64,000 nucleotides of DNA from Diplonema papillatum. Lineage: Eukaryota; Euglenozoa; Diplonemea; Diplonemida; Diplonemidae. The stretch lies in contig JAPJBO010000459.1 of assembly GCA_030068145.1 (NCBI GenBank), positions 1-64,000 of the forward strand, given 5' to 3'. The translations under genes and the position numbers were made by a program. Each line of letters begins with the position of its first letter. Positions within the stretch are counted from its first letter, which is position 1. Shown here in pieces: positions 1-64,000 of this stretch. A model generated the notes under the pieces. That model was not told where the DNA came from. It did not search any database and worked only from the letters and a program-made list of their open reading frames with translations.

Positions 1-426
1 CACTGCGTCCTATCTTTTGTACCTTGCACCGAGGTCAAAGTCTGCGAAACCGCCGAGAAGCGGAAAATGAAAAAAGGGCCGAAGCTAAATGGTGTGCTGA
101 TCGAATTCTCAACGGCGCGATACAGGGTAATTGCTGCATACCATTCCACAAACTGGGCGTTTACCGCGAGGCTTGACAAGGCAGAGAGCTTCAGGACGAA
201 CAGCCGGTTGTGCGCAGTGCAGGAGTCGCCTTTCGTGCGGGTGGACCCACTGATAACGACGTGGTGCGCGGCCACCCGGGAGGACTCGACGACGACGTCA
301 AGCAGCTCGCTCGGCACCGGTTCGTATCCAGCCACGGACGCGGACGCCTCAGTGCTTGCGTCCCTGATGGCGGCCGCTGCGTCGATCTCGACACACACAG
401 AGGTCGCTCGCACGACCAATTCGTAG
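1..426 (-). CDS. Partial exon of an unidentified protein, cut by the left edge
   Basis: Reading the minus strand from 426 to 1, one frame stays open for about 142 codons and runs off the window. It has no start codon, so it looks like an internal or 3' exon. A plausible acceptor AG lies at 428-427. A second copy of the same sequence (11,728-11,889) diverges exactly at this point, which supports an exon or unit boundary there. The protein starts YELVVRATSVCVEID and includes SELLDVVVES and AHHVVIS, then a hydrophobic stretch near LFVLKLSALSSLAVNAQF. Composition is balanced and protein-like. I do not recognise a family. The plus-strand frames over the same bases are probably shadows. Confidence 0.45.
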
Positions 427-883
427 CTACTTTCGGGAGCCGAGACCGTGGGTCTGTGTGTGCGATGATTTTTCTAGCGTTATTTGTGGATTAGAAGGTC
501 GGTATTTTAAAGTCTCCGGTTGACCGTAGAGGCTTGAGTATGGCGGGGGGTTGAGAAAAGTGAGAGGGTGCGGCTCGTTTCGGGTGTTGTGTCACTCCGT
601 TGTGAAACCTTGTGAAGTCCCCTAACGCGTTTAGGGGGTGCTTGGGATTGGGTAGGGTGTGGTCGTTCTGCTACGGCGTGAAAAGCCAGGAAGTTTCGAC
701 GCTAATCTTCGACTCTTGATTAAGTTCACCGGGTTGCGTGCTCGTCAGGAAGATCCCGGTGCCTGGCTTTTCTTCTGGGTAGTTCGTGTTGATCGGCGGC
801 TGTGTGTTACGAGGCACTTTTCTTTTTAGAGTCTTCGGGGTCGCCCTTCGTCGAATGGGTTCTTCTTTAAAAAAAGGTGTAAT
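427..883. other. Spacer with no recognisable gene
   Basis: I see no supported coding frame or RNA here. It joins the left-edge exon to a foldback element and includes a short stretch (about 810-870) that recurs near 13,500, where it precedes the same kind of dispersed repeat. Confidence 0.4.
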
Positions 884-1014
884 TCCCTTATATCCCAACA
901 CTTGAAACTTTGTTCCCTTATATCCCAATGGGATTGCCTTGGGCAAGGTAATCCCATTGGGATATAAGGGAACAAAATTTGTTGTCCCATTGGGATATAA
1001 GGGAACAAAATTTG
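884..1014. repeat. Foldback element with a 29-bp inverted repeat
   Basis: The arms at 912-940 and 945-973 are reverse complements over 29 positions with one mismatch and a 4-nt loop. They contain CCCATTGGGATATAAGGG. Partial extra copies of the arm lie at 881-896 and 985-1014, and a lone copy lies at 16,244-16,266. This is consistent with a small foldback or MITE-like element. No coding capacity is seen. Confidence 0.7.
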
Positions 1015-1049
1015 AAGTGGTGGGATAAGGGAAATTCCCTTTTTAAAAA

Positions 1050-1330
1050 ATGGATCTGGCGCATCCTTTGTTTGTGCACACTTCCTTCAAACCCTGTTTG
1101 GCTCACCTAACGGGAGTGAGGATAATACTCGAGGGACTGCCTTGTGCTCATTTCGAAGGAAGCTAGAAGGGGAGAAACCAATACAACTACAAAGTGGGTC
1201 TTTTTTGTTGAACTCTTACGCCCGCCATTAAACCCAGATTTACCTGTGTTTCGTGTGGGCTACAGCACATTTACTTCCTTTGATCTATCGCAACTGGCAG
1301 TGTCCTCAAGCATTTCCTACAAAAACAGGA
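1050..1330 (+). repeat. Dispersed repeat, family R1 (about 220 bp), with a flanking R4 fragment
   Basis: From 1,124 the sequence begins AATACTCGAGGGACTGC and continues through a block with AAGTGGGTCTTTTTTG. The same unit occurs three times in tandem at 18,965-19,615, and in the opposite orientation at 54,219-54,427 and 62,960-63,173. A diverged part lies at 29,793-29,962. The preceding 1,050-1,115 matches R4 (13,535-13,745 and 25,078-25,260). Confidence 0.75.
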
Positions 1331-1451
1331 TTTTAATACATACTTGTACCCCGCCAAAAAAAGCGGGGGAAGCGGGGGAAAAGCGGGTGATCAGACAACA
1401 CAATTCTGGACGAATATGGGCGAACAGGTCGTCCACACCTGTGAACCGAGA

Positions 1452-1640
1452 GCTGACTTAAGGTGTCCGAGTGATCGCTCATCAGATCCCACAAAGGGTG
1501 TCGGTTCGTCTTGACAGCAGGACGGTGGCCATGGAAGTCGGCATCCGATAATGAGTGTGTAACAACTCACCTGCCGAATGCACCGGTCCCGAAAATGGAT
1601 GATGCTCAAGCGATCCACCCATCGTCGACGAGGCTCGGAG
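1452..1640 (+). repeat. Dispersed repeat, family R2
   Basis: A 190-bp block containing ATCAGATCCCACAAAGGGTG and ACCGGTCCCGAAAATGGATG. Related copies lie at 29,029-29,222 (same orientation) and, inverted, at about 15,105-15,400 and 54,895-55,085. A piece lies at 17,070-17,175. The inverted copies carry CAGGTGAGTTG, a good splice-donor look-alike. Role unknown. Confidence 0.7.
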
Positions 1641-1779
1641 GTCCTCGGGTCGTAGATCAGGCATGCTTCCGAAAAAGAGATGCCTGCACAGACCAAGCGC
1701 GGTGCCGGGAACATTGGTTCGGACGGGCCCGGACCCGTTCCTATCATGGGCATGTCCCCTTTATGAACTGGGGGGGGGG

Positions 1780-1977
1780 TCGGCGACGCGCACACGCATC
1801 CTTTCCCCCGTGGCCAAGAACTTCGCCCCGAAGAAGCAAGGCAGCGGAGGTTGCCTGGAAGGCCCCGAAAGTCGCCCCGAAAGCCGTTTCTTCGGCTGGC
1901 AGCGACAGCGACAGTGGCGGCTATGAAACCGAAGCGACTTCGGCTGCGACTTCCGCAGCTGCGCAAGAGGCATTCTG
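1780..1977 (+). other. Possible C-terminal exon of a basic, Ala/Ser-rich protein
   Basis: One plus-strand frame ends at a stop at 1,975-1,977 and reads a Lys/Ala-rich then Ser/Asp-rich tail (for example KAPKVAPKAVSSAGSDSDSG). It resembles disordered tails of nuclear basic proteins. The start of the exon cannot be placed because the frame runs back into repeat R2. It could be chance in GC-rich sequence. Confidence 0.2.
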
Positions 1978-2156
1978 AATACATGCCCCGTTGTAACTGG
2001 GGTCGACTCGGGGTTTTCAACCCTGAGTAGCGGACCTCACCTTCCAGAGTTTACGTGCAGTGCACCAATAAACCTGCGTGATGCAGTACTGTGGAGCAGC
2101 AGACCTCCTGTCCAGAAAGCACAATCTACGTGATGTCGTATGCTCACATGCAGTAG

Positions 2157-2326
2157 ACCTACACTTCCGCCAACCAAGTTTCCAGAGTGTACAACGATCT
2201 CAGCGAACAAGCGCCGCCAGCGGCTGACCCCGAACGAGCTCTCGCTCAGGGCAAACTCCTCATCGACGGCGACATCACACAGTGTTTGGCTCCGGAACTC
2301 GGCGGGAGAGTGTGACGATGATGCAG
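2157..2326 (+). other. Possible exon with strong donor CAG|GTGAGT
   Basis: A consensus 5' splice site, CAG|GTGAGT, sits at 2,324-2,332. Just before it, one frame reads VYNDLSEQAPPAADPERA and continues to LGGRV before a stop, and another frame is open across the donor. An acceptor-like TTTCCAG precedes 2,190. The frame is ambiguous and the product is unknown. Confidence 0.3.
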
Positions 2327-2339
2327 GTGAGTATTGAAT

Positions 2340-2530
2340 TACTCGCTTTTTCCCCGTTTTGTCCGCTTTTTCCCCGCTTTTCCCCGTTTTGTCCGCTCTT
2401 TCCCCCATGGATTTACAAAGATCTTTGCATTTTTCCACATGTTTTTCAAAAATCAACTACTTCTTTTTTACATCTTTGTGTAAAAAAGAAAAAAGAAAGA
2501 TCTTGAAATTTTGTAAAAAATAGTGACTGT
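2340..2530. repeat. Low-complexity CCCCG/T-rich block and palindromic T/A block (R6)
   Basis: Short tandem units of TTTTCCCCGTTTTGTCCGC are followed by a T/A-rich segment. That segment is present in inverted form at about 4,375-4,530 (AAATTTCAAGATCTTTT). No gene is seen. Confidence 0.5.
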
Positions 2531-2831
2531 GCGTTGTCCTTGTGAGTGGGGGTGTGTGGTCCTTTTTGAGGTGAATTGCGCCTGTCGTTGCCTCTCCCTG
2601 AGGTTGCAGCCTAAGAAAACCAGCTGTGAGACAAAACTCGGCGCCAGTCTCGTCGGATTGCACCAGAAAATAACTTCACGGGTTACAAAACACCCGCCCA
2701 ACGCGGCACGCGCCCAAGAACGTGCACGGCCACCGTAGCACCCGGAATCCTTTTTCGGTTCTGGTAGACTATAACCTAGTCCAGTTTCACATGTAGGTAA
2801 GGCAACAGACTGAACAAGCCGACAACGCTTC

Positions 2832-3165
2832 TCAGCTTGGGTTGATTCGACACACACGCTGCTCTCTCCACCCTGCTCGCGTTTCCGCGATTTCGAAACG
2901 GGCAAGTTTGTCTGCTACCTCCGATGCAGTGTCACTCCACTTCTTTGTGACTAAAGCACGTGTCAGAGCATCCTGCAGACACTGCTTCTTACCCCTTCGC
3001 ATATACATGCGATGGGTTTTGCCATAAAAGAGCTTTGCGGCCTCCGGCATCTCATCGAGGTTACGGTCCTCAAGATTCATCGGGCCTGCACGAGCCTCAG
3101 GCTCGTGATCGGGCTCCGGGTCGCGACGAAATCTGTTGTTGCCACGGAGCCAGCGGATTTCGAAT
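2832..3165 (-). CDS. Unidentified ORF or exon of about 110 codons
   Basis: On the minus strand, after an in-frame stop near 3,168, the frame is open to the stop at 2,832. It reads an Arg/Glu-rich start (RFRRDPEPDHEPEARAG), then from a methionine at 3,080 a helical, charged protein (MNLEDRNLDEMPEAAKLFYG ... ASEVADKLARFEIAE). Residue choice looks like real protein. No family is recognised. It may be an exon or a transposon-gene remnant, since it lies between repeats. Confidence 0.4.
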
Positions 3166-3183
3166 CAGTGCGTCGGAATCAGT

Positions 3184-3500
3184 GGAATCGGACATTCCGA
3201 GACGAGGATATGCTAATAGCTCTGTCGAGCCAACCCCACTTTTTAGGGGGTCGGGGGCAAAGCCCGGGGACACTTTTTTAGCCTACCGTCGTACGCGTTT
3301 TTCTAGTAGTCCATTTTCCCCGCTCCGGGTTTTTCTCGATCGGCACCGGGTATTTGCCGCACAATTCAGGCCTGAAGGCCCGGGTTCGAACCCGGCCGAG
3401 GACACCCGGGCGAGGCACTTTTCCGGTCGAAAATGATTTTCGGGGGTTGTTGCTTTTCGGGGTCTATCATGCCCGAAATTTGCGTTTTTTGCAGAGTTTC
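3184..3500 (+). repeat. tRNA-derived SINE-like repeat, copy I
   Basis: The unit contains an RNA polymerase III B-box (GGTTCGAACCC near 3,385), a body with TTTTCCGGTCG, and a leader with CCAACCCCACTTTTTAGGGG. The leader and body match copy III on the minus strand at 47,185-47,515. The A-box region is degenerate in this copy. Confidence 0.6.
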
Positions 3501-3599
3501 TCAATAACTCGCGGTATTTGGGTCCCTTTGGGTAATGTGAGTCAGTCTACCAGAACTGAGCATCGCCCAAACTTTGCTTGTTGCTCAGGGTAGTAATGA

Positions 3600-4110
3600 A
3601 CAGACGGAACGCTCGGATGGAATGATGCAAGTGCGTAAACACCACAGGAGAAAAAGTACATGTGCGCCGGTAAGGCGAGACTAAAGGCAGCAGTTAAAGT
3701 TCGGGAAACCGTAAAGTTCGGGCGATGCTAAGTTCTGGACCAGAATCTGGTAGACTGACTCAAATTACCCGAGGGGACCCAAAAGCCACGAGATATTGAG
3801 AAACTCGGCAAAATAACGCAAATGTCGGGCACATTAGACCCCGAAACCCAAACCGCTGCCTCTACGCGCAAAGCGCAGCACTTTTTAGAGTGAAAGTTCG
3901 CTTGAAACTCCGGGGCACTTTTTATAGCGCCATTTCAACGGTCTCCATAACAGGAAGTTTTCCCCCTGGAAATGACACCGTGATGGCAGAGTGAACAGCG
4001 CAAGCCTTCACGGCTGGAGGTCCCGGGTTCGAACCCGGGCGAGGCACTTTTCCGGTCGACAATGATTTACGGGGTTTGTAAAGTTCGGAAAACAGCAAAG
4101 TTCGGGCGAA
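3600..4110 (+). repeat. tRNA-derived SINE-like repeat, copy II, with inverted body fragments
   Basis: An A-box-like TGGCAGAGTGA at 3,984-3,994 and a B-box GGTTCGAACCC at 4,026-4,036 are about 30 nt apart. A perfect 5-bp T-stem (CCGGG/CCCGG) encloses the loop TTCGAAC. Fragments of the body lie on either side, around 3,660-3,720 and 3,820-3,880 (inverted), so the locus holds nested or rearranged copies. Confidence 0.65.
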
Positions 4111-4540
4111 ACCAAGTTGCTAAGTTGTGGTGATGCAAAAGCAAAGTTCGGGCGAAGCTAACTTCTGGTGCACTGTGCACATAGTCGGTGTCTACGTAAC
4201 AGCAGATGGGTCGAGCTGCGGGGGCGGCTCACGGGTGAACGTCGTTGTCCGCAGAAGGGGGTCGTGCCATGTCGGCGGGTGTCCGCCGCTTCTTCTCACC
4301 GCGTTTGCGGAGCCCTCACCCAGCTTTGTTGGCCGTGCGAGCAACCATTAAAGCACAGAAACTGCACTACTACCTTGACGTTTTTTCACAAAATTTCAAG
4401 ATCTTTTTTTTTCTTCAAGATGTGAAAAAAAATGGGCAAATCCAACAACTTCTGAAAAGGAGTTTGTCAATCCATGTTCCCCGCTTTTTCGAAAAAAGAA
4501 GAAAAAACAGCGGGGGATCCCGCTTTTTTTTTAAGGCGGG

Positions 4541-4880
4541 TTAAAATACCTCCCTCGAGTGGGTCACTCTGAGCCGTGGTTCCCCAACTCATTCCGCTAT
4601 TTTAACGTATGTTTAATTCGCCTTCCGACAAACAGGTCTCTTGCGGTTACGGCCCTTAGCTGGCCCGCTAAGCTATGGGACAGAGAGCCGACCGGCGAAG
4701 TCGCCCCGCGAGGCTACAGAGAGCCGTGGCCAGCGGCAGCCTGCACGACGGCAATAGCGACGATGGCGCTGGTGCACAACCGCGGCAGTTGATGCGACGC
4801 TCGAAGCTCTGGCGGGCTCGCGAGCTTGTGCTTGCTGGCCGTCGGCGTCTTTCACCTCGCATGTCCAGAGGGATTGTCCC
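4541..4880 (-). repeat. Terminal B repeat (B2) of the recombinase retrotransposon
   Basis: A 340-bp sequence starting TTAAAATACCTCCCTCGAG and ending GGATTGTCCC. It is identical to 6,367-6,706 except T versus C in GCAA(T/C)AGCG. It forms the 3' end of the element on the minus strand, 45 bp beyond the recombinase stop. Confidence 0.93.
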
Positions 4881-4925
4881 TTCGCCGAGTCAGCCCCCAA
4901 GCAGGCCAGGGGCCGCAACCAAAAC

Positions 4926-6356
4926 CTATGTCGCAGGTGGCGGAAAGGGAACCGTGGGTAAAAGCCCGCTCACTGCCTGGTTCCTTGCAGTGTACATGTG
5001 GGCTAGAGAGGTCGGGTTGTAGAAACGCACCGCCTCTACACAGTCCGGGTCCCTCAGGACCTTTTCTCCATAGTGCGTGACCATGTCCCCAGATGCCCAG
5101 TCACCCATCTTCTGGACTTGTATGGGGTCCATGCCCGCCTTCAACAGGGTGCAGCAGCCCCCTATCCTGGCGCTGTGAGTCAGGAATGGCACCCTGGAGC
5201 GTGCAGGGGCATGGCCTCGATTGAGGGGCTGCAGGATTCCTCGAGTCCTCGAGTTCCCTAGGAGGGCATCTCTGAACGAGGCGTAGATGGGGAAAGGGCA
5301 CAGGAGCCTCTTCCCCTGCGCCATGCGTTTCAGCAAGGTGAATACTTCGACAGGGCAGTACCGGATCGCTTGCGGAGCGCCATCGGGCGCTTCGGGCAGT
5401 AGCAACGGCGGAGCCAGCTCTATCTTCTCAAAAGTGAGGTGCCTGCTGCACGTGCCCTTCGACTTCGACATACCCCACTCCACCCTCACTTTGTCCTTGC
5501 TGACTTGGACCATGTCAGTCAGAATCGACTGCATGCTCGAGGACCTCAGGAGGGTGAAGTGCTCGCCCAGCAACTGCAGGGCAGCGCCGTACTCGCCTAC
5601 CGTCCGCACGAAACCGAAGACCTTCCGAAACTGAGCGGCGCCTAGGGGCTCGCCGCTTTCTGGATCAGGAGACGCCTTCTTCAGCGCCCTGATCATCCTG
5701 CGGACGTCGCCAGCGGGATCGTCGAGTACCCAGCCGCCTGCGATGTTCTCGGCTACAATGGCATTGATGACATTGTGCGGAGCCCTGTATCCATCGCCTT
5801 CCATACTCGACAGGTATCCTCCAAAGATTTCCAACCTCCTCACCGTCGTAGGGTATGGCTGGACACCCTCGCCCTCACACCACTCCCTGTACGTGCCCGT
5901 GTTGGAACGGTACACCCTCTTCGAGCTCGCCGCTGTATACAGGCCTCTCATGCGGGAGCGGGCGTCATCCGGAGCAACATCTTCGATAGCGCGCTTAAGC
6001 GCCTGCCGCCGTGACGTTGACCTTCCCCCCGTTGCTGATGCCGGCATGCATGGCACGGAGGGGGCCTGTTTCCGATCCCGCAACGAGTCCTGCAAGCGCT
6101 CGTACAGTTCCGGGCGAGCCAAAGGCGCTGGAAGTGCCCACAGCGGTAGCATCTCCAGGGCCTGAAGGGACATACCATCCGGAAGGCTCTGCAAACTCCT
6201 GCTCACCTCACTCCACTCATCCCCCGTGAACAAGCTCCTTAGGGAAGCACACTGATCCATCATCTTTTCAGGGGCAGGGCGGGCGGGAAGAAAAGATCGA
6301 GCTCCTGTTTGGTAATTTCGTTCCCTGCCGGGGCTTTGCACGAAATTAGCTGACAT
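4926..6356 (-). CDS. Tyrosine recombinase of the retrotransposon
   Basis: A 476-residue phage-integrase-family recombinase that would integrate the circular DNA form of the element. Likely active-site residues visible are Arg271 (LLRSSS), a Lys in SKSKG (about 298-300), His394 and Arg397 (THSARIGG), Trp420 (GDW, in place of the second His) and the nucleophile Tyr429 (THYGEK). The first ~130 residues are family-specific. The ATG (6,354-6,356) lies inside repeat A2, so the first 24 codons also occur, detached, in A1 at the far end. The gene lies between A2 and B2, separate from the gag-RT block. Stop at 4,926. Confidence 0.9.
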   Translation of the reverse strand: MSANFVQSPGRERNYQTGARSFLPARPAPEKMMDQCASLRSLFTGDEWSEVSRSLQSLPDGMSLQALEMLPLWALPAPLARPELYERLQDSLRDRKQAPSVPCMPASATGGRSTSRRQALKRAIEDVAPDDARSRMRGLYTAASSKRVYRSNTGTYREWCEGEGVQPYPTTVRRLEIFGGYLSSMEGDGYRAPHNVINAIVAENIAGGWVLDDPAGDVRRMIRALKKASPDPESGEPLGAAQFRKVFGFVRTVGEYGAALQLLGEHFTLLRSSSMQSILTDMVQVSKDKVRVEWGMSKSKGTCSRHLTFEKIELAPPLLLPEAPDGAPQAIRYCPVEVFTLLKRMAQGKRLLCPFPIYASFRDALLGNSRTRGILQPLNRGHAPARSRVPFLTHSARIGGCCTLLKAGMDPIQVQKMGDWASGDMVTHYGEKVLRDPDCVEAVRFYNPTSLAHMYTARNQAVSGLLPTVPFPPPAT

Positions 6357-6367
6357 TAAACTCTCAT
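6285..6367 (-). repeat. Internal A repeat (A2)
   Basis: 83 bp identical to 11,237-11,319. It carries the recombinase start codon and first codons. It abuts B1 at 6,367 with a 1-nt overlap (T), the internal junction expected from a circular intermediate. Confidence 0.93.
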
Positions 6368-6706
6368 TAAAATACCTCCCTCGAGTGGGTCACTCTGAGC
6401 CGTGGTTCCCCAACTCATTCCGCTATTTTAACGTATGTTTAATTCGCCTTCCGACAAACAGGTCTCTTGCGGTTACGGCCCTTAGCTGGCCCGCTAAGCT
6501 ATGGGACAGAGAGCCGACCGGCGAAGTCGCCCCGCGAGGCTACAGAGAGCCGTGGCCAGCGGCAGCCTGCACGACGGCAACAGCGACGATGGCGCTGGTG
6601 CACAACCGCGGCAGTTGATGCGACGCTCGAAGCTCTGGCGGGCTCGCGAGCTTGTGCTTGCTGGCCGTCGGCGTCTTTCACCTCGCATGTCCAGAGGGAT
6701 TGTCCC
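6367..6706 (-). repeat. Internal B repeat (B1)
   Basis: 340 bp matching the terminal B2 at 339 of 340 positions. It lies 90 bp beyond the RT-RNase H stop at 6,797 and directly before A2 on the minus strand. Confidence 0.93.
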
Positions 6707-6796
6707 AATGGCCCTTATCCCAATGGACCTTGGCGCTGGAAAAACTAGGGGGGAACGGAAGTCAAGGGAGTTTGTAGTGTTTCGGTCTTTCCTTCC

Positions 6797-8776
6797 TTAC
6801 GGCTCTGAGGACGCGGAAGCGCCACCGAGAACTTCCGCAATTGCCTCGTCGACAACCCGCTGCTCCACCCGCCGCCTCTCTGGCAAAAGGCCCCGGATGG
6901 GCAGCTCTGCCCAGGCGTGGCCGAGACGGCTGGGAAGGTCTGAGAGGTTGTCCTCCCCCGGTACCCTTTCGAACCATGCGCTGGCCCTCGATCTCGCTAG
7001 CCTCTCCCAGAAAGCGTGGACAGGGACCAGCAATTCCTTAGCCTTCGTCCGACCTTGAATAAGACTACCCAGCACAACGCTATTGTCGACCCACACTGAG
7101 ACTGCAAAATCGACCCGGTGGCCAAACCAGATCGCGAAAGCAACCGCGACGGCTACAAACTCAAAGTGATGGATTTTGAGAGTGGAACCCGAAGGGGGTA
7201 CGGGGTGCGAGTAGTACTCTATTCTAGTAGGTACTCCGTCTACAATCGTGGCCAGAACCGCGCCCAGACCAAAAAGGCATGCATCGGTGAGCAGGACGTA
7301 CCTGGTTCCTATGCCAGGCTGCGTTCTTCGGAGAGGCACCGTCCTTCCAAAGCACCGCTCTCCGGCGAACAAAGTCCTCACCCACCACGATAAGGAAGCC
7401 CGAAGATCCCTTCCTAGCTTAAAACCAGCAAACGTAGACGACGCATTGGCCCTCCTGAAGATCGCCTGAAGGGGAACACGGCCTACTCTCCCGAAGAGCG
7501 CCGACGTAGCGAAAGCAAGTTTCCCCGCCAGAGATGCTGCTTCACCTGGAGATAAGGAGTCGCGCCTCAGAACGCACTCAAGCATGTGTATCAGCCCCTT
7601 TCTTCTAGGATCCGAGAGCCTGACCTCGATTCCTCCCGATGTGATCGTGAAAATGAGACCGAGATGACGAAAACGGTTCCCCTGGGACGTCTTTTCTGCG
7701 TTGAAAGATGTGAGCAGTATATCCTGGAGCAGTTCGAGGGTATCGGCCAGGGCTCTGCTATCTGCGGCAAGCGTCGGAGATGCAAAGTCATCGTAATACT
7801 GACATAGGGGCAGCCGCAGACCACGTCTCACCACCCTCGCCAGGACCTTGGCGAAGGCATTATAATGCACCACCGCAGCTGTCTCTCCGAAGGACAAACG
7901 TTCCATCCGAAAAGACTTTATCTCCCCGTCCTCTGGGCTCTCAGCGATAACACACCTGCAGACAATGTCGTTCCTAGCGCGAAGCTGGCGATACGCGTCC
8001 TTGTGGTCGAGCCCTATGGACTGGAAAGTGGCATCAGGATTACACTCCAGCGCCCCGACAGCTACTTGCCGGGCCACTTCCACGAACACGTCGGCCGTGT
8101 CCAGCTTCACCGGGGTCGACATCTGCACAGCTTTGTTTACTAAGGCCATTCGCCCATCATCGCACGCCCGCTCCTTCACCCGGGAACCTTCCTCGTCAAA
8201 CTTCGTCTGACGAATGACGAACCTTCGAAGGTACACAGCATTCGCTGGCGGACAAACTTCGACCATGAAGCCTGCGGCGAGCTCCTTTCGCACCGAGCGC
8301 CAGATCGCCACCTTGTCCGTGCTGCCGGTTGACCTGATAGCCCGCACTGACCGCGCGAGGACCTCCGGTTGACGTCGAATCAGCTCCTCCACGGAAATCT
8401 CAGGGGCGACTCGAGGCGCCGGGGCGTACAGCCCCTCGTAACCCACCGAGCCTGACATCGGGCAACCCGTCCTCAGGTGATGCAGCAGGTCATCTACGCC
8501 CACAATGCCCAAATCGCAGAGCATCTCGCAAAGGAGCTCCACGTGACACGGCTTTCCGTCGTAGATAGGGAGCTCCGCAGCCCTCCTCCTCCAGTGAGCC
8601 AAGAACCGCAAGCGCATGCGCTGTGCTTCCGCAACTGGCGTGGTAGCCGCGTAGCTGATGGCCGCGGCCATCTCCTCGTCCAGCTGAGGCATCTCCTTTA
8701 TCGCCGGCATCGAGTCAAACGCTTCCTCAGCGAACTTGTGCCTCCTCAGCACATCTTGAATCTCGTCCTGTGACAT
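6797..8776 (-). CDS. Reverse transcriptase-RNase H of the retrotransposon
   Basis: A 659-residue polyprotein. The RT domain spans about residues 165-375, with the first catalytic Asp in GLDHKDAYRQL (257-260) and the YYDD box at 327-330. A DIRS-type RNase H follows: Asp498 (LLTDAC), Glu539 (HHFEFVAV), Asp564 (VWVDNS) and Asp613 in the ENLSDLPSR-like end (GEDNLSDLPSR). No protease or DDE integrase domain is present, which fits a recombinase-type element. It starts 207 bp after the gag-like stop, with a (TGA/TAA)n microsatellite in the gap (about 8,868-8,901). The frame is intact. Confidence 0.9.
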   Translation of the reverse strand: MSQDEIQDVLRRHKFAEEAFDSMPAIKEMPQLDEEMAAAISYAATTPVAEAQRMRLRFLAHWRRRAAELPIYDGKPCHVELLCEMLCDLGIVGVDDLLHHLRTGCPMSGSVGYEGLYAPAPRVAPEISVEELIRRQPEVLARSVRAIRSTGSTDKVAIWRSVRKELAAGFMVEVCPPANAVYLRRFVIRQTKFDEEGSRVKERACDDGRMALVNKAVQMSTPVKLDTADVFVEVARQVAVGALECNPDATFQSIGLDHKDAYRQLRARNDIVCRCVIAESPEDGEIKSFRMERLSFGETAAVVHYNAFAKVLARVVRRGLRLPLCQYYDDFASPTLAADSRALADTLELLQDILLTSFNAEKTSQGNRFRHLGLIFTITSGGIEVRLSDPRRKGLIHMLECVLRRDSLSPGEAASLAGKLAFATSALFGRVGRVPLQAIFRRANASSTFAGFKLGRDLRASLSWWVRTLFAGERCFGRTVPLRRTQPGIGTRYVLLTDACLFGLGAVLATIVDGVPTRIEYYSHPVPPSGSTLKIHHFEFVAVAVAFAIWFGHRVDFAVSVWVDNSVVLGSLIQGRTKAKELLVPVHAFWERLARSRASAWFERVPGEDNLSDLPSRLGHAWAELPIRGLLPERRRVEQRVVDEAIAEVLGGASASSEP

Positions 8777-8983
8777 CCGTCTAGACGATGGGGTAGCGTC
8801 AGCGACGCATCCCCGTAGGGAAGAAGACAGCGCAGAGCACTGTCTGGGATCGTGCCGATGAGACGGCTGATGATGATGATAATGATGATAATGATGATAG
8901 TGCTGAAGAGAAGGTAGAACTTCGGCTGCCAGCCGATTGACGGGGAAGGGAACAGAGAGGGTCGCTTCCGAGACATCCGGAAG

Positions 8984-10168
8984 TCAAATACCTGGCTTAG
9001 ACCTCTTTGCCGGAGGCTCGTCGTCAGGCTGAGAGCGGTTCCGTCCACGGCCAACTGCGCGCGTCGGGACCCTTGGCTGACGCTCATGAAGTGCCCGGGC
9101 CTGACGAGAGACTGGCAACCTGACCTCCCGCTGGATCGGAGGAGGGGCCTGAGGAGGAAGAATCTGAAGTTGGTGTTCTCGCCGTTCTCTCACACCTAGT
9201 GTGCCTGCATTCATGTTGAGGCTCAGGACAGTAGCGGTATCTAGGCAGAGCAGGCGTTCGGAGGCTGCAGTGAGGATGATGGTCCCCGGAACCGCCCTCC
9301 TCTCGCTCGCAAAGCGTCTCCTGGCTTGCTCGTCGTACTCGCGAGCCAAGGAGCACCCGAATCTGGCCGCGAGATCGCACACCAACGCCGGGTAGCCGAA
9401 GACAACAGGGAGGGGGTTCCTCCCGAACGCCCCTGTTAGGCCGGCGATGACCAGGTACCGTTGAAGGGCGCAAACAGTCTGCACGAAGGGGCGATGGCTG
9501 GCCGTAATCCACCCCGCCGTGACTGGTGTGTACGGCTCCTTGTGGATGTCCACGTATGGCAGTGCGACATCCGGCTCCCTCTCTACCTTCCTCTGAAACG
9601 CGTTCAGCTCGGTGTGGCTGGGAGTGAGCTCCCTGGGGAGATGCATAAGACCATGGATGGCGATCTGCTCGGCTACATCCAGGACGGTCAGCGGCTGGTC
9701 CTTTGAGCGGGCTGCCCTCTGGTCGTCGCGCCTGGCGTCGCTGTCCTTTTCCCGCTGCTCGTTGCAACGGAACCACTTCTTGGCAACCGAGCGGAACTTG
9801 GGCGGAAGGTCAGACGGCAAACTGTCGATGCCATCCACTGAGGAGCACTCCAAGAGGGAGCGATATGCAAGTCCATCGAGGGTCGTTGCGGCTACCACGA
9901 AGCCCGCGGGATCCTCCTGATAGAGGCCTGCCGCCCATGACTCGAAGATGACCGCGTGAAGCACGCGATGCCTCCTGGTCACCGTTGCGCGGCTTGCCCC
10001 CTTCCATTCCTCATTGGCCGCCTCCCGTATCTTCCTATACTGCACATCCGCGACCATCTGCAGCCACCCTTCGAGCACCGACAGCTCTTCAAAGACGTTG
10101 CTGGCTGACTCAATTGGAACGCTTCGTAGCGCCGCGACTCTACCATCCCAGAACTGGCCAAGCGACAT
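8984..10168 (-). CDS. Gag-like first ORF of the retrotransposon
   Basis: A 394-residue ORF at the position where these elements carry gag. It has a helical middle and a basic C-terminus (GRGRNRSQPDDEPPAKRSKPGI) that could bind nucleic acid or act as a nuclear signal. I see no CCHC zinc knuckle and no clear match to a named family. The role is inferred from position: upstream of RT, same strand, between A1 and RT. The start at 10,168 is the first ATG after the tandem-repeat leader. Confidence 0.7.
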   Translation of the reverse strand: MSLGQFWDGRVAALRSVPIESASNVFEELSVLEGWLQMVADVQYRKIREAANEEWKGASRATVTRRHRVLHAVIFESWAAGLYQEDPAGFVVAATTLDGLAYRSLLECSSVDGIDSLPSDLPPKFRSVAKKWFRCNEQREKDSDARRDDQRAARSKDQPLTVLDVAEQIAIHGLMHLPRELTPSHTELNAFQRKVEREPDVALPYVDIHKEPYTPVTAGWITASHRPFVQTVCALQRYLVIAGLTGAFGRNPLPVVFGYPALVCDLAARFGCSLAREYDEQARRRFASERRAVPGTIILTAASERLLCLDTATVLSLNMNAGTLGVRERREHQLQILPPQAPPPIQREVRLPVSRQARALHERQPRVPTRAVGRGRNRSQPDDEPPAKRSKPGI

Positions 10169-10179
10169 GTCGGATTACC

Positions 10180-10460
10180 TGCCTCCTTTGTTCCTAACAG
10201 CAAGCAGATCACCGAGAGCACGGTTGCCGAATACCAAAGAGAAACAACCTCCTCCAGCTGAGACAGCAAGTAGATCACCGTGAGAACGGTAGCACGCGAA
10301 TACCAGAGCGAAACAACCGTTTCAAGCCGAAACAAAGCAGAGTCACAATACCTCGGCTACCAGATCACCGCGAGAACGGTAGCACGCGAAAATCAGAGCG
10401 AAACAACCTCTTCAAGCCGAAACAAAGAAGAGTCACAATACCTGGGCTACCATACCCAAA
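10180..10460. repeat. 66-90-bp tandem repeat in the retrotransposon leader
   Basis: Three units begin AGATCACCG at 10,206, 10,272 and 10,362, with AACGGTAGCACGCGAA and GCGAAACAACC in each full unit. They lie just upstream (minus strand) of the gag-like start. Confidence 0.75.
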
Positions 10461-10494
10461 AAACCGTCCCGGCTAAGATCGTGGATCTCTTCGG

Positions 10495-11150
10495 GTGGCT
10501 GGCCACTCAACCGGGAAGATCCTCTCGGACCTCTTCAGGAGCAGGCTGGTTGGCCGCTTTCGCCTGGGTAGACCTGGTTGGGCCTCTTCAGGGGCAGGCT
10601 GGTTGGCCGCTCTCGCCTGGGTAGATCTGGTTGGATCTCTTCAGGGGCAGGCTGGTTGGCCGCTCTCGCCTGGGTAGATCTGGTTGGACCTCTTCAGGGG
10701 CAGACCCGGTGGTCGCTCTCGCCTGGGTAGATCCGGTTGGACCTCTTCAGGGGCAGGCCCGGTGGCCGCTCTCGCCTGGGTAGATCTGGTTGGATCTCTT
10801 CAGGGGCAGGCTGGTTGGCCGCTCTCGCCTGGGAAGATCTGGTTGGACCTCTTCAGGGGCAGGCTGGTTGGCCGCTCTCGCCTGGGTAGATCTGGTTGGA
10901 CCTCTTCAGGGGCAGGCTGGTTGGCCGCTCTCGCCTGGGAAGATCTGGTTGGACCTCTTCAGGGGCAGGCTGGTTGGCCGCTCTCGCCTGGGTAGATCTG
11001 GTTGGACCTCTTCAGGGGCAGGCTTGTTGGCCGCTCTTGCCTGGGTAGATCTGGTTGGACCTCTTCAGGGGCAGGCTGGTTGGCCGCTCTCGCCTGGGTA
11101 GATCTGGTTGGACCTCTTCAGGAGCAGGCCCGGTGGCCACTTTCAACCTG
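10495..11150. repeat. 53-bp tandem repeat array in the retrotransposon leader
   Basis: About 12 copies of a 53-bp unit containing GGTTGGCCGCTCTCGCCTGG. Because 53 is not a multiple of 3, every frame cycles through the same 53 codons and stays open, creating false ORFs (for example WTSSGAGWLAALAWVDLVG). It probably acts as an untranslated or regulatory leader. Confidence 0.85.
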
Positions 11151-11236
11151 GCAAGGGGGGAGGGATTGCCCAGGGGGCTGCCCCCCCTGAAGAATATCAG
11201 TTCCGGAAAGCGACAGGGCCCGCAATACATCAAACA

Positions 11237-11319
11237 GGGAAGAAAAGATCGAGCTCCTGTTTGGTAATTTCGTTCCCTGCCGGGGCTTTGCACGAAATTA
11301 GCTGACATTAAACTCTCAT
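11237..11319 (-). repeat. Terminal A repeat (A1)
   Basis: 83 bp, identical to A2, forming the 5' end of the element on the minus strand. It contains the first recombinase codons without the rest of the gene. Confidence 0.93.
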
Positions 11320-11394
11320 ACAAGTACGAAGGCATATACAAAAAAAAAAAAAGGGTTCAATTGTTTTTCGGGGTGCGGTTGAGAGGGGGGCAGG

Positions 11395-11675
11395 GTACCA
11401 GGGAAAGCCTGCTACACGGGAGCCAAGCTTCGCGTGTTCGGCGGTACTGCAGATCCACGGGCCTACGGGTCAAGTGGCTACCGATTTCCCAAACTAAAGC
11501 ATCAAGGCTTGGCGCACCTTGGGGCTTGGCGCTCGCGCTGAACACAAGCTCGTCGAGACGGTCAGCCGCAGGGCAGAGCGGACGGGGTTGTGGCACTGTG
11601 CTGCCTCCGACTCAAGCTTTGCAAGCTGTGGTTGACCGTCACGTTCCTGGACCAGGAGCGGCCTTTTTTCTTTTT
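11395..11675 (+). repeat. Dispersed repeat, family R3 (about 270 bp)
   Basis: The block runs from GGTACCAGGGAAAGCCTGC to CACGTTCCTGGACCAGGAG. Copies lie at 21,955-22,215 (same orientation) and 53,570-53,845 (inverted). Lengths differ by small indels. Each copy is flanked on one side by a T/C- or A-rich tail, as in a retroposed sequence. No gene is seen. Confidence 0.8.
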
Positions 11676-11727
11676 TCTTCTTCTTCTTCTTCGGTGCGGT
11701 TTCCTTCGGAACCGAAGGCGCCGGTTG

Positions 11728-11889
11728 TGCGTAGTGCACGCTAATAACGACGTGGTGCGCGGCCATCCGGCAGGACTCGACGACGACGTCGAGCAGCTCG
11801 CTCGGGACGCCTCAGTGCTTGCGTCCCGGATGGCGACCGCTGCGTCGATCTCGACGCACACAGAAGTCGCTCGCACGACCAATTCGTAG
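11728..11889 (-). pseudogene. Truncated copy of the left-edge exon
   Basis: The sequence matches the exon at 1-426 starting at the same boundary (GTAGCTACGAATTGG). It lacks about 25 nt after the TEAS codons, which shifts the frame, and homology ends near the AHHVVIS codons. It sits directly beside an R3 repeat, so it was probably carried there by rearrangement. Confidence 0.6.
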
Positions 11890-11974
11890 CTACCGTAATT
11901 GGATTAACCACATACGGACGGAGGGGGGGTGGGTTCAGCGCTCTTGTTAAGGATCAGCCACTTTGGCCGGATGG

Positions 11975-12262
11975 CCGGATAAACCAGACCCCCCCCCTCT
12001 ACAGTGCAGTTGCCTTGGAGGGTGGTCAAATTCTCGAAGGTGAAATGGTCAAAATTCCCTGCCAAAAGTGGGCCCACAAAATTTTTCCAAAGTGTGGTAT
12101 TTGGGGTATTTGGGGCAAAAAAAAATTTTTTTTTTCTGACCGCCCACCGTGGTGACCACCTTAGAGTGTGACAGGTAGCGTCTCCCCCCTCCACAGTGAA
12201 AATAGCCTGAGGGGGGGGGGGGGGGGGGGGGGTCAGCCGGCTGATGGATGGATGGATGGTTC
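11975..12262. repeat. Poly-C/poly-G-bounded element
   Basis: It begins with a C run and CTCTACAGTGCAG, and ends with CTCCACAGTGAAAATAG and a run of about 22 G, so the ends are imperfect inverted repeats. The interior (AAGGTGAAATGG, GGCAAAAAAAAATTTTTT, GACCACCTTAGAG) matches 46,640-46,915. A (GATG)n tract follows at 12,240-12,258. Confidence 0.55.
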
Positions 12263-12542
12263 TTAACAAGATGCCTGGGTGGGTTAATTTGGGAAAAAGG
12301 GACTTTTTTGGGTAAGCCTCAGGTCATACTCAGAGGAGGGGGAGATGGGTCAGAAATGGGAACCGAGGGCCCATATTGCTGCCCGACGAAGGTCGCATTT
12401 GAAAGACCTGTGCCATAACGTTCCAATAAAACAAACGACGGCCACTTTCGATGAGTATTTGGCTTCGTACATGCTCACAGGAATCCTCTTGTATTAAACG
12501 ACGCATATATGCGTCGTTCGTCCGTATGCGTGGTTAATGTTG

Positions 12543-13378
12543 AACCGGGTAAACCCTGGGACACCCCCAAAAAAATGGGGCTGGGTGTCCCAGGTTTACC
12601 CCGGTTCGGCATTTTTGTTTTGCGACTTTGCGTACTTTGCAGAACATCGCGACCCTGGTGCTTGCCCGCGCCTTGGGGTGCTCAATACTCAGCTCGACCC
12701 CTAGATGCCGCTGTCGTAGGAGGCTGCAGGACCACCACTGGTGCAGTCACGAAGGAGACTACCTGGGACACACCCCCGGGTGTCCCAGGTTTACCCCGGT
12801 TCGGCATTTTTGTTTTGCGACTTTGCGTACTTTGCAGAACATCGCGACCCTGGTGCTTACCCGCGCCTTGGGGTGCTCAATACTCAGCTCGACTCCTAGA
12901 TGCCGCTGTCGTAAGAGGTTGCAGGACCACCACTGGTGCAGTCACGAAGGAGACTACCTGGGACACACCCCCGGGTGTCCCAGGTTTACCCCGGTTCGGC
13001 ATTTTTGTTTTGCGACTTTGCGTACTTTGCAGAACATCGCGACCCTGGTGCTTACCCGCGCCTTGGGGTGCTCAATACTCAGCTCGACCCCTAGATGCCG
13101 CTGTCGTAGGAGGTTGCAGGACCACCACTGGTGCAGTCACGAAGGAGACTACCTGGGACACACCCCCGGGTGTCCCAGGTTTACCCCGGTTCGGCATTTT
13201 TGTTTTGCGACTTTGCGTACTTTGCAGAACATCGCGACCCTGGTGCTTGCCCGCGCCTTGGGGTGCTCAATACTAAGCTCGACCCCTAGATGCCGCTGTC
13301 GTAAGAGGTTGCAGGACCACCACTGGTGCAGTCACGAAGGAGACTACCTGGGACACACCCCCGGGTGTCCCAGGTTTT
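12543..13378. repeat. 195-bp satellite, four units, with a hairpin at each junction
   Basis: ATCGCGACCC recurs at 12,646, 12,841, 13,036 and 13,231, an exact 195-bp period. Each junction has an 11-bp perfect stem (ACCTGGGACAC / GTGTCCCAGGT) around an 8-nt loop, at 12,761, 12,956, 13,151 and 13,346. The left end has a longer imperfect inverted repeat (12,543-12,566 with 12,583-12,606). The period is a multiple of 3, so two overlapping frames stay open across all units. Neither looks like a known protein. Confidence 0.85.
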
Positions 13379-13534
13379 ACCCGGTCCGTCATTTACCCGT
13401 TCCAGCTTTAGTCCAGCTCAATATTATTCCAATTGCGTGGGTCTGAGTGCGAAATAAATTTTCAAGAGTTAAAGTTCGCTCGAGAAGAGAGCGGGGTTTA
13501 GAGTCTCCGGTCGACCTTCGTCGAATGGGTTCGT

Positions 13535-14140
13535 TTTTTTTTTTTAAGCGGATCTGGCGCTTCCTTTTTTTGTGCGCACTTCCTTCGAACCCTGTTTTGT
13601 TCATCTAACAGGAGTGAGGATAGCACGCTGCCATCGATCGGTTTTTGTTCTTGACAAATTGCATTTGCTAGACACAAAAAGAACGCTGTGTGAGAGCCCG
13701 CGCGCTGCGGAAACTTTTTTGACGGACCGTGTGTAAAGAATTCAATTCTCTTTTGGTACGGTTGCCTTCGGAGCCGTAGTAGGAGCCGCTCCGGTGTGCG
13801 AATTAAACCTGCACAATACTGACATACATTGAAGGGTAACCCGCAAAATTGTTTGCACCAAAAAAGACCGAAGGCGTCGGAAATCTGTTGGTTACCACGC
13901 AACAACGAAAAATAATAATCACAGCAGTCGTTGGATAGTAGCACGGAAGGTCTGGTAGTGGAAGTCTTTTGGCTTGGTCGCTCACGAGCGTGTGGTATGT
14001 CCCTACGCCTGCCAGCATGGTGTCTTCCTGATGTCCTTGACCATTTGACCGAGTGCTTGCGCGTGTGCTACGTCAATACTGAGCCGGTCCATCACACCGT
14101 GATAGACCGAAGAATACAGCACCGGGCAAATTCGATGCAG
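13535..14140. repeat. Dispersed repeats R4 and R7; no gene
   Basis: 13,535-13,745 matches 25,078-25,260 (GACAAATTGCATTTG, AGAGCCCGCGCGCTGCGG). 13,806-13,870 is a variant of R7, whose core AAGGGCAACCCACAAGATTG also occurs at 17,990-18,040, 24,683-24,733, 27,781-27,830 and 28,402-28,450. The long minus-strand frame here is made of these repeats. Confidence 0.6.
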
Positions 14141-14265
14141 CTCTAGGGACTAGGGATGGACCTGATAGACCGTGGTGGACCGTGATTCACTGTGATAAAC
14201 AGCGGCAGGCACTTCGATGCAGTTTCAAGAGATAGGGACGGACCGGCTCGAATACCCTGCCTTCA
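14140..14265. repeat. Dispersed repeat shared with 16,935-17,065
   Basis: A block with GGGACTAGGGATGGACCTG and GTGATAAACAGCGGCAGGCA is nearly identical at 16,935-17,065. It begins about 35 bp inside the intron that follows the cysteine-rich exon. Confidence 0.7.
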
Positions 14266-14298
14266 AGCAAAAGAGTCCGTTTTTTGGCAGCGACATAC

Positions 14299-14591
14299 CT
14301 GAGGAGCCGCAAACCAACGCAGTTGTCGACGGTTTCGCAGATGGGTCGGCAAGCCCCGCCTGATGGGCAAAGGACGACAGTATTGCGGCACGTGCCGCCC
14401 CTGGTGCACAGTACTTCGCATGTCGAATCGGCCGGGCAGTCGACGACGTTGTCCTTGCAGCTGTCTCCGAGGTCAAAGCACGAAGCTTGACACAGGCCGC
14501 CCCGGCTGCTACACAACGGGGTCACGACGGTCGCATTCACTTTCTCAACCACCACCAACGCGCACGTGAGCAGGAGCGAAGCAGAAAGCAT
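14299..14591 (-). CDS. First exon of a secreted cysteine-rich repeat protein
   Basis: The ATG at 14,591 opens a hydrophobic signal peptide (MLSASLLLTCALVVVEKVNA), then about 75 residues with 12 cysteines spaced C-x6-C-x3-C-x6-C-x6-C-x5-C-x3-C-x5-C-x6-C-x5-C-x3-C-x5-C. This is a repeat of about 24 residues (CP..xxC...C, two and a half copies), as in extracellular Cys-repeat proteins of protists. The exon most likely ends at CTCAG|GTATGT (14,299/14,298), because the codons after that donor lose the pattern and soon run into a dispersed repeat. Later exons were not found. The product would be exported or cell-surface. Confidence 0.6.
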
Positions 14592-15104
14592 TGCGGCGGG
14601 GGGGGCTCAGGTGGAGATGCCCCTCTACGGCAGTGCGCGTGGGTGCGTGGGTGCGTTCGTGATTCGTTTTCTTTGCTGTTTTTCTTCGGGGGTTTTTTTT
14701 TTCTGCTTTTTATCTTCCCTTGTGCGCCTGGAGTTTGGTGGTTTGCAACCGGCGTAGTCAAAGAATGGCTGCAGAATGCGAAAACGAGGAGTAATTGCCT
14801 CCGCAGTGCCGTCAGGAACCGGAAGATAACAGCTACAAAACAAGCGGGCACTGACCTGGACCTGCACGTTCACTTCTTTTATAAACCAGCTTCCAGCCAG
14901 GAAACTGGGAAAGCAGGTCCCAACTGACTCTCTGGGTTGTAACTAGTGGGCTCGCTGATCGCGCTACCCTGAACCCGAATCCTGGTCGGGCACTTCACTT
15001 TGCTCTGACCTGTTTGTTCACCTCTGTTATAAACCGGTTTCCAGCCCAACACCGCTTCAGGAAACTGGGAAAGCAGGTCCTCTAACTGACACCCCCGTCC
15101 TGCT

Positions 15105-15410
15105 GTCAAGATTAACCGACACCATTGTGGGATCTGATGAGCGATCGCTCGGACATTGAATATTCGCTACTACAACCAAGATCTGCACTCATCCATGCTC
15201 CATCGAGGCTCACGCCAACGACTTCGCGGGGTGGACCACGCACTCCTACGCACGCCTGGCTTTGTGATACCAGTACGCGGCCAACTATGGGTGGATCGCT
15301 TTGAACATCATCCATTTTCGGGACCGGTGTGTGTGTGTGCATTTGGCAGGTGAGTTGTTACACACTCATTATCGAATGATGCCGACTCCCATGGCTATCG
15401 TCGTTGACCG
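15105..15410 (-). repeat. Dispersed repeat R2, inverted copy with extension
   Basis: It matches 54,895-55,085 and 1,452-1,640 (inverted) and shares its left part (CACTCATCCA, CGAGGCTCACGCCAACGACT) with 17,070-17,175. No coding frame is supported. Confidence 0.65.
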
Positions 15411-16930
15411 CACTACCCTGAACCCAAATCCTGGACGGTTTCAGGTGGCGAGCTGGCAATTGATCATGATCCGGGGGTTCAGTTTCCTCACACATTGCAT
15501 AATAGCAAGAACCCCGTAAAGCAATAACCCGTACACTACGAGTAGAGGAGAAAGGAAAAAGCGAGATTTGGAAAACAAGACGTTGACCGCACTACCCTGA
15601 ACCCAAATCTCAGGTTTCGAGGGTGGGCGGTATCCGGGATCTTAAAGGCTCCGGTCGACGTTCGTCATTTTTTTTGCCTCTCTGTTGGCGTTCGCTTTTT
15701 CTTTTTGTCGCACGCGCAGTCCATCCTTGGTATCGCCTCGCTTGTGATGACAATTGTTGGTTACGTAAATATCATTTCCCTTCCCCCTGACGACAGCAGC
15801 CCACCTACAGAGCGGCTGTCTTCTGCTGGGTCTCTACCGTTCGGGGGGTTGGACATGGGCTCGATAGCTGACAATATATATTCACTTTTACCTCCCCCGT
15901 GCTTAAGATCGGTTTCAGCGGGGCCTGAAAATCGATCTTCAGCGTGGGGTACACACTACACCTAGAGAAACGGTAGGAACTGGAGCAAAGCGCATGGCAG
16001 GATGAACGCACTCGCCGAACCTACAACAGGAGAATTCGGTGGGTTGAGGCGGGTCTTCGGTCATTTTCTTTTACATGAGCGCCAGGCTTGGAAGGATTTG
16101 CTCGACCAAAAGCTGCCAGACAAAGAACCGAAGGGATCCCAAGTGCTGAAACTACTGAACCACGTGTTCAAACGGACGTGAGGTCATGCGGGTCTAACCC
16201 CACACGACAAGACATACTAACGCAACAGGTCAAAGTCCTGAGTGTCCCATTGGGATATAAGGGAACTTCACCCAAATCAATATATCTTCCCTTCCATTCG
16301 GAGTCAAAACAGCTACGTCGAGTTTTTTTTCCCTCCCTCCCTTGTTCCGGTAGCTGGAATGTGATATCGCCTGGTTGGCCCTTTGGCATGGTCCCTATCT
16401 CAGTTCGTCAGAGAGCAAAATCTCAGGTTTCTGTCTGAGTTCTCTCTTGCCTTTCCTGTTTCCGACGATGGATGATCACTTCGATAGCGTGGCAAACTAC
16501 GTGCGGCCCCCAGACCCGAGTGCGGCTAGCTGTCAATGCCTTTAGATTTAAGTTCAGTACACGGGTGGGCGAGAACTATCGACTGGCGCTAATCCAGGCT
16601 TGCACACACGTAGTACGTTGCACGGGGTAAAGCTTCCCCGTCCAAGCCACCTCATAAACTCCCTGGTGAGCATACGGTCGTTCTGCGTTTTCGTTTCTTG
16701 AGTATTTTCATCATTCTGCATGTTTGACTGGCATCAAGTATGCCCTTCTGCATAGCGTTATTTGTGGTTTGGAAGGCCGGTGTGTTTAGAGTCTCCGGTT
16801 GACTTGTGGCGGGAGGAGGCGGTGTGGTGTGGGGGGGGGAGAAATTGCGTTGCTTTATGGGTTATTACTTGTACTTTTTTTGCTGTCGACAAATACAATT
16901 TACTTTCGGTGCCTTTTAGTGACTGGTGGT
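15410..16930. other. Repeat-rich spacer, no gene recognised
   Basis: It contains duplicated CACTACCCTGAACCCAAATC (15,410 and 15,585), a block at 16,145-16,320 that is present inverted at 49,610-49,850, and a lone foldback arm (16,244-16,266). No convincing exon. Confidence 0.4.
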
Positions 16931-16934
16931 GACA

Positions 16935-17175
16935 GCTCCGGGCAATTCGATGCAGCTCTAGGGACTAGGGATGGACCTGATAGACCGTGGTGGACCGTGA
17001 TTCGCTGTGATAAACAGCGGCAGGCACTTCGATGCAGTGTCAAGAGATAGGGACGGACCGGCTCAATTACAACCAAGATCGGCACTCATCCACGCTCCAT
17101 CGAGGCTCACGCCAACGACTTCGCGGCACTCCTACGCACGCCTGGCTTTGTGATACCAGTACGCGGCCAACTATC
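16935..17175 (+). repeat. Joined dispersed repeats
   Basis: Second copy of the 14,140-14,265 block, fused directly to an R2 fragment (17,065-17,175). Confidence 0.65.
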
Positions 17176-18964
17176 GGGTGTGCTACACGCGTTTTTTTGT
17201 CGCGTCGCGCGCCCGTGTGCGTTAACTCCAGCTTTTTTGAGGCTGGACTCCACTTTGTAGTATTGTTTGAAAGCTTGTTCAACTTTACACTTGAGCGCGA
17301 CTGAATGGGAAAGGAAGAGAGGGCCAACGACAGGGCTGCGCCGCCCACAGAGCGTGTGGCAAGCGCGCCGTGTTACTTTGGGCCAGGTTCCGCCGTCCCT
17401 GCAATCCTCAAATGGAGGAGAACATGCTGTTACACGGCAACAAAGGCGACTTGGTTGGGGCTGTTTGGTTGGGCTTGGTTTCTGCAGGGTCAGGGCCCGT
17501 CGATCGGAAAGTGAGGCCTCGGGGTTCCCACGGCATGATGGATACCAACTGAGGGCCGCACCAGCTGGCAGGCTATTGAAGCACGAATGAGAGCAAAGTC
17601 TCGGCGAAAAAGACAGGCGCTTCGTTTTGTTTGTGCGTGCCGGTTGATCGTTTTCCCACTTGTATTTACCCTGTGTGTATTCAGGTAAGGAATTCTGATC
17701 AACCCCCAAAACTCGCTGCCTACGTCTTTTTAGAGTTAAAGTTCACTTGAAATTCCGGGGTTTTAGGGTCTCCGTGTGACCGTTCATGAATGGGTTCTCT
17801 TCGAGCAAGAAAGGGCTATGTGGTTACGGGTTGTATATTTGAACGCTTTCGTTATGGGTTATGGCTAGCCATGTCCTGGTCATGGACTGTTTGTGACCGA
17901 CACCAAGTACATTCCTTCGTGGAGTGTAGTCTTGGGCCCCCCACGTTCTACAAGTTGAGCAGGGGTTGCCTTGTAGCCCGTACCCTGTAGCCTGCACAAT
18001 ACATTGAAGGGCAACCCACAAGATTGTTAGTACTAAAAAGGTCAGTTTCGTGGACCGGCGAAGAAGTTTCACCAGCAACCAGGGATTCGATTCCCGCCCT
18101 TCCCAATGAAAACCTGGTGCATCTTGAAAGGGCCCACAAACCACGCACATACTTTTTGACACCCCCTGCTTGGACAACAGGTTCTTCGAGGTCGAAACGT
18201 CTCACAGTGGCTATTGCTCTTGCTGCTTCACATTGGCAGCATTCGTTGTGTTTTCAAAAGTTGGGCTTTCACGTGTATGCCCCTCAGCCGGGAGAACCCC
18301 TGGTGGGGGTCAGCTGCGGTGTTGACGTGCAAACCGCTGTCAAAGCTGGGTACAGTAATCCGATCACAACAGTCGTTGTCTGGCGGGATTTGCTTTTTTG
18401 TTGCTTGCTTTTATCCAGTTCCACTGGTAGCATTAATTGTGTTTTGGAAAAGGTGGGGTTGCGTGCATGAGGTCAGTTGCGGTGTTGACGTGCAAACCGC
18501 TGCGTAGAGGGCCCATCGAACCATTTAGCAGCTCGTTGAGTACCTTTCTTTTGTGCATGATGGGTCCGCTCTTTTGGCCACCACACGAGGGGGGCAAAGC
18601 GAGACATCAGGTGCATTTGGAAGGTACAACAAAAAGTGGGCCGCCACAGGACAGAGACGGGATTTGGAGGGAAAAACTCAGTATAATGTTTAGGCAGGAC
18701 ACTGCCTCTCATGCATGTTTGATGCTAGGATCAAGTCTTCTTCGAAGAGAGTGTAAAATAGAAAAGGGAAAAAGGAAGAGGGTAAAGGGGTCGCGGGGAG
18801 TGTAAGACTCCGCAGGTAGGGTATGAAACCTTGAGGGACTAGTCCTCTTTATTGTTTTTCACCGCGGTGTTGTGTGCACCTCGTTCTTCGTCTCGGGTTT
18901 CGCTCGTGAACGCAGACCAATCCAGAGTTAGAGCTCATCAGTGGGTCCTTTGGATGGGGAGTAA
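17176..18964. other. Repeat mosaic, no gene recognised
   Basis: 17,610-17,740 recurs at 24,580-24,690. R7 lies at 17,990-18,040. A B-box repeat lies at 18,040-18,150. Two short direct copies of GTTGACGTGCAAACCGCTG lie at 18,323 and 18,484. An R8 fragment lies at 18,690-18,760. The 200-codon minus-strand frame at 17,107-17,709 has no recognisable domain. Confidence 0.4.
18040..18150 (+). repeat. B-box-containing (possibly tRNA-derived) repeat
   Basis: GGATTCGATTCC at 18,083-18,094 resembles a pol III B-box. The block with CCCTTCCCAATGAAAACCTG is the reverse complement of part of the 204-bp tandem units at 22,718-23,375. Confidence 0.5.
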
Positions 18965-19615
18965 AATACTCGAGGGACTGCCTTGTGCTCATTTCGAAGG
19001 AGGCTAGAGGGGGAGAAAGCAATACAACTACAAAGTGGGTCTTTTTTGTTGAACGCTTTCGCCCGCCACTAAACCCAGTGTTACCTGTGTTTCGTGTGGG
19101 CTACAGCACATTTACCTCCTTTGATCTATCGCAACTGGCAGTCTCCTCAAGCATTTCCTACAAAGCAGGTGCTCATACAAAAATACTCGAGGGACTGCCT
19201 TGTGCCCATTTCGAAGGAGGCTAGAGGGGGAGAAAGCAATACAACTACAAAGTGGGTCTTTTTTTTACTGAACGCTTACGCCCGCCACTAAACCCAGAGT
19301 TACCTGTGTTTCGTGTGGGCTACAGCACATTTTTACCTCTTTTGATCTATCGCAACTGGCAGTCTCCTCAAGCATTTCCTACAAAGCAGGTGCTCATACC
19401 AAAATACTCGAGGGACTGCCTTGTGCTCATTTCGAAGGAGGCTAGAGGGGGAGAAATCAATACAACTACAAAGTGGGTCTTTCTTTGTTGAACGCCTACG
19501 CCCGCCACTAAACCCAGATTTACCTGTGTTTCGTGTGGGCTACAGCACATTTACCTCCTTTGATCTATCGCAACTGGCAGTCTCCTCAAGCATTTCCTAC
19601 AAAGCAGGTGCGTAT
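18965..19615 (+). repeat. Three tandem R1 units (217-221 bp)
   Basis: Units start at AATACTCGAGGGACTGCC at 18,965, 19,182 and 19,403. Each ends near CCTACAAAGCAGGTG. They are very similar to one another and to 1,124-1,330, so this was a recent local amplification. Confidence 0.85.
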
Positions 19616-20039
19616 ACAACAAAAAAAAGGGGAGGGCGCGGTGGAGCCTGCGCTTTGTCATTTTGTCTTTTTTTGGTTTTGCTTGGCCGGGACTCGATGT
19701 GTCCCCTGGACATGGTCCCTGCAGTTACGGGCCGCGATAAAATGCCTGATAATATTCAACTTTTCGAACACTAAAATGGTGTGATCCACCCTGGAGTTTT
19801 TCCGGGTTTGTGCCGGGTTTGTACCGGGGGGGGGGGGGGGGGGGGGTCCGGGTTTTTTATTTTTGTCTCCCCAGCACCCGCTAGCACCCTTGGTCGTGGA
19901 GATTTCAGGCTTCGCGGTGGATTTTGCCACGTTTCATGATCGTCTGGTGCTCGTGGGGGTTTGTCCCGCTCTTTGCGGTCCCTCGCCCTTCTGTTATGTT
20001 CAGCCTATGGGCTTCGGTATCGTGAATATTTTGTCGGTT
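19616..20039. other. Spacer with a long poly-G run
   Basis: GGGTTTGTGCCGGGTTTGTACC then about 18 G (around 19,828-19,847). The stretch before the G run (GAGTTTTTCCGGGTTTGTGC) matches 21,362-21,385. No gene. Confidence 0.45.
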
Positions 20040-20221
20040 TGAGGCCCCTTCTGTAGCTTGGAAAACGGAAAGAGAAGCAGCATCTCCATCGGATCAGAAC
20101 GAGGGACAGAAGTTCCCACGCTCAACCCGCTCGGCTGTGCCATCGGAACAGAAGTCGGCAACAAGCGGTTCGGACGGGCGGGTTCCCCGCCCATCAAGTA
20201 CAACCGGTTTTCCCTCGCCTA
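20040..20221 (+). other. Possible C-terminal exon
   Basis: One plus frame is open from about 20,043 to a stop at 20,219-20,221. It reads CSLENGKRSSISIGSERG and then TEVPTLNPLGCAIGTEVGNK to a basic end. Composition is protein-like. There is no start codon and no known family. Confidence 0.3.
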
Positions 20222-20469
20222 GAAGGTGCTGTCGGATGGCTTAAGATGGCCTGAGCAGACTGCTACCTTTGGTTCCGCATCCTTTCAAACTGTGGCTGAC
20301 CAAGCCGCTGTTTGAGCTCTGCAGGGGTTTTGATGCACTCCGAAATGCGGGTACCAACAACCCCGGCAGCTGGGAGGAATGGCTACCGAGCATGGGTGCG
20401 TGGCGTTCGTGGACGCGCAACTGCGTGCAAACAAGCGTCACGCAATTAGCAGAGACAGGTCACCACTCG

Positions 20470-20990
20470 TTCTGCAGTGGAGTTAGCATTAGCTCAATGT
20501 GTCGGGAGCAGTAGTTGTCGACTGAAAAGTAAGCACGTACCGCGGATGCAGAACATCGATGCAGACGATGAGTGCCGCAAATGCAGGGAATTCGAGGCCG
20601 TTCTACGAGCAGGCAAGATGGCAAGCGAGAGAGCGTGCCGTACCTCAGGCAGGTCACTCGAAAACGGGGACCCGAAATGGAAGATTCACCCCCAGGAACA
20701 ATACCCAGCGGACTGGAAGCGCAGGCAGGCCCGGATGGAAGCATGGGGTGAAGCAGAAGAGACAGAGGAGCGGAGAAACGGGGCCGCACCAGTGGCAGAC
20801 CCGGACGTTGGGGTTAAACAATTGAAGAAGAAGTGTAAAGACGAGGAAACACCGACTCGGGCATACCGGCCGAGAACAGCCAATCATGGAACCCAGGGCA
20901 CAAGGGAGGCTACGGCGCGGTGGTGAAGTAACGCTCGCTCGCTAGCATCCGGCAAGAGCCAGCATGACACACGAATTTGGAAATGATGCT
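20470..20990 (+). repeat. Diverged coding-like repeat, paired with 51,470-51,950
   Basis: The frame reading FEAVLRAG ... HPQEQYPADWKRRQARMEAW corresponds to FEAVMRAY ... RPQTHYPSGWERKQARWNHE at 51,470-51,670. The tails also align loosely (GCTAGC, CAAGAGC, TGACT). Two old copies of one gene-like element; the product is unknown and both are frame-disrupted. Confidence 0.45.
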
Positions 20991-21954
20991 TCATTTGGAA
21001 ACAGCGAGGGCAGAGGGTTAATCTGCTTGTACTAGGCTCCTCGGTTCCCGTAGTATCGGGGGAGTTTGAGGCAATTGCTGGCTGGTGGTCGGTTGTAGTC
21101 CGTTGCGTCAAGCACGACCGGGCTTGCCCTCTGGAGGCTTTGAAAAATAGTGGTTCCTGTCTGTCAGAGATGTGCATTCAGCGCTGCAATGGCAAAGCAT
21201 TCTGGGTACCTTCTGCGGTGGACCTACACTTTCGGTGCCGCCTTACATATTAATTGGTGTTGGTTTTTACTCGACAGGACCCTGGTGCAGTCTGTTTAGC
21301 TTGATTGCAGCGATCACCCGCCATAACCTGAAGGGGTGGTGCAAAATAAAAAATCGGACCCCCCTTGAGTTTTTCCGGGTTTGTGCCGGGTTTGCACCGG
21401 GCATATGGATCACACCATAAAAGATAAATAAAAGATTCCGGGGAGGCATCATGTGTCGAACGGTCAGGGTCAAATATTGACACGTTGTTTTGACAGCCAG
21501 ACGGTCAAATAATTGGTATTTCTCGACCCCCTTCCCCTTTTCTACTGTGAAACCAAAACTCATTTCGTCCATCTTGGCCTGTTTCTTTAAATGCCTTCAC
21601 AGTATCAGGTACCAGCTGACCCATTTTAATGACCAAGCTCCACATCTGCTTGACCTCCAACCTCGCTTTGGCGAGTGGTAGTGAGTGGCTCGGTCAGAAA
21701 CGTAAGGATTCCATCTTGCCAAAGATGCGTGAGAGAGTGAGAGTGAGAGAGAGAGAGGGTGTATTGTGTGCTTGTGCGGGTGTGTTTGCTTGATTGCATG
21801 AGGATGCTAGCTTGAAGGCACTGGATTAATCGCTGCCCAGCGAGCCCAGTGTCGCCTCGCACGCATAAGCTCTCAACACGTCTTTGCAGCGAATGACCCG
21901 TAATCTCGTTGTATTGCGTGACCTTTGATTATTTTTGGAATCCGCGCAAAAACC
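20991..21954. other. Spacer, no gene recognised
   Basis: It holds a copy of the short GAGTTTTTCCGGGTTTGTGC block (21,362) and a GA-rich microsatellite (21,727-21,760). I see no supported exon. Confidence 0.4.
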
Positions 21955-22215
21955 GCAGGTACCAGGGAAAGCCTGCTACACGGGAGCCAAGCTTGACAAG
22001 TTCGGCGGTATTGCAGAGCCACGGGTCAAGTGGCTACCGGTTTCCCAAACTAAAGCATCAAGGCGTGGCCCACCTTGGGGCTGCGCTCGCAAGCTCGTCG
22101 AGACGGTCAGCCACAGGGCAGAGCAGACGGGGTTGTAGCACTGTGCTGCCTCCGACTCATGCTTTGCAAGCTGTGGTTGACCGTCACGTTCCAGGACCAG
22201 GAGCGGCCTTCTTTT
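21955..22215 (+). repeat. Dispersed repeat R3, second copy
   Basis: Matches 11,395-11,675 with small deletions. It is followed by a T-rich tail. Confidence 0.8.
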
Positions 22216-22717
22216 TTATTTTTTTCATTTTTTCGTCTTCGGGACTCGCGCAAACACCGCGTGTTTCGGTGGCTCTTCATTCAACATGCAATGATGTTCT
22301 GTGAAGAAATGCGTAGTTTTGTTTTATTCTTTTTCTTGTTAGTTGTCGACAACTTTTAAGAAGGAAGTGCTCGAGGAGGAACTCGCTCAGTTTGAAAAAA
22401 AAATGTTCGCAGGGCTTCGCAAATATTTCTTGCAGTTTACTGAGGGAATAGGAGCAAGACGCATGGCTAGATGAGCACGACCACCTCGAATCGACACCAG
22501 GAGAATTCGGCTGGAGCTGGTTTCTACAACTAGTAATATTCCGGCAAAAAGGTAGCACTCCTCAACTAGCCCGAACCAACAGGATCAAAGAATGTCAGTC
22601 ACACCATAGAGCCAGCAGTGCGTGAGGCCAGAAGAGGCGTTTTGGAAATCTGGAAAAAAGTTGGACTTTTTCTTGGTCCGCATAACAGACCTTATGACGG
22701 TTTACTGATCGCGATGA

Positions 22718-23375
22718 GCTCCGATGAAGAGAACCGTGAAAAATAGACCCCGGGGACCAAATGTTATGTGCGCGGTTCGTGGGTCTTTACCAGATGCGGG
22801 GCACCGGGCGTGGAAAACTACAGGTTTTCATTGGGAAGGACGGGAATCGACCCACTGGTTGGTGACATTTCTTTGCTGGCCCATGTAGCAGACCTTTTTC
22901 GGGGAATTTGTGCTCAAGTTCAGCTCCGATGAAGAGAACCGTGGAAAATAGAGCCGGGGACCAATAATTATGTGCGTGGTTCGTGGGTCTTTACCAGATC
23001 CGGGGCACCGGGCATGGAAAACTACAGGTTTTCATTGGGAAGGACGGGAATCGACCCACTGGTTGGTGACATTTCTTTGCTGGCCCATGTAGTAGACCTT
23101 TTTCGGGGAATTTGTGCTCAAGTTCAGCTCCGATGAAGAGAACCGTGAAAAATAGACCCGGGGACCAAATGTTATGTGCGCGGTTCGTGGGTCTTTACCA
23201 GATGCGGGGCACCGGGCGTGGAAAACTACAGGTTTTCATTGGGAAGGACGGGAATCGACCCACTGGTTGGTGACATTTCTTTGCTGGCCCATGTAGCAGA
23301 CCTTTTTCGGGGAATTTGTGCTCAAGTTCAGCTCCGATGAAGAGAACCGTGAAAAATAGACCCGGGGACCACAAA
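22718..23375. repeat. 204-205-bp tandem array, about 3.2 units
   Basis: GCTCCGATGAAGAGAACCGTG starts at 22,718, 22,923, 23,127 and 23,331. On the minus strand each unit contains GGGTCGATTCCCGTCC, a B-box-like motif shared with 18,040-18,150. The array may be a tandemised SINE. Confidence 0.8.
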
Positions 23376-24184
23376 TTACGTGCGTCTTTCAAGGAGAAGG
23401 GAGTTCCCGCGGGTTCCGGGTTTGCGGTACGTTTTCCATTTATTTTTCGGGAAAATTACAGGATCGGCACGCCGAATACAAGAGGTGCCTCTTGTATTTC
23501 GACACCCCCCCAGTAAGAAAACGAACGATAACACAGACACAAATATAGCTCAAGCATCTGCAGAACAACACGAAGAGCCGCTAGGCGAAACCCCGTTCTC
23601 GTATTCATTTTCACCTTTCCATGGAAATATTTTCCCAGAAGGTCCCGCTGAGGTAAAAAAGTCACGTGTCCAAGATTTGGGTTCTTGAGAGAAGGATTTC
23701 GCCATTATCAACAGGTTCCGCAGCTTGCGCTATTGGATACACCGCGAGAAGTAGGAGAAAGTGGAAAAGGGAAACTAGAGTTTTATTTATGATCAGAAGG
23801 TCTTACTTGGGCGGTTCCGTTTCCTACACATTGCATGTGGCTAAAGAATTCGTCCCCGCCACGGAAATCTGTGGCCAGCGCGGACTGCCTGGGGTCGGCA
23901 GTGCCTTTGCGTACGGTCAGTCTTCACCGAATCTGGCCGAGCTGACCGGAAATTCTCATACAATGATCCCCTGCAAGTTCAAAGAATGGTTGAGTCACAG
24001 CTCTTAACAAACACACAGCCTCAACGGTCAACAGGAGACCCTAAACACCGACCCTCTAAACTACAATAAACGCTATAGGGGGCCGGTCCTGCTTTAGGCT
24101 CTCGGCTCCCGCGATCGTGAGCGTTGGGATCGGAGGAGATCACTCGCCCGTCGTTGCTACCGATTGGCTGTGGGATAGAGCTTG
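23376..24184. other. Spacer with weak coding-like frames
   Basis: A plus-strand frame ending at 24,007 reads FVPATEICGQRGLPGVGSAF and continues about 35 codons to a stop. It has no family match and no clear exon borders, so I do not call a gene. Confidence 0.3.
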
Positions 24185-24330
24185 GGAGAAAATCTTAATT
24201 CGTGTTCAGGCGCTACTTGCCTCTCAAGTGTTTGATGCTAGCATCAAGTCTTCTTCGCGGAATGCAGAGTCTTATTTGCTGTTCTTTTCTTTCTTTCGTT
24301 GTCGACAACTTCTTTTTTCTCCTTCTACAT
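24185..24330 (+). repeat. Dispersed repeat R8
   Basis: TTCAGGCGCTACTTGCCTCTC to TTGTCGACAACTTC. Also at 46,350-46,500, with partial copies at 48,585-48,645 and 18,690-18,760. Confidence 0.7.
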
Positions 24331-24765
24331 TCTGTACCATGGTATTTTCGGACTTTCTGGTGCCGTAGAGTAGTTCTTCTTTCGCTATGCCGCCCACGTC
24401 GATGTTCGTTTAGCCTTGAGTTTTTTTATTATTGGATTAGCAGCGGCTGCCGTGGCACCGTCCCTTTGTGCGTCTGCTTCGCAGAAGAAGTGTGGGAAAG
24501 GAGTCCAGGACTCCGTGGTTTGAAACCATGTGGTATGGCTCCACTTCCTCCTTCCTTCGTCCGTTCATCTTAAAAAAGACTGGCGCTTCGTTTTGTTTGT
24601 GCGTGCCGGTTGATCGTTTTCCTGTGTGTATTCAGGTAAGGAATTCTGATCAACCACCAAAACACGCTGCCTACGTCTTTTTAGCCTGCACAATACATTG
24701 AAGGGCAACCCACAAGATTGTTAGTACTAAAAAAAGGGGGTTTAAATTGGGTTGTGGCTCGTAAC

Positions 24766-24925
24766 CAACCGCCACGGGGCACTACTTCCACCAGGTGAGA
24801 GAGCTTGGGAGAGGGAAGCTCGTTGTTTGGCAACAAGTTCAGCGCCCGAATCCAAGCGATGTTTCTCAGCTAGAGGAAGCAAAAGTCGTAACAAGGTTGC
24901 TGTAGGTGAACCTGCAGCAGGATCA
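24766..24925 (+). rRNA. 3' end of small-subunit (18S) rRNA, fragment
   Basis: The segment contains AAGTCGTAACAAGG (24,883-24,896) and GTAGGTGAACCTGC, the universal 3' end of SSU rRNA, ending GGATCA at 24,920-24,925. Helix 45 is 24,898-24,919: TGCTG pairs with CAGCA, then TAGG with CCTG around the loop TGAA. The usual TTCCG/CGGAA pair is replaced on both sides, so pairing is kept. Helix 44 is also recognisable (GCTTGG at 24,803 with CCAAGC at 24,852, and a terminal hairpin 24,819-24,837). Upstream, the normally invariant CCGCCCGTC site is not intact. No 5.8S or LSU sequence is seen downstream. It is a fragment, either a remnant of rDNA or a retroposed end. Confidence 0.75.
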
Positions 24926-25836
24926 CTACCAAACACTTCAACTCTGAATGGAACGAGGAAACGACTTTCAAACAGATTGGGGACACCTTACGCCAGGTCT
25001 CGGTTCATCCCGCGTCGCCAGTCTTGTTGAAACCAGGATACTGGCAGGGCTCAATGAAGTAACCCAACTATTCCCTGCAGGATTGGCATGGCTTTTTGTT
25101 TGTGCGCACTGCCTTCAACCCTGTTTTGTTCATCTAACGGGAGTGAGGATAGTACGCTGCCATCGGTCTGTTTTTGTTCTTGACAAATTGCATTTGTTAG
25201 ACAAAAAGAACGCTGTGTGAGAGCCCGCGCGCTGCGGAAACTTCTTTGCCGGACTATGTGAATTGTATGGGAGCTGGCTCTTTCGCACGTCGACTTTCTT
25301 TTCCCCACGGATTGTTATGGAGTGGTTGTTTCTTCGCTGGAATTGCTTGATTTTTCTAACTTTATGAGGGTCGGAAGAAAATTTCGCTGCTGTTGCTCAC
25401 TTCCTTTTCTTTTTGAGCAGAAATCGCAGGATACAGAGGGGCGGGTACATTTTGAGGACCTAAAGGTCCCCGACTAGGCCCCTAAGGTCATTTAAATTTG
25501 TTCCTAGGCCCCTAAGGTACTTTTCTCTTTTTGTGCGGTCGACGATATACGTCGTTCTGATGTCTGACGACTTTGTTTCCTTGCTTGCTTTGTTTTCCTT
25601 GTAGACCTTTTATTTCCTCCTTTTTTTTTTTTTTTTTTTTTTTTAGACTGGTTCTTGCAGTAAGCGGTCGGTTTTTTGACGTCGCCGTTTGACATTTTTT
25701 TTTTTTTTTTTGTCGCCAAACAATGTTTGCCAAACATGAAATGTTGGAGGAAAATCCGAAGCTCTTTGCAAACCGTGGCATGATTGCTTGAATCCAGAGA
25801 GACACTGCATGCAACAAATTCAATAACGACCCGCGT
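24926..25836. other. Spacer with R4 repeat and poly-T tracts
   Basis: R4 copy at 25,078-25,260. Two copies of CTAGGCCCCTAAGGT lie near 25,475 and 25,504. Long T runs lie at about 25,619-25,644 and 25,696-25,711. No gene. Confidence 0.45.
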
Positions 25837-27615
25837 TCACGCCCCGGTGTAGCACGCCGCGCCGCAGGTGGAGGGCAGGTTGGGCCCCTGCTGCGGCGTG
25901 GTCTGGCACCACGCGTCTGCGGGGGCTGCAAGCGCGCGGGCGAAGACGGCGAACGCCGGCTCGCCTCCGCCGACGGCGGAGAGAGCGACCGTCTCGCCTG
26001 CCGGGACCTCGGCCCGGAACGTCTTCATCGGGTGCGGGCCGCCGCCGCCGCCGCCGCGGCTGAAGGACGGGGCGCACGGGCCAATCTGCCATCCGTCCTC
26101 TGCCAGCAGGCTCGGCCACAACCCCTGGTGCATCACACCGGCGCACGCCGCGCAGCTGTACACACTCACAAAGAACTCGCACGGCCCCGCCGCAGAGCAG
26201 CAGCGCAGCTTCAGGCTGTCCGCCTCAACCAGCCCGCCCGTCCGCGTCTGGTGCAGCGTCGCCCCCGCCGACATCGAACGCGGGATCCCACCCAGCGACA
26301 GCGGCAGCAGCGGCGCCGCGCCGCCCGCGTCGAAGTCAGCCTCCAGCGGCCCTGCCGACGATGGCAGGTCGACGCCGTTGACCTGCACAGTGTACCCATT
26401 CGCCGGGCACACCTCCGTGCAAATCCCACGGCTTGGGCTGAACGCCAGCGCTCCGAAGAACGGCGCGGCGCTGGCCGTGAACCTATCGGAGAACACACTG
26501 CCGCGAGCAGGGGGCACAGCTGCCGTACACGCCGCCCCGACGACGATCAACGAAGGGTCGGGGAGCGAATCGTCGACGTCGGAGGAGAACTCGTTTATTT
26601 GAACGGGCGACCCGGCCGTATGTACGCAGTAAAGGTCGTGTCCTGTTTCGGACGCGTGGTTGCACCTGGCGACGATCTGCCCCGCCGTCAGCGTAGCCGA
26701 GTCAGAAATGCTGGCGCCGGCTCCGTATCCCGCTGTGTTCGACGACATTTCGAGCTTTCCGGACACGACTAAACTGCCCGATTCTCCGAGGGAGACGGCG
26801 CCGCCGTAGGAGGGCCCCGCCGAGTTGAGGACGAAGAGCGCGTTGCCGACGGCAACGTCGGCCTGAATCACGGTCATGCCGCCGCCGCCGCTGCCAGAAC
26901 GGCACCCGCGTGCAGTCAGCGTTCCCGTGACGGTGACCGACGACTGGGTGATGGTGGCGCCTCCACCTGTGCAATTTTCGAGCAGGAGAGAGCCCGCGTC
27001 CAACGTCGCCTCGTGCAGCGACAGCCCCCCAAACGCCGAGCATCTTACGAGGGAGAGCGAGGTCACCTTCCACTGGCTCCCGGTGACCCACGCGCAGCCG
27101 TCGTCGCTGTCGGCGACCGACAACTCCGTCGCCTCGAAGTTCTGCACGAGAAGCGATTGCAAAGCGGGTTTGTCTTTGACCGACCCGAAGCAGGACACCC
27201 TGTCGAAGTGCACGGTATGGATGAGCGACAACGCCAACGCGCCGGTGAACGACACGTCTGTCGCCCGGAGGCTTCCGGAGGTGGCGCCCCCCTCGACGAC
27301 GATGTCCCCATGGAACACGCAGCCGCTGAACCGCAGCTCGACGCCGTTTGCGACGGTGAAGACCAGCAGGTGGCTGGTTGCGATCGCGGTGCCCGAAGGG
27401 CATACCAGCTCGAACGGCGCCGAGACCGACAACGACGCGTCCGCATCCGCAGCGCCGAAGCCCAGCCACGTCGCGCAGTCCAACTTCTGCTCCAACGCCG
27501 TTTCCAACGTCCTGATCGTCGTCACCGCAACGCAGGCCGCCTCGCCCCCCGCCGCCAACAGCAGCACCGCGCAGCACGCCCAGACGGTTCCGAACGGTCT
27601 CAAAAAAGTCGGCAT
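25837..27615 (-). CDS. Secreted beta-helix-like surface protein
   Basis: I choose the ATG at 27,615 (592 residues) because it opens a clear signal peptide (MPTFLRPFGTVWACCAVLLL, then AAGGEA before the mature end). The longer in-frame start at 27,807 would bury it behind 64 residues encoded by dispersed repeats. The mature protein has recurring short hydrophobic strands separated by turns (GDIVVEGGATSGSLRATDVS, VTVTGTLTARGC, GGAVSLGESGSLVVSGKLEM, SSNTAGYGAG), the pattern of right-handed parallel beta-helix and autotransporter-passenger-like repeats. The last ~200 residues are Cys-containing and not repetitive. No transmembrane anchor is obvious. Likely extracellular; substrate unknown. Confidence 0.65.
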   Translation of the reverse strand: MPTFLRPFGTVWACCAVLLLAAGGEAACVAVTTIRTLETALEQKLDCATWLGFGAADADASLSVSAPFELVCPSGTAIATSHLLVFTVANGVELRFSGCVFHGDIVVEGGATSGSLRATDVSFTGALALSLIHTVHFDRVSCFGSVKDKPALQSLLVQNFEATELSVADSDDGCAWVTGSQWKVTSLSLVRCSAFGGLSLHEATLDAGSLLLENCTGGGATITQSSVTVTGTLTARGCRSGSGGGGMTVIQADVAVGNALFVLNSAGPSYGGAVSLGESGSLVVSGKLEMSSNTAGYGAGASISDSATLTAGQIVARCNHASETGHDLYCVHTAGSPVQINEFSSDVDDSLPDPSLIVVGAACTAAVPPARGSVFSDRFTASAAPFFGALAFSPSRGICTEVCPANGYTVQVNGVDLPSSAGPLEADFDAGGAAPLLPLSLGGIPRSMSAGATLHQTRTGGLVEADSLKLRCCSAAGPCEFFVSVYSCAACAGVMHQGLWPSLLAEDGWQIGPCAPSFSRGGGGGGPHPMKTFRAEVPAGETVALSAVGGGEPAFAVFARALAAPADAWCQTTPQQGPNLPSTCGAACYTGA

Positions 27616-27835
27616 TCTTCCGGTTCGACTAAATTTATCTCCCTCTTGTGTGCTGCCGACGATCGGGGTTGATGTATGCAGTCTGGTGTCTTTTGTCGTT
27701 TTTTTTGTTCTATTTTCTTCTTTTGTGGAATTCTTGTTGTTATACAAGCACCTGCTTTGTGGAAAAATCCTCGAGGCTTTTAGCCTGCGCAACGCATTGC
27801 AGGGCAACCCGCAAGATTGTTAGGACTTCGCCTGG

Positions 27836-28456
27836 ACACACACGTTGCGGATGAAAGTCAACGCCAACGCGCCGGTGACAGACACGGGTGTCGCCCGGAG
27901 GCTTCCGGAGGTGGCGTCCCCCTCGACGACGATGTCCTCCTGGAACACGCAGCCGCTGAACCGCAGCTCGACGCCGTTTGCGACGGTGAAGACCAGCAGG
28001 TGACTGGTTGCGATCACGGTGCCCGAAGGTCATACCAGCTCGAACGGCGCCGAGACCGACAACGACGCGTCCGCATCCGCAGCGTCGAAGCCCAGCCACG
28101 TCGCGCAGTCCAACTTCTGCTCCAACGCCGTTTCCAACGTCCTGATCGTCGACACGGCCGCCTCGCCCCCCGCCGCCAACAGCAGCACCGCGCAGCACGC
28201 CCAGACGGTTCCGAACGGTCTCAAAAAAGTCGGCATTCTTCCGGTTCGACTAAATTTATCTCCCTCTTGTGTGCTGCCGACGATCGGGGTTGATGTATGC
28301 AGTCTGGTGTCTTTTGTCGTTTTTTTTGTTCTATTTTCTTCTTTTGTGGAATTCTTGTTGTTATACAAGCACCTGCTTTGTGGAAAAATCCTCGAGGCTT
28401 TTAGCCTGCGCAACGCATTGCAGGGCAACCCGCAAGATTGTTAGGACTTCGCCTGG
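27836..28456 (-). pseudogene. Tandem partial copy of the beta-helix gene (copy 2)
   Basis: The 5' half of the gene, from upstream sequence through the signal peptide to the GVELRFSGCVF codons, is repeated. The next copy is exactly 621 bp away. The start is at 28,236. The codon after FELV has become TGA (28,030-28,032), ending the protein near residue 95. Homology stops near 27,843. Confidence 0.85.
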
Positions 28457-28960
28457 ACACACACGTTGCGGATGAAAGTCAACGCCAACGCGCCGGTGAC
28501 AGACACGGGTGTCGCCCGGAGGCTTCCGGAGGTGGCGTCCCCCTCGACGACGATGTCCTCCTGGAACACGCAGCCGCTGAACCGCAGCTCGACGCCGTTT
28601 GCGACGGTGAAGACCAGCAGGTGACTGGTTGCGATCACGGTGCCCGAAGGTCATACCAGCTCGAACGGCGCCGAGACCGACAACGACGCGTCCGCATCCG
28701 CAGCGTCGAAGCCCAGCCACATCGCGCAGTCCAACTTCTGCTCCAACGCCGTTTCCAACGTCCCGATCGCCGTCACCGCAACGCAGGCCACCTCGCCCCC
28801 GCCGCCAACAGCAGCACCGCGCAGCACGCCCAGACGGTTCCGAACGGTCTCAAAAAATAGTCGGCATTCTTCCGGTTCGGCTAATTTTTTTCTCTCTCTT
28901 GCGTTGCCGACAAACTACGGGGTTGATGTATACAGTCTGGTGTCACTTCTTTGGACCCCG
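28457..28960 (-). pseudogene. Tandem partial copy of the beta-helix gene (copy 3)
   Basis: It matches copy 2 with a 621-bp offset and carries the same TGA (28,651-28,653), so the mutation predates the second duplication. A 2-bp insertion gives an early stop four codons after the ATG. Homology to the upstream region extends to about 28,950. Confidence 0.8.
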
Positions 28961-29028
28961 ACGCCAGATCCAGGTTCCAAGTGGGCCCGGGTTCTGGTAA
29001 GCAGGACTGACGACGCAGGATGAACCGA

Positions 29029-29222
29029 GTGACTTAAGGTGTCCGAGTGTTCGCTCATCAGATCCCACAAAGGGTGTCGGTTCATCTTGACAGCAGGACG
29101 GTGGCTACGGAAGTCGGCATCCGATAATGAGTGTAACAACTCGCCTGCCGAATGTACCGGTCCCGAAAATGGATGATGCTGCCCAAGCGATCCACCAGTA
29201 GTTGGCCGCGTACTGGTATCAC
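29029..29222 (+). repeat. Dispersed repeat R2, same orientation as the 1,452 copy
   Basis: A close match to 1,452-1,640 with a few substitutions, extending into the CCGCGTACTGGTATCACAA part shared with 15,255 and 54,945. Confidence 0.75.
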
Positions 29223-30019
29223 AAGTCAGATCCCAGACGCACCTCGGGCTCGCTCCGACTCGGCTGACAGCGCTCGGGTCCCTTGTTGGTGGGTTGGTGC
29301 GGCAGCATCACTTTGTATCATTTCGGCGAAAAAAGAAAGCTAAAAGGGAAAGCTACAGCAGCGGGACGTGGGTTGAGTTCGACTGGATCTGCACAGTACA
29401 AGCGAGAGAAAGAGAGAGAGAAAGACTAACTAAGGGTTGCATAAAGCAGGTTTGTGGGGAGGAGGGTACACAGAAAGCACCTTCCTTTGCATGCACGGCA
29501 GACCGGCCATGTGCTGGTTGCGGTCGTTGGCCGCTTAAGCTTTGCGGCCATGAAGCTGGCATGTCGTAGCAGTAGTTTGAACTTGATATGCAGCAACAAT
29601 CTGTGACGATAGACTGCACATAGTAATAGGTATTAACCCTATGGAGCAGAGGCTTGTCCTGTGTGTAATGAGACCCCCTCGCGCTTTCTATTGTGACGAG
29701 TCATCTCCGGTATTATTTTGACCGCAATACGCGACCAAAAGAGAGTGACTGCACTGATGCGGTTCTGAGGCTGGAGCTCAGTGCGAAGGGCCACCACCGG
29801 TGCTTATTTCGACGGAGGCTAGAGAGGACAGGTACAACAGGAATTGGGCCCTTTTTTGCTGAACGCTTACGCCCGGTACGGTTTATGCTTGTTTCGGGGG
29901 GGAGGGCTCTTCCTTTCGGATCACTGCAACTACCGGCCTCGTCGAGTAGTGCGTAAACAAAAACAATTTCAACAACAACAAAAGACGAGAACTTCGCTCG
30001 CACGAAACGTTTTTGAGGA
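29223..30019. other. Spacer with GA microsatellite and a diverged R1 part
   Basis: GA-rich tract at 29,402-29,430. An R1-like stretch lies at 29,793-29,962 (GAACGCTTACGCCCG). No gene recognised. Confidence 0.4.
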
Positions 30020-30205
30020 GGAGGGGGATTGCAAGGGGGGAATTGCGAGAACGTGCCTGGAATGGGCATGTGCTCAACACCGCACTGGTCCCGTCTGCGC
30101 CGTGTTTCGGTCCTTTAAGCCACGGACACATAAGGCGGACCATCATCAGCGCGGAACCTGAGTGTCTGCAGACAGGACTGCGGTGTGAGTCTGGTTTGTC
30201 AGGCG
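30020..30205 (+). repeat. Dispersed repeat R5
   Basis: Contains GGAATGGGCATGTGCTCAAC and CCGTCTGCGCCGTGTTTCGG. Copies at 58,243-58,335 and 62,228-62,395, and a diverged one at 63,290-63,425. Just after it, 30,206-30,639 has no recognised gene. Confidence 0.75.
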
Positions 30206-30639
30206 GCGGTTCGTAGTCGTCACAGCCAGGACCACCCGTGCTACTAGAGTACAGGCGAATCCGTCGCGGGAGAAGGCCCCCGCGAAGGCAGCACTGACTT
30301 GTCTTCTTTTTACGGTGGCAATCTGCGAAGTAAACTCCGGCAGAGCAGGAGGAGGGGGATGCAAGGGGGAAGGGGGGTCTTCCTTTTCTGGTTTCTTTCT
30401 TCCGCTGTTGCAGAGACGGGAGTTACACTTGTATCCGCGGCGGCTTGGGGACACGTGCGTCGTCGCTCTAGACTTCGTGCTCAAGCGTGAGTTTGCGCGC
30501 GGGTCCTTGCTCCGGAGAAAGGTCCAACACGCTGTGCGTCCACTTGTACAGAAGGCGGGTGGCTTGCCTGACCGGGCTCAGTTCGACTGACAGTGTTGCC
30601 TACCTTTACAGGGAGGGAAAAATAAATCGACGTCATTTC

Positions 30640-31997
30640 TAGCAACTGAGGTGTACAGGGGCCTTCTACATGTGGACAACTGCCTTTGATATGCGGCTCG
30701 GGGTCTCTGGCCGAGAGATGATCCAAGAGCAACGCTGACGATGTTCGGGTTGCGACGGGAGAATTGACGTCAACCTTGCTGCGACACAATCGAACCCTAT
30801 TTGGGTCAAAGACGCTTGAACGACGACAGCCGAAAGACTAGAAGCGTCCCAGCACTGCAAGGCGAGAGGGACTCGAGAGGAAATCTCGGTTCATGGCTTT
30901 GGCCACCAGGGTCCAGTATTTCGGATCATCCTTACTGCAATGGAATACAGAACGTAAGGTGGGATGTACAGGGGCCTTCTAGCTCTTTGTCGAGGTCTCT
31001 GGCCGAGAGGTGATCCAAGAGCAAACTCACGGAGCTCGGGTTGCGCCGGCGTGGCCAAGAACACCCGCAGAGCGCGCGCAGGGACGGCGGAAAAACGCCG
31101 CTGCAGCCCGCCTGCGCCGGCAGTCGGCTCGTCGTCCACAACGCGAGACTTGCAGTTCTTCGCCAACTATCGGGAACGGTCAGGAGCTCACAACTGCACA
31201 TCTTGCGCCCGGTACGTCCTCCCAGTCCTCACTTATGGAGCGGCTATATTCAGCACCTCGCTCAAACCGGAAACCCTGCAGTCCCTCGCGCGGGACCAGA
31301 ACAGAGCGTTACGCCTCATCTCAGGGCTACCACAGCAGGTGCAACCAGAGGCCTTCCTGCAGCTTCAGTACGGTAGGTGTACAAGGGCCTTCTCGAGGTG
31401 GACAACTGCCTCGAAAGCTGCGACTCGAGGTCTCTGGCCAAGAGGTGAATCCAAGAGCAAACCGATGATGTTCGGGTTGCGCCGCGAGAACTGCAGCCAA
31501 TCGCGCAGCGTCGCGGGCGGCCGCAGCGGCAGCATCGAACCCGAGCTGGGTCAACGACGCTTGGACGTCGACGCGCCCGCCACGGCTGCCAGCGTGTGCA
31601 TTATCTCAGGTGCTCACGAATGTCCCATGGGAAGCCGCAGAAGTTCCCACCAACCGCCATCGGAATCAGAGAAGCGGAAGAGGTGACGCGACTCCGGTGG
31701 AATCTCGATCGCGTAAAATCCGGTCTTGAAATCCCGGGTCGAGCCACACTCCTCACGGCTTGCCCCCGCGGCCCTGCGAGGATGAGATCTCAGGGGCTTC
31801 CTGACCAGGCACATAGCGCTGCCACAGAGAGTGCGAGAGATCGGTGCGGGTCGACAAGAAAGGCCAGCCAAGCTTCCTTGGCCAGGGCCGCAGGGACGGC
31901 GGAAACGCACCGCGCGAAAACCCCCTACGAAAACCGCCGCTGCAGCAAGCGCACGGCAGTCGGCTCGTCGCCGCTCAGCAGGTGCAGCCAGAGGCCT
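30640..31997 (-). pseudogene. Decayed tandem copies of the EF-hand gene's last module
   Basis: Downstream of the EF-hand gene's stop, its C-terminal module is repeated in broken form. 31,600-31,990 matches 32,290-32,530. 31,370-31,570 matches 31,998-32,230. 30,955-31,130 and 30,650-30,850 are further diverged copies of the final LLLDHLSAR region. Frames are shifted and stops are present. A LINE fragment interrupts the series. Confidence 0.75.
31144..31335 (+). mobile_element. Fragment of a non-LTR retrotransposon reverse transcriptase
   Basis: The plus frame reads FFANYRERSGAHN, then RYVLPVLTYGAAIF and LARDQNRALRLISGLP. This is the conserved region just after the RT core in LINE ORF2 proteins (a PVLTYG motif followed by a Q..LR.I.G motif). 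Only about 64 residues remain. It lies inside the decayed EF-hand module copies. Confidence 0.65.
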
Positions 31998-34900
31998 TTA
32001 GTACGGTGAGGTGTACAGGGGCCTTCTCGAGGTGGATAACTGCCTTGATAGCTGCGGCTCGAGGCCTCTGGCCGAGAGGTGATCCAGGAGCAAACTGACG
32101 ATGTTCGGGTTGCGCCGCGAGAACTGCAGCCAATCGCGCAGCGTCACGTACGGAGGCGCCAACCCCGCAGCGGCAGCATCGAACCCTAGCTGGGTCAACG
32201 ACGCTTGGACGACGGCGAACGGGAGACTCGACGCGCCGCGGCCCTGCGAGACGGTTAGAGCGACCCACGACGTAATCCCCGGTTTTTCCTGCTCAGGCAC
32301 GAGGCGCTGCCACAGAGAGTGCGCGAGGTCGGTGCGGGTCGAGAAGAAGGCCAGCCAAGCTTCCTTGGTCACGGCCGCGCCGGCGTGGGCCAAGAACGCG
32401 CGGAGGGACGGCGGAAACGCCGTGCGCGAGCCCCCGTCGGAGAACCCCCGCTGCAGCAGGCCCAGCAGCTCGGATGCTCCGGCAGCCGGCTCGTCGCTGC
32501 CCAGCAGGTGCAGCCAGAGGCCTTCCGGCACGCCCGCGTGGGGCAGGCCGCCGCCGCCGGCGGGAGAGAACTGCAAGCTCCTCCTCGTGTCAGCCAGGGA
32601 CCCGGGTTCATCCCCCCACGCGTCCAGCCACTCTCCCCTGGTGACCATGACAGACCCTCCGTCCTCCAAATTCCTGGACGGCATGCCGGCCCCGCGCAAG
32701 TACGAGACAGCGTCGCTCCTGAGCACCCCCCCAGTGCCCTTAGACAGCGTGTCCCACACCCGCTCGGCACCCCCACCGGACCCCCCCGTCTTCAGCGGCG
32801 ACACTCCGAGCAGCAGCTGGTGCATCCTGCGGGCCGCGGCCGGGTTCTCGCTGCAGAACTGCATCCACTCCCCGTGCGACAGCTCCTCGCGCCCGCCAAG
32901 GCCCGCCGGGGGCGACCCGGCTTCCGCGAGCAGCGCGCGGATGTCGCGGCCGCTCGCGAACGCCGATCCCCTCGACAGGTGGCCCCACGTCGAGTCCACC
33001 TCGCTCCTGCGGACGCGGGCGGGCGGGCTGCCCCTGCCAGCGTCCAGCCGCCGGGCCACGCTCGGGTTGTGGGCGCAGAATCGGAGCCATTCGTCGCGCG
33101 TGATCCTGCCGGAACCGTCCCTGTCCAGTTCGTCGAACAGGTCCCCCACGGTCGCTCTGTCCCAAGGCAGCCCGTTCTCCATCAGCAACTCCTGAATGTC
33201 GCTTCTTCTGGCGAAGGAGCCTCCCTTTGACAATCGATCCCAAGTTGCGTCGGCGTCGTTGTGTCGCAAGCCTGCACTACCATGTACAGTCGTGCCGAGC
33301 TGACGGGCCACATGCGGGTTTCGGTCGCAGAACCTGAACCATTCGTCTCGTGAAATCCTGCCGGAACCGTCCCTGTCTAGTTCGTCGAACAGATCCCCCA
33401 CGGTCGCTCTGTCCCAAGGCAGCCCGTTTTCCATCAACAACTCCTGAATGTCGCTGCGTCGGGCAAAGGATCCTCCCTTTGACAATCGATCCCAAGACGC
33501 AACTTGGGATTGATTGTCATTGTGGCGCAAACCTACACTACCATGTGCAGTCGTGCCGAGCTGACGGGCCACACGCGGGTTGCGGTCGCAGAACCTGAAC
33601 CATTCGTCGCGTGTAATTCTGCCGGAACCGTCCCTGTCCAGTTCATCGAACAAGTCCCCCACGGTCGCTCTGTCCCAAGGCAGCCCGTTTTCCATCAGCA
33701 ACTCTCGGATGTCGCTGCGCCTGGCGAAGGAGCCTCCTCTAGACAGCCGATCCCATGTTGCGTTTGCGTTGCTGTGCCGACCGTCAAGTGCGCCCAGCTG
33801 TCGGGCCACACGCGAGTTTCTGTCGCAAAATCTGAACCATTCGTCTCGAGTGATTCTGCCGGAACCGTCTACGTCCAGTTCATCGAACAAGTCTCCTACA
33901 GACGATCTGTCCCAAGCCAAGCCGGTTTCGAGTAGCAAGTCCTTGATGTCGCTTCGCCTTGCGTGGGTACTTCCTCTCGAAACACGTTCCCACAGTGCTT
34001 CATCTTCCCTGCGTTCGTTGCGCAGCGGAGACGAGGTGTAGCTATGAGGTCGCAGTTGTCTCGCCACGTGAGGGTTCCGGTCGCAGAATCTGAACCATTC
34101 ATCTCGTGTAATTCTGCCCGAGCCGTCCCTGTCCAACTCATCGAACAAGTCCCCCACGGTCGCTCTGTCCCAAGGCAGCCCGTTCTCCATCAGCAACTCT
34201 CGGATGTCGCTGCGTCTGGCGAAGGAACCTCCCTTCGATAACCGATCCCAAGCAGCATCGACATCGTTGTGTCGCAAACCTACACTACCATGTGCATTCG
34301 CGCCGAGCTGACGGGCCACACGCGGGTTGCGGTCGCAGAACCTGAACCATTCGTCGCGTGTAATTCTGCCGGAACCGTCCCTATCCAGCTCATCGAACAA
34401 GTCTCCCACGGTCGCTCTGTCCCACCGCAGTCCGGTTTCCATCAACAACTCCCGAATGTCGCTGCGTCTGGCGAAGGAACCTCCTTTAGACAGCCGTTGC
34501 CACGTTGCATCTACGTTGCTGTGGCGACCGTCGAGTGCACTGAGCTGACGGACCACGCGTGGGTTACGATCGCAGAATCTGAACCATTCATCTCGCGTGA
34601 TTCTGCCGGAACCGTCTCTGTCCAGTTCATCGAACAGGTCCCCCACGGTCGCTCTGTCCCAAGCCAACCCGCTGTCGATTAACAAGTCTCGGATGTCGCT
34701 TCGTCTTGCGTAGGTTGTTCCCTTCGAAACACGCGTCCACAATGCATCCACATCCCTTCGTCCGTGACGAAGCGGAGACGAGGTGTAACTCTGAGCTTGG
34801 CGGTCGCTAATGTCGTGCGAGCCTCGTACTCGTAACTGTCGGATCAGATGCGGGTACCTTTCACAGAAACGTAGCCACTCGTCCCGTGCCACTGTCCCCG

Positions 34901-37900
34901 AGCCGTCGTGATCCAATTCATCGAACAGGCCGCCCACGGTTTCGCTGTCCCAACGGAGGCCGGAATCAAGCAGCAAACCGCGGATGTCGCGTCGGAGTGC
35001 ACGGTATGACCCCTTCGACAGGTCTTCCCACAGTCTCTCTACATCTGCGCTCCCAGCCCTCGAGTGCCCGTACGGCGACGCATGCCCTCTCCCACGTAAC
35101 TGTCCAACAACCTGCGGGTATCGTTCGCAGAACCTCAACCATTCATTCTTACTTACTCGGCCAGAGCCGTCTACGTCTATCTCGTCAAAGATCTCCCCCA
35201 CAGTGTCCCTGTCCCAACGAAAGCCGGAATCAAGCAGCAAATCGCGGATGTCGCGTCGGAGTGCATGGTATGATCCCTTCGACAGTTCTTCCCAAAATCT
35301 TTCAACATCTGCACCACCCGCCCTCGAGCGTGTATAGGACAATCCGTACCCTTTCCCACGTAACTGTTCAACAACCTGCGGGTATCGTTCGCAGAACCTC
35401 AACCATTCATTCTTGCTTATCCTGCCAGAGCCGTCTACGTCCACCTCGTCAAAGATCTCTCCCACGGTGTCTCTGTCCCAACGAAGACCGGAATCAAGCA
35501 GCAAATCGCGGATGTCGCGTCGGAGTGCATGGTACGATCCCTTTGACAGATCTTCCCACAGTCTCTCTGCATCTGCACCACCCGCTCTCGAGCGTGTATA
35601 AGACGATCCATACCCTTTCCCACGTAGCTGCTCAACAACCTGCGGGTATCGTTCGCAGAATCTCAACCATTCATCCTTGCTTATCCTGCCAGAGCCGTCT
35701 ACGTCCACCTCGTCAAAGATCTCTCCCACGGTGTCTCTGTCCCATCGAAGACCGGAATCAAGCAGCAAATCGCGGATGTCGCGTCGGAGTGCATGGTATG
35801 ATCCCTTCGACAGATCTTCCCACAGTCTCTCTGCATCTGCACCACCCGCTCTCGAGCGTGTATAAGACGATCCATACCCTTTCCCACGTAGCTGCTCAAC
35901 AACCTGCGGGTATCGTTCGCAGAACCTCAACCATTCATTCTTGCTTATCCTGCCAGAGCCGTCTACGTCCACCTCGTCAAAGATTTCTCCCACGGTGTCT
36001 CTGTCCCAACGAAGGCCGGAATCAAGCAGCAAGTCGCGGATGTCGCGTCGGAGTGCATGGTATGATCCCTTCGACAGTTCTTCCCACAGTCGCTCTGCAT
36101 CTGCACCACCCGCCCTCGAGCGTGTATAAGACGGTCCATACCCTTTCCCACGCAACTGCTCAATAGCCTGCGGGTATCGTTCGCAGAACCTCAGCCATTC
36201 ATCCTTGCTCACCCTGCCAGAGCCGTCTCTGTCCATCTCGTCAAAGATCTCTCCCACGGTGTATCTGTCCCAACGAAGACCGGAATCAAGCAGCAAATCA
36301 CGGATGTCGCGTCGGAGTGCATGGTATGATCCCTTCGATAGTTCTTCCCACAGTCTCTCAACATCCGCACCTCCCACCCTCGAGCGTGTATAGGACAATC
36401 CGTGGCCTCGCCCACGCAACCGCTCAACAGCCTGCGGGTATCGATCGCAGAATCTCAACCATTCATCCTTGCTCACCCTGCCAGAGCCGTCTACGTCCAT
36501 CTCGTCAAAGATCTCCCCCACGGTGTCTCTGTCCCAACGAAGACCGGAATCAAGCAGCAAATCACGGATGTCGCGTCGGAGCGCATGGTATGATCCCTTC
36601 GATAGTTCTTCCCACAGTCTCTCAACATCCGCACCTCCCACCCTCGAACGTCGATACGACGATCCGTGCCCTTTCCCGCGTAACCGCTCAACAGCTTGCG
36701 GGTATCGATCGCAGAATATCAGCCATTCATCCTTGCTCACCCTGCCAGAGCCGTCTCTGTCCATCTCGTCAAAGATTTCCCCCACGGTGTCTCTGTCCCA
36801 ACGAAGGCCGGAATCAAGCAGCAAATCACGGATGTCGCGTCGGAGTGCATGGTATGATCCCTTCGACAGTTCCTCCCACAGTCTCTCAACATCTGCACCA
36901 CCCACCCTCGAGCGTGTATAAGACGACCCGTACTCTCTGCTACGCAACTGCTCAACAACCCGCGGGTATCGATCGCAGAATCTCAGCCATTCATCCTTAC
37001 TCACTCGGCCAGAGCCGTCTCCGTCCATCTCGTCAAAGATGTCCCCCACGGTGTCGCTGTCCCATCGAAGACCGGAATCAAGTAGCAAATCGCGGATGTC
37101 ACGTCGGAGCGCATGGTACGATCCCTTCGATAGTTTTTCCCACAGTCTCTCTGCATCTGCACCACCCGCCCTCGAGCGTGTATACGACGATCCATGCCCT
37201 TTCCCACGCAACTGCTCAACAACCTGCGGGTATCGATCGCAGAATCTCACCCATTCATTCTTGCTTATCCTGCCAGAGCCGTCTGCGTCCACCTCGTCAA
37301 AGATCTCTCCCACGGTGTCTCTGTCCCAACGAAGGCCGGAGTCAAGCAGCAAATCGCGGATGTCGCGTCGGAGTGCGTGGTATGATCCCTTCGATAGTTC
37401 TTCCCACAGTCTCTCTATATCTGCACCGCCTGCCCTTGAGCGGCTATCCGTGTCACCCCGTCGGGAGAACTGGTATGGGGAGGATGTCGCGCCATGCCCA
37501 GGCGGGCGCAACTGTGTAAGGACGCGTGGGTTTCGGTCGCAAAAACGCGTCCACTCGGCATGAGTCACTCTTCCCGAGCCGTCTCTGTCCAGTTCATCGA
37601 ACAAGTCCCCCACGGTCGCTCGGTCCCAAGGCAGCCCGTTTTCCATCAGTAACTCTCGGATGTCGCTGCGTCTGGCGAAGGAACCTCCCTTGGATAATCG
37701 ATCCCAAGAAGCGTCGGCGTCGTTGTTGCGCAAACCTGCACTACCATGTGCTGTCACGCCGAGCTGGCGAGCCACACGCGGGTTTCTGTCGCAAAATCTG
37801 AACCATTCATCTCGGGTGATCCTCCCAGAGCCGTCTCTGTCCAGTTCATCAAACAGGTCCCCCACGGTTTCTCTGTCCCAGGGCAATCCGGTGTCCATCA

Positions 37901-40900
37901 GCAACTCTTTAACGTCACCGCGCCTTGCGTAAGAGTCTCCGTTAGATAGCCGTTGCCACGTTGCATCCGCATCGGTGCGTCTGGAAGTTGCGCTGCCGTG
38001 TGCGACACCCAGCTGGCGGGCGATACGTGGGTTTCTGTCGCAGAACCTGGACCATTCGTTGCGAGTCACTCTGCCGGAACCGTCCCTGTCCAGTTCATCG
38101 AACAGGTCCCCCACGGTCGCTCTATCCCAAGGCAGCCCGTTTTCCATCAACAACTCCCGAATGTCGCTTCTCCTGGCAAAGGAGCTTCCCTTAGACAATC
38201 GATCCCAAGTTGCGTCGACGTCGTTGTTGCGCGAACCGACACTACCATGGGCTGCCACGCCGAGCTGCCGGGCCACACGCGGGTTTCGATCACAAAATCT
38301 GATCCATTCGTCTCGAGTAACTCTCCCCGAGCCGTCTCTGTCCAGTTCATCGAACAGGTCCCCCACGGTTGCTCTATCCCAAAGGAGCTCGTTATCATCA
38401 GCAACTCCCGAATGTCGCTACGTCTGGCGAAGGAACCTCCCTTTGACAATCGATCCCAAGCTGCGTCGGCGTCATTGTGTCGCAACCCCACACTGCCGTG
38501 TGCCGTCGCGCCGAGCTGACGGGCTACACGCGGGTTTCGGTCGCAGAATGTGAACCATTCATCTCGAGTAACTCTCCCCGAGCCGTCCATGTCCAGTTCA
38601 TCGAACAGGTTCCCAACAGTCGCTCTATCCCAAAGCAGTCCGTTTTCCATCAACAATACTCGGATATCGCTGCGTCTGGCAAAGGAGCCTCCCTTGGACA
38701 ATCGATCCCAACTTGCGTCGGCGTCGTTGTTGCGCAAACCTACACTACCATGTGCTGCCACGCCGAGCTGACGGGCCACACGCGGGTTGCGGTCGCAAAA
38801 TCTGAACCATTCATCTCGAGTCACTCTGCCGGAACCGTCCCTGTCCAGTTCATCGAACAGGTCCCCCACGGTCGCTCTATCCCAAAGCAGCCCGTTTTCC
38901 ATCAACAACTCTCGAATGTCGCCTCGTCTGGCAAAGGAACCCCCCTTGGATAATCGATCCCAAGTAGCGTCGACGTCGTTGTGTCTCAAACCTACACTAC
39001 CGTGAGCTGCCACGCCGAGCTGACGGGCCACACGCGGGTTTCTGTCGCAAAATCTGATCCATTCATCTCGAGTCACTCTGCCGGAACCATCTCTGTCCAG
39101 TTCATCGAACAGGTCCCCCACGGTCGCTCTGTCCCAAGGCAGCCCATTTTCCATCAACAACTCTCGGATGTCGCTTCTTCTGGCGAAGGAGCCTCCCTTG
39201 GACAATCGATCCCAAGTAGCGTCGACATTGTTGTGTCGCAAACCTCCTGCACTACCACCGTGTGTCGTCGCGCCGAGCTGGCCGGCCACACGCGGGTTTC
39301 GATCGCAAAATCTGAACCATTCTTCTCGAGTCACTCTGCCGGAACCATCTCTGTCCAGTTCATCGAACAAGTCCCCCACGGTCGCTCTGTCCCAAGGCAG
39401 CCCGTTTTCCATCAGCAACTCCCGAATGTCGCTGCGTCTGGCGAAGGAGCCCCCCTTGGACAGTCTCTCCCAAGTAGCGTCGACGTCGTTGCGTCGCAAA
39501 CCTGCAATGCCACCATGTGCCGCAGCTTCGAGCTGGCGGGCCACACGCGGGTTTCGGTCGCAAAATCTGGACCATTCTTCTCGGGTCACTCTGCCGGAAC
39601 CGTCGGTGTCGATCGAGTCGAAGAAATCGCCCACCGTGTCCCTGTCCCAAGGCACCCCCGCTTCAGACAGCAAGTCCCGTATGTCCCGGCGGTATGCGAA
39701 GTCGGAGCCTTTGGAAAGCTGATCCCACAGACGCCCGCCCCCGTCCCCAAGACCACGCGGGTGGCCGGCTGTCCTGGAGTGCAACCTGCAGCGCGCCACG
39801 AGCAGCCGCATCACGGAGGGGTGCCCGCTGCAGAACCGCTTCCATTCCTCGAGAGTGACCCGGCCGGAGTCGTTGCCGTCCATCGCGTCGAAGAGGTCGC
39901 CGACCGTGTGCCGGTCGAACTTCAACCCGGCGGCGAACAGGAGCTCTCGGACGTCTCGCCTGGCGACAGCTGTCCGCCCTTTGGACAGCTGCTTCCACAA
40001 CAGGTCGGCTCCGTCGTCGAAGGAGTGCGCTGGGTTTGTTAAGTCGAGGTCTTCTCTGAGGCTCGTGGTCAACACGTGGGCGGCCGACGGGTGCGACGAG
40101 CAGAACGCGTTCCATTCGTCGTGCGTGACGTGCCCGGATGCGTCGCGGTCCATGGCCGTGAACAGCGCCCCCGCCGTCTCCCGGTCGCACGGCAGCCCCG
40201 CCCGCGCCAGCGCGTCGCGGACGTCTTTGCCGAGGGCGTAGCTCTGCCGCTTGGAGAGCACCCGCCACGCGTCGTCCCGCGCCTTCGCCTTCCACTGCTG
40301 CACGATCAGCCCGGACACGCGGGGGTTCCGGCGGCAGAAGCTGGTCCACTCCGCCTCGGAGACGTGCCCGGAGGAGTCCGCATCCATCGCGCTAAACAGC
40401 TCGCCAGCGGCGTTCTGGTCCCAGGATATCCCGGCTTGTCCTAACAAGTCGCGCACGTCGGTTCGCAGGGCGAAGGATCGACCTTTCGACAGGTCGCGCC
40501 AGACGTCGTGCTCCCCTTGCTCCCGCTGCTTCAGGTGGCTCGCGATGAACGCAACGTCCCGTCGGTTGGACCGCGCGTAGCGGAGCCATTCGTCTCTGGA
40601 AACCCGGCCGGAGTGGTTCTGGTCCAACGCGTCGAACAAACCCTCGGCGGTCCGCTGGTCCCACGCTATCCCCGCCTTCACCAGCAGGTCGCGCACGTCC
40701 TGCCGCAGGGCGAAAGGCGCCCCCTTGGATAGCTCCCGCCATACAGCGGACTCCCCGCCGTGCTGCACGTGCCCCCCCCCGCTGCCACCGCTGCTGCTCC
40801 GCAGGGCGGAGCCGTGCGAGCTGCGCATCGTGTCGACGGCGCGCGGGTGGCCCCTGCAGAACCGCCGCCACTCGTCGAACGAGACTGTACCCGACACATC

Positions 40901-43900
40901 GCCGTCGAGGGCACGGAACAGATCCCCGGCCGATTCAGCGCTCCACGCCAATCCTGCGTGCGAGTCGAAAAAGTCGCGCACTTCCGCGTACCCAGCGGCC
41001 GACCTCCCCCCCGCCAGCCTGTCCCACAGGTACTGGACGAAGTCGTCGTCCTCCTGGTGCCGCACCGCGGAATCAGTCGCCCTGAGCCCCTGGGACGACG
41101 CGCGACGCATGGCCCGCAGCAGCCCCGGGTTCCTCCCGCAGAAGCCGGCCCACTCGTGGTACGAGATGGCCGGCGACCCGCCCGTGTACCCCGCCCCGGA
41201 AGAGAACAACTCGTCGTCGGCGACCGACTCCCACGGAACGTCGACGGCCCGGAGGTACCGGCGCACCTCCCAGGAACCAGCGGACGGGGCCCCGTTGGAC
41301 AGCTGGTCCCACGAGTCTCGGATCGCCGCTTCGTCGGGCGGAATGCCTGGCATTCCCCCGCCGGCGCCCAGCAGCTTCGCTGTGTCCGGGCTCCGGTGTG
41401 CGTAGCGCACCCAGTCCGCGAACGTGACGGTGTCGCGGCCGGTCTGGAGGGCCGCCGGGAAGTCCCACGGGACCCCCGCAGCCCGGAACGCGTCGGCCAG
41501 GTCCGCCTCGGCCGCGAACGGGCGCCCGCCGGCGATCGCACACCACGCGGAGATCGCGCCGGGCGGGATGCCGTCGAAGAAGGACGGGTGCCGCCGAGAG
41601 AAGCCCCACCAGTCCTCCCATGACAGCGGGTGCGTCGGGATCCCGCGGCTGGCCTCCGGCCGCCGGGCGACCAGATCAAGCAGCTGGTCCGGGAAGATCA
41701 GCTGGACCGACGGCGTCTCCGCCGTCAGCTGCTGCCAAATGATGCGCACGGCCTCCTCCACCGACACGCCGCCGTGCAACCGCTTCCGGGAAACCCCGGA
41801 GTCTAGCCGGCTGAACGACCTCCCCAGCGGCCGGTCTGCCTGCTCAAGGGCACGGGCCACACGCGGGTTTCGGTCGCAGAACTTTAACCACTCGTCTCGT
41901 GTAATCCTGCCGGAACCGTCTCTGTCCAGTTCATCGAACAAGTCCCCCACGGTCGCTCTGTCCCAAGGCAGCCCGTTTTCCATCAGCAACTCTCGGATGT
42001 CGCTGCGCCTGGCGTACGGGCTCCCTTTAGACAGCCGTTCCCACGTTGCGTCGCTGCGACCGCCGTGTGCACTTAGCTGGCGGGCCACACGCGGGTTCCG
42101 GTCGCAGAATCTGTACCATTCGTCTCGAGTCACTCTGCCCGAGCCGTCTCTGTCCAGTTCATCGAAGAGGTCGCCCACGGTCTCTCTGTCCCAAGGCAGC
42201 TCATTTTCCATCAGCAACTCCCGGATGTCGCTGCGTCTGGCGAAGGAACCTCCCTTTGACAATCGATCCCAAGTTGCGTCTGCACTGCTGTGCCGACCGT
42301 CTTGTGCACTTAGCTGTCGGGCCACATGCGGGTTTCGGTCGCAGAACCTGAACCATTCATCTCGCGTGATCCTGCCGGAACCGTCCCTGTCCAGCTCGTC
42401 GAACAGGTCCCCCACGGTCGCTCTGTCCCAAAGCAGCCCGTTTTCCATCAGCAACTCTCGGATGTCGCTGCGTCTGGCGAAGGAACCTCCCTTTGACAAT
42501 CGATCCCACGTAGCGTCGGCGTCGTTGTGTCGCAAACCTACACTACCGTGTGCCGTCGCGCCGAGCTGACGGGCCACACGCGGGTTGCGGTCGCAGAACC
42601 TGAGCCATTCATCTCGCGTGATCCTGCCGGAGCCGTCCCTGTCCAGCTCGTCGAACAGGTCCCCCACGGTCGCTCTGTCCCAAGGCAGCCCGTTTTCCAT
42701 CAGCAACTCTCGGATGTCGCTGCGCCTGGCGAACGAGCCTCTCTTCGACAACCGGTCCCACGCCGGGTCCGCGTCCGGCCTGCGCCCGGTGCTGGCGGCG
42801 GCGCCGTGCCAGAAGTCTCGGTCTTCGTCGTCGTCCGCGTGCCTTTGCCACGGGGAAACCGGGCGGCTAGAGCTCCTTGAGAACGTCCGGCCGTGCAGGG
42901 AAGGAGACCCCCGCGACAAGGTGCTCGCTGGGTCCCATCGGGTCGTCGAACCGACGACACGCTGGTCGGCACCCCCCCCATGGTGGGGACGCACGTGAGG
43001 GCTATGGCGCGGAAGGTTTTGGGGTGTCGGTGGCACCACGTCCGCCAGGTGTCCCACGAGACGGTGGGGGACGGCGAGTGCCGGATGGAGAGGGGGGAGG
43101 CGTGCCCCGGGTGGGGCTCGGCGGGGAAAAGCTCCCCGATGGATCGGGCGAGGTTTTCCGCGATGACGGAGGCCACGGTGGGGTTCTTCCCGCAGAAGGC
43201 CCGCCACTCCGCCCGGTCGACCAACCCCGTTCCATCGGCGTCGGCCGCGTCGAACAAGTTGTCCGCCGTCCGCCTGTCCCACGCGTACCCCGCGGTCCCC
43301 AGCAACGCCTGGATATCCCTCCGGCCCGCAGCCTCCGACAGCCCCGCCGCGAACGCCCACAAAAATCCGGCTACATCCACGCCCCCTCCCCTCTGCGCCT
43401 TGGCCCCCGCGAGACCGGCCGACACGGGAACGCCGCGGGTCTCCAAGTCCGTCTTGTCCAGCCGCTGGCCGCCTCTCGTCAGCACGTCCCACACTTTTTC
43501 GACGGCGGCCGCCGGCGGAGGGGGTGTGGGGGGGTGCCCGTTGGGGTGAGACCTCCGCGCGGCGCGGCCGGCGCCCCGCAGCGGCGACGGCGGCGAGGCG
43601 AAGAGGAATCCCGTGCGGGGCCGGTCGAAGAGGTAGTCGACGAGCTGCGGGTGCTCGCTGCCGAACCGGGACCACTGCGCGAAGGAGACGCGGCCGGTGC
43701 CGCGTGTGTTCAGGCGCTCGAACCACTCCTCGACGGCGGCGAAGTCCCACTGGGAGCCGCACTGCAAGAGCAGCTGGTGCACCTCCCCCAGCAGGACGTA
43801 CCGCTTGTCGGTCGCGTCGACCGTCTGGAACACCGCCTTCAGCTTGTGCTCCAGCGTGTAGTCCACCACCACACCCCCAGGCGCGCACGACACCACGACA

Positions 43901-44439
43901 GCCTCCCCTAACGGGTCCGGAATCACCCCAGGACCCTCCAAGTTGTCGACTTCGCCCGATTCCGGCTGGAAGACGTACAACTGCGCGCCATTCGGGACCG
44001 TTTTCGTGTCCCTGACCTCCGTCCATCGCCGGCTGCTCGAATGGTACCGGTGGATTTGATCCGCGCGGAACACGCCCGGGTCTGGCGGTGAGGATGCGTC
44101 GCGCCTCGCTATCCTAGCGGACGTCGCGTCTTTCGGGTTGATGCCCCAGGCAGCGATGGACCGGCTCCTGCAGGCTTGAAACTCGCGCGTGAAGTGCCAT
44201 TCGACGACGGCGATCAGCTCTTCGAGGGTGGGGCGGCCGTCGTTGCACAGGGCTTGGGAAGAGGCAGGATCCCCGGTGGAGAGGTCGTGCTGGCTCTGGC
44301 TGCGGGAGAGCGGGTGGTGGTCGGGGCGGAAGGCGAAGCGGACGTTCCGCTTGCGGCCGTGCACGTCGGCCGCGACGTTCACGCGGTACTTCCGCTGCGC
44401 AGCCTGGTCGCCAACGCCAAGACTGATGCCCCCGCCCAT
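31998..44439 (-). CDS. Giant EF-hand repeat protein, in three frames
   Basis: From ATG 44,439 to stop 31,998, about 4,150 codons with no evident intron. Two single-base frame changes split it: at the C8 run 42,972-42,979 (one more G on the coding strand restores frame) and near 38,392-38,397 (one base missing in a repeat unit). The start MGGGIS fits an N-myristoylation signal. Residues ~1-480 are mostly unique, with one canonical loop (DADGTGLVDRAE). About 35 more canonical EF-hand loops follow, typically DRDGSGRITRDE, each in an 82-88-residue unit W..LSKG..A.R.DIR.LL...GL.WDR.TVG.LFDELDRDGSGR.TRDEW.RFC. The unit looks like a degenerate plus a true EF-hand. The last ~350 residues are diverged units and a unique end. 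Likely a cytosolic or membrane-attached Ca2+-binding protein. No family name is assigned. Confidence 0.8.
34870..37440 (-). repeat. Y-class EF-hand units: ten copies, 264-bp period
   Basis: Within the EF-hand gene, ten 88-residue units share SYHALRRDIRDLLLDSGLRW and FDEVDVDGSGRISKNEW-type loops. The 264-bp spacing is exact across 35,413, 35,677, 35,941, 36,205 and 36,469. The flanking units are a second class (SFARRSDIRELLMENGLPW). Antisense frames stay open here because of the repeat and are not genes. Confidence 0.85.
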
Positions 44440-44516
44440 GCGGCGCGCGCCGCAACTCTCTTCTCGCGCGCTTCTCTCCTCTCTACCACACCCAACCGCC
44501 GGCCCTTTGGTCCCCT

Positions 44517-44649
44517 TGGTGTGGTGTGGTGTGGTGTGGTGTGGTGTGGTGTGGTGTGGTGTGGTGTGGTGTGGTGTGGTGTGGTGTGGTGTGGTGTGGT
44601 GTGGTGTGGTGTGGTGTGGTGTGGTGTGGTGTGGTGTGGTGTGGTGTGG
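44517..44649. repeat. (GGTGT)n microsatellite upstream of the EF-hand gene
   Basis: About 26 near-perfect GGTGT units. It ends 78 bp before the EF-hand start codon on the minus strand. Not a telomere-type repeat. Confidence 0.95.
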
Positions 44650-44861
44650 AATTGAATAATGGGAACACCTGACGCGGAGTATAGCCCAGGTTCCCAGCCA
44701 CGTTACGTTACGGCTGAAGCTCCTGCCGGCTGCTCGTTGTGGCCACCCGCTGTTCGGCCTTGTAACCTAGATTGGTCCAGGCTCCCTGCTTCGTGCCCCG
44801 GGTGATGCTGGTTGCAGACGCCTCCTTTTACACGTGGTGTGGTGTGGTGTTGGGCCCAACG

Positions 44862-45640
44862 CTACTGGCTGTACTCTCTCTCTCTATCTCGCCATCGTTG
44901 GACGCCACGCGATACTGGATGTACTCTCTGGTTATCGCGCTGTCGCTGGGACGCCACGCTGCTGGATGTACTCTCTGTTTGCTCTCACTATCGCTGGGCA
45001 TCTGAGCGGCGGAGATCAGATTCCCACAGTGCCGAGACGACGGACCTGACACCATGCTACTGGCTGTACTGTTTGCTCATCCTGCTAACGTGGGGCACCA
45101 TGTGCTCACGGGTTGTCTTGTTATCGCTGGACATCTGGGCGGTGGAGATCAGATCCCCACAGTGCCAACACGACGGACCTGACACCATGATACTGGCTGT
45201 ACTGGTTGCTCATCCTGCTAACGTGGGGCACCGTGTGCTCACGGTTTGTCTCGCTATCGCTGGACATGTGGGCGGTGGAGATGAGATTCCCTCAGTGCCA
45301 AAACGACGAACCTGCCACCATGTTACTGGCTGTCTCATCCTGCTAACGCGGGGCCATGTGCTCACTGCTTGCCTCGCAATCGCTGGACATCTGGCGGTGG
45401 AGACTAGGTCCCCACAGTGCCAAGACGACGGACCTGACACCATGCTACTGGCTGTACTCTCTGCTCATCCCGCTAACGTGGGACACGGTGTGGTGTGCGC
45501 ATTGCTTGCCTCGCTAATCGCTGGACATCTAGGCGGTGGAGTCGGGTACCCACAGCCAAGACGGCGGACTTGTCTCACCTTAGTACTGCCGGTACCCTCT
45601 GCTGGGCTCGTTATCGCTGGATGTCTGGGCACAGTGAAAC
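44862..45640. repeat. Minisatellite of about 133-bp units
   Basis: The start of the unit, near G(C/A/T)TACTGGCTG, recurs at 45,056, 45,189, 45,322 and 45,444, with ATCGCTGGACATCTGGGCGG in each unit. Shorter irregular units lie at 44,862-45,000. Open frames here are by-products. Confidence 0.8.
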
Positions 45641-46349
45641 CGTCCAACTTCTGATGTCTCTGCCTGAGGGTCTGCGGTGTCGAGCCTTGATGCGTCCCGG
45701 TAGGGGAAACAAAGGAAGGAAAGCAAGAAAAACGGTAGGATGGGCGCTCGGGAAGACTCGCGAAGCGGGAAAGGACTGCGTGGTTTTGAACGGGGGGTGT
45801 ACAGCAATTCGCAGGGTTTCCACAGGAGGGCGGGAACTCTCTCACAGGTACATTTCCGGAAGGTAGGGCCGTTGCACCGAGAAACAAAGCAACCGAACGA
45901 TCAGCATCAACTGATCAATGATAACGGTGACGATAAGGCAATATTGTTGTGTTTCGTGTGTAGCGTTTGAACCTTTTCTGGGGAGGGGTTTTCTGTGTGA
46001 GCACTTCTTCGTTGGCTTCGTTTCACGTTTCATGTGCACCGTTGTTCCGGAAAATTGTACTCTTTTAAAAAAAGGGGATTTATAGTAACAAGCGCGTTTG
46101 TCGTTATTGAAAGACAGCCGTTGACAGCGCGACTGTGCAAGTAGCTTCAACCAGGTCTCGCAACATGCCGAGTGTGCGCGCACACGGGAAGGCATCGACA
46201 CCTCGACGCGCCTGGGGGCGAGGTATGCGATGAAAAGCACGGAAGGGGAAAGGGAAGAGCTATCAAATTCGCGAGCGCAAGCACCCTCCGGCTCAGCTTT
46301 TTTTGCACGTGTGGCTCAGTGCTCCCGCTAACGTCACTTTAGGTTTGGG
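45641..46349. other. Spacer with repeat R9
   Basis: 45,885-46,060 (GATCAGCATCAACTGATCAA, TTCGTTGGCTTCGTTT) is repeated at 49,400-49,600. No gene. Confidence 0.45.
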
Positions 46350-46500
46350 GGAAAATCTTAGTTTCGTGTTCAGGCGCTACTTGCCTCTCCTGTGTTTGAT
46401 GCTAGCATCAAGTCTTCTTCGCGGAATGCAGAGTCTTATTTTGTGTTCTTTTCTTTCTTTCGTTGTCGACAACTTCTTTTTTCTCCTTCTACTTTCTTTG
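46350..46500 (+). repeat. Dispersed repeat R8, second copy
   Basis: Near-identical to 24,185-24,330. Confidence 0.75.
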
Positions 46501-46559
46501 GGGCAGACTATTTTTTATTTTTTGATCCGCGTCCCCCGACCCCTGAAAATCTTTCCGCG

Positions 46560-46940
46560 CGCGCGCGCAAAAAAAAAAAAAGGGGGGGGGGGCAGTGCTG
46601 ATACTAAGCCTGAGACCCAAAACGAAGTTGCTAACCCTGGGTGGGGCCCCCCCCCCTCCCCCACCCCCCCCCCCCCCCCCCCCCTCCTGGTGCAACCCAC
46701 TGTGGACCTACTGTGGGACCCACCTTAGCTAAATTCTCTAAGGTGAAATGGTGGAAAAAGTGGGTCAAAATCTTTTTTTTTCGAGTGCTTTTTTGGGAGG
46801 ATTTGGGCCAAAAAAAAATTTTTTTTTTCTTGGTCGCTGCTGAGGAAACCACCTTAGAGCGGTCACCACCCTGCTGCACACAGGCCCTGCAGGAGGGGGG
46901 GGGGGGGGGGGGGGTGTTTAGGGGGGGGGGGGGCAGGGGT
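46560..46940. repeat. Poly-C/poly-G-bounded element, second copy
   Basis: (CG)n, A and G runs are followed by long C runs (about 46,648-46,684), an interior matching 11,975-12,262 (AAGGTGAAATGG, GGCCAAAAAAAAATTTTTT, ACCACCTTAGAG), then long G runs (about 46,896-46,935). Confidence 0.55.
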
Positions 46941-47184
46941 GGAAACTGAATCTGGCCCGTCTGGGTTTTGGGTTTTATGTTTCCTGGGGGGGGTGGCTTG
47001 TCCAGGACACCAGCGTTTGTACTTAGAAGAATTCGAGGCCCACCTCACGGATTTTGTGAAAGTTTGAAGAATGGGGGGTCCGGGGGGGCAAGCCCCCCGG
47101 CCGGACGGTACGGTACGCCAAGGTACGCCTTCGGCGTTTTTTCGCGTTGATCTTCGGAAACCCAGTGCTTCTAGTGGTTGTCCC
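46941..47184. other. Spacer before SINE copy III
   Basis: G-rich (CCGGGGGGCAAGCCCCCCGG, echoed at 48,303-48,322). No gene. Confidence 0.35.
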
Positions 47185-47515
47185 GAAAAGTACATTTGCG
47201 CCGGTAAAGACCGGCGCCCAGCGAGACTAGAGGCAGCAGTTAAAGTAAAGGGCACATTAGACCTGAAAACCAACAAACCCCGAAAAATCATTATCGACCG
47301 GAAAAGTGTCCTCGGCCGGGTTCGAACCGGGGTCTTCAAGCCCCGAAGACGTGCACCGTTCACTCTGCCATTGCGGTACCAGTTCCAAGGGGGGAAAACT
47401 TCCTAAGGAGACCCTTTACGAACGACACTATAAAAAAGTGCCCCCGGGCTTCGCCCGCAGACCCCCTAAAAAGTGGGGTTGGCTCGATAGAGCTATTAGC
47501 ATACCTCTAGTCTCG
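47185..47515 (-). repeat. tRNA-derived SINE-like repeat, copy III
   Basis: On the minus strand an A-box-like TGGCAGAGTGAAC (47,370-47,358) and a B-box GGTTCGAACC (47,328-47,319) are present, then a body with TTTTCCGGTCG. A leader with CCAACCCCACTTTTTAGGGG (about 47,500-47,460) matches copy I. The anticodon-arm region has no normal anticodon loop, so this is not a working tRNA. Confidence 0.7.
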
Positions 47516-47767
47516 GACTATACAATATATTACAGTATGTGGCATAAATTTGCGGGAATATCAAAATACAATCATTCCCCGCAAGTTACCCCTCCGAACT
47601 TTCAACTCGTATGGGATAGCCGGAATATTCAACATTATCTATCATCAGACGCAGAGTATGCTTGCGGACAACGTCCCGAATGGCAAGACAAGGAAAGAAA
47701 CTCCGAAGCTGTGCTTTCAGTTTTCCCCAGTTCCATGTAACCTCAATGTAACCAGCCAAATTCAACA

Positions 47768-48165
47768 AGTGGTTACAGCGGTAACATCCCGGTTACAGAC
47801 TGGTTACACCCGGTTACAGACTGGTTACACTCGGTTACAGTGGTTGCATGCTGGTTACAAGTGGTTACAGCGGTTACATCCCGGTTACAGACTGGTTACA
47901 CTCGGTTACAGTGGTTACATGCTGGTTACAAGTGGTTACAGCGGTTACATCCCGGTTACAGACTGGTTACACTCGGTTACAGTGGTTACATGCTGGTTAC
48001 AAGTGGTTACAGTGGTTACATCCCGGTTACAGACTGGTTACACTCGGTTACAGTGGTTACATGCTGGTTACAAGTGGTTACAGCGGTAACATCCCGGTTA
48101 CAGACTGGTTACACCCGGTTTCAGTGGTTACAGACTGGTTACGCACTAGTTAAACTCGGTTACAG
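47768..48165 (+). repeat. GGTTACA array with a 71-bp higher-order unit
   Basis: Runs of ~10-bp monomers sharing GGTTACA are arranged in units of seven. GCTGG recurs at 47,850, 47,921, 47,992 and 48,063, an exact 71-bp spacing. All three plus frames stay open (YTRLQWLHAGYKWLQ-type), which is a repeat artefact. Confidence 0.9.
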
Positions 48166-49399
48166 GTCTCGTTGGTGGGGGACTCGAAACTAAGAAATAC
48201 GAGTGTGAGAAGGTTCGTAAAGCTTCACAGATTCCCTCGGAAATCCGTGAAGCTTGAGGTTTTTCACCGCACGATCTGTGTCGCTGTACCGTACCGTTCG
48301 GCCGGGGGGCGGTGCCCCCCGGATCCCCCCCTCTTATTTGGAAGGATTGGTGCAAAGAAAAGCCGGGCTTCGCCCGTTTAAATTCGGAGGTCTGTATACA
48401 AGATCGGGAAAAAGGACCAGCCGCCCAGTAGTGGCTGGCAACCAAATACTAGGTGTCTGGTGACCTTGGGTTTTGGGTTTTGTGTTTCCATCTATGGGGG
48501 GGGGGGGGTACCCACCCACCCCTCGTTGCCGTCCGGCTGACAACGATGCCGAGTTTAGGGGCCTTAGCATCAGCACTGCGGGGGGGGGAAATCTTAGTTT
48601 CGTGTTCAGGCGCTACTTGCCTCTCATGTGTTTGATGCTATGGGGGGGGGGTATTTTTTTTGTATAAGCACCAGTGCTCCGATAACCGCACTTTTGGTGA
48701 GGAATTCAAACCCCTGCTTTTGGGCTTTTTTTTGCGCTCCAGCCCTTGTGGCAGCCCCAGACTTCTGCCCGCCAGCCCACCATGCCCATGCAGTGCTTTG
48801 GCTAAACGATACCACCAACGGGAAAAAGGCGAGGAATTCCTCATGAGGATTTTCGTCACCCCCTTTTTTCGAGCCTCTTTCTTTTTTTGAGGAATTCCTC
48901 GCACTTTTTCGCTAGCGGGAGCACGGGGTGTGGAGTGCAGGCCGTGGCCACGAACGCACCTTTTTTGGCCGGTGGCGTTGCAAATTTGCGATTGTTGCTG
49001 GATTGGATTAAGCGGTGAAGAGGGTGCAACCAATGACCTCACCCATCGCTTGTGAACTCGTCGTGGCCCTGGCCCTCCGCCGGCGGAAGTCAGTCTCGCA
49101 ACGCAATGACTGCAAATATTGCGGTTTTCGACTGACTAGTCTTGGCTTCAAGGCGGTCAACGGGGGGTGCGCCAACGACCTCACCCAGCATACCACACCT
49201 GCCGGCCGGGTCTGAGTTTGGATGAAAATGCAAAGAATCTGTGGAGATAATCTGCATCGATCAGTCTGAGAGCGTTGGTCCGCAAAGACTTCTTGTCTCT
49301 TGGCGCCACTCACCCAGCACTTGACCGGGTGAGTCGAGGCAAATGGCGAGGCAAAACGTTGGGCAGGCGCCCTTTACAACAACAAAAAAGAGAACATTT
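48166..49399. other. Spacer with R8 fragment and G-rich tracts
   Basis: R8 piece at 48,585-48,645. AGGAATTCCTC blocks at 48,831 and 48,889. Paired copies of CCAACGACCTCACCCAGCAT-like sequence lie near 49,030 and 49,170. No supported gene. Confidence 0.35.
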
Positions 49400-49850
49400 C
49401 CGGAGTTGATAAACGAAGCAACGGACGATCAGCATCAACTGACCAAAGGTGATGAAAATGATAAGGCAAAAGTTTCTTGTTCTTCGCGTGTACAGGGTAT
49501 AAACCTCTCTGGGGGGGGGTTTTCCTGTATTGGCACTTTTTCGTTGGCTTCGTTTTCTCTTTCATGTGCAACCGTTGTTCCGGAAATGTTCCTGTCAGTA
49601 CAGATGTACTATTAAGAAATACTCGACGTAGCTGCTTCGACTCCGAATGGAAGGGTGGAAATATAGAGGTAAGGGGCAAATACAATACAAACACAATCTG
49701 ATTTGTTCTTCGCTTACACCACCGTGTGTTGTTTTCTCACTCAGGACTTTTGACCTGTTGTGTTTGTGTGATTTGTCGTGTAGGGGTAGACCCGCATGAC
49801 CTCACGTCCGTTCAACACGTGGTTCGGTAGTTACAGCACTTGGGATCCCT
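49400..49850. repeat. Dispersed repeats R9 and R10
   Basis: 49,400-49,600 matches 45,885-46,060. 49,610-49,850 contains, in inverted orientation, sequence from 16,145-16,320 (GACTCCGAATGGAAGG, CGCATGACCTCACGTCCGTT). Confidence 0.6.
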
Positions 49851-50589
49851 TCTGATCTTTGTCGGGCAGCATCGTCGAGCATTTCCTTTCAAGCTGGCGC
49901 TTATGAAAAAAAAAAGCGACCGTGCGTTCGGAGTTTCTCCCCCTCTCCCTCCCGACAACAGGTGACCTCCGCATCACTTCGCAAGAGGCGCTGAGCGTTT
50001 CCGGACCCGAGTCTGAACACGCAAGTGCCGGGAGTGCGCTCTGCAAGTGCTCGCTCGGTGATTACCCGCCAGGCCCCCTTTTCGGTATGTTTTCCGGCGC
50101 TGTCTCTATTCAGAGCTAAAGTTCGCTTGAGATTCCGGAAATATTCAAAGTCTCCTCGTCGTCGAATGGGTTCTTTTCAAAGCAAAATAAGGGGGAGTCG
50201 TTGTTATTTGAGCCAACTCACCTACCCCCTGATCGAGTGTAATCGAGCGTATTAGAGTGTAGTAGAGTGTAGTAGAGCGTTGTAGAGTGTGATCGAGATT
50301 GACACTAGTATTTTGGGTTCGACCACTGGTGGACCCCTGACTGGCCCATGGGCGACCATGTTGACCACTATCTGGCCCAAGACGTGCCAAGCATAAGCAT
50401 ACGAGGGACGGAACCCGCAGGCAAGTGGGCGATGTGCATATGAGACCGGAAGCTCTCGAGATGAAGATGTTCTAAATCATGGCAGCAAGCACGGGGACTG
50501 CAGGCGGGTTGGTGGCGAAAAGGGACAGAAAGATCTTCGAGCGACTGTGAGCAGCCTAGCAAGACGGGATGATGAATGATGAAGAAGCG
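49851..50589. other. Spacer with GTGTAATCGA-type short repeats
   Basis: 50,230-50,300 has short tandem units of (A/G)TCGAGTGTAAT. The same units recur at 52,296-52,325 and 52,840-52,872, each beside a C-rich TCACCTA/CCCCC block. No gene. Confidence 0.4.
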
Positions 50590-51063
50590 CTAAGTGATCG
50601 CAAAGGTCCTTGTCTGGCGACCGACCTTCCTTGAAAGGAAGGTCGGTAGCCAGACATTTTTGGACGGCTTTGTCAGCAAGGTGCAGGCGATGCACGGGCT
50701 CCATGATGACCTCGTCAACGGCCCCACAGGCGTACACTCACTAGCCGTCGTGAAGAGGCCTCTGTCTGTAACCACCTTTTTCATCCTTGGGAGCAGTGCA
50801 TCGCCAGGGAGATCGAACCCCAAGGCAAGGAGCGACTCTTGCAGCTTCTGAAAGTAATCCAGCACGTACTGGAGATACTTGGTTGTCGTTGCTGGATCCT
50901 TCTGCCGCACAAGTGCTGCAAACACAAGCCGCATCCTCCATCTCTGCTCCATCGTGTCCAGGTACGAGAACGTCAGGCAGAGGATATCTTTGCTCCCCGG
51001 AAGCTCTCCTGCATCCCCGGCAATGACGAAGTCACCACCCCCAAGCCGGAGCAGAAACTCCAT
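50480..51063 (-). pseudogene. Broken ORF of unknown family
   Basis: From 51,063 the minus frame reads GGGDFVIAGDAGELPGSKD, LDTMEQRWRMRLVFAALVRQ and KYLQYVLDYFQKLQESLLAL, which is convincingly protein-like. Near 50,720 the meaning passes to another frame (AVDEVIMEPVHRLHLADKAV), implying a frameshift. A 21-bp inverted repeat (50,611-50,631 and 50,636-50,656, one mismatch) lies inside. Probably a transposon-gene remnant. Confidence 0.4.
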
Positions 51064-51206
51064 GTCACCGAGGACAAGGTGCCTACCGAGCGCTCGGCGA
51101 ACACCCTATCGCCTGGAACTGGCCCGCACGGAATGCCTAAAGGCTCAAGTACTAACTGCGCTAAATTTAATATATGCGAGCTATTGCGAGATAGTGTGGT
51201 ACTCAT

Positions 51207-51950
51207 TTGCATGCAAATGACTCCCCACTGACGCAACAAGAAGACGCCGATGCTCTATCGAATCACGCGATGGATGAGGTTCAGAGACGAGCGACAGCCG
51301 AGTATCGGGACTCGGCGACCGCGAAATCGTACGCGATGAAGAGCGCGATGCGACGGCTGACGAGTATCGTGCAGACGCCGATTCACCCGGCGCTTGAGAT
51401 GCAAGTCAACGTCCTGACGTCTCTCGGAGGCGGGAACATGGCCGGACTCAACAAGAGACCACAAATAGCAAACCAGCAGGCGTTTGAAGCTGTGATGCGC
51501 GCCTACGAAGCCGCCGCACGAGAGCAGACGGCGAAGTAGGCCGGCGACAAGGTGCGAGCCGTACCGCAGGCTGGGCTCCGCAAAGCTGCAACACTGAATG
51601 GCAGTTTTCGACCGCAGACGCATTACCCGTCGGGATGGGAGCGCAAGCAGGCTCGATGGAATCACGAAGTCAAGCAGGAGAGACGAACTGCGCAGACTGA
51701 GCGCAAGACGTGCACCAAGGGCAGACCAGGACGTTGGGACCGTGCGAAGTCGAAGAAGGAGTCCAAAAGCGAAGCAACAACACCAACGCGGAAACGCAAC
51801 TCGAAGGCAGCCAAGCGGGCCTCCAGTGAAGTAACGAAGCTCATCCGAGTGTCCGATGAAACCCCTTGTCAATACCACCCAACGACTGCGACGCGCGTGC
51901 GAAATGTCGGACGCTAGCGTCTGTCAAGAGCATGCGTGACTCAGCCGTGT
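51207..51950 (+). pseudogene. Coding-like repeat copy paired with 20,470-20,990
   Basis: A 110-codon frame (51,207-51,539) reads DEVQRRATAEYRDSATAKSY ... QAFEAVMRAYEAAAREQTAK. After its stop a basic frame (RPQTHYPSGWERKQARW, KGRPGRWDRAKSKKESKSE) follows. The 51,470-51,670 portion corresponds to 20,590-20,800. The sequence just before (GTGTGGTACTCATTTGC) recurs at 59,349. Possibly a remnant of a mobile-element protein. Confidence 0.4.
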
Positions 51951-52377
51951 TTTAAAGGTGAGATGAGAGGCACCGGCTCACTCTGTCAAAGGACTATACT
52001 AACGCAACAAGAAGACGAGCTAATGCGAGATAGTGGTACCCGAGCCCGTACGCACTCGACAACCTGCTTCCGTGAGTCAGCCCGAACTTCCTGGTCTCCA
52101 GCTACACTGCCTGTCGCGGTCATTTTTTCAGACTAATATTCTTGTTTTTATTCCAATTTCAATATCCTGTCATCAGCACCTTTTTAGCCCCGGAAGAAGG
52201 TGCGTTAGTGGGCCCGTTGAACCGGCCTATCAAGATTGGCTGAGTGTCACGCCTTTAATCAATTACTGCAGTACCCCCCCAATTCACCCAAATGTTGATC
52301 GAGTGTAATCGAGCGTAATCGTTTTGGATTAGAATGCAAAGAATCTGTGGCGATAATCTGCATCGCCGACTGCGCGG

Positions 52378-52853
52378 TTATCTCTTCGCACGTGAAGTGT
52401 CATGCTTTCGCCTCTTTAGCTCGTCTTGATCGTCGCGCTCAGGCGCGCGTTTGGTGCTTCGCTTCTTCTTCGATTGCTCGTCGAGGTTCATCGGTTGCGC
52501 GTCGACTTCTGCTTTTTCTCGGCGCCTGGGCGATGGTCGTGGCGCATCGACGCGTCCTTTGCGTCTTTTCGGTACCGGCTCCGCCGCGGAGTCTGGTTGC
52601 CGCTTCTTCGCTGGCGTTGGCGCCGTCTTCCCGACCTTCGCTGCTGATTTCGGCGTTGATGTTGCGGGTCCTCGCTCGTCTTCCTCTGCTTCCGGCAGAA
52701 CGAGCACCACGTTCTCACGTTTCGCCTGTCTCGGCGCTGGCGCGGGACCCTCCGGCTCTGCCTTCCTCTTCTTCGCCGTTGTTTCTTCACCTCTCGCCAC
52801 GGCCGCCCGGTGGTGCCCTTTCCTGCAGCAGTGCCAGCAGTGTAATCGAGTGT
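52378..52853 (-). CDS. Basic nuclear-type protein, C-terminal exon
   Basis: From an acceptor-like CTGCTGCAG near 52,830 the minus frame runs to a stop at 52,378. It reads CWHCCRKGHHRAAV (like a CCHC knuckle but lacking the last Cys), then about 130 residues rich in Lys, Arg, Pro and Glu with several nuclear-localisation-like runs (AKKRKAEPEGP, PVPKRRKGRVD, SKKKRSTKRAPERDD). Upstream the frame is made of dispersed repeats. It could be a chromatin or RNA-binding protein, or a gag-like remnant. Confidence 0.35.
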
Positions 52854-53569
52854 AATCGACGCGTAATCGAGCTAAAGTCACTTTCAGGGGGGCTAGGTGA
52901 ATTGGCTCATTATTGGTGCTGGTTTTGAGGGATAAGGAAAAGGTAAGAAATCTTTTTGCGGTTGTCTCCGCTGGTTTGGTAGTCCGTGCTACCTCAAAAT
53001 AAGGGGGAGGGGGTAAGGTTTCGTTGGTGAGCACTTTCACTCCTACACGGTGGAGTCCAGCCTCAGAAGCTGGAGTCAAAGCTGGAGTTAAAGGGCGGTG
53101 CCACTGCCGCTTTTCGGGTATGGGGTTCCACGCGTTGGTTGTGGCACACTCGCTGTGTTCGGATGTGACTTGAGCGCACCCTCTTTAGCTCTAGCTTCTG
53201 AGGCCCGACCTCGCCGCGTATCATCGTTTTTCTATTGGTACAGTGAACGACCGCTCGGAACTCCGGGAATTTCGACAACTTTTGGGTATTCGTGTGCAAG
53301 CCCCTAAACTGCGAGATCTGCCCGATCGAACGTTGTCGAGCTTGTAGCCTGGGTTGGAATGCAAATAATCTGTGGCGATACGGTCAATGACCACAGGCCG
53401 GTGCATGAATGCATGAACCAAACGCTGCGCTGCAAAACAACACTAGCGTGCTCAGTTTGTGAGTTGTCGAACTGCCGAAGCAGCCAACCGGAGACAGCGG
53501 AGAGGCCAAAGGGGCAGGTCTTGCCTATTTTATTCTGCTTGTTCAAGAAGAAAAAGAAGAAGAAAAAAA
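52854..53569. other. Spacer, no gene recognised
   Basis: It contains the third GTGTAATCGA block and a CTGTGGCGATA(A) motif shared with 52,349 and 49,241. No supported exon. Confidence 0.35.
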
Positions 53570-53845
53570 AGGCCGTTCCTGGTCCAGGAACGTGACGGTC
53601 AAACACAGCTTGCAAAGCTTGAGTCGGAGGCAGCACAGTGCCACAACCCCGTCCGCTTTGCCCTGTGGCTCACCGTCTCGACGAGCTTGTGTTCAGCGCG
53701 AGCGCCAAGCCCCAAGGTGCGCCACGCCTTGATGATTTAGTTTGGGAAATCGGTAGCCACTTGACCCGTAGGCCCGTGGCTCTGCAGTACCGCCGAACAC
53801 GTGAAGCTTGGCTCCCGTGTAGCAGGCTTTCCCTGGTACCAAATC
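53570..53845 (-). repeat. Dispersed repeat R3, inverted copy
   Basis: Reverse complement of 11,395-11,675, next to an A-rich tail (about 53,550-53,572). Confidence 0.8.
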
Positions 53846-54218
53846 TGCTTGTTAAAAAAAAAAAGCAACGAATGCACTCGTGCCGGTTGAGCACAAGGAG
53901 GATATGGACGACATGGGTTTTACAGGCAAGAATCCCGATGCTGGCGCGTATCAGGCCTTCTGCTCAATGGAAACACATGTAAATTAGGAAAGAAGAAGCA
54001 CTTGAGTTGTTGTTGGCTGCGTCCGAAGGATGCAGGTGCATCACTGGGGATGTCTTAGCTTTACTAGGGCCCCGTACACGGGAAAAACGAACTGGTAGTG
54101 TTAAAAGGGGACGAGAGAGAGAGAGAGAGAGAATGCTCAGACCCCGCAGAGGTCAGGAGACGGCGTAAGGGTGATGCTGTCCCTCCTTTGGGTGGTCTTT
54201 TTTCTTGTATTGTATATC
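53846..54218. other. Spacer with GA microsatellite
   Basis: (GA)n at 54,111-54,131. No gene seen. Confidence 0.4.
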
Positions 54219-54427
54219 ACCTGCTTTGTAGGAGACACTTGAGGAGGCTGCCAGTTGCGAGATCTCAAAGAAGGTCAATGTGTCGCTGTAGCCCAGGTAA
54301 ATCTCGGTTTAGTGGCGGGCGTAAGCGTTCAACAAGAAAAGACCCACTTTGTAGTTGGATTTTTATCTTCCCCCTCCCTCCAGCCTTCGTCGAAATGAGC
54401 ACAAGGCTGGCCCTCAAGTATTTCCGG
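54219..54427 (-). repeat. Dispersed repeat R1, inverted copy
   Basis: Reverse complement of the R1 unit, diverged (GTGGCGGGCGTAAGCGTTCA conserved). Confidence 0.75.
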
Positions 54428-54492
54428 CAGAAGTTTTCGCAGAACTGCGGTCAGAAATATCTGGCCGCCAGCATGAGCTGAGCACACGGCGC

Positions 54493-54843
54493 GCTCCAGC
54501 ACCGGGTGGGGGAGTTGACTGTGCGGTCAAAGTGCCGGGTGTGACGCCCGCGGATCCGGTGTGGGTGCTTGATTTGCGGGTGCCCACACCGGAGTTAACA
54601 CTGAATATTTGTGTCGAACGCGCAAAATGGACCGCACACTGTACTCCCCCACCCGGTGCTGGAGCGCACGGCGTGCTCCAGCACCGGGTGGGGGTTGACT
54701 GTGCGGTCAAAGTGCCGGGTGTGACGCCCGCGGATCCGGTGTGGGTGCTTGATTTGCGGGTGCCACACCGGAGTTCACACTGAATATTTGTGTCGAACGC
54801 GCAAAAGGACCGCACACTGTACTCCCCCACCCGGTGCTGGAGC
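54493..54843. mobile_element. Two tandem MITE-like elements with 36-bp inverted ends
   Basis: Copy 1 (54,493-54,665) and copy 2 (54,675-54,843) are about 170 bp each. Their ends begin GCTCCAGCACCGGGTGGGG and pair across the element (54,493-54,528 with 54,630-54,665). The core has a second inverted pair (TCCGGTGTGGGTGC / GCCCACACCGGA). Related GCACACGGC/GCACGGCGT/ACACGGC stretches lie before, between and after, like 8-9-bp target duplications. No coding capacity. Confidence 0.75.
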
Positions 54844-54884
54844 ACACGGCTGGTTGCGGGTCGTCGTAATATATTTGACCCCTC

Positions 54885-55085
54885 AGGGAACACTGACCGC
54901 AGCTCTCTGCTGGACCACGCACTCCTACGCACGCCTGGCTTTGTGATACCAGTACGCGGCCAACTATGGGTGGATCGCTTGAGCATCATCCATTTTCGGG
55001 ACCGGTGCATTCGGCAGGTGAGTTGTTACACACTCATTATCGGATGCCGACTTCCACGGCCGCCGTCCTGCTGTCAAGATGTGCT
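54885..55085 (-). repeat. Dispersed repeat R2, inverted copy
   Basis: Matches 15,230-15,400 and the reverse complement of 1,490-1,640. It lies 43 bp from the metacaspase stop. Confidence 0.75.
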
Positions 55086-55127
55086 GTGATGCTGTGTCGG
55101 AGTGGCTGCAAGACGGGGGGGCGCCGC

Positions 55128-56561
55128 TCAGCACGCGCCGCCCGGCGGGTAGCCTCCGCCGTACGGGTTGCCGCCGTACGGGTTGCCGCCGTACGGGTTG
55201 CCGCCTTGCGGGGGGTACCCGCCGCCGCCTTGCTGCGGGGGGTACCCGCCGCCTTGCGGGGGGTAGCCGCCGCCTTGGGGGGGGTAGCCGCCGCCTTGGG
55301 GGGGGTAGCCGCCCCCCGGCTGCGGCGGCCCGGCGACGGGCGCGACGCGAGCGCCGGAGATGGGGCCGGAGAGCGCGAACGGCGCGCTGAGGTCGACCGG
55401 CTTCGAGCTCGAGAGCTGCGGGATCTGCTTGAAGCCCTTCTGCTTCAGGTCCACCCGCATCTGCTCGAGGAGGTCGACGACGCGCAGGTTCTTCTGCCGG
55501 TGCAGCACCGCCGCCATGGCGTTCGTGCACGCTCCGCCGGCGCCGCCCGGACCGGACCCCGACGGGAGGCCGAATTGCTGCACGTTGGACACATCCGCCG
55601 AGGTCTGCGCGTCGTCGCACCCCGAAAACATGACGACGTCGCCCTGACACTGCGTCTTGCCGTCGGCCGAGAAACCCGAACCCCCGCCGCCGCCGCCGCC
55701 GCCGCCGGTGAAGTCGGAGAGGTTGATGTTGCCCTTGAAGAACTCGCCGGCGAGCTTCTTCCCGAGGGCCTTCCGCTTCCGCTTGTCCATCAGCTGCATC
55801 GCGAGGTGCGCCGGGTCCTTCAGCGCCTCTTGCATCGCGTTTTGCGTGGCCTTGAACGCGAACGGCAGGTCCATTGCTGTCCCGGAATGGCAGCAATCCA
55901 TGACCGCTGTCATCCGGACCCCTGCGGGCAGAGGCCGCACCAAGCAGTTGAAGATGGTGTCGTCGGTGATCTGCCCCGCCTGCTTGTAGTCCACGGGGAT
56001 GAGGGTCTCGTCGAAGCCGTCCTTCTCGTCGCCGTCGTTGTCCTTCTGCTGCCCGCCGTGCCCGGAGTAGTGGAAGAACAGCGAATCACCCGGGCGGTTG
56101 TTCGACGCGAGCCACTGGAAGGCCTGCAGCATCTCGTTCTTCGTCGGGTTCTTCGCCCCCGGGAAGGATCGGTCGTCGACCAGGACCACCTCTTGGTACG
56201 ACCCCCCGGCAAACCCCATGTCCCGCAGCAGCTTCTGCATGGTTTTCACGTCGTTGACGCACCCGCGGAGCTCGCCCTGCTGGCCGTGATAGTTGATGCC
56301 GATGAGGAGCGCCTTTTTGTTCCCCGATCCGTGCGACGCGGGGGCCTGGCCGTGGCCCTGCTGCGGCTGGTATTGCTGCTGCTGCTGCTGGTGGCCCGAA
56401 GAGCTGGGCTTCGCGGGCTTTCCTCCTATTTTACCGTCGCCGTCGAGGTCGATTCCGAGCTTCGACTCGGCCATCTTCATCAGCTTGTCCATTTTTTTGC
56501 CTCCTTTCTTTTCTTTCTTTGTTGTTTCTTCCCTGTTTTTCAACACTTTTCCGTAAAACAT
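55128..56561 (-). CDS. Type I metacaspase with C-terminal Gly-Tyr-Pro-Pro repeats
   Basis: A caspase-fold cysteine protease that would cleave after Arg/Lys. p20 begins at KKALLIGINY (83-91). The catalytic His168 is in FHYSGHGG and Cys224 in MDCCHSGTA. p10 carries MFSGCDDAQTSADV. There is no long p20-p10 linker, so type I, although a Gly9 run lies before p10. Unusually the low-complexity repeat (GGGYPPQ, then NPYGGNPYGG, ending GGAC) is at the C-terminus, not in an N-terminal prodomain. The N-terminus has [12 protein letters not shown], half an EF-hand loop. M24 (56,492) is an alternative start and aligns better with the related gene at 63,420. No intron is seen. Likely cytosolic. Confidence 0.9.
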   Translation of the reverse strand: MFYGKVLKNREETTKKEKKGGKKMDKLMKMAESKLGIDLDGDGKIGGKPAKPSSSGHQQQQQQYQPQQGHGQAPASHGSGNKKALLIGINYHGQQGELRGCVNDVKTMQKLLRDMGFAGGSYQEVVLVDDRSFPGAKNPTKNEMLQAFQWLASNNRPGDSLFFHYSGHGGQQKDNDGDEKDGFDETLIPVDYKQAGQITDDTIFNCLVRPLPAGVRMTAVMDCCHSGTAMDLPFAFKATQNAMQEALKDPAHLAMQLMDKRKRKALGKKLAGEFFKGNINLSDFTGGGGGGGGGSGFSADGKTQCQGDVVMFSGCDDAQTSADVSNVQQFGLPSGSGPGGAGGACTNAMAAVLHRQKNLRVVDLLEQMRVDLKQKGFKQIPQLSSSKPVDLSAPFALSGPISGARVAPVAGPPQPGGGYPPQGGGYPPQGGGYPPQGGGYPPQQGGGGYPPQGGNPYGGNPYGGNPYGGGYPPGGAC

Positions 56562-56587
56562 GACAGTGAACCTGGGTAGTGCTGCTC

Positions 56588-56847
56588 GGGCGATCGGTCG
56601 TCGACCAGGACCACCTCTTGGTACGATCCCCCATGTCCCGTAGCAGCTTCTGCATGGTTTTCACGTCGTTGACACACCCGCGGAGCTCGCCCTGCTGGCC
56701 GTGGTAGTTGATGCCGATGAGGAGCGCCTTTTTGTTCCCCGATCTGCGCGACGCGGGGGCCTGGCCGTGGCCCTGCTGCGGCTGGTATTGCTGCTGCTGC
56801 TGCTGGTGGCCCGAAGAGCTGGGCTTCGCGGGCTTTCCTCCGAGTCG
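56588..56847 (-). pseudogene. Truncated duplicate of the metacaspase 5' region
   Basis: It matches 56,163-56,425 closely, covering codons from the Gln-rich linker to the VVLVDDRS region, with a ~10-bp deletion where the gene has GFAGGS. It lies just upstream (minus strand) of the metacaspase start and ends abruptly where the inverted-repeat element begins. Confidence 0.85.
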
Positions 56848-57540
56848 GCAGAGTCTGGCTCAGTCCAGCCTGAGTCTGGGCGACTCAGGCCGACTCAGGC
56901 TGGACTCAGGCAAACTCAGGCTGGGCAGTATATATTAGTGTTCGGGTCACTTCAGTGGGGCAGTGAGGGCCAAGAATCACGATCACGATTGCAATCACAA
57001 GGATTCAAGCCCCAGCCACCTGGAAGGGACTAGTGATCTGGTGCGTTGGGGACCACCTCAAGAACCACATCACAAAGCTGTTGAGCACGACACACGCAGG
57101 GACAACTTGTAGAACTTACAGCGTTAGATATAGGTTTACTTAATTACCTACACTTAACGCCGAACCGCGATTTTTGCGATTCAGCGTTAAGTGTAGGGAA
57201 TTGCCTGTAGGTGGGCACTGGACCAGCTTTAGGGTCCCAATTTCAGGTGTTCAAATTTCGTCAAATTTTGTCTGGTTAGGAGCATTCGATTTCAGTGTGT
57301 GGGTGGTGTCTGATACACGATGCACATCTGCAAGCTTGCTGCCAGAACCTCACTGAAGTGACAAGGTGCAGTAGTTCAGTACCAGTGCAGTAGTTCAACA
57401 GCAGCCCGCCCAGCCTGGGTTTGCCTGAGTCCAGACTGAGTCTGGCTGAGTCGCACTGACTCAGGCTCGACTCAGGATGAACTCAGGCTGAGTATTTCTT
57501 CCCGGAGGGGAGTATTTCGCCAGACTCAGCCAGGATGCAA
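56848..57540. mobile_element. Inverted-repeat element with CTGAGTC-rich ends
   Basis: 56,852-56,930 and 57,405-57,495 are CTGAGTC/GACTCAG-rich and pair as subterminal inverted repeats (GCCTGAGTTTGCCTGAGTCC on one side, GCCTGGGTTTGCCTGAGTCC on the other). In the middle a hairpin has arms at 57,142-57,160 and 57,184-57,202 (CCTACACTTAACGC / GCGTTAAGTGTAGG). No protein is supported. It abuts the truncated metacaspase copy. Confidence 0.6.
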
Positions 57541-58242
57541 AGCATGGTATGGACGTAGAGTTTTGAGTTTCAAAGTATCCTTGCATGGACAGAAGCTTCT
57601 GTGAATAAGTACCCTTCTGTGGACAACATTCTCAAACGCGACCTTGGCAACGGGTATCGAGCAATCCATGCGCAGACGAGCCGTGAAGCGGCCCACGTCG
57701 GGTGACACAAACGGAAGAACCCCGCACAGCAGAGTGAAGACGAGGTGGTTCAAAACGAAGAGGAAGCGCGAAGCAACCAGCCCGGACAAACCAGCGAGAT
57801 TCAAGACGAGGCGACCAAAAGAAGGAGGGGGACGCGACCCAGAGACCGGGGCTAAGCCTGGAACCAGTGTGTTATGGGCGTTTCTTCGGAGGGGCCCACT
57901 CACTCAAAATTCGACTTATGGCAGGACTACTTCATTAGACGTGTTGACCTCCCCAATGAGTATTCTGCCTTCGATATTACTCAAGCCAGAATCTGGTGGA
58001 CGGTCACTTTACAGTGGCTTCGTCTGTGGCTATGCTTTTTGTTTGTTTGTTGTTGTTTGTGAGCAGAGTCTGGTGGCTACGATAGGAAGCGGAGCACGCC
58101 TACGCAACGAGACTCTTATAGTGAAGGAAACGGGTGGGGAAAAAAAACGGTGGCGAAACAGGACACGAGAGAGAGAGAGAGAACAAAAGTAGAAGGGAGA
58201 ACGCAACAAAAAAAGAAAGCGCATGTAATGGTACTATAGTGG
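57541..58242. other. Spacer with one weak basic ORF
   Basis: A plus-strand frame at 57,644-58,192 (182 codons) starts basic (MATGIEQSMRRRAVKRP) but then becomes repeat-like with a hydrophobic run and GA microsatellite codons. No family is recognised, so I do not call it a gene. Confidence 0.3.
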
Positions 58243-59516
58243 AGGGGGGGTTGCAAGAACGTGCTTGGAATGGGTATGTGCTCAACACCGCACTGGTCCC
58301 GTCTGCGCCGTGTCGGTCCTTTAAGCCGATAGTGGAGGGGGGGGTGTAATCAGCCCAAGCAAAAAAAAGCATCGCAAATGGGGATCGGCCGCAGCGGAAG
58401 GCGATACTGGATCACCAACCGAGGACGCCCGTGAGGACCGAAGAGTCGCTGGGGCAAAGCCGGCCAAAGGGGGGAGAGGGTCGGGGGGCTGGAAGACTCG
58501 CGCGTATCCCGCATGCACAGCACCGTATCTTTGGGTGCCCAAAACCCCCCCTCTTTGGCAATGTCCCACATGCCGTCGGCGCGCACCGGCACGGGGATGA
58601 GGACGGAAGGAGGGAGCTTGGTTTGCGGTTCGTCGCTTCTCACACGTCGCACGTTTTCCTCACGGAAACCCGTTTTCTGTGTGCATCCCTCTCTATCTGT
58701 CGCTCTCCTTTGCATTAAAGCCACGGGATTTTCATCACAGGCCTTCACCTCTTTGGTGAGCACTGGAGGAACATGACAACAGCCGTCGAATTGACTGGAG
58801 GTTGGAAGGTGCATCCGGTAGATCACCACGAGCCCTACTGTCAATACCCACACGTTTGTGCGTGCGAAAAGCAAACGTCGACGCTCTGATGCACCGCCCG
58901 TGTTGGACACCCTGGTCCGTGTTCCAAGGCAGTGCCCGCCATCGAATACGCACCTCATCTTTGTCAAGAGTGGTGAGGCTACGAAAGGCGGGACGCTGCT
59001 CCTGATGCACCACGTTCCCTCAGTTTCGCAGGCTCAGCAAGGGTGTACAAGGTGGAAAGCAAGATGCTGAAAACCCATTCGGACCCCAGTCACATTCTTT
59101 TTAAAAGGTCCATACAAAAGCGAGGATGGAAGGAGTTAGCTTTGGCAGAACAAAGCTTCAGGCGACATACAAACCGACCTGCGCCGCTTGAAAGCAGAGG
59201 GGGAAAGAAGGACAAGATTCAGCTCAGGGTACTAGCTCGGGAGGCAGTGTTGTTAATAAGATTCCTGACCCCGGATAGAGCTAGAGGGTTTGGGGGCCAA
59301 GGTCAAAGTGAATACCCTGACACAGTTACTACAAGTAAAAGAAGGTTAGTGTGGTACTCATTTGCTTGCAAATGACTCCCCACTAACGCAACAAGCAGAC
59401 GCAAAAGAAGGAGAATAAATGGGAAAAGACGAAATGGAACTGAAATGGGTTTGCCTTCTGCAACCACGATCCTTCGACGTTTTTTTTTTTTTTTTTTTTT
59501 TTTTTTGCGCCGGCGC
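58243..59516. other. R5 repeat, then spacer with unassigned ORFs
   Basis: R5 at 58,243-58,335. A 205-codon minus frame (58,350-58,967; contains MWDIAKEGGFWAPKDTVLCM) and a 110-codon plus frame (59,043-59,375; contains RGWKELALAEQSFRRHTNRP) are open, but neither has a recognised domain. A 30-nt T run lies at about 59,479-59,506. Confidence 0.3.
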
Positions 59517-59522
59517 ACGACA

Positions 59523-61622
59523 CATAGATGGCCGTTATATAACGTTATATAACGTTATTCCCGGAGATATTTGTTACCCCCCCCCTAAATCCAGAAAAAC
59601 CGTTATTGACCGTTATAAAACCGTTATTTGCCATTTTTGGTCGAAAAATAACGTTATTTGACCGTTATAACGTTATATAACGTTATAATAACGGTATAAT
59701 AACGTTATATAACGTTATAATAACGTTATATAACGTTATAATAACGTTATATAACGTTATATAACGTTATATAACGTTATATAACGTTATATAACGTTAT
59801 ATAACGGTTTTTTACCAGTCCATGGGAGGTCACACTGTCCTCCAGATTTTGGTCATTTTTGGCCATTTTTGCCACATTTTCCAGATTTTGGCCAATTTTG
59901 GTTATTTTTGCCAATTTTTCCAGATTTTGGTCAATGTTGACCAGTTTTGCCGTGTTTTCCAGATTTTGGCCCATTTTGGCCGTTTTTACCGATTTGGCCA
60001 GGATTGGCCATTTTTGCCATGTTTTTCAAAAATTTGGCTATTTTTGCCGATTTTTCCAGGTTTTGGTCATTTTTGGCCAGTTTTGCCATGTTTTCCAGAC
60101 TTTGCCCATTTTGGCCGTTTTTGCCGATTTTTCCAGGGTTTTGGTCATTTATGCCCTGCCCCTCACCAGAGCTATTCTTGTCTGAGTTTCTTAAACCCGC
60201 ACAAGCTCGAACAGGCAGTCCGTGCGCGGAAAAAAAAAAAGGTCGAAAGACACCAATCTGTACGCCCATTCGGGATCGTCGGAAACACAAAAACACGTGT
60301 ACCGCCCCACCCGCTTCGATTTCAGCCACACTAGTCTTTCCAAAGGGAATATCGACTATGCCTGCGAAAAGCTCCCCGAAGGTCCAGCCGAAGCCGAAGG
60401 CTCAACCTAAAGCTCAGCCGAAGACCCCAGGTACACAGCGCAAACGGCCTCGCGCCGAAAGTACGGATAGCAACAGCAGCAGCAGCAGCGCCTCGGTTGC
60501 AAAGGCGCGACGCGGAAGGAAGAAGGTGGCGGAAACGCTGCGCGTCGAGGCCTTGTCCCGCGACCTGGCATTGACTGGCCCCAGCGTTCTCCCTGTCACG
60601 AAACCACCAAGTAAGAGCCCGGAACAACGATTCATCGACCGGATCAAGAAAACCGACCCCGGGCTGGCTGGGTTCTACGGGAAGCGCCAGCTGTGACTGC
60701 TCGACTTTGCATGTCTCGTGCTCATCATGCACCCATATTTGGTACTGGGACCTTGTCTGACTGGCATAGTACGCAACGGTCTGCCGAGTGGACAAGCTTG
60801 GACAAGTTGGACTCCAGTGGCCGGATCATGCTGGTGACATCTGCTGCCTCACGAAGGACACTGCAAACGACCGTTACGGGCCACCGACTGAGGGACACGC
60901 GCCGGAAACCCAAAACTGCAGACATCCACATCCCAAGAACAACATCGCACAGTGAAAGAGTCATGTGAATCCGGAAGGATCGCGTTTGTCGCGCTTGGGT
61001 GGAAGTCCGCAAGAAAATAAGTAAAAGAGAAAAAGCTCTGGGGAGGGGCTATACGGACCCCTGAGGACCGGTTACTACGAATTCTTTTCGGACCAGGGTT
61101 TGTTTCCGAACAGTTTTTGTGACCGGGATCCAAAAATCGGCAAAAGTCTGGAAAAATTGGCAAAAATGGCCGAAATTGACCAGAATCTGGAAAATCGGAA
61201 AAAAATGGCCGAAATTGACTGATCTGGATAAATCGGCCAGAGTGGCCAAAATCTCAAAATTGTCCAAAATCTTGAAAAATCGGCAAAAATGGCCGAAATC
61301 TGGAAAAATCGGCAAAGATTGCCGAAATCTGGAAAAAATCGGCAAAATGGCCAAAACCTGAAAAAATCGGCAAAAGTCTGGAAAAATTGGCCAAAATCTG
61401 GCAAAAATGGCCAAAATCGGAAAAAATGGCCGAAATGGACCAAAATGAGGAAAAAATGACAAAAATCTGGAAACATGGCCAAAATCGGAAAAATCCTAAA
61501 AACCGTTATTTGCGTTTTTTTTCCGTTATTTTGCGTTTTCGACCGTTATATAACGTTGTATAACGTTATCACCGTTATAACGTTATATAACGTTATATAA
61601 CGTTATCAACCGGCCATCTATG
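59523..61622. mobile_element. DNA transposon, 2,100 bp, 6-bp target duplication
   Basis: Both ends read inward CATAGATGGCCG. ACGACA lies immediately outside on both sides (59,517-59,522 and 61,623-61,628), a 6-bp target-site duplication. The terminal zones are (TATAACGT)n palindromic sequence (59,535-59,815; 61,500-61,612). Inside these lie long subterminal zones of TTTTGGCCATTTTTGCC-type monomers, in opposite orientation on the two sides (59,830-60,160; 61,110-61,490). A unique centre (60,160-61,110) carries one small gene. No DDE transposase is recognised, so it is probably non-autonomous or of an unknown type. Confidence 0.85.
60358..60696 (+). CDS. Small basic protein inside the inverted-repeat transposon
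   Basis: A 112-residue ORF, the only convincing one in the element. The N-terminus is MPAKSSPKVQPKPKAQPKAQ, followed by a nuclear-signal-like QRKRPRAES, a Ser-rich run, ARRGRKK, then a more ordered part (ETLRVEALSRDLALTGPSVL ... RFIDRIKKTDPGLAGFYGK). Basic and partly repetitive, so DNA binding is plausible. There is no known transposase motif. The frame continues open upstream only through monomer repeats, so I take the ATG at 60,358. Confidence 0.5.
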   Translation: MPAKSSPKVQPKPKAQPKAQPKTPGTQRKRPRAESTDSNSSSSSASVAKARRGRKKVAETLRVEALSRDLALTGPSVLPVTKPPSKSPEQRFIDRIKKTDPGLAGFYGKRQL

Positions 61623-61816
61623 ACGACAGGGATTTTAATACAGGTTTGCAGGAACCCGCTTGAAACTTCGCCACGTACACACCACACCACACCTTGGTGG
61701 CATTCGACCCCTGCCAGAGTCCGATAGGCCCTGGCAGTTTCGAATGGCGAAGTTCGCTTGAAATTCCGAGGGTTTAGGATTTGCTTTTTGTTTGTGCACA
61801 CGCGTGTAGTCCCTAA

Positions 61817-62235
61817 TGTGCCCGGCGGTGCTGCGCAAAGCCACGAGACACGTTGCTGCTGATTTCTTCCGAGCCAAAGGCACCACGGACGTTGGGGCCT
61901 CGCGACACGCGAGTAGCCGCAGAGACGGGCAACCCCAAGGTGCAAGGTGGGGCGGATCGAGATTGGGGCACAGTTCTTTATAGAGCACAGCGGGTGCGCG
62001 GGGCAAGTCAATCGTAGAACTCGGCTCCGGCCGCGGCCTCCTGAGCATTGTGGCCTTGGAGGCCGGGGCGACCAGAGCCGTGGTCACGGACTTGCCGGCC
62101 GTCATCCAGCACTCGACGGCCAACGTGAAACGGCTCACGGGTCGGACAGACCGCGAGACCCTCCAGCAGCACCCCGGCCACAATGCGCCGTTTACGTGCC
62201 GTTGGTTGGCCGCTGCGCTCTTGTCCCGGAGGGGG
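61817..62235 (+). pseudogene. METTL21-type protein methyltransferase, broken fragment
   Basis: 62,002-62,140 reads GKSIVELGSGRGLLSIVALE then AGATRAVVTDLPAVIQHSTANVKR, the SAM-binding motif I and following acidic strand of Methyltransf_16 (METTL21/EEF2KMT-like) lysine methyltransferases. Upstream, another frame (61,817-62,000) reads to GGADRDWGTVLYRAQRVRG, which fits the region before motif I, including the conserved W. Joining them needs a 1-base shift at the GGGG near 62,000, or a splice at TTTATAG (61,983). About 30 codons after motif I the sequence runs into repeat R5, so the C-terminal half is missing. Confidence 0.6.
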
Positions 62236-62395
62236 CAGGGATTGCAAGAACGTGCTTGGAATGGGTATGTGCTCAACACCGCACTGGTCCCGTCTGCGCC
62301 GTGTTTCGGTCCTTTAAGCCATGGACACATAAGGCGGACCATCATCAGCGCGGAACCTGAGTGTCTGCAGACAGGACTGCGGTGTGAGTCTGGAG
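62228..62395 (+). repeat. Dispersed repeat R5, third copy
   Basis: Matches 30,020-30,205 almost throughout. It truncates the methyltransferase fragment. Confidence 0.8.
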
Positions 62396-62669
62396 GGGGC
62401 AGGAAGGAACATTTTCTTTCGAACCAGCCGCTACACACGATGCAGTCCAGCCTCTAAAGCTGCAGTCAACGAGTGCTTCTCTATAACACACATGAGCCCG
62501 TCCACCCCTATTTCCTGGAACTGCATCTAACTGCCTGCCGCTGTCTATTACAGTCCGTCAGCAGTCTATCACAGGTTAGCATAGGACGACCGAAGAGGTA
62601 GTCACCCAGCGGCGAATGCAGGCCATCACAGATACTCCGCATGTTAACCTCATCTAACCCAAACTACGC

Positions 62670-62872
62670 GTGAACTCCAGCAACTTTTGCTCGAGTGAAC
62701 CAGACTCTCCAAAAGCGGGTGTGACCACACCCGCACTTGAGGCCGGACTTTAGCTCGAGCAAAAGTTGCTGGAGTTCACCGTGCAATAGAGTGTGCACAC
62801 CCTATTTCCGGGTGTGGTCACACCCGCACTTGAGGCCGGACTTTAGCTCGAGAAAAAGTTGCTGGAGTTCAT
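62670..62872. repeat. Foldback element with perfect 26-bp arms and a third arm
   Basis: 62,670-62,695 and 62,754-62,779 are perfect reverse complements (core CTCGAGCAAAAGTTGCTGG). The loop holds the palindrome GGGTGTGACCACACCC. A third arm copy, with its preceding 40 bp, follows at 62,812-62,872. Confidence 0.8.
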
Positions 62873-62959
62873 TGTGTACCACAGCCTACCAGCAGGGGGT
62901 GGGCCGGTCCCACAGAGCCCCTTTCCCGGAGTAGTTAGCTGCCACGACAAACTTTTTTT

Positions 62960-63173
62960 GTATAAGCACCTGCTTTGTAGGAAATACTTGAGGCTGCCAG
63001 CTGCAAAAGTCCAAAGGAGGTAGATGTGCTGTAGCCTACACGAAACACAGGTGAATCTGGGTTTAGTGGCGGGCGTAAGCGTTCAACAAAAAAGACTCAC
63101 TTTGTAGTTGCATTGTTTCTCCCCCTCTAGCCCCCTTCGAAGTAAGCACAAGGCAGCCCCTCGAGTATTTTTC
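62960..63173 (-). repeat. Dispersed repeat R1, inverted copy
   Basis: Reverse complement of R1, close to the 18,965 units. Followed by a diverged R5 (63,290-63,425) that ends at the next gene's stop. Confidence 0.8.
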
Positions 63174-63419
63174 ATGGCAGCTGTACATACAATTCCTTGA
63201 CATCCCGTCGCGTGCATTTGTGGTATCGCCGCACTTTTTCGGCTTCGGGACTCCGTGTGGGTTCTCCGTTCAGGTTGCAAGTCGAGTGGTGGGAGGGAGG
63301 ATTGGAATGGAAATGTGCTGAAACACCCCGGACTGGTCCCATATCTGCACCGTGCTTCTGTCCTTCTTCTAAGCCACGGACCAGGCGGACCCGTCGTCCA
63401 GCGCGGGATCGGAGCGGTT

Positions 63420-64000
63420 TTAGCAAGCGCCGCCCTGAGGGGGGTAGCCGCCGCCCTGCGGCGGGAACCCGCCGGGAGCCGGGTACCCGCCTCCAGCGGG
63501 GGGGTAGCCTCCGCCGGCGGGGGGGTAGCCGCCGCCCGCGGGGGGGTAGCCTCCGCCCGCGGGGGGGTAGCCGCCGCCCGCGGGGGGGTAGCCTCCGCCC
63601 GCGGGGGGGTAGCCGCCGCCCGCGGGGGGGTAGCCGGGGGCGCCTCCTGGGGCTCCCGGGTATCCGCCGGGGGCTGGCGGGTACCCACCAGGCGCGCCGC
63701 CGTGCTGCGGCGCGGGGTAGCCCCCGGGGTAGCCGCCGCCCTGCTGCGGAGGGTAGCCCCCCGGTTGCTGCTGGGGGTAGCCGCCGCCTTGCTGTTGCGG
63801 GTAGCCGCCTCCTTGCTGTTGCGGGTAGCCGCCGCCTTGCTGCTGCGGGTATCCTTGCTGCTGCGGCTGGGACTGCGAGCTGCCGCCCATCATGCCGGCC
63901 ATGGCGCCCAATTTCGAAGGCTTGCCCGGTTTGGTCTTGCCGGCGACTTTGCCGTCTCCGTCGAGGTCGATGCCCACCTTCGACTCCACCATGTTGAAGA
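63420..64000 (-). CDS. Gly-Tyr-Pro-Pro repeat protein sharing metacaspase end modules, partial
   Basis: The minus frame enters at the right edge and stops at 63,420. A methionine at 63,992 aligns with metacaspase residue ~30, so the true start is probably outside the window. It reads [15 protein letters not shown] (half EF-hand loop, as in the metacaspase), a short linker, GYPQQQGG repeats, then about eight GGGYPPA units and the ending [14 protein letters not shown]. No protease domain is present between the modules. The shared start motif and shared GGAC end suggest common descent or exchange of end modules. The tail may drive assembly or condensate formation (inference). Confidence 0.7.

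Follow-up and report, generated by a model that had tools for sequence, protein, structure and literature searches.

The window, a stretch of 64,000 nucleotides from Diplonema papillatum (contig JAPJBO010000459.1), very probably carries a young retrotransposon of the DIRS (tyrosine-recombinase) order with split direct repeats, built from two tandem A...B modules, (A1-gag-RT/RH-B1)(A2-YR-B2), in which RH is RNase H and YR the tyrosine recombinase. As in the DIRS order, RT, RNase H and a tyrosine recombinase are found together in one element.

Structure of the element

Its parts follow one another on the minus strand as A1 - leader - gag - RT/RNase H - B1A2 - YR - B2 (Table 1). The order A1-gag-RT/RH-B1A2-YR-B2 had been proposed in a sequence-only reading, and repeats and ORFs were indeed found at the places given there. 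Of the span of 4541-11319 proposed at the same time, 4541 held; the outer end is 11318, since the adjoining base differs among other copies according to their flanks. The termini, TGAGAG... and ...TATTTTAA, are fixed by empty sites, and the internal B1A2 joint corresponds exactly to both element ends joined. A1 and A2 do not differ over 82 bp and B1 and B2 differ by one mismatch in 340 bp; together with the open ORFs and the presence of near-identical copies, this bears out the recent movement that had been suggested. The minisatellite in the leader (10527-11129) has 11.4 units of 53 bp (TRF) and the 90-bp duplication covers 10272-10452; leader length ranges from 917 to 1651 nt (12 loci where measurable). 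A2 contains an imperfect inverted repeat (6306-6321 / 6340-6355).

Table 1 Features of the retrotransposon in the window
Feature	Positions	Strand	Remarks
Whole element	4541-11318	minus (sense)	6778 bp; ends set by comparing repeats and by precise empty sites for two sister copies
A1, 5' terminal split direct repeat	11237-11318	minus	82 bp; identical to A2
Leader	10169-11236	minus	contains 53-bp minisatellite and 90-bp duplication
gag-like ORF	8984-10168	minus	394 aa; open
RT/RNase H ORF	6797-8776	minus	659 aa; open; RT motif YYDD
B1, internal repeat	6367-6706	minus	340 bp
A2, internal repeat	6285-6366	minus	82 bp; abuts B1 directly
Tyrosine recombinase (YR) gene	4926-6263	minus	probable ATG 6261-6263; longest ORF (4926-6356) reaches into A2
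B2, 3' terminal repeat	4541-4880	minus	340 bp; one change compared with B1

The encoded proteins

Matches to RNase H, RT and phage integrase were obtained with Pfam, all below Pfam's cut-offs. The YR profile matches Cre chains (best E 4.7e-08), and R271, K298, H394, R397, W420 and Y429 (numbering of the 476-aa ORF) are the predicted catalytic residues, whose roles we take to be those of their counterparts in Cre. The YR alignment comprised seven of the eight family representatives, family 2 with its broken frame being excluded, and the RT alignment two RTs. All three ORFs lie on the minus strand, and YR is not inverted. The RT ORF has at least 70 matches within its own genome; a search of solved structures gave no RT relative, and no relatives were found in the viral-contig and genome-contig collections searched.

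The first ORF had no Pfam match, and a motif search restricted to the CCHC type (C..C....H....C) found none in the gag or RT ORFs. A homologue, 39% identical over 307 aa, occupies the equivalent place in family 3, and the ORF is called gag-like on position only. Pfam gave no methyltransferase match with E values up to 1, nor was a [DNS]PP[YFW] methyltransferase motif present in any of the three ORFs.

Copies and families in the genome

The 422-bp B1A2 stretch recurs at 100% identity at 13 places in the 271 Mb genome, window included, so a chance repeat match can be discounted. A genome-wide comparison of repeat order, which the sequence-only reading had named as the check on its proposal, revealed YR after B1A2 in divergent families as well. 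The order RT-B1-A2-YR was seen at 13 of the 19 loci of the window's family, YR upstream of B1 at none of the 19, and in a second family all nine loci have RT-B1-A2-YR. At six further loci, with YRs 45-61% identical, B lies on both sides of YR in five; the sixth (L041) is a stand-alone A-YR-B unit. This recurrence in divergent families refutes the idea that the order arose by accident at one locus, from an element of the standard A1-...-YR-B1A2B2 type or from a pair of adjacent insertions, an extremely unlikely origin even though tandem and composite copies were found (L010, which carries two YR units, and L022).

The complete element of family 3 has identical A1/A2 (77 bp) and identical B1/B2 (297 bp); '1 TGA' flags in this family were dropped, the RT and YR frames of L036 ending before the query. 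In families 4, 5a, 5b and 6, the B repeats flanking YR on both sides are 99.7-100% alike. B-A lies immediately upstream of YR in at least 45 of 50 YR genes from family 1 (17), family 3 (14 at 61%, plus a shorter pair at 59%), family 4 (10 full-length, 54%) and family 5a (7), a count from which the shorter family 4-like sequences C2289 and C176, families 5b and 2 and more distant sequences were excluded. C2289 and C176 both have B-A upstream, as do at least four of the six YRs of family 5b. Since their B-A sequences are 98% alike, 5a and 5b are subfamilies. A1 was observed in families 1-3 only, and A2 of the other families was called from sequence similarity. Where B1 and B2 of a copy differ, the differences are private to that copy, as seen in a comparison for repeat regeneration.

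Insertion sites

Nine joined flanks were tested for empty sites and two were positive, all 40 scored places belonging to these two loci; none was found for the other seven. The two sister copies have 15 and 25 uninterrupted targets, matching at 220/220 bases, with neither duplication nor loss of target sequence. Insertion without target site duplication, a feature of the DIRS order, is thus seen in both. The last six positions before A are rich in A/T (74 of 84 bases in 14 copies).

Start of the recombinase gene

The sequence-only reading had placed the YR start codon inside A2. In the window copy an ATG in A2 is indeed in frame with YR, with 24 codons within the repeat, but this is not conserved: among the eight representatives the frame is open from this ATG into YR in two (families 1 and 7, the latter being locus L041), whereas the ATG is absent in families 4, 5a and 5b, out of frame in families 3 and 6 and followed by a stop six codons later in family 2. 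An in-frame ATG further downstream (in the window at 6261-6263), 91-105 nt past the beginning of the A2 motif that was compared, is present in all eight, and A2 is conserved as DNA despite frame-changing indels. That YR truly begins at the A2 ATG, the same 24 codons being read in A1 and A2, is very unlikely: the open frame of the window's family and of L041 speaks for it, the six deviating representatives, the universal downstream ATG and the conservation of A2 across frame changes against it. The A2 ATG is rejected as a conserved start because it is lost, out of frame or soon stopped in six of eight, while the downstream ATG is there in all. Judged from these sequences, YR most likely initiates just downstream of A2, and the start codon within A2 is most likely incidental to the window's family. 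The A repeat is probably kept for its DNA and not as coding sequence, with predicted roles in binding YR and as promoter or 5' untranslated region.

Stand-alone units

Stand-alone A-YR-B units occur in three families and solo A-B units in one. None of the three A-YR-B units has a B1. YR is open in L021/C760 and in C1115 (L049); the third, L041/C38, is flanked on either side by parts of a single 21-bp tandem array, and its YR is without the catalytic histidine. L010 carries a second YR unit in tandem. At L023, B has its normal upstream sequence, with gag and RT present, and no A2 follows; A2 is also missing after B at C213, C693 and C275, where B is preceded by the usual upstream sequence and RT is not among the matches listed. 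The joints of the two solo A-B units, L042 and L044, differ by 3 nt. Splicing was considered as their origin, and by eye no donor/acceptor pair fits both joints. Altogether, the stand-alone units suggest two separable A...B modules.

Most simply, the A-YR-B and gag-RT-B units would have arisen, much like solo LTRs, when A1 recombined with A2 or B1 with B2. The solo A-B units are not simply explained in this way. It is tempting to speculate that each A...B module is mobile alone, A-YR-B being Crypton-like and freed by YR at two B-A joints, with A-gag-RT-B and A-B carried in trans. The A-YR-B units that lack B1, from three families, the tandem second unit of L010, the four cases of B without following A2 and the two A-B units with joints 3 nt apart would fit such mobility. 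We nevertheless regard it as unlikely: homologous recombination of A1 with A2 or of B1 with B2 is enough to give A-YR-B and A-gag-RT-B, with no new mobility needed; only one clean A-YR-B was found per family, and no series of many copies; the catalytic histidine is missing from the YR of L041; L022 may reflect two haplotypes joined in the assembly; and for C213, C693 and C275 no RT was among the matches listed. Distinctly unlikely, though made somewhat more probable by L041 as a third A-YR-B unit, is the further-reaching reading in which a retro-module (A-gag-RT-B) and a complete Crypton-like module (A-YR-B) are fused in the element but can still come apart. YR could then free its own gene, multiply it and insert it anew as a small DNA element, with A-B units riding along. 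Self-release would follow because a circle would carry two B-A joints flanking YR. If true, such a separable fusion would preserve, in a living genome, the origin from a Crypton plus a retroelement that has been proposed for these transposons.

Discussion

In the circle model, YR integrates a circular form of the element. For the element described here, RT would copy the element RNA, and the internal B1A2, as an extra copy of the joined ends, would allow both termini to be completed in a circular cDNA carrying a B-A joint. YR could then recombine this joint with a short A/T-rich chromosomal site. The identity of the joint, the Cre-type YR with the expected residues and the empty sites without duplication agree with circle-mediated integration by YR. 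The family is useful in this connection: it is young, with many near-identical copies, defined ends, empty sites and stand-alone A-YR-B and A-B units, so that stages of YR retrotransposition such as the joint of the circle, the part played by the internal repeat and the release of modules become directly testable in one host.

YR behind internal repeats is an established arrangement. In the parts of Szitenberg et al. 2014 (PMC4157794) used here, internal repeats are placed between the methyltransferase (MT) and YR in Kangaroo and in the nematode form of Pat1. The sequence-only reading had assumed that PAT elements have contiguous B1A2B2 with YR upstream; the nematode-form Pat1 repeats are put before YR in the same source. 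The novelty which that reading implied for the order does not stand either, since Kangaroo and nematode-form Pat1 have an equal one, and this corrects a possible over-claim of an unusual gene-repeat order. A published family of like order had been named in that reading itself as something that would refute it.

The split direct repeats A1, B1, A2 and B2 of the PAT group are present. According to those parts of PMC4157794, nematode-form Pat1 likewise has split direct repeats, the internal ones separating the RT-side domains from YR, but it has a zinc finger motif in Gag, whereas no CCHC motif was found here. The PAT group and DIRS sensu stricto have a putative methyltransferase and none was found in the present element; a C. 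briggsae Pat1 lineage is described there as also without one. Kangaroo from Volvox carteri shares the internal repeats between RT-side domains and YR and the missing zinc finger, but its YR is inverted, whereas the three ORFs of the present element, with no methyltransferase found, lie on one strand. The algal Toc3 PAT elements are likewise described without a zinc finger and with YR in the same direction; they belong to the methyltransferase-bearing DIRS group, unlike the present element as far as detected.

Ngaro, as described in the parts of the literature used here, shares the lack of a methyltransferase, the split direct repeats and the gag, RT/RH and YR ORFs. Its internal repeats, however, lie downstream of YR, A1-[ORFs]-B1A2B2 (PMC4157794, PMC8547959), and not, as here, with YR between A2 and B2. 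Compared by described features, the element may by descent be a Ngaro whose YR moved behind the internal repeats, rather than a relative of PAT from which the methyltransferase has been lost; we hold this to be a serious possibility, if not the favoured one. No methyltransferase domain or motif was found, and just 90 bp separate the RT ORF from B1, which speaks for a Ngaro; the repeat order, however, is that of nematode Pat1 and Kangaroo, and the C. briggsae lineage provides a Pat1 equally free of methyltransferase. Both types are reported side by side in Ectocarpus, with 15 Ngaro and five PAT-like families in the part of PMC12477816 used, and solo A-B repeats of Ngaro are reported in Cafeteria (PMC8547959, in part). 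New here are that neither a methyltransferase nor a CCHC knuckle was found, and the occurrence of stand-alone A-YR-B units in three families and of solo A-B units in one.

Anatomy of the element

The tyrosine recombinase (YR) retrotransposon of the window, contig C459 of a 271-Mb genome (2910 contigs), is composed of the parts listed in the table. A1 and A2 are without differences, B1 and B2 show a single mismatch over 340 bp, and the RT ORF is separated from B1 by only 90 bp. The RT has a YYDD motif. A profile of YR finds chains of Cre recombinase, with a best E of 4.7e-08; at E up to 0.1 there are 17 distinct sequences, including the Cre variant Tre. R271, K298, R397, W420 and Y429 are invariant in all seven aligned representatives and H394 is absent from the family 7 locus only; we take these six residues to have catalytic roles. 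A methyltransferase was found neither with Pfam at E up to 1 nor by a motif scan, and no CCHC motif was seen in gag or RT.

Features of the element and of the surrounding window
Feature	Position	Strand	Remarks
Whole element	4541-11318	minus	6778 bp
A1	11237-11318	minus	first part in sense order
Leader		minus	between A1 and gag; contains 53-bp minisatellite at 10527-11129
gag	8984-10168	minus	
RT/RNase H	6797-8776	minus	
B1	6367-6706	minus	
A2	6285-6366	minus	
Inverted repeat in A2	6306-6321 / 6340-6355		imperfect, 16 nt; candidate YR binding site
YR	4926-6356	minus	as longest ORF
Likely YR start	6261-6263		ATG
Pyrimidine-rich tract	about 6264-6290		TTCTTCCCGCCC...
B2	4541-4880	minus	last part in sense order
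EF-hand frames	32001-44113	minus	very long open frames that hold numerous EF-hand repeats; units of 237-264 bp in tandem
Caspase frame	55131-56660	minus	open frame with Peptidase_C14 domain

Recurrence of the order

The sequence-only reading had given the order A1 - gag - RT/RH - B1A2 - YR - B2, and other genomic copies bear it out. Family 1, that of the window element, was sampled at 18 additional loci; together with the window, 13 of the 19 (window, L009-L020) have RT-B1-A2-YR-B, with a cut B2 in L009 and L017 and no A1 within the stretch taken for L010. The remaining six (L021-L026) are partial or rearranged, and in none of them is YR upstream of B1. A second family (L027-L035), 69-79% identical to family 1 in the DNA of RT, YR and B and about 92% in A, has RT-B1-A2-YR at 9/9 loci and B2 at six. 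The order is common to five of six further loci (L036-L041): family 3 is complete in L036 (A1 = A2, 77 bp; B1 = B2, 297 bp), with a YR 61% identical to that of the window, and the short stretches L037-L040 (families 4, 5a, 5b and 6) have B on both sides of YR (99.7-100%). The exception is L041 (family 7), which is A-YR-B without B1. A1 itself was observed in families 1-3 only.

Among the matches listed, a B-A joint lies immediately 5' of 45 of 50 YR genes (family 1, 14/17; family 3, 15/16; family 4, 9/10; family 5a, 7/7); the other five are the A-YR-B units on C760 and C1115, a composite on C125, a fragment on C2308 and the gene on C2595. Recurrence across copies and families rules out an accident at a single locus as the source of the order.

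Start of the recombinase frame

The start of YR had been placed inside A2. Across eight representatives (one each from families 1, 2, 3, 4, 5a, 5b, 6 and 7) A2 is kept as DNA, yet with frame-changing indels. At the position of the window's A2 ATG, the frame is open into YR in families 1 and 7; the other six have no ATG (4, 5a, 5b), an ATG out of frame (3 and 6) or a stop after six codons (2). An in-frame ATG is found in every one of the eight, 91-105 nt 3' of the point where the compared A2 motif begins; in families 1-3, whose A2 end is known, it falls outside A2. Since this ATG is present throughout and the A2 ATG is not conserved, it is taken as the likely YR start. Just 5' of it lies a pyrimidine-rich tract, similar in the eight representatives, that may serve as a promoter element or as a 3' splice site.

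Age and insertion

Family 1 has moved recently, as had been proposed: its copies are near-identical, in addition to the agreement between the repeats of the window element. Among the matches listed, identity in the coding parts is 99.9-100% for most copies and lower for L009 (YR), L016 (RT) and L018 (gag). Of the 13 ordered copies, 12, the window included, share the same B1 (L020 has three changes) and four (window, L011, L014, L019) have private B2 changes, as has the composite L022; A1 has one change, in L014. Leader length ranges from 917 to 1651 nt (12 loci measured), while the copies are otherwise nearly identical. The leader minisatellite differs in length among L009-L022, and family 3 has a tandem array at the same place (L036, 1773-2740). 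In the second family, frame breaks are shared near YR 127 (8/9 loci), RT 241 (6/9) and RT 380 (8/9), which suggests that broken copies multiplied in trans.

Empty sites were searched with the joined flanks (110 + 110 nt) of nine copies. Those of L015 and L016 matched at 220/220 bases at 15 and 25 other places, respectively; all 40 scored places came from these two, with no spanning match for the remaining seven. Because the targets of L015 and L016 are uninterrupted, the element runs exactly TGAGAG...TATTTTAA, and on insertion of these copies the target was neither duplicated nor lost. The internal joint, TATTTTAA followed by TGAGAG, is exactly the element's two ends joined. Such a joint, and insertion without target duplication or loss, are expected under the circle model of YR retrotransposons, by which insertion would proceed through RNA, cDNA and circle steps. 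A passage on DIRS1 bears on this model (PMC3266345). Left of A, the final six positions of 14 family 1 copies consist largely of A and T (74/84 bases); right of B2, inspection by eye revealed no shared motif.

Stand-alone and partial units

L021 (C760, family 1) is A-YR-B flanked by non-element DNA, and on C1115 (L049, family 4) a non-element flank is followed by A, an open YR frame of 481 aa and B. At L041 (C38), A-YR-B is bordered on each side by a piece of a single 21-bp tandem array (678-747 and 2617-2666, sense coordinates), as though the unit had interrupted it; the B of L041 shares 76% identity with the family 4 B, and its YR is without the catalytic histidine. Two YR units stand in tandem in L010, and in L023 gag, RT and B are present but YR is not. 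By analogy with solo LTRs, the A-YR-B and gag-RT-B kinds would be the expected leftovers of A1xA2 or B1xB2 recombination; independent movement of the A...B modules would be a less likely alternative. On C213, C693 and C275, B follows its normal upstream sequence with no A2 behind it and no RT among the matches listed.

At L042 (54-429; on C300) and L044 (on C370), both of family 3, A runs straight into B and both flanks are non-element DNA; the two joints differ by 3 nt. This is not the solo form expected from the present arrangement; it is the form that a B1A2B2 element would be expected to leave, a proposal made for Cafeteria Ngaro in a passage of PMC8547959.

In L022, an identical 751-bp duplication of 5' flank and A (sense 1071-1821 and 6513-7263) precedes A-gag-RT(truncated) and A-YR-B alike, and is due either to two haplotypes being joined in the assembly or to duplication at the locus. 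L043 (C854, 65657-66743) has the family 3 B repeat three times in tandem with a period of 399 bp, and the single spacer that was read has a sequence other than A.

Comparison with known elements

The order with YR behind B1A2 had been contrasted with that of PAT/Ngaro-type elements, which were taken to have YR before B1. According to the passages of PMC4157794 on repeat placement, the internal repeats lie differently in nematode-form Pat1 and the echinoderm form, between MT and YR in Kangaroo, as in nematode-form Pat1, and downstream of YR in Ngaro and Viper; thus the order was already published for nematode-form Pat1 and Kangaroo. The same source mentions a Pat1 lineage without methyltransferase in C. 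briggsae. In the literature searched, which did not cover key papers, we found no description of a methyltransferase-free element with the present order outside nematodes. For Ectocarpus, 15 Ngaro and five PAT-like families are given in a passage of PMC12477816. With neither a methyltransferase nor a CCHC motif found, the window element lacks one feature that defines PAT and one that defines Ngaro. It is a real, young and well-defined element of already known arrangement that works like PAT and Ngaro both.
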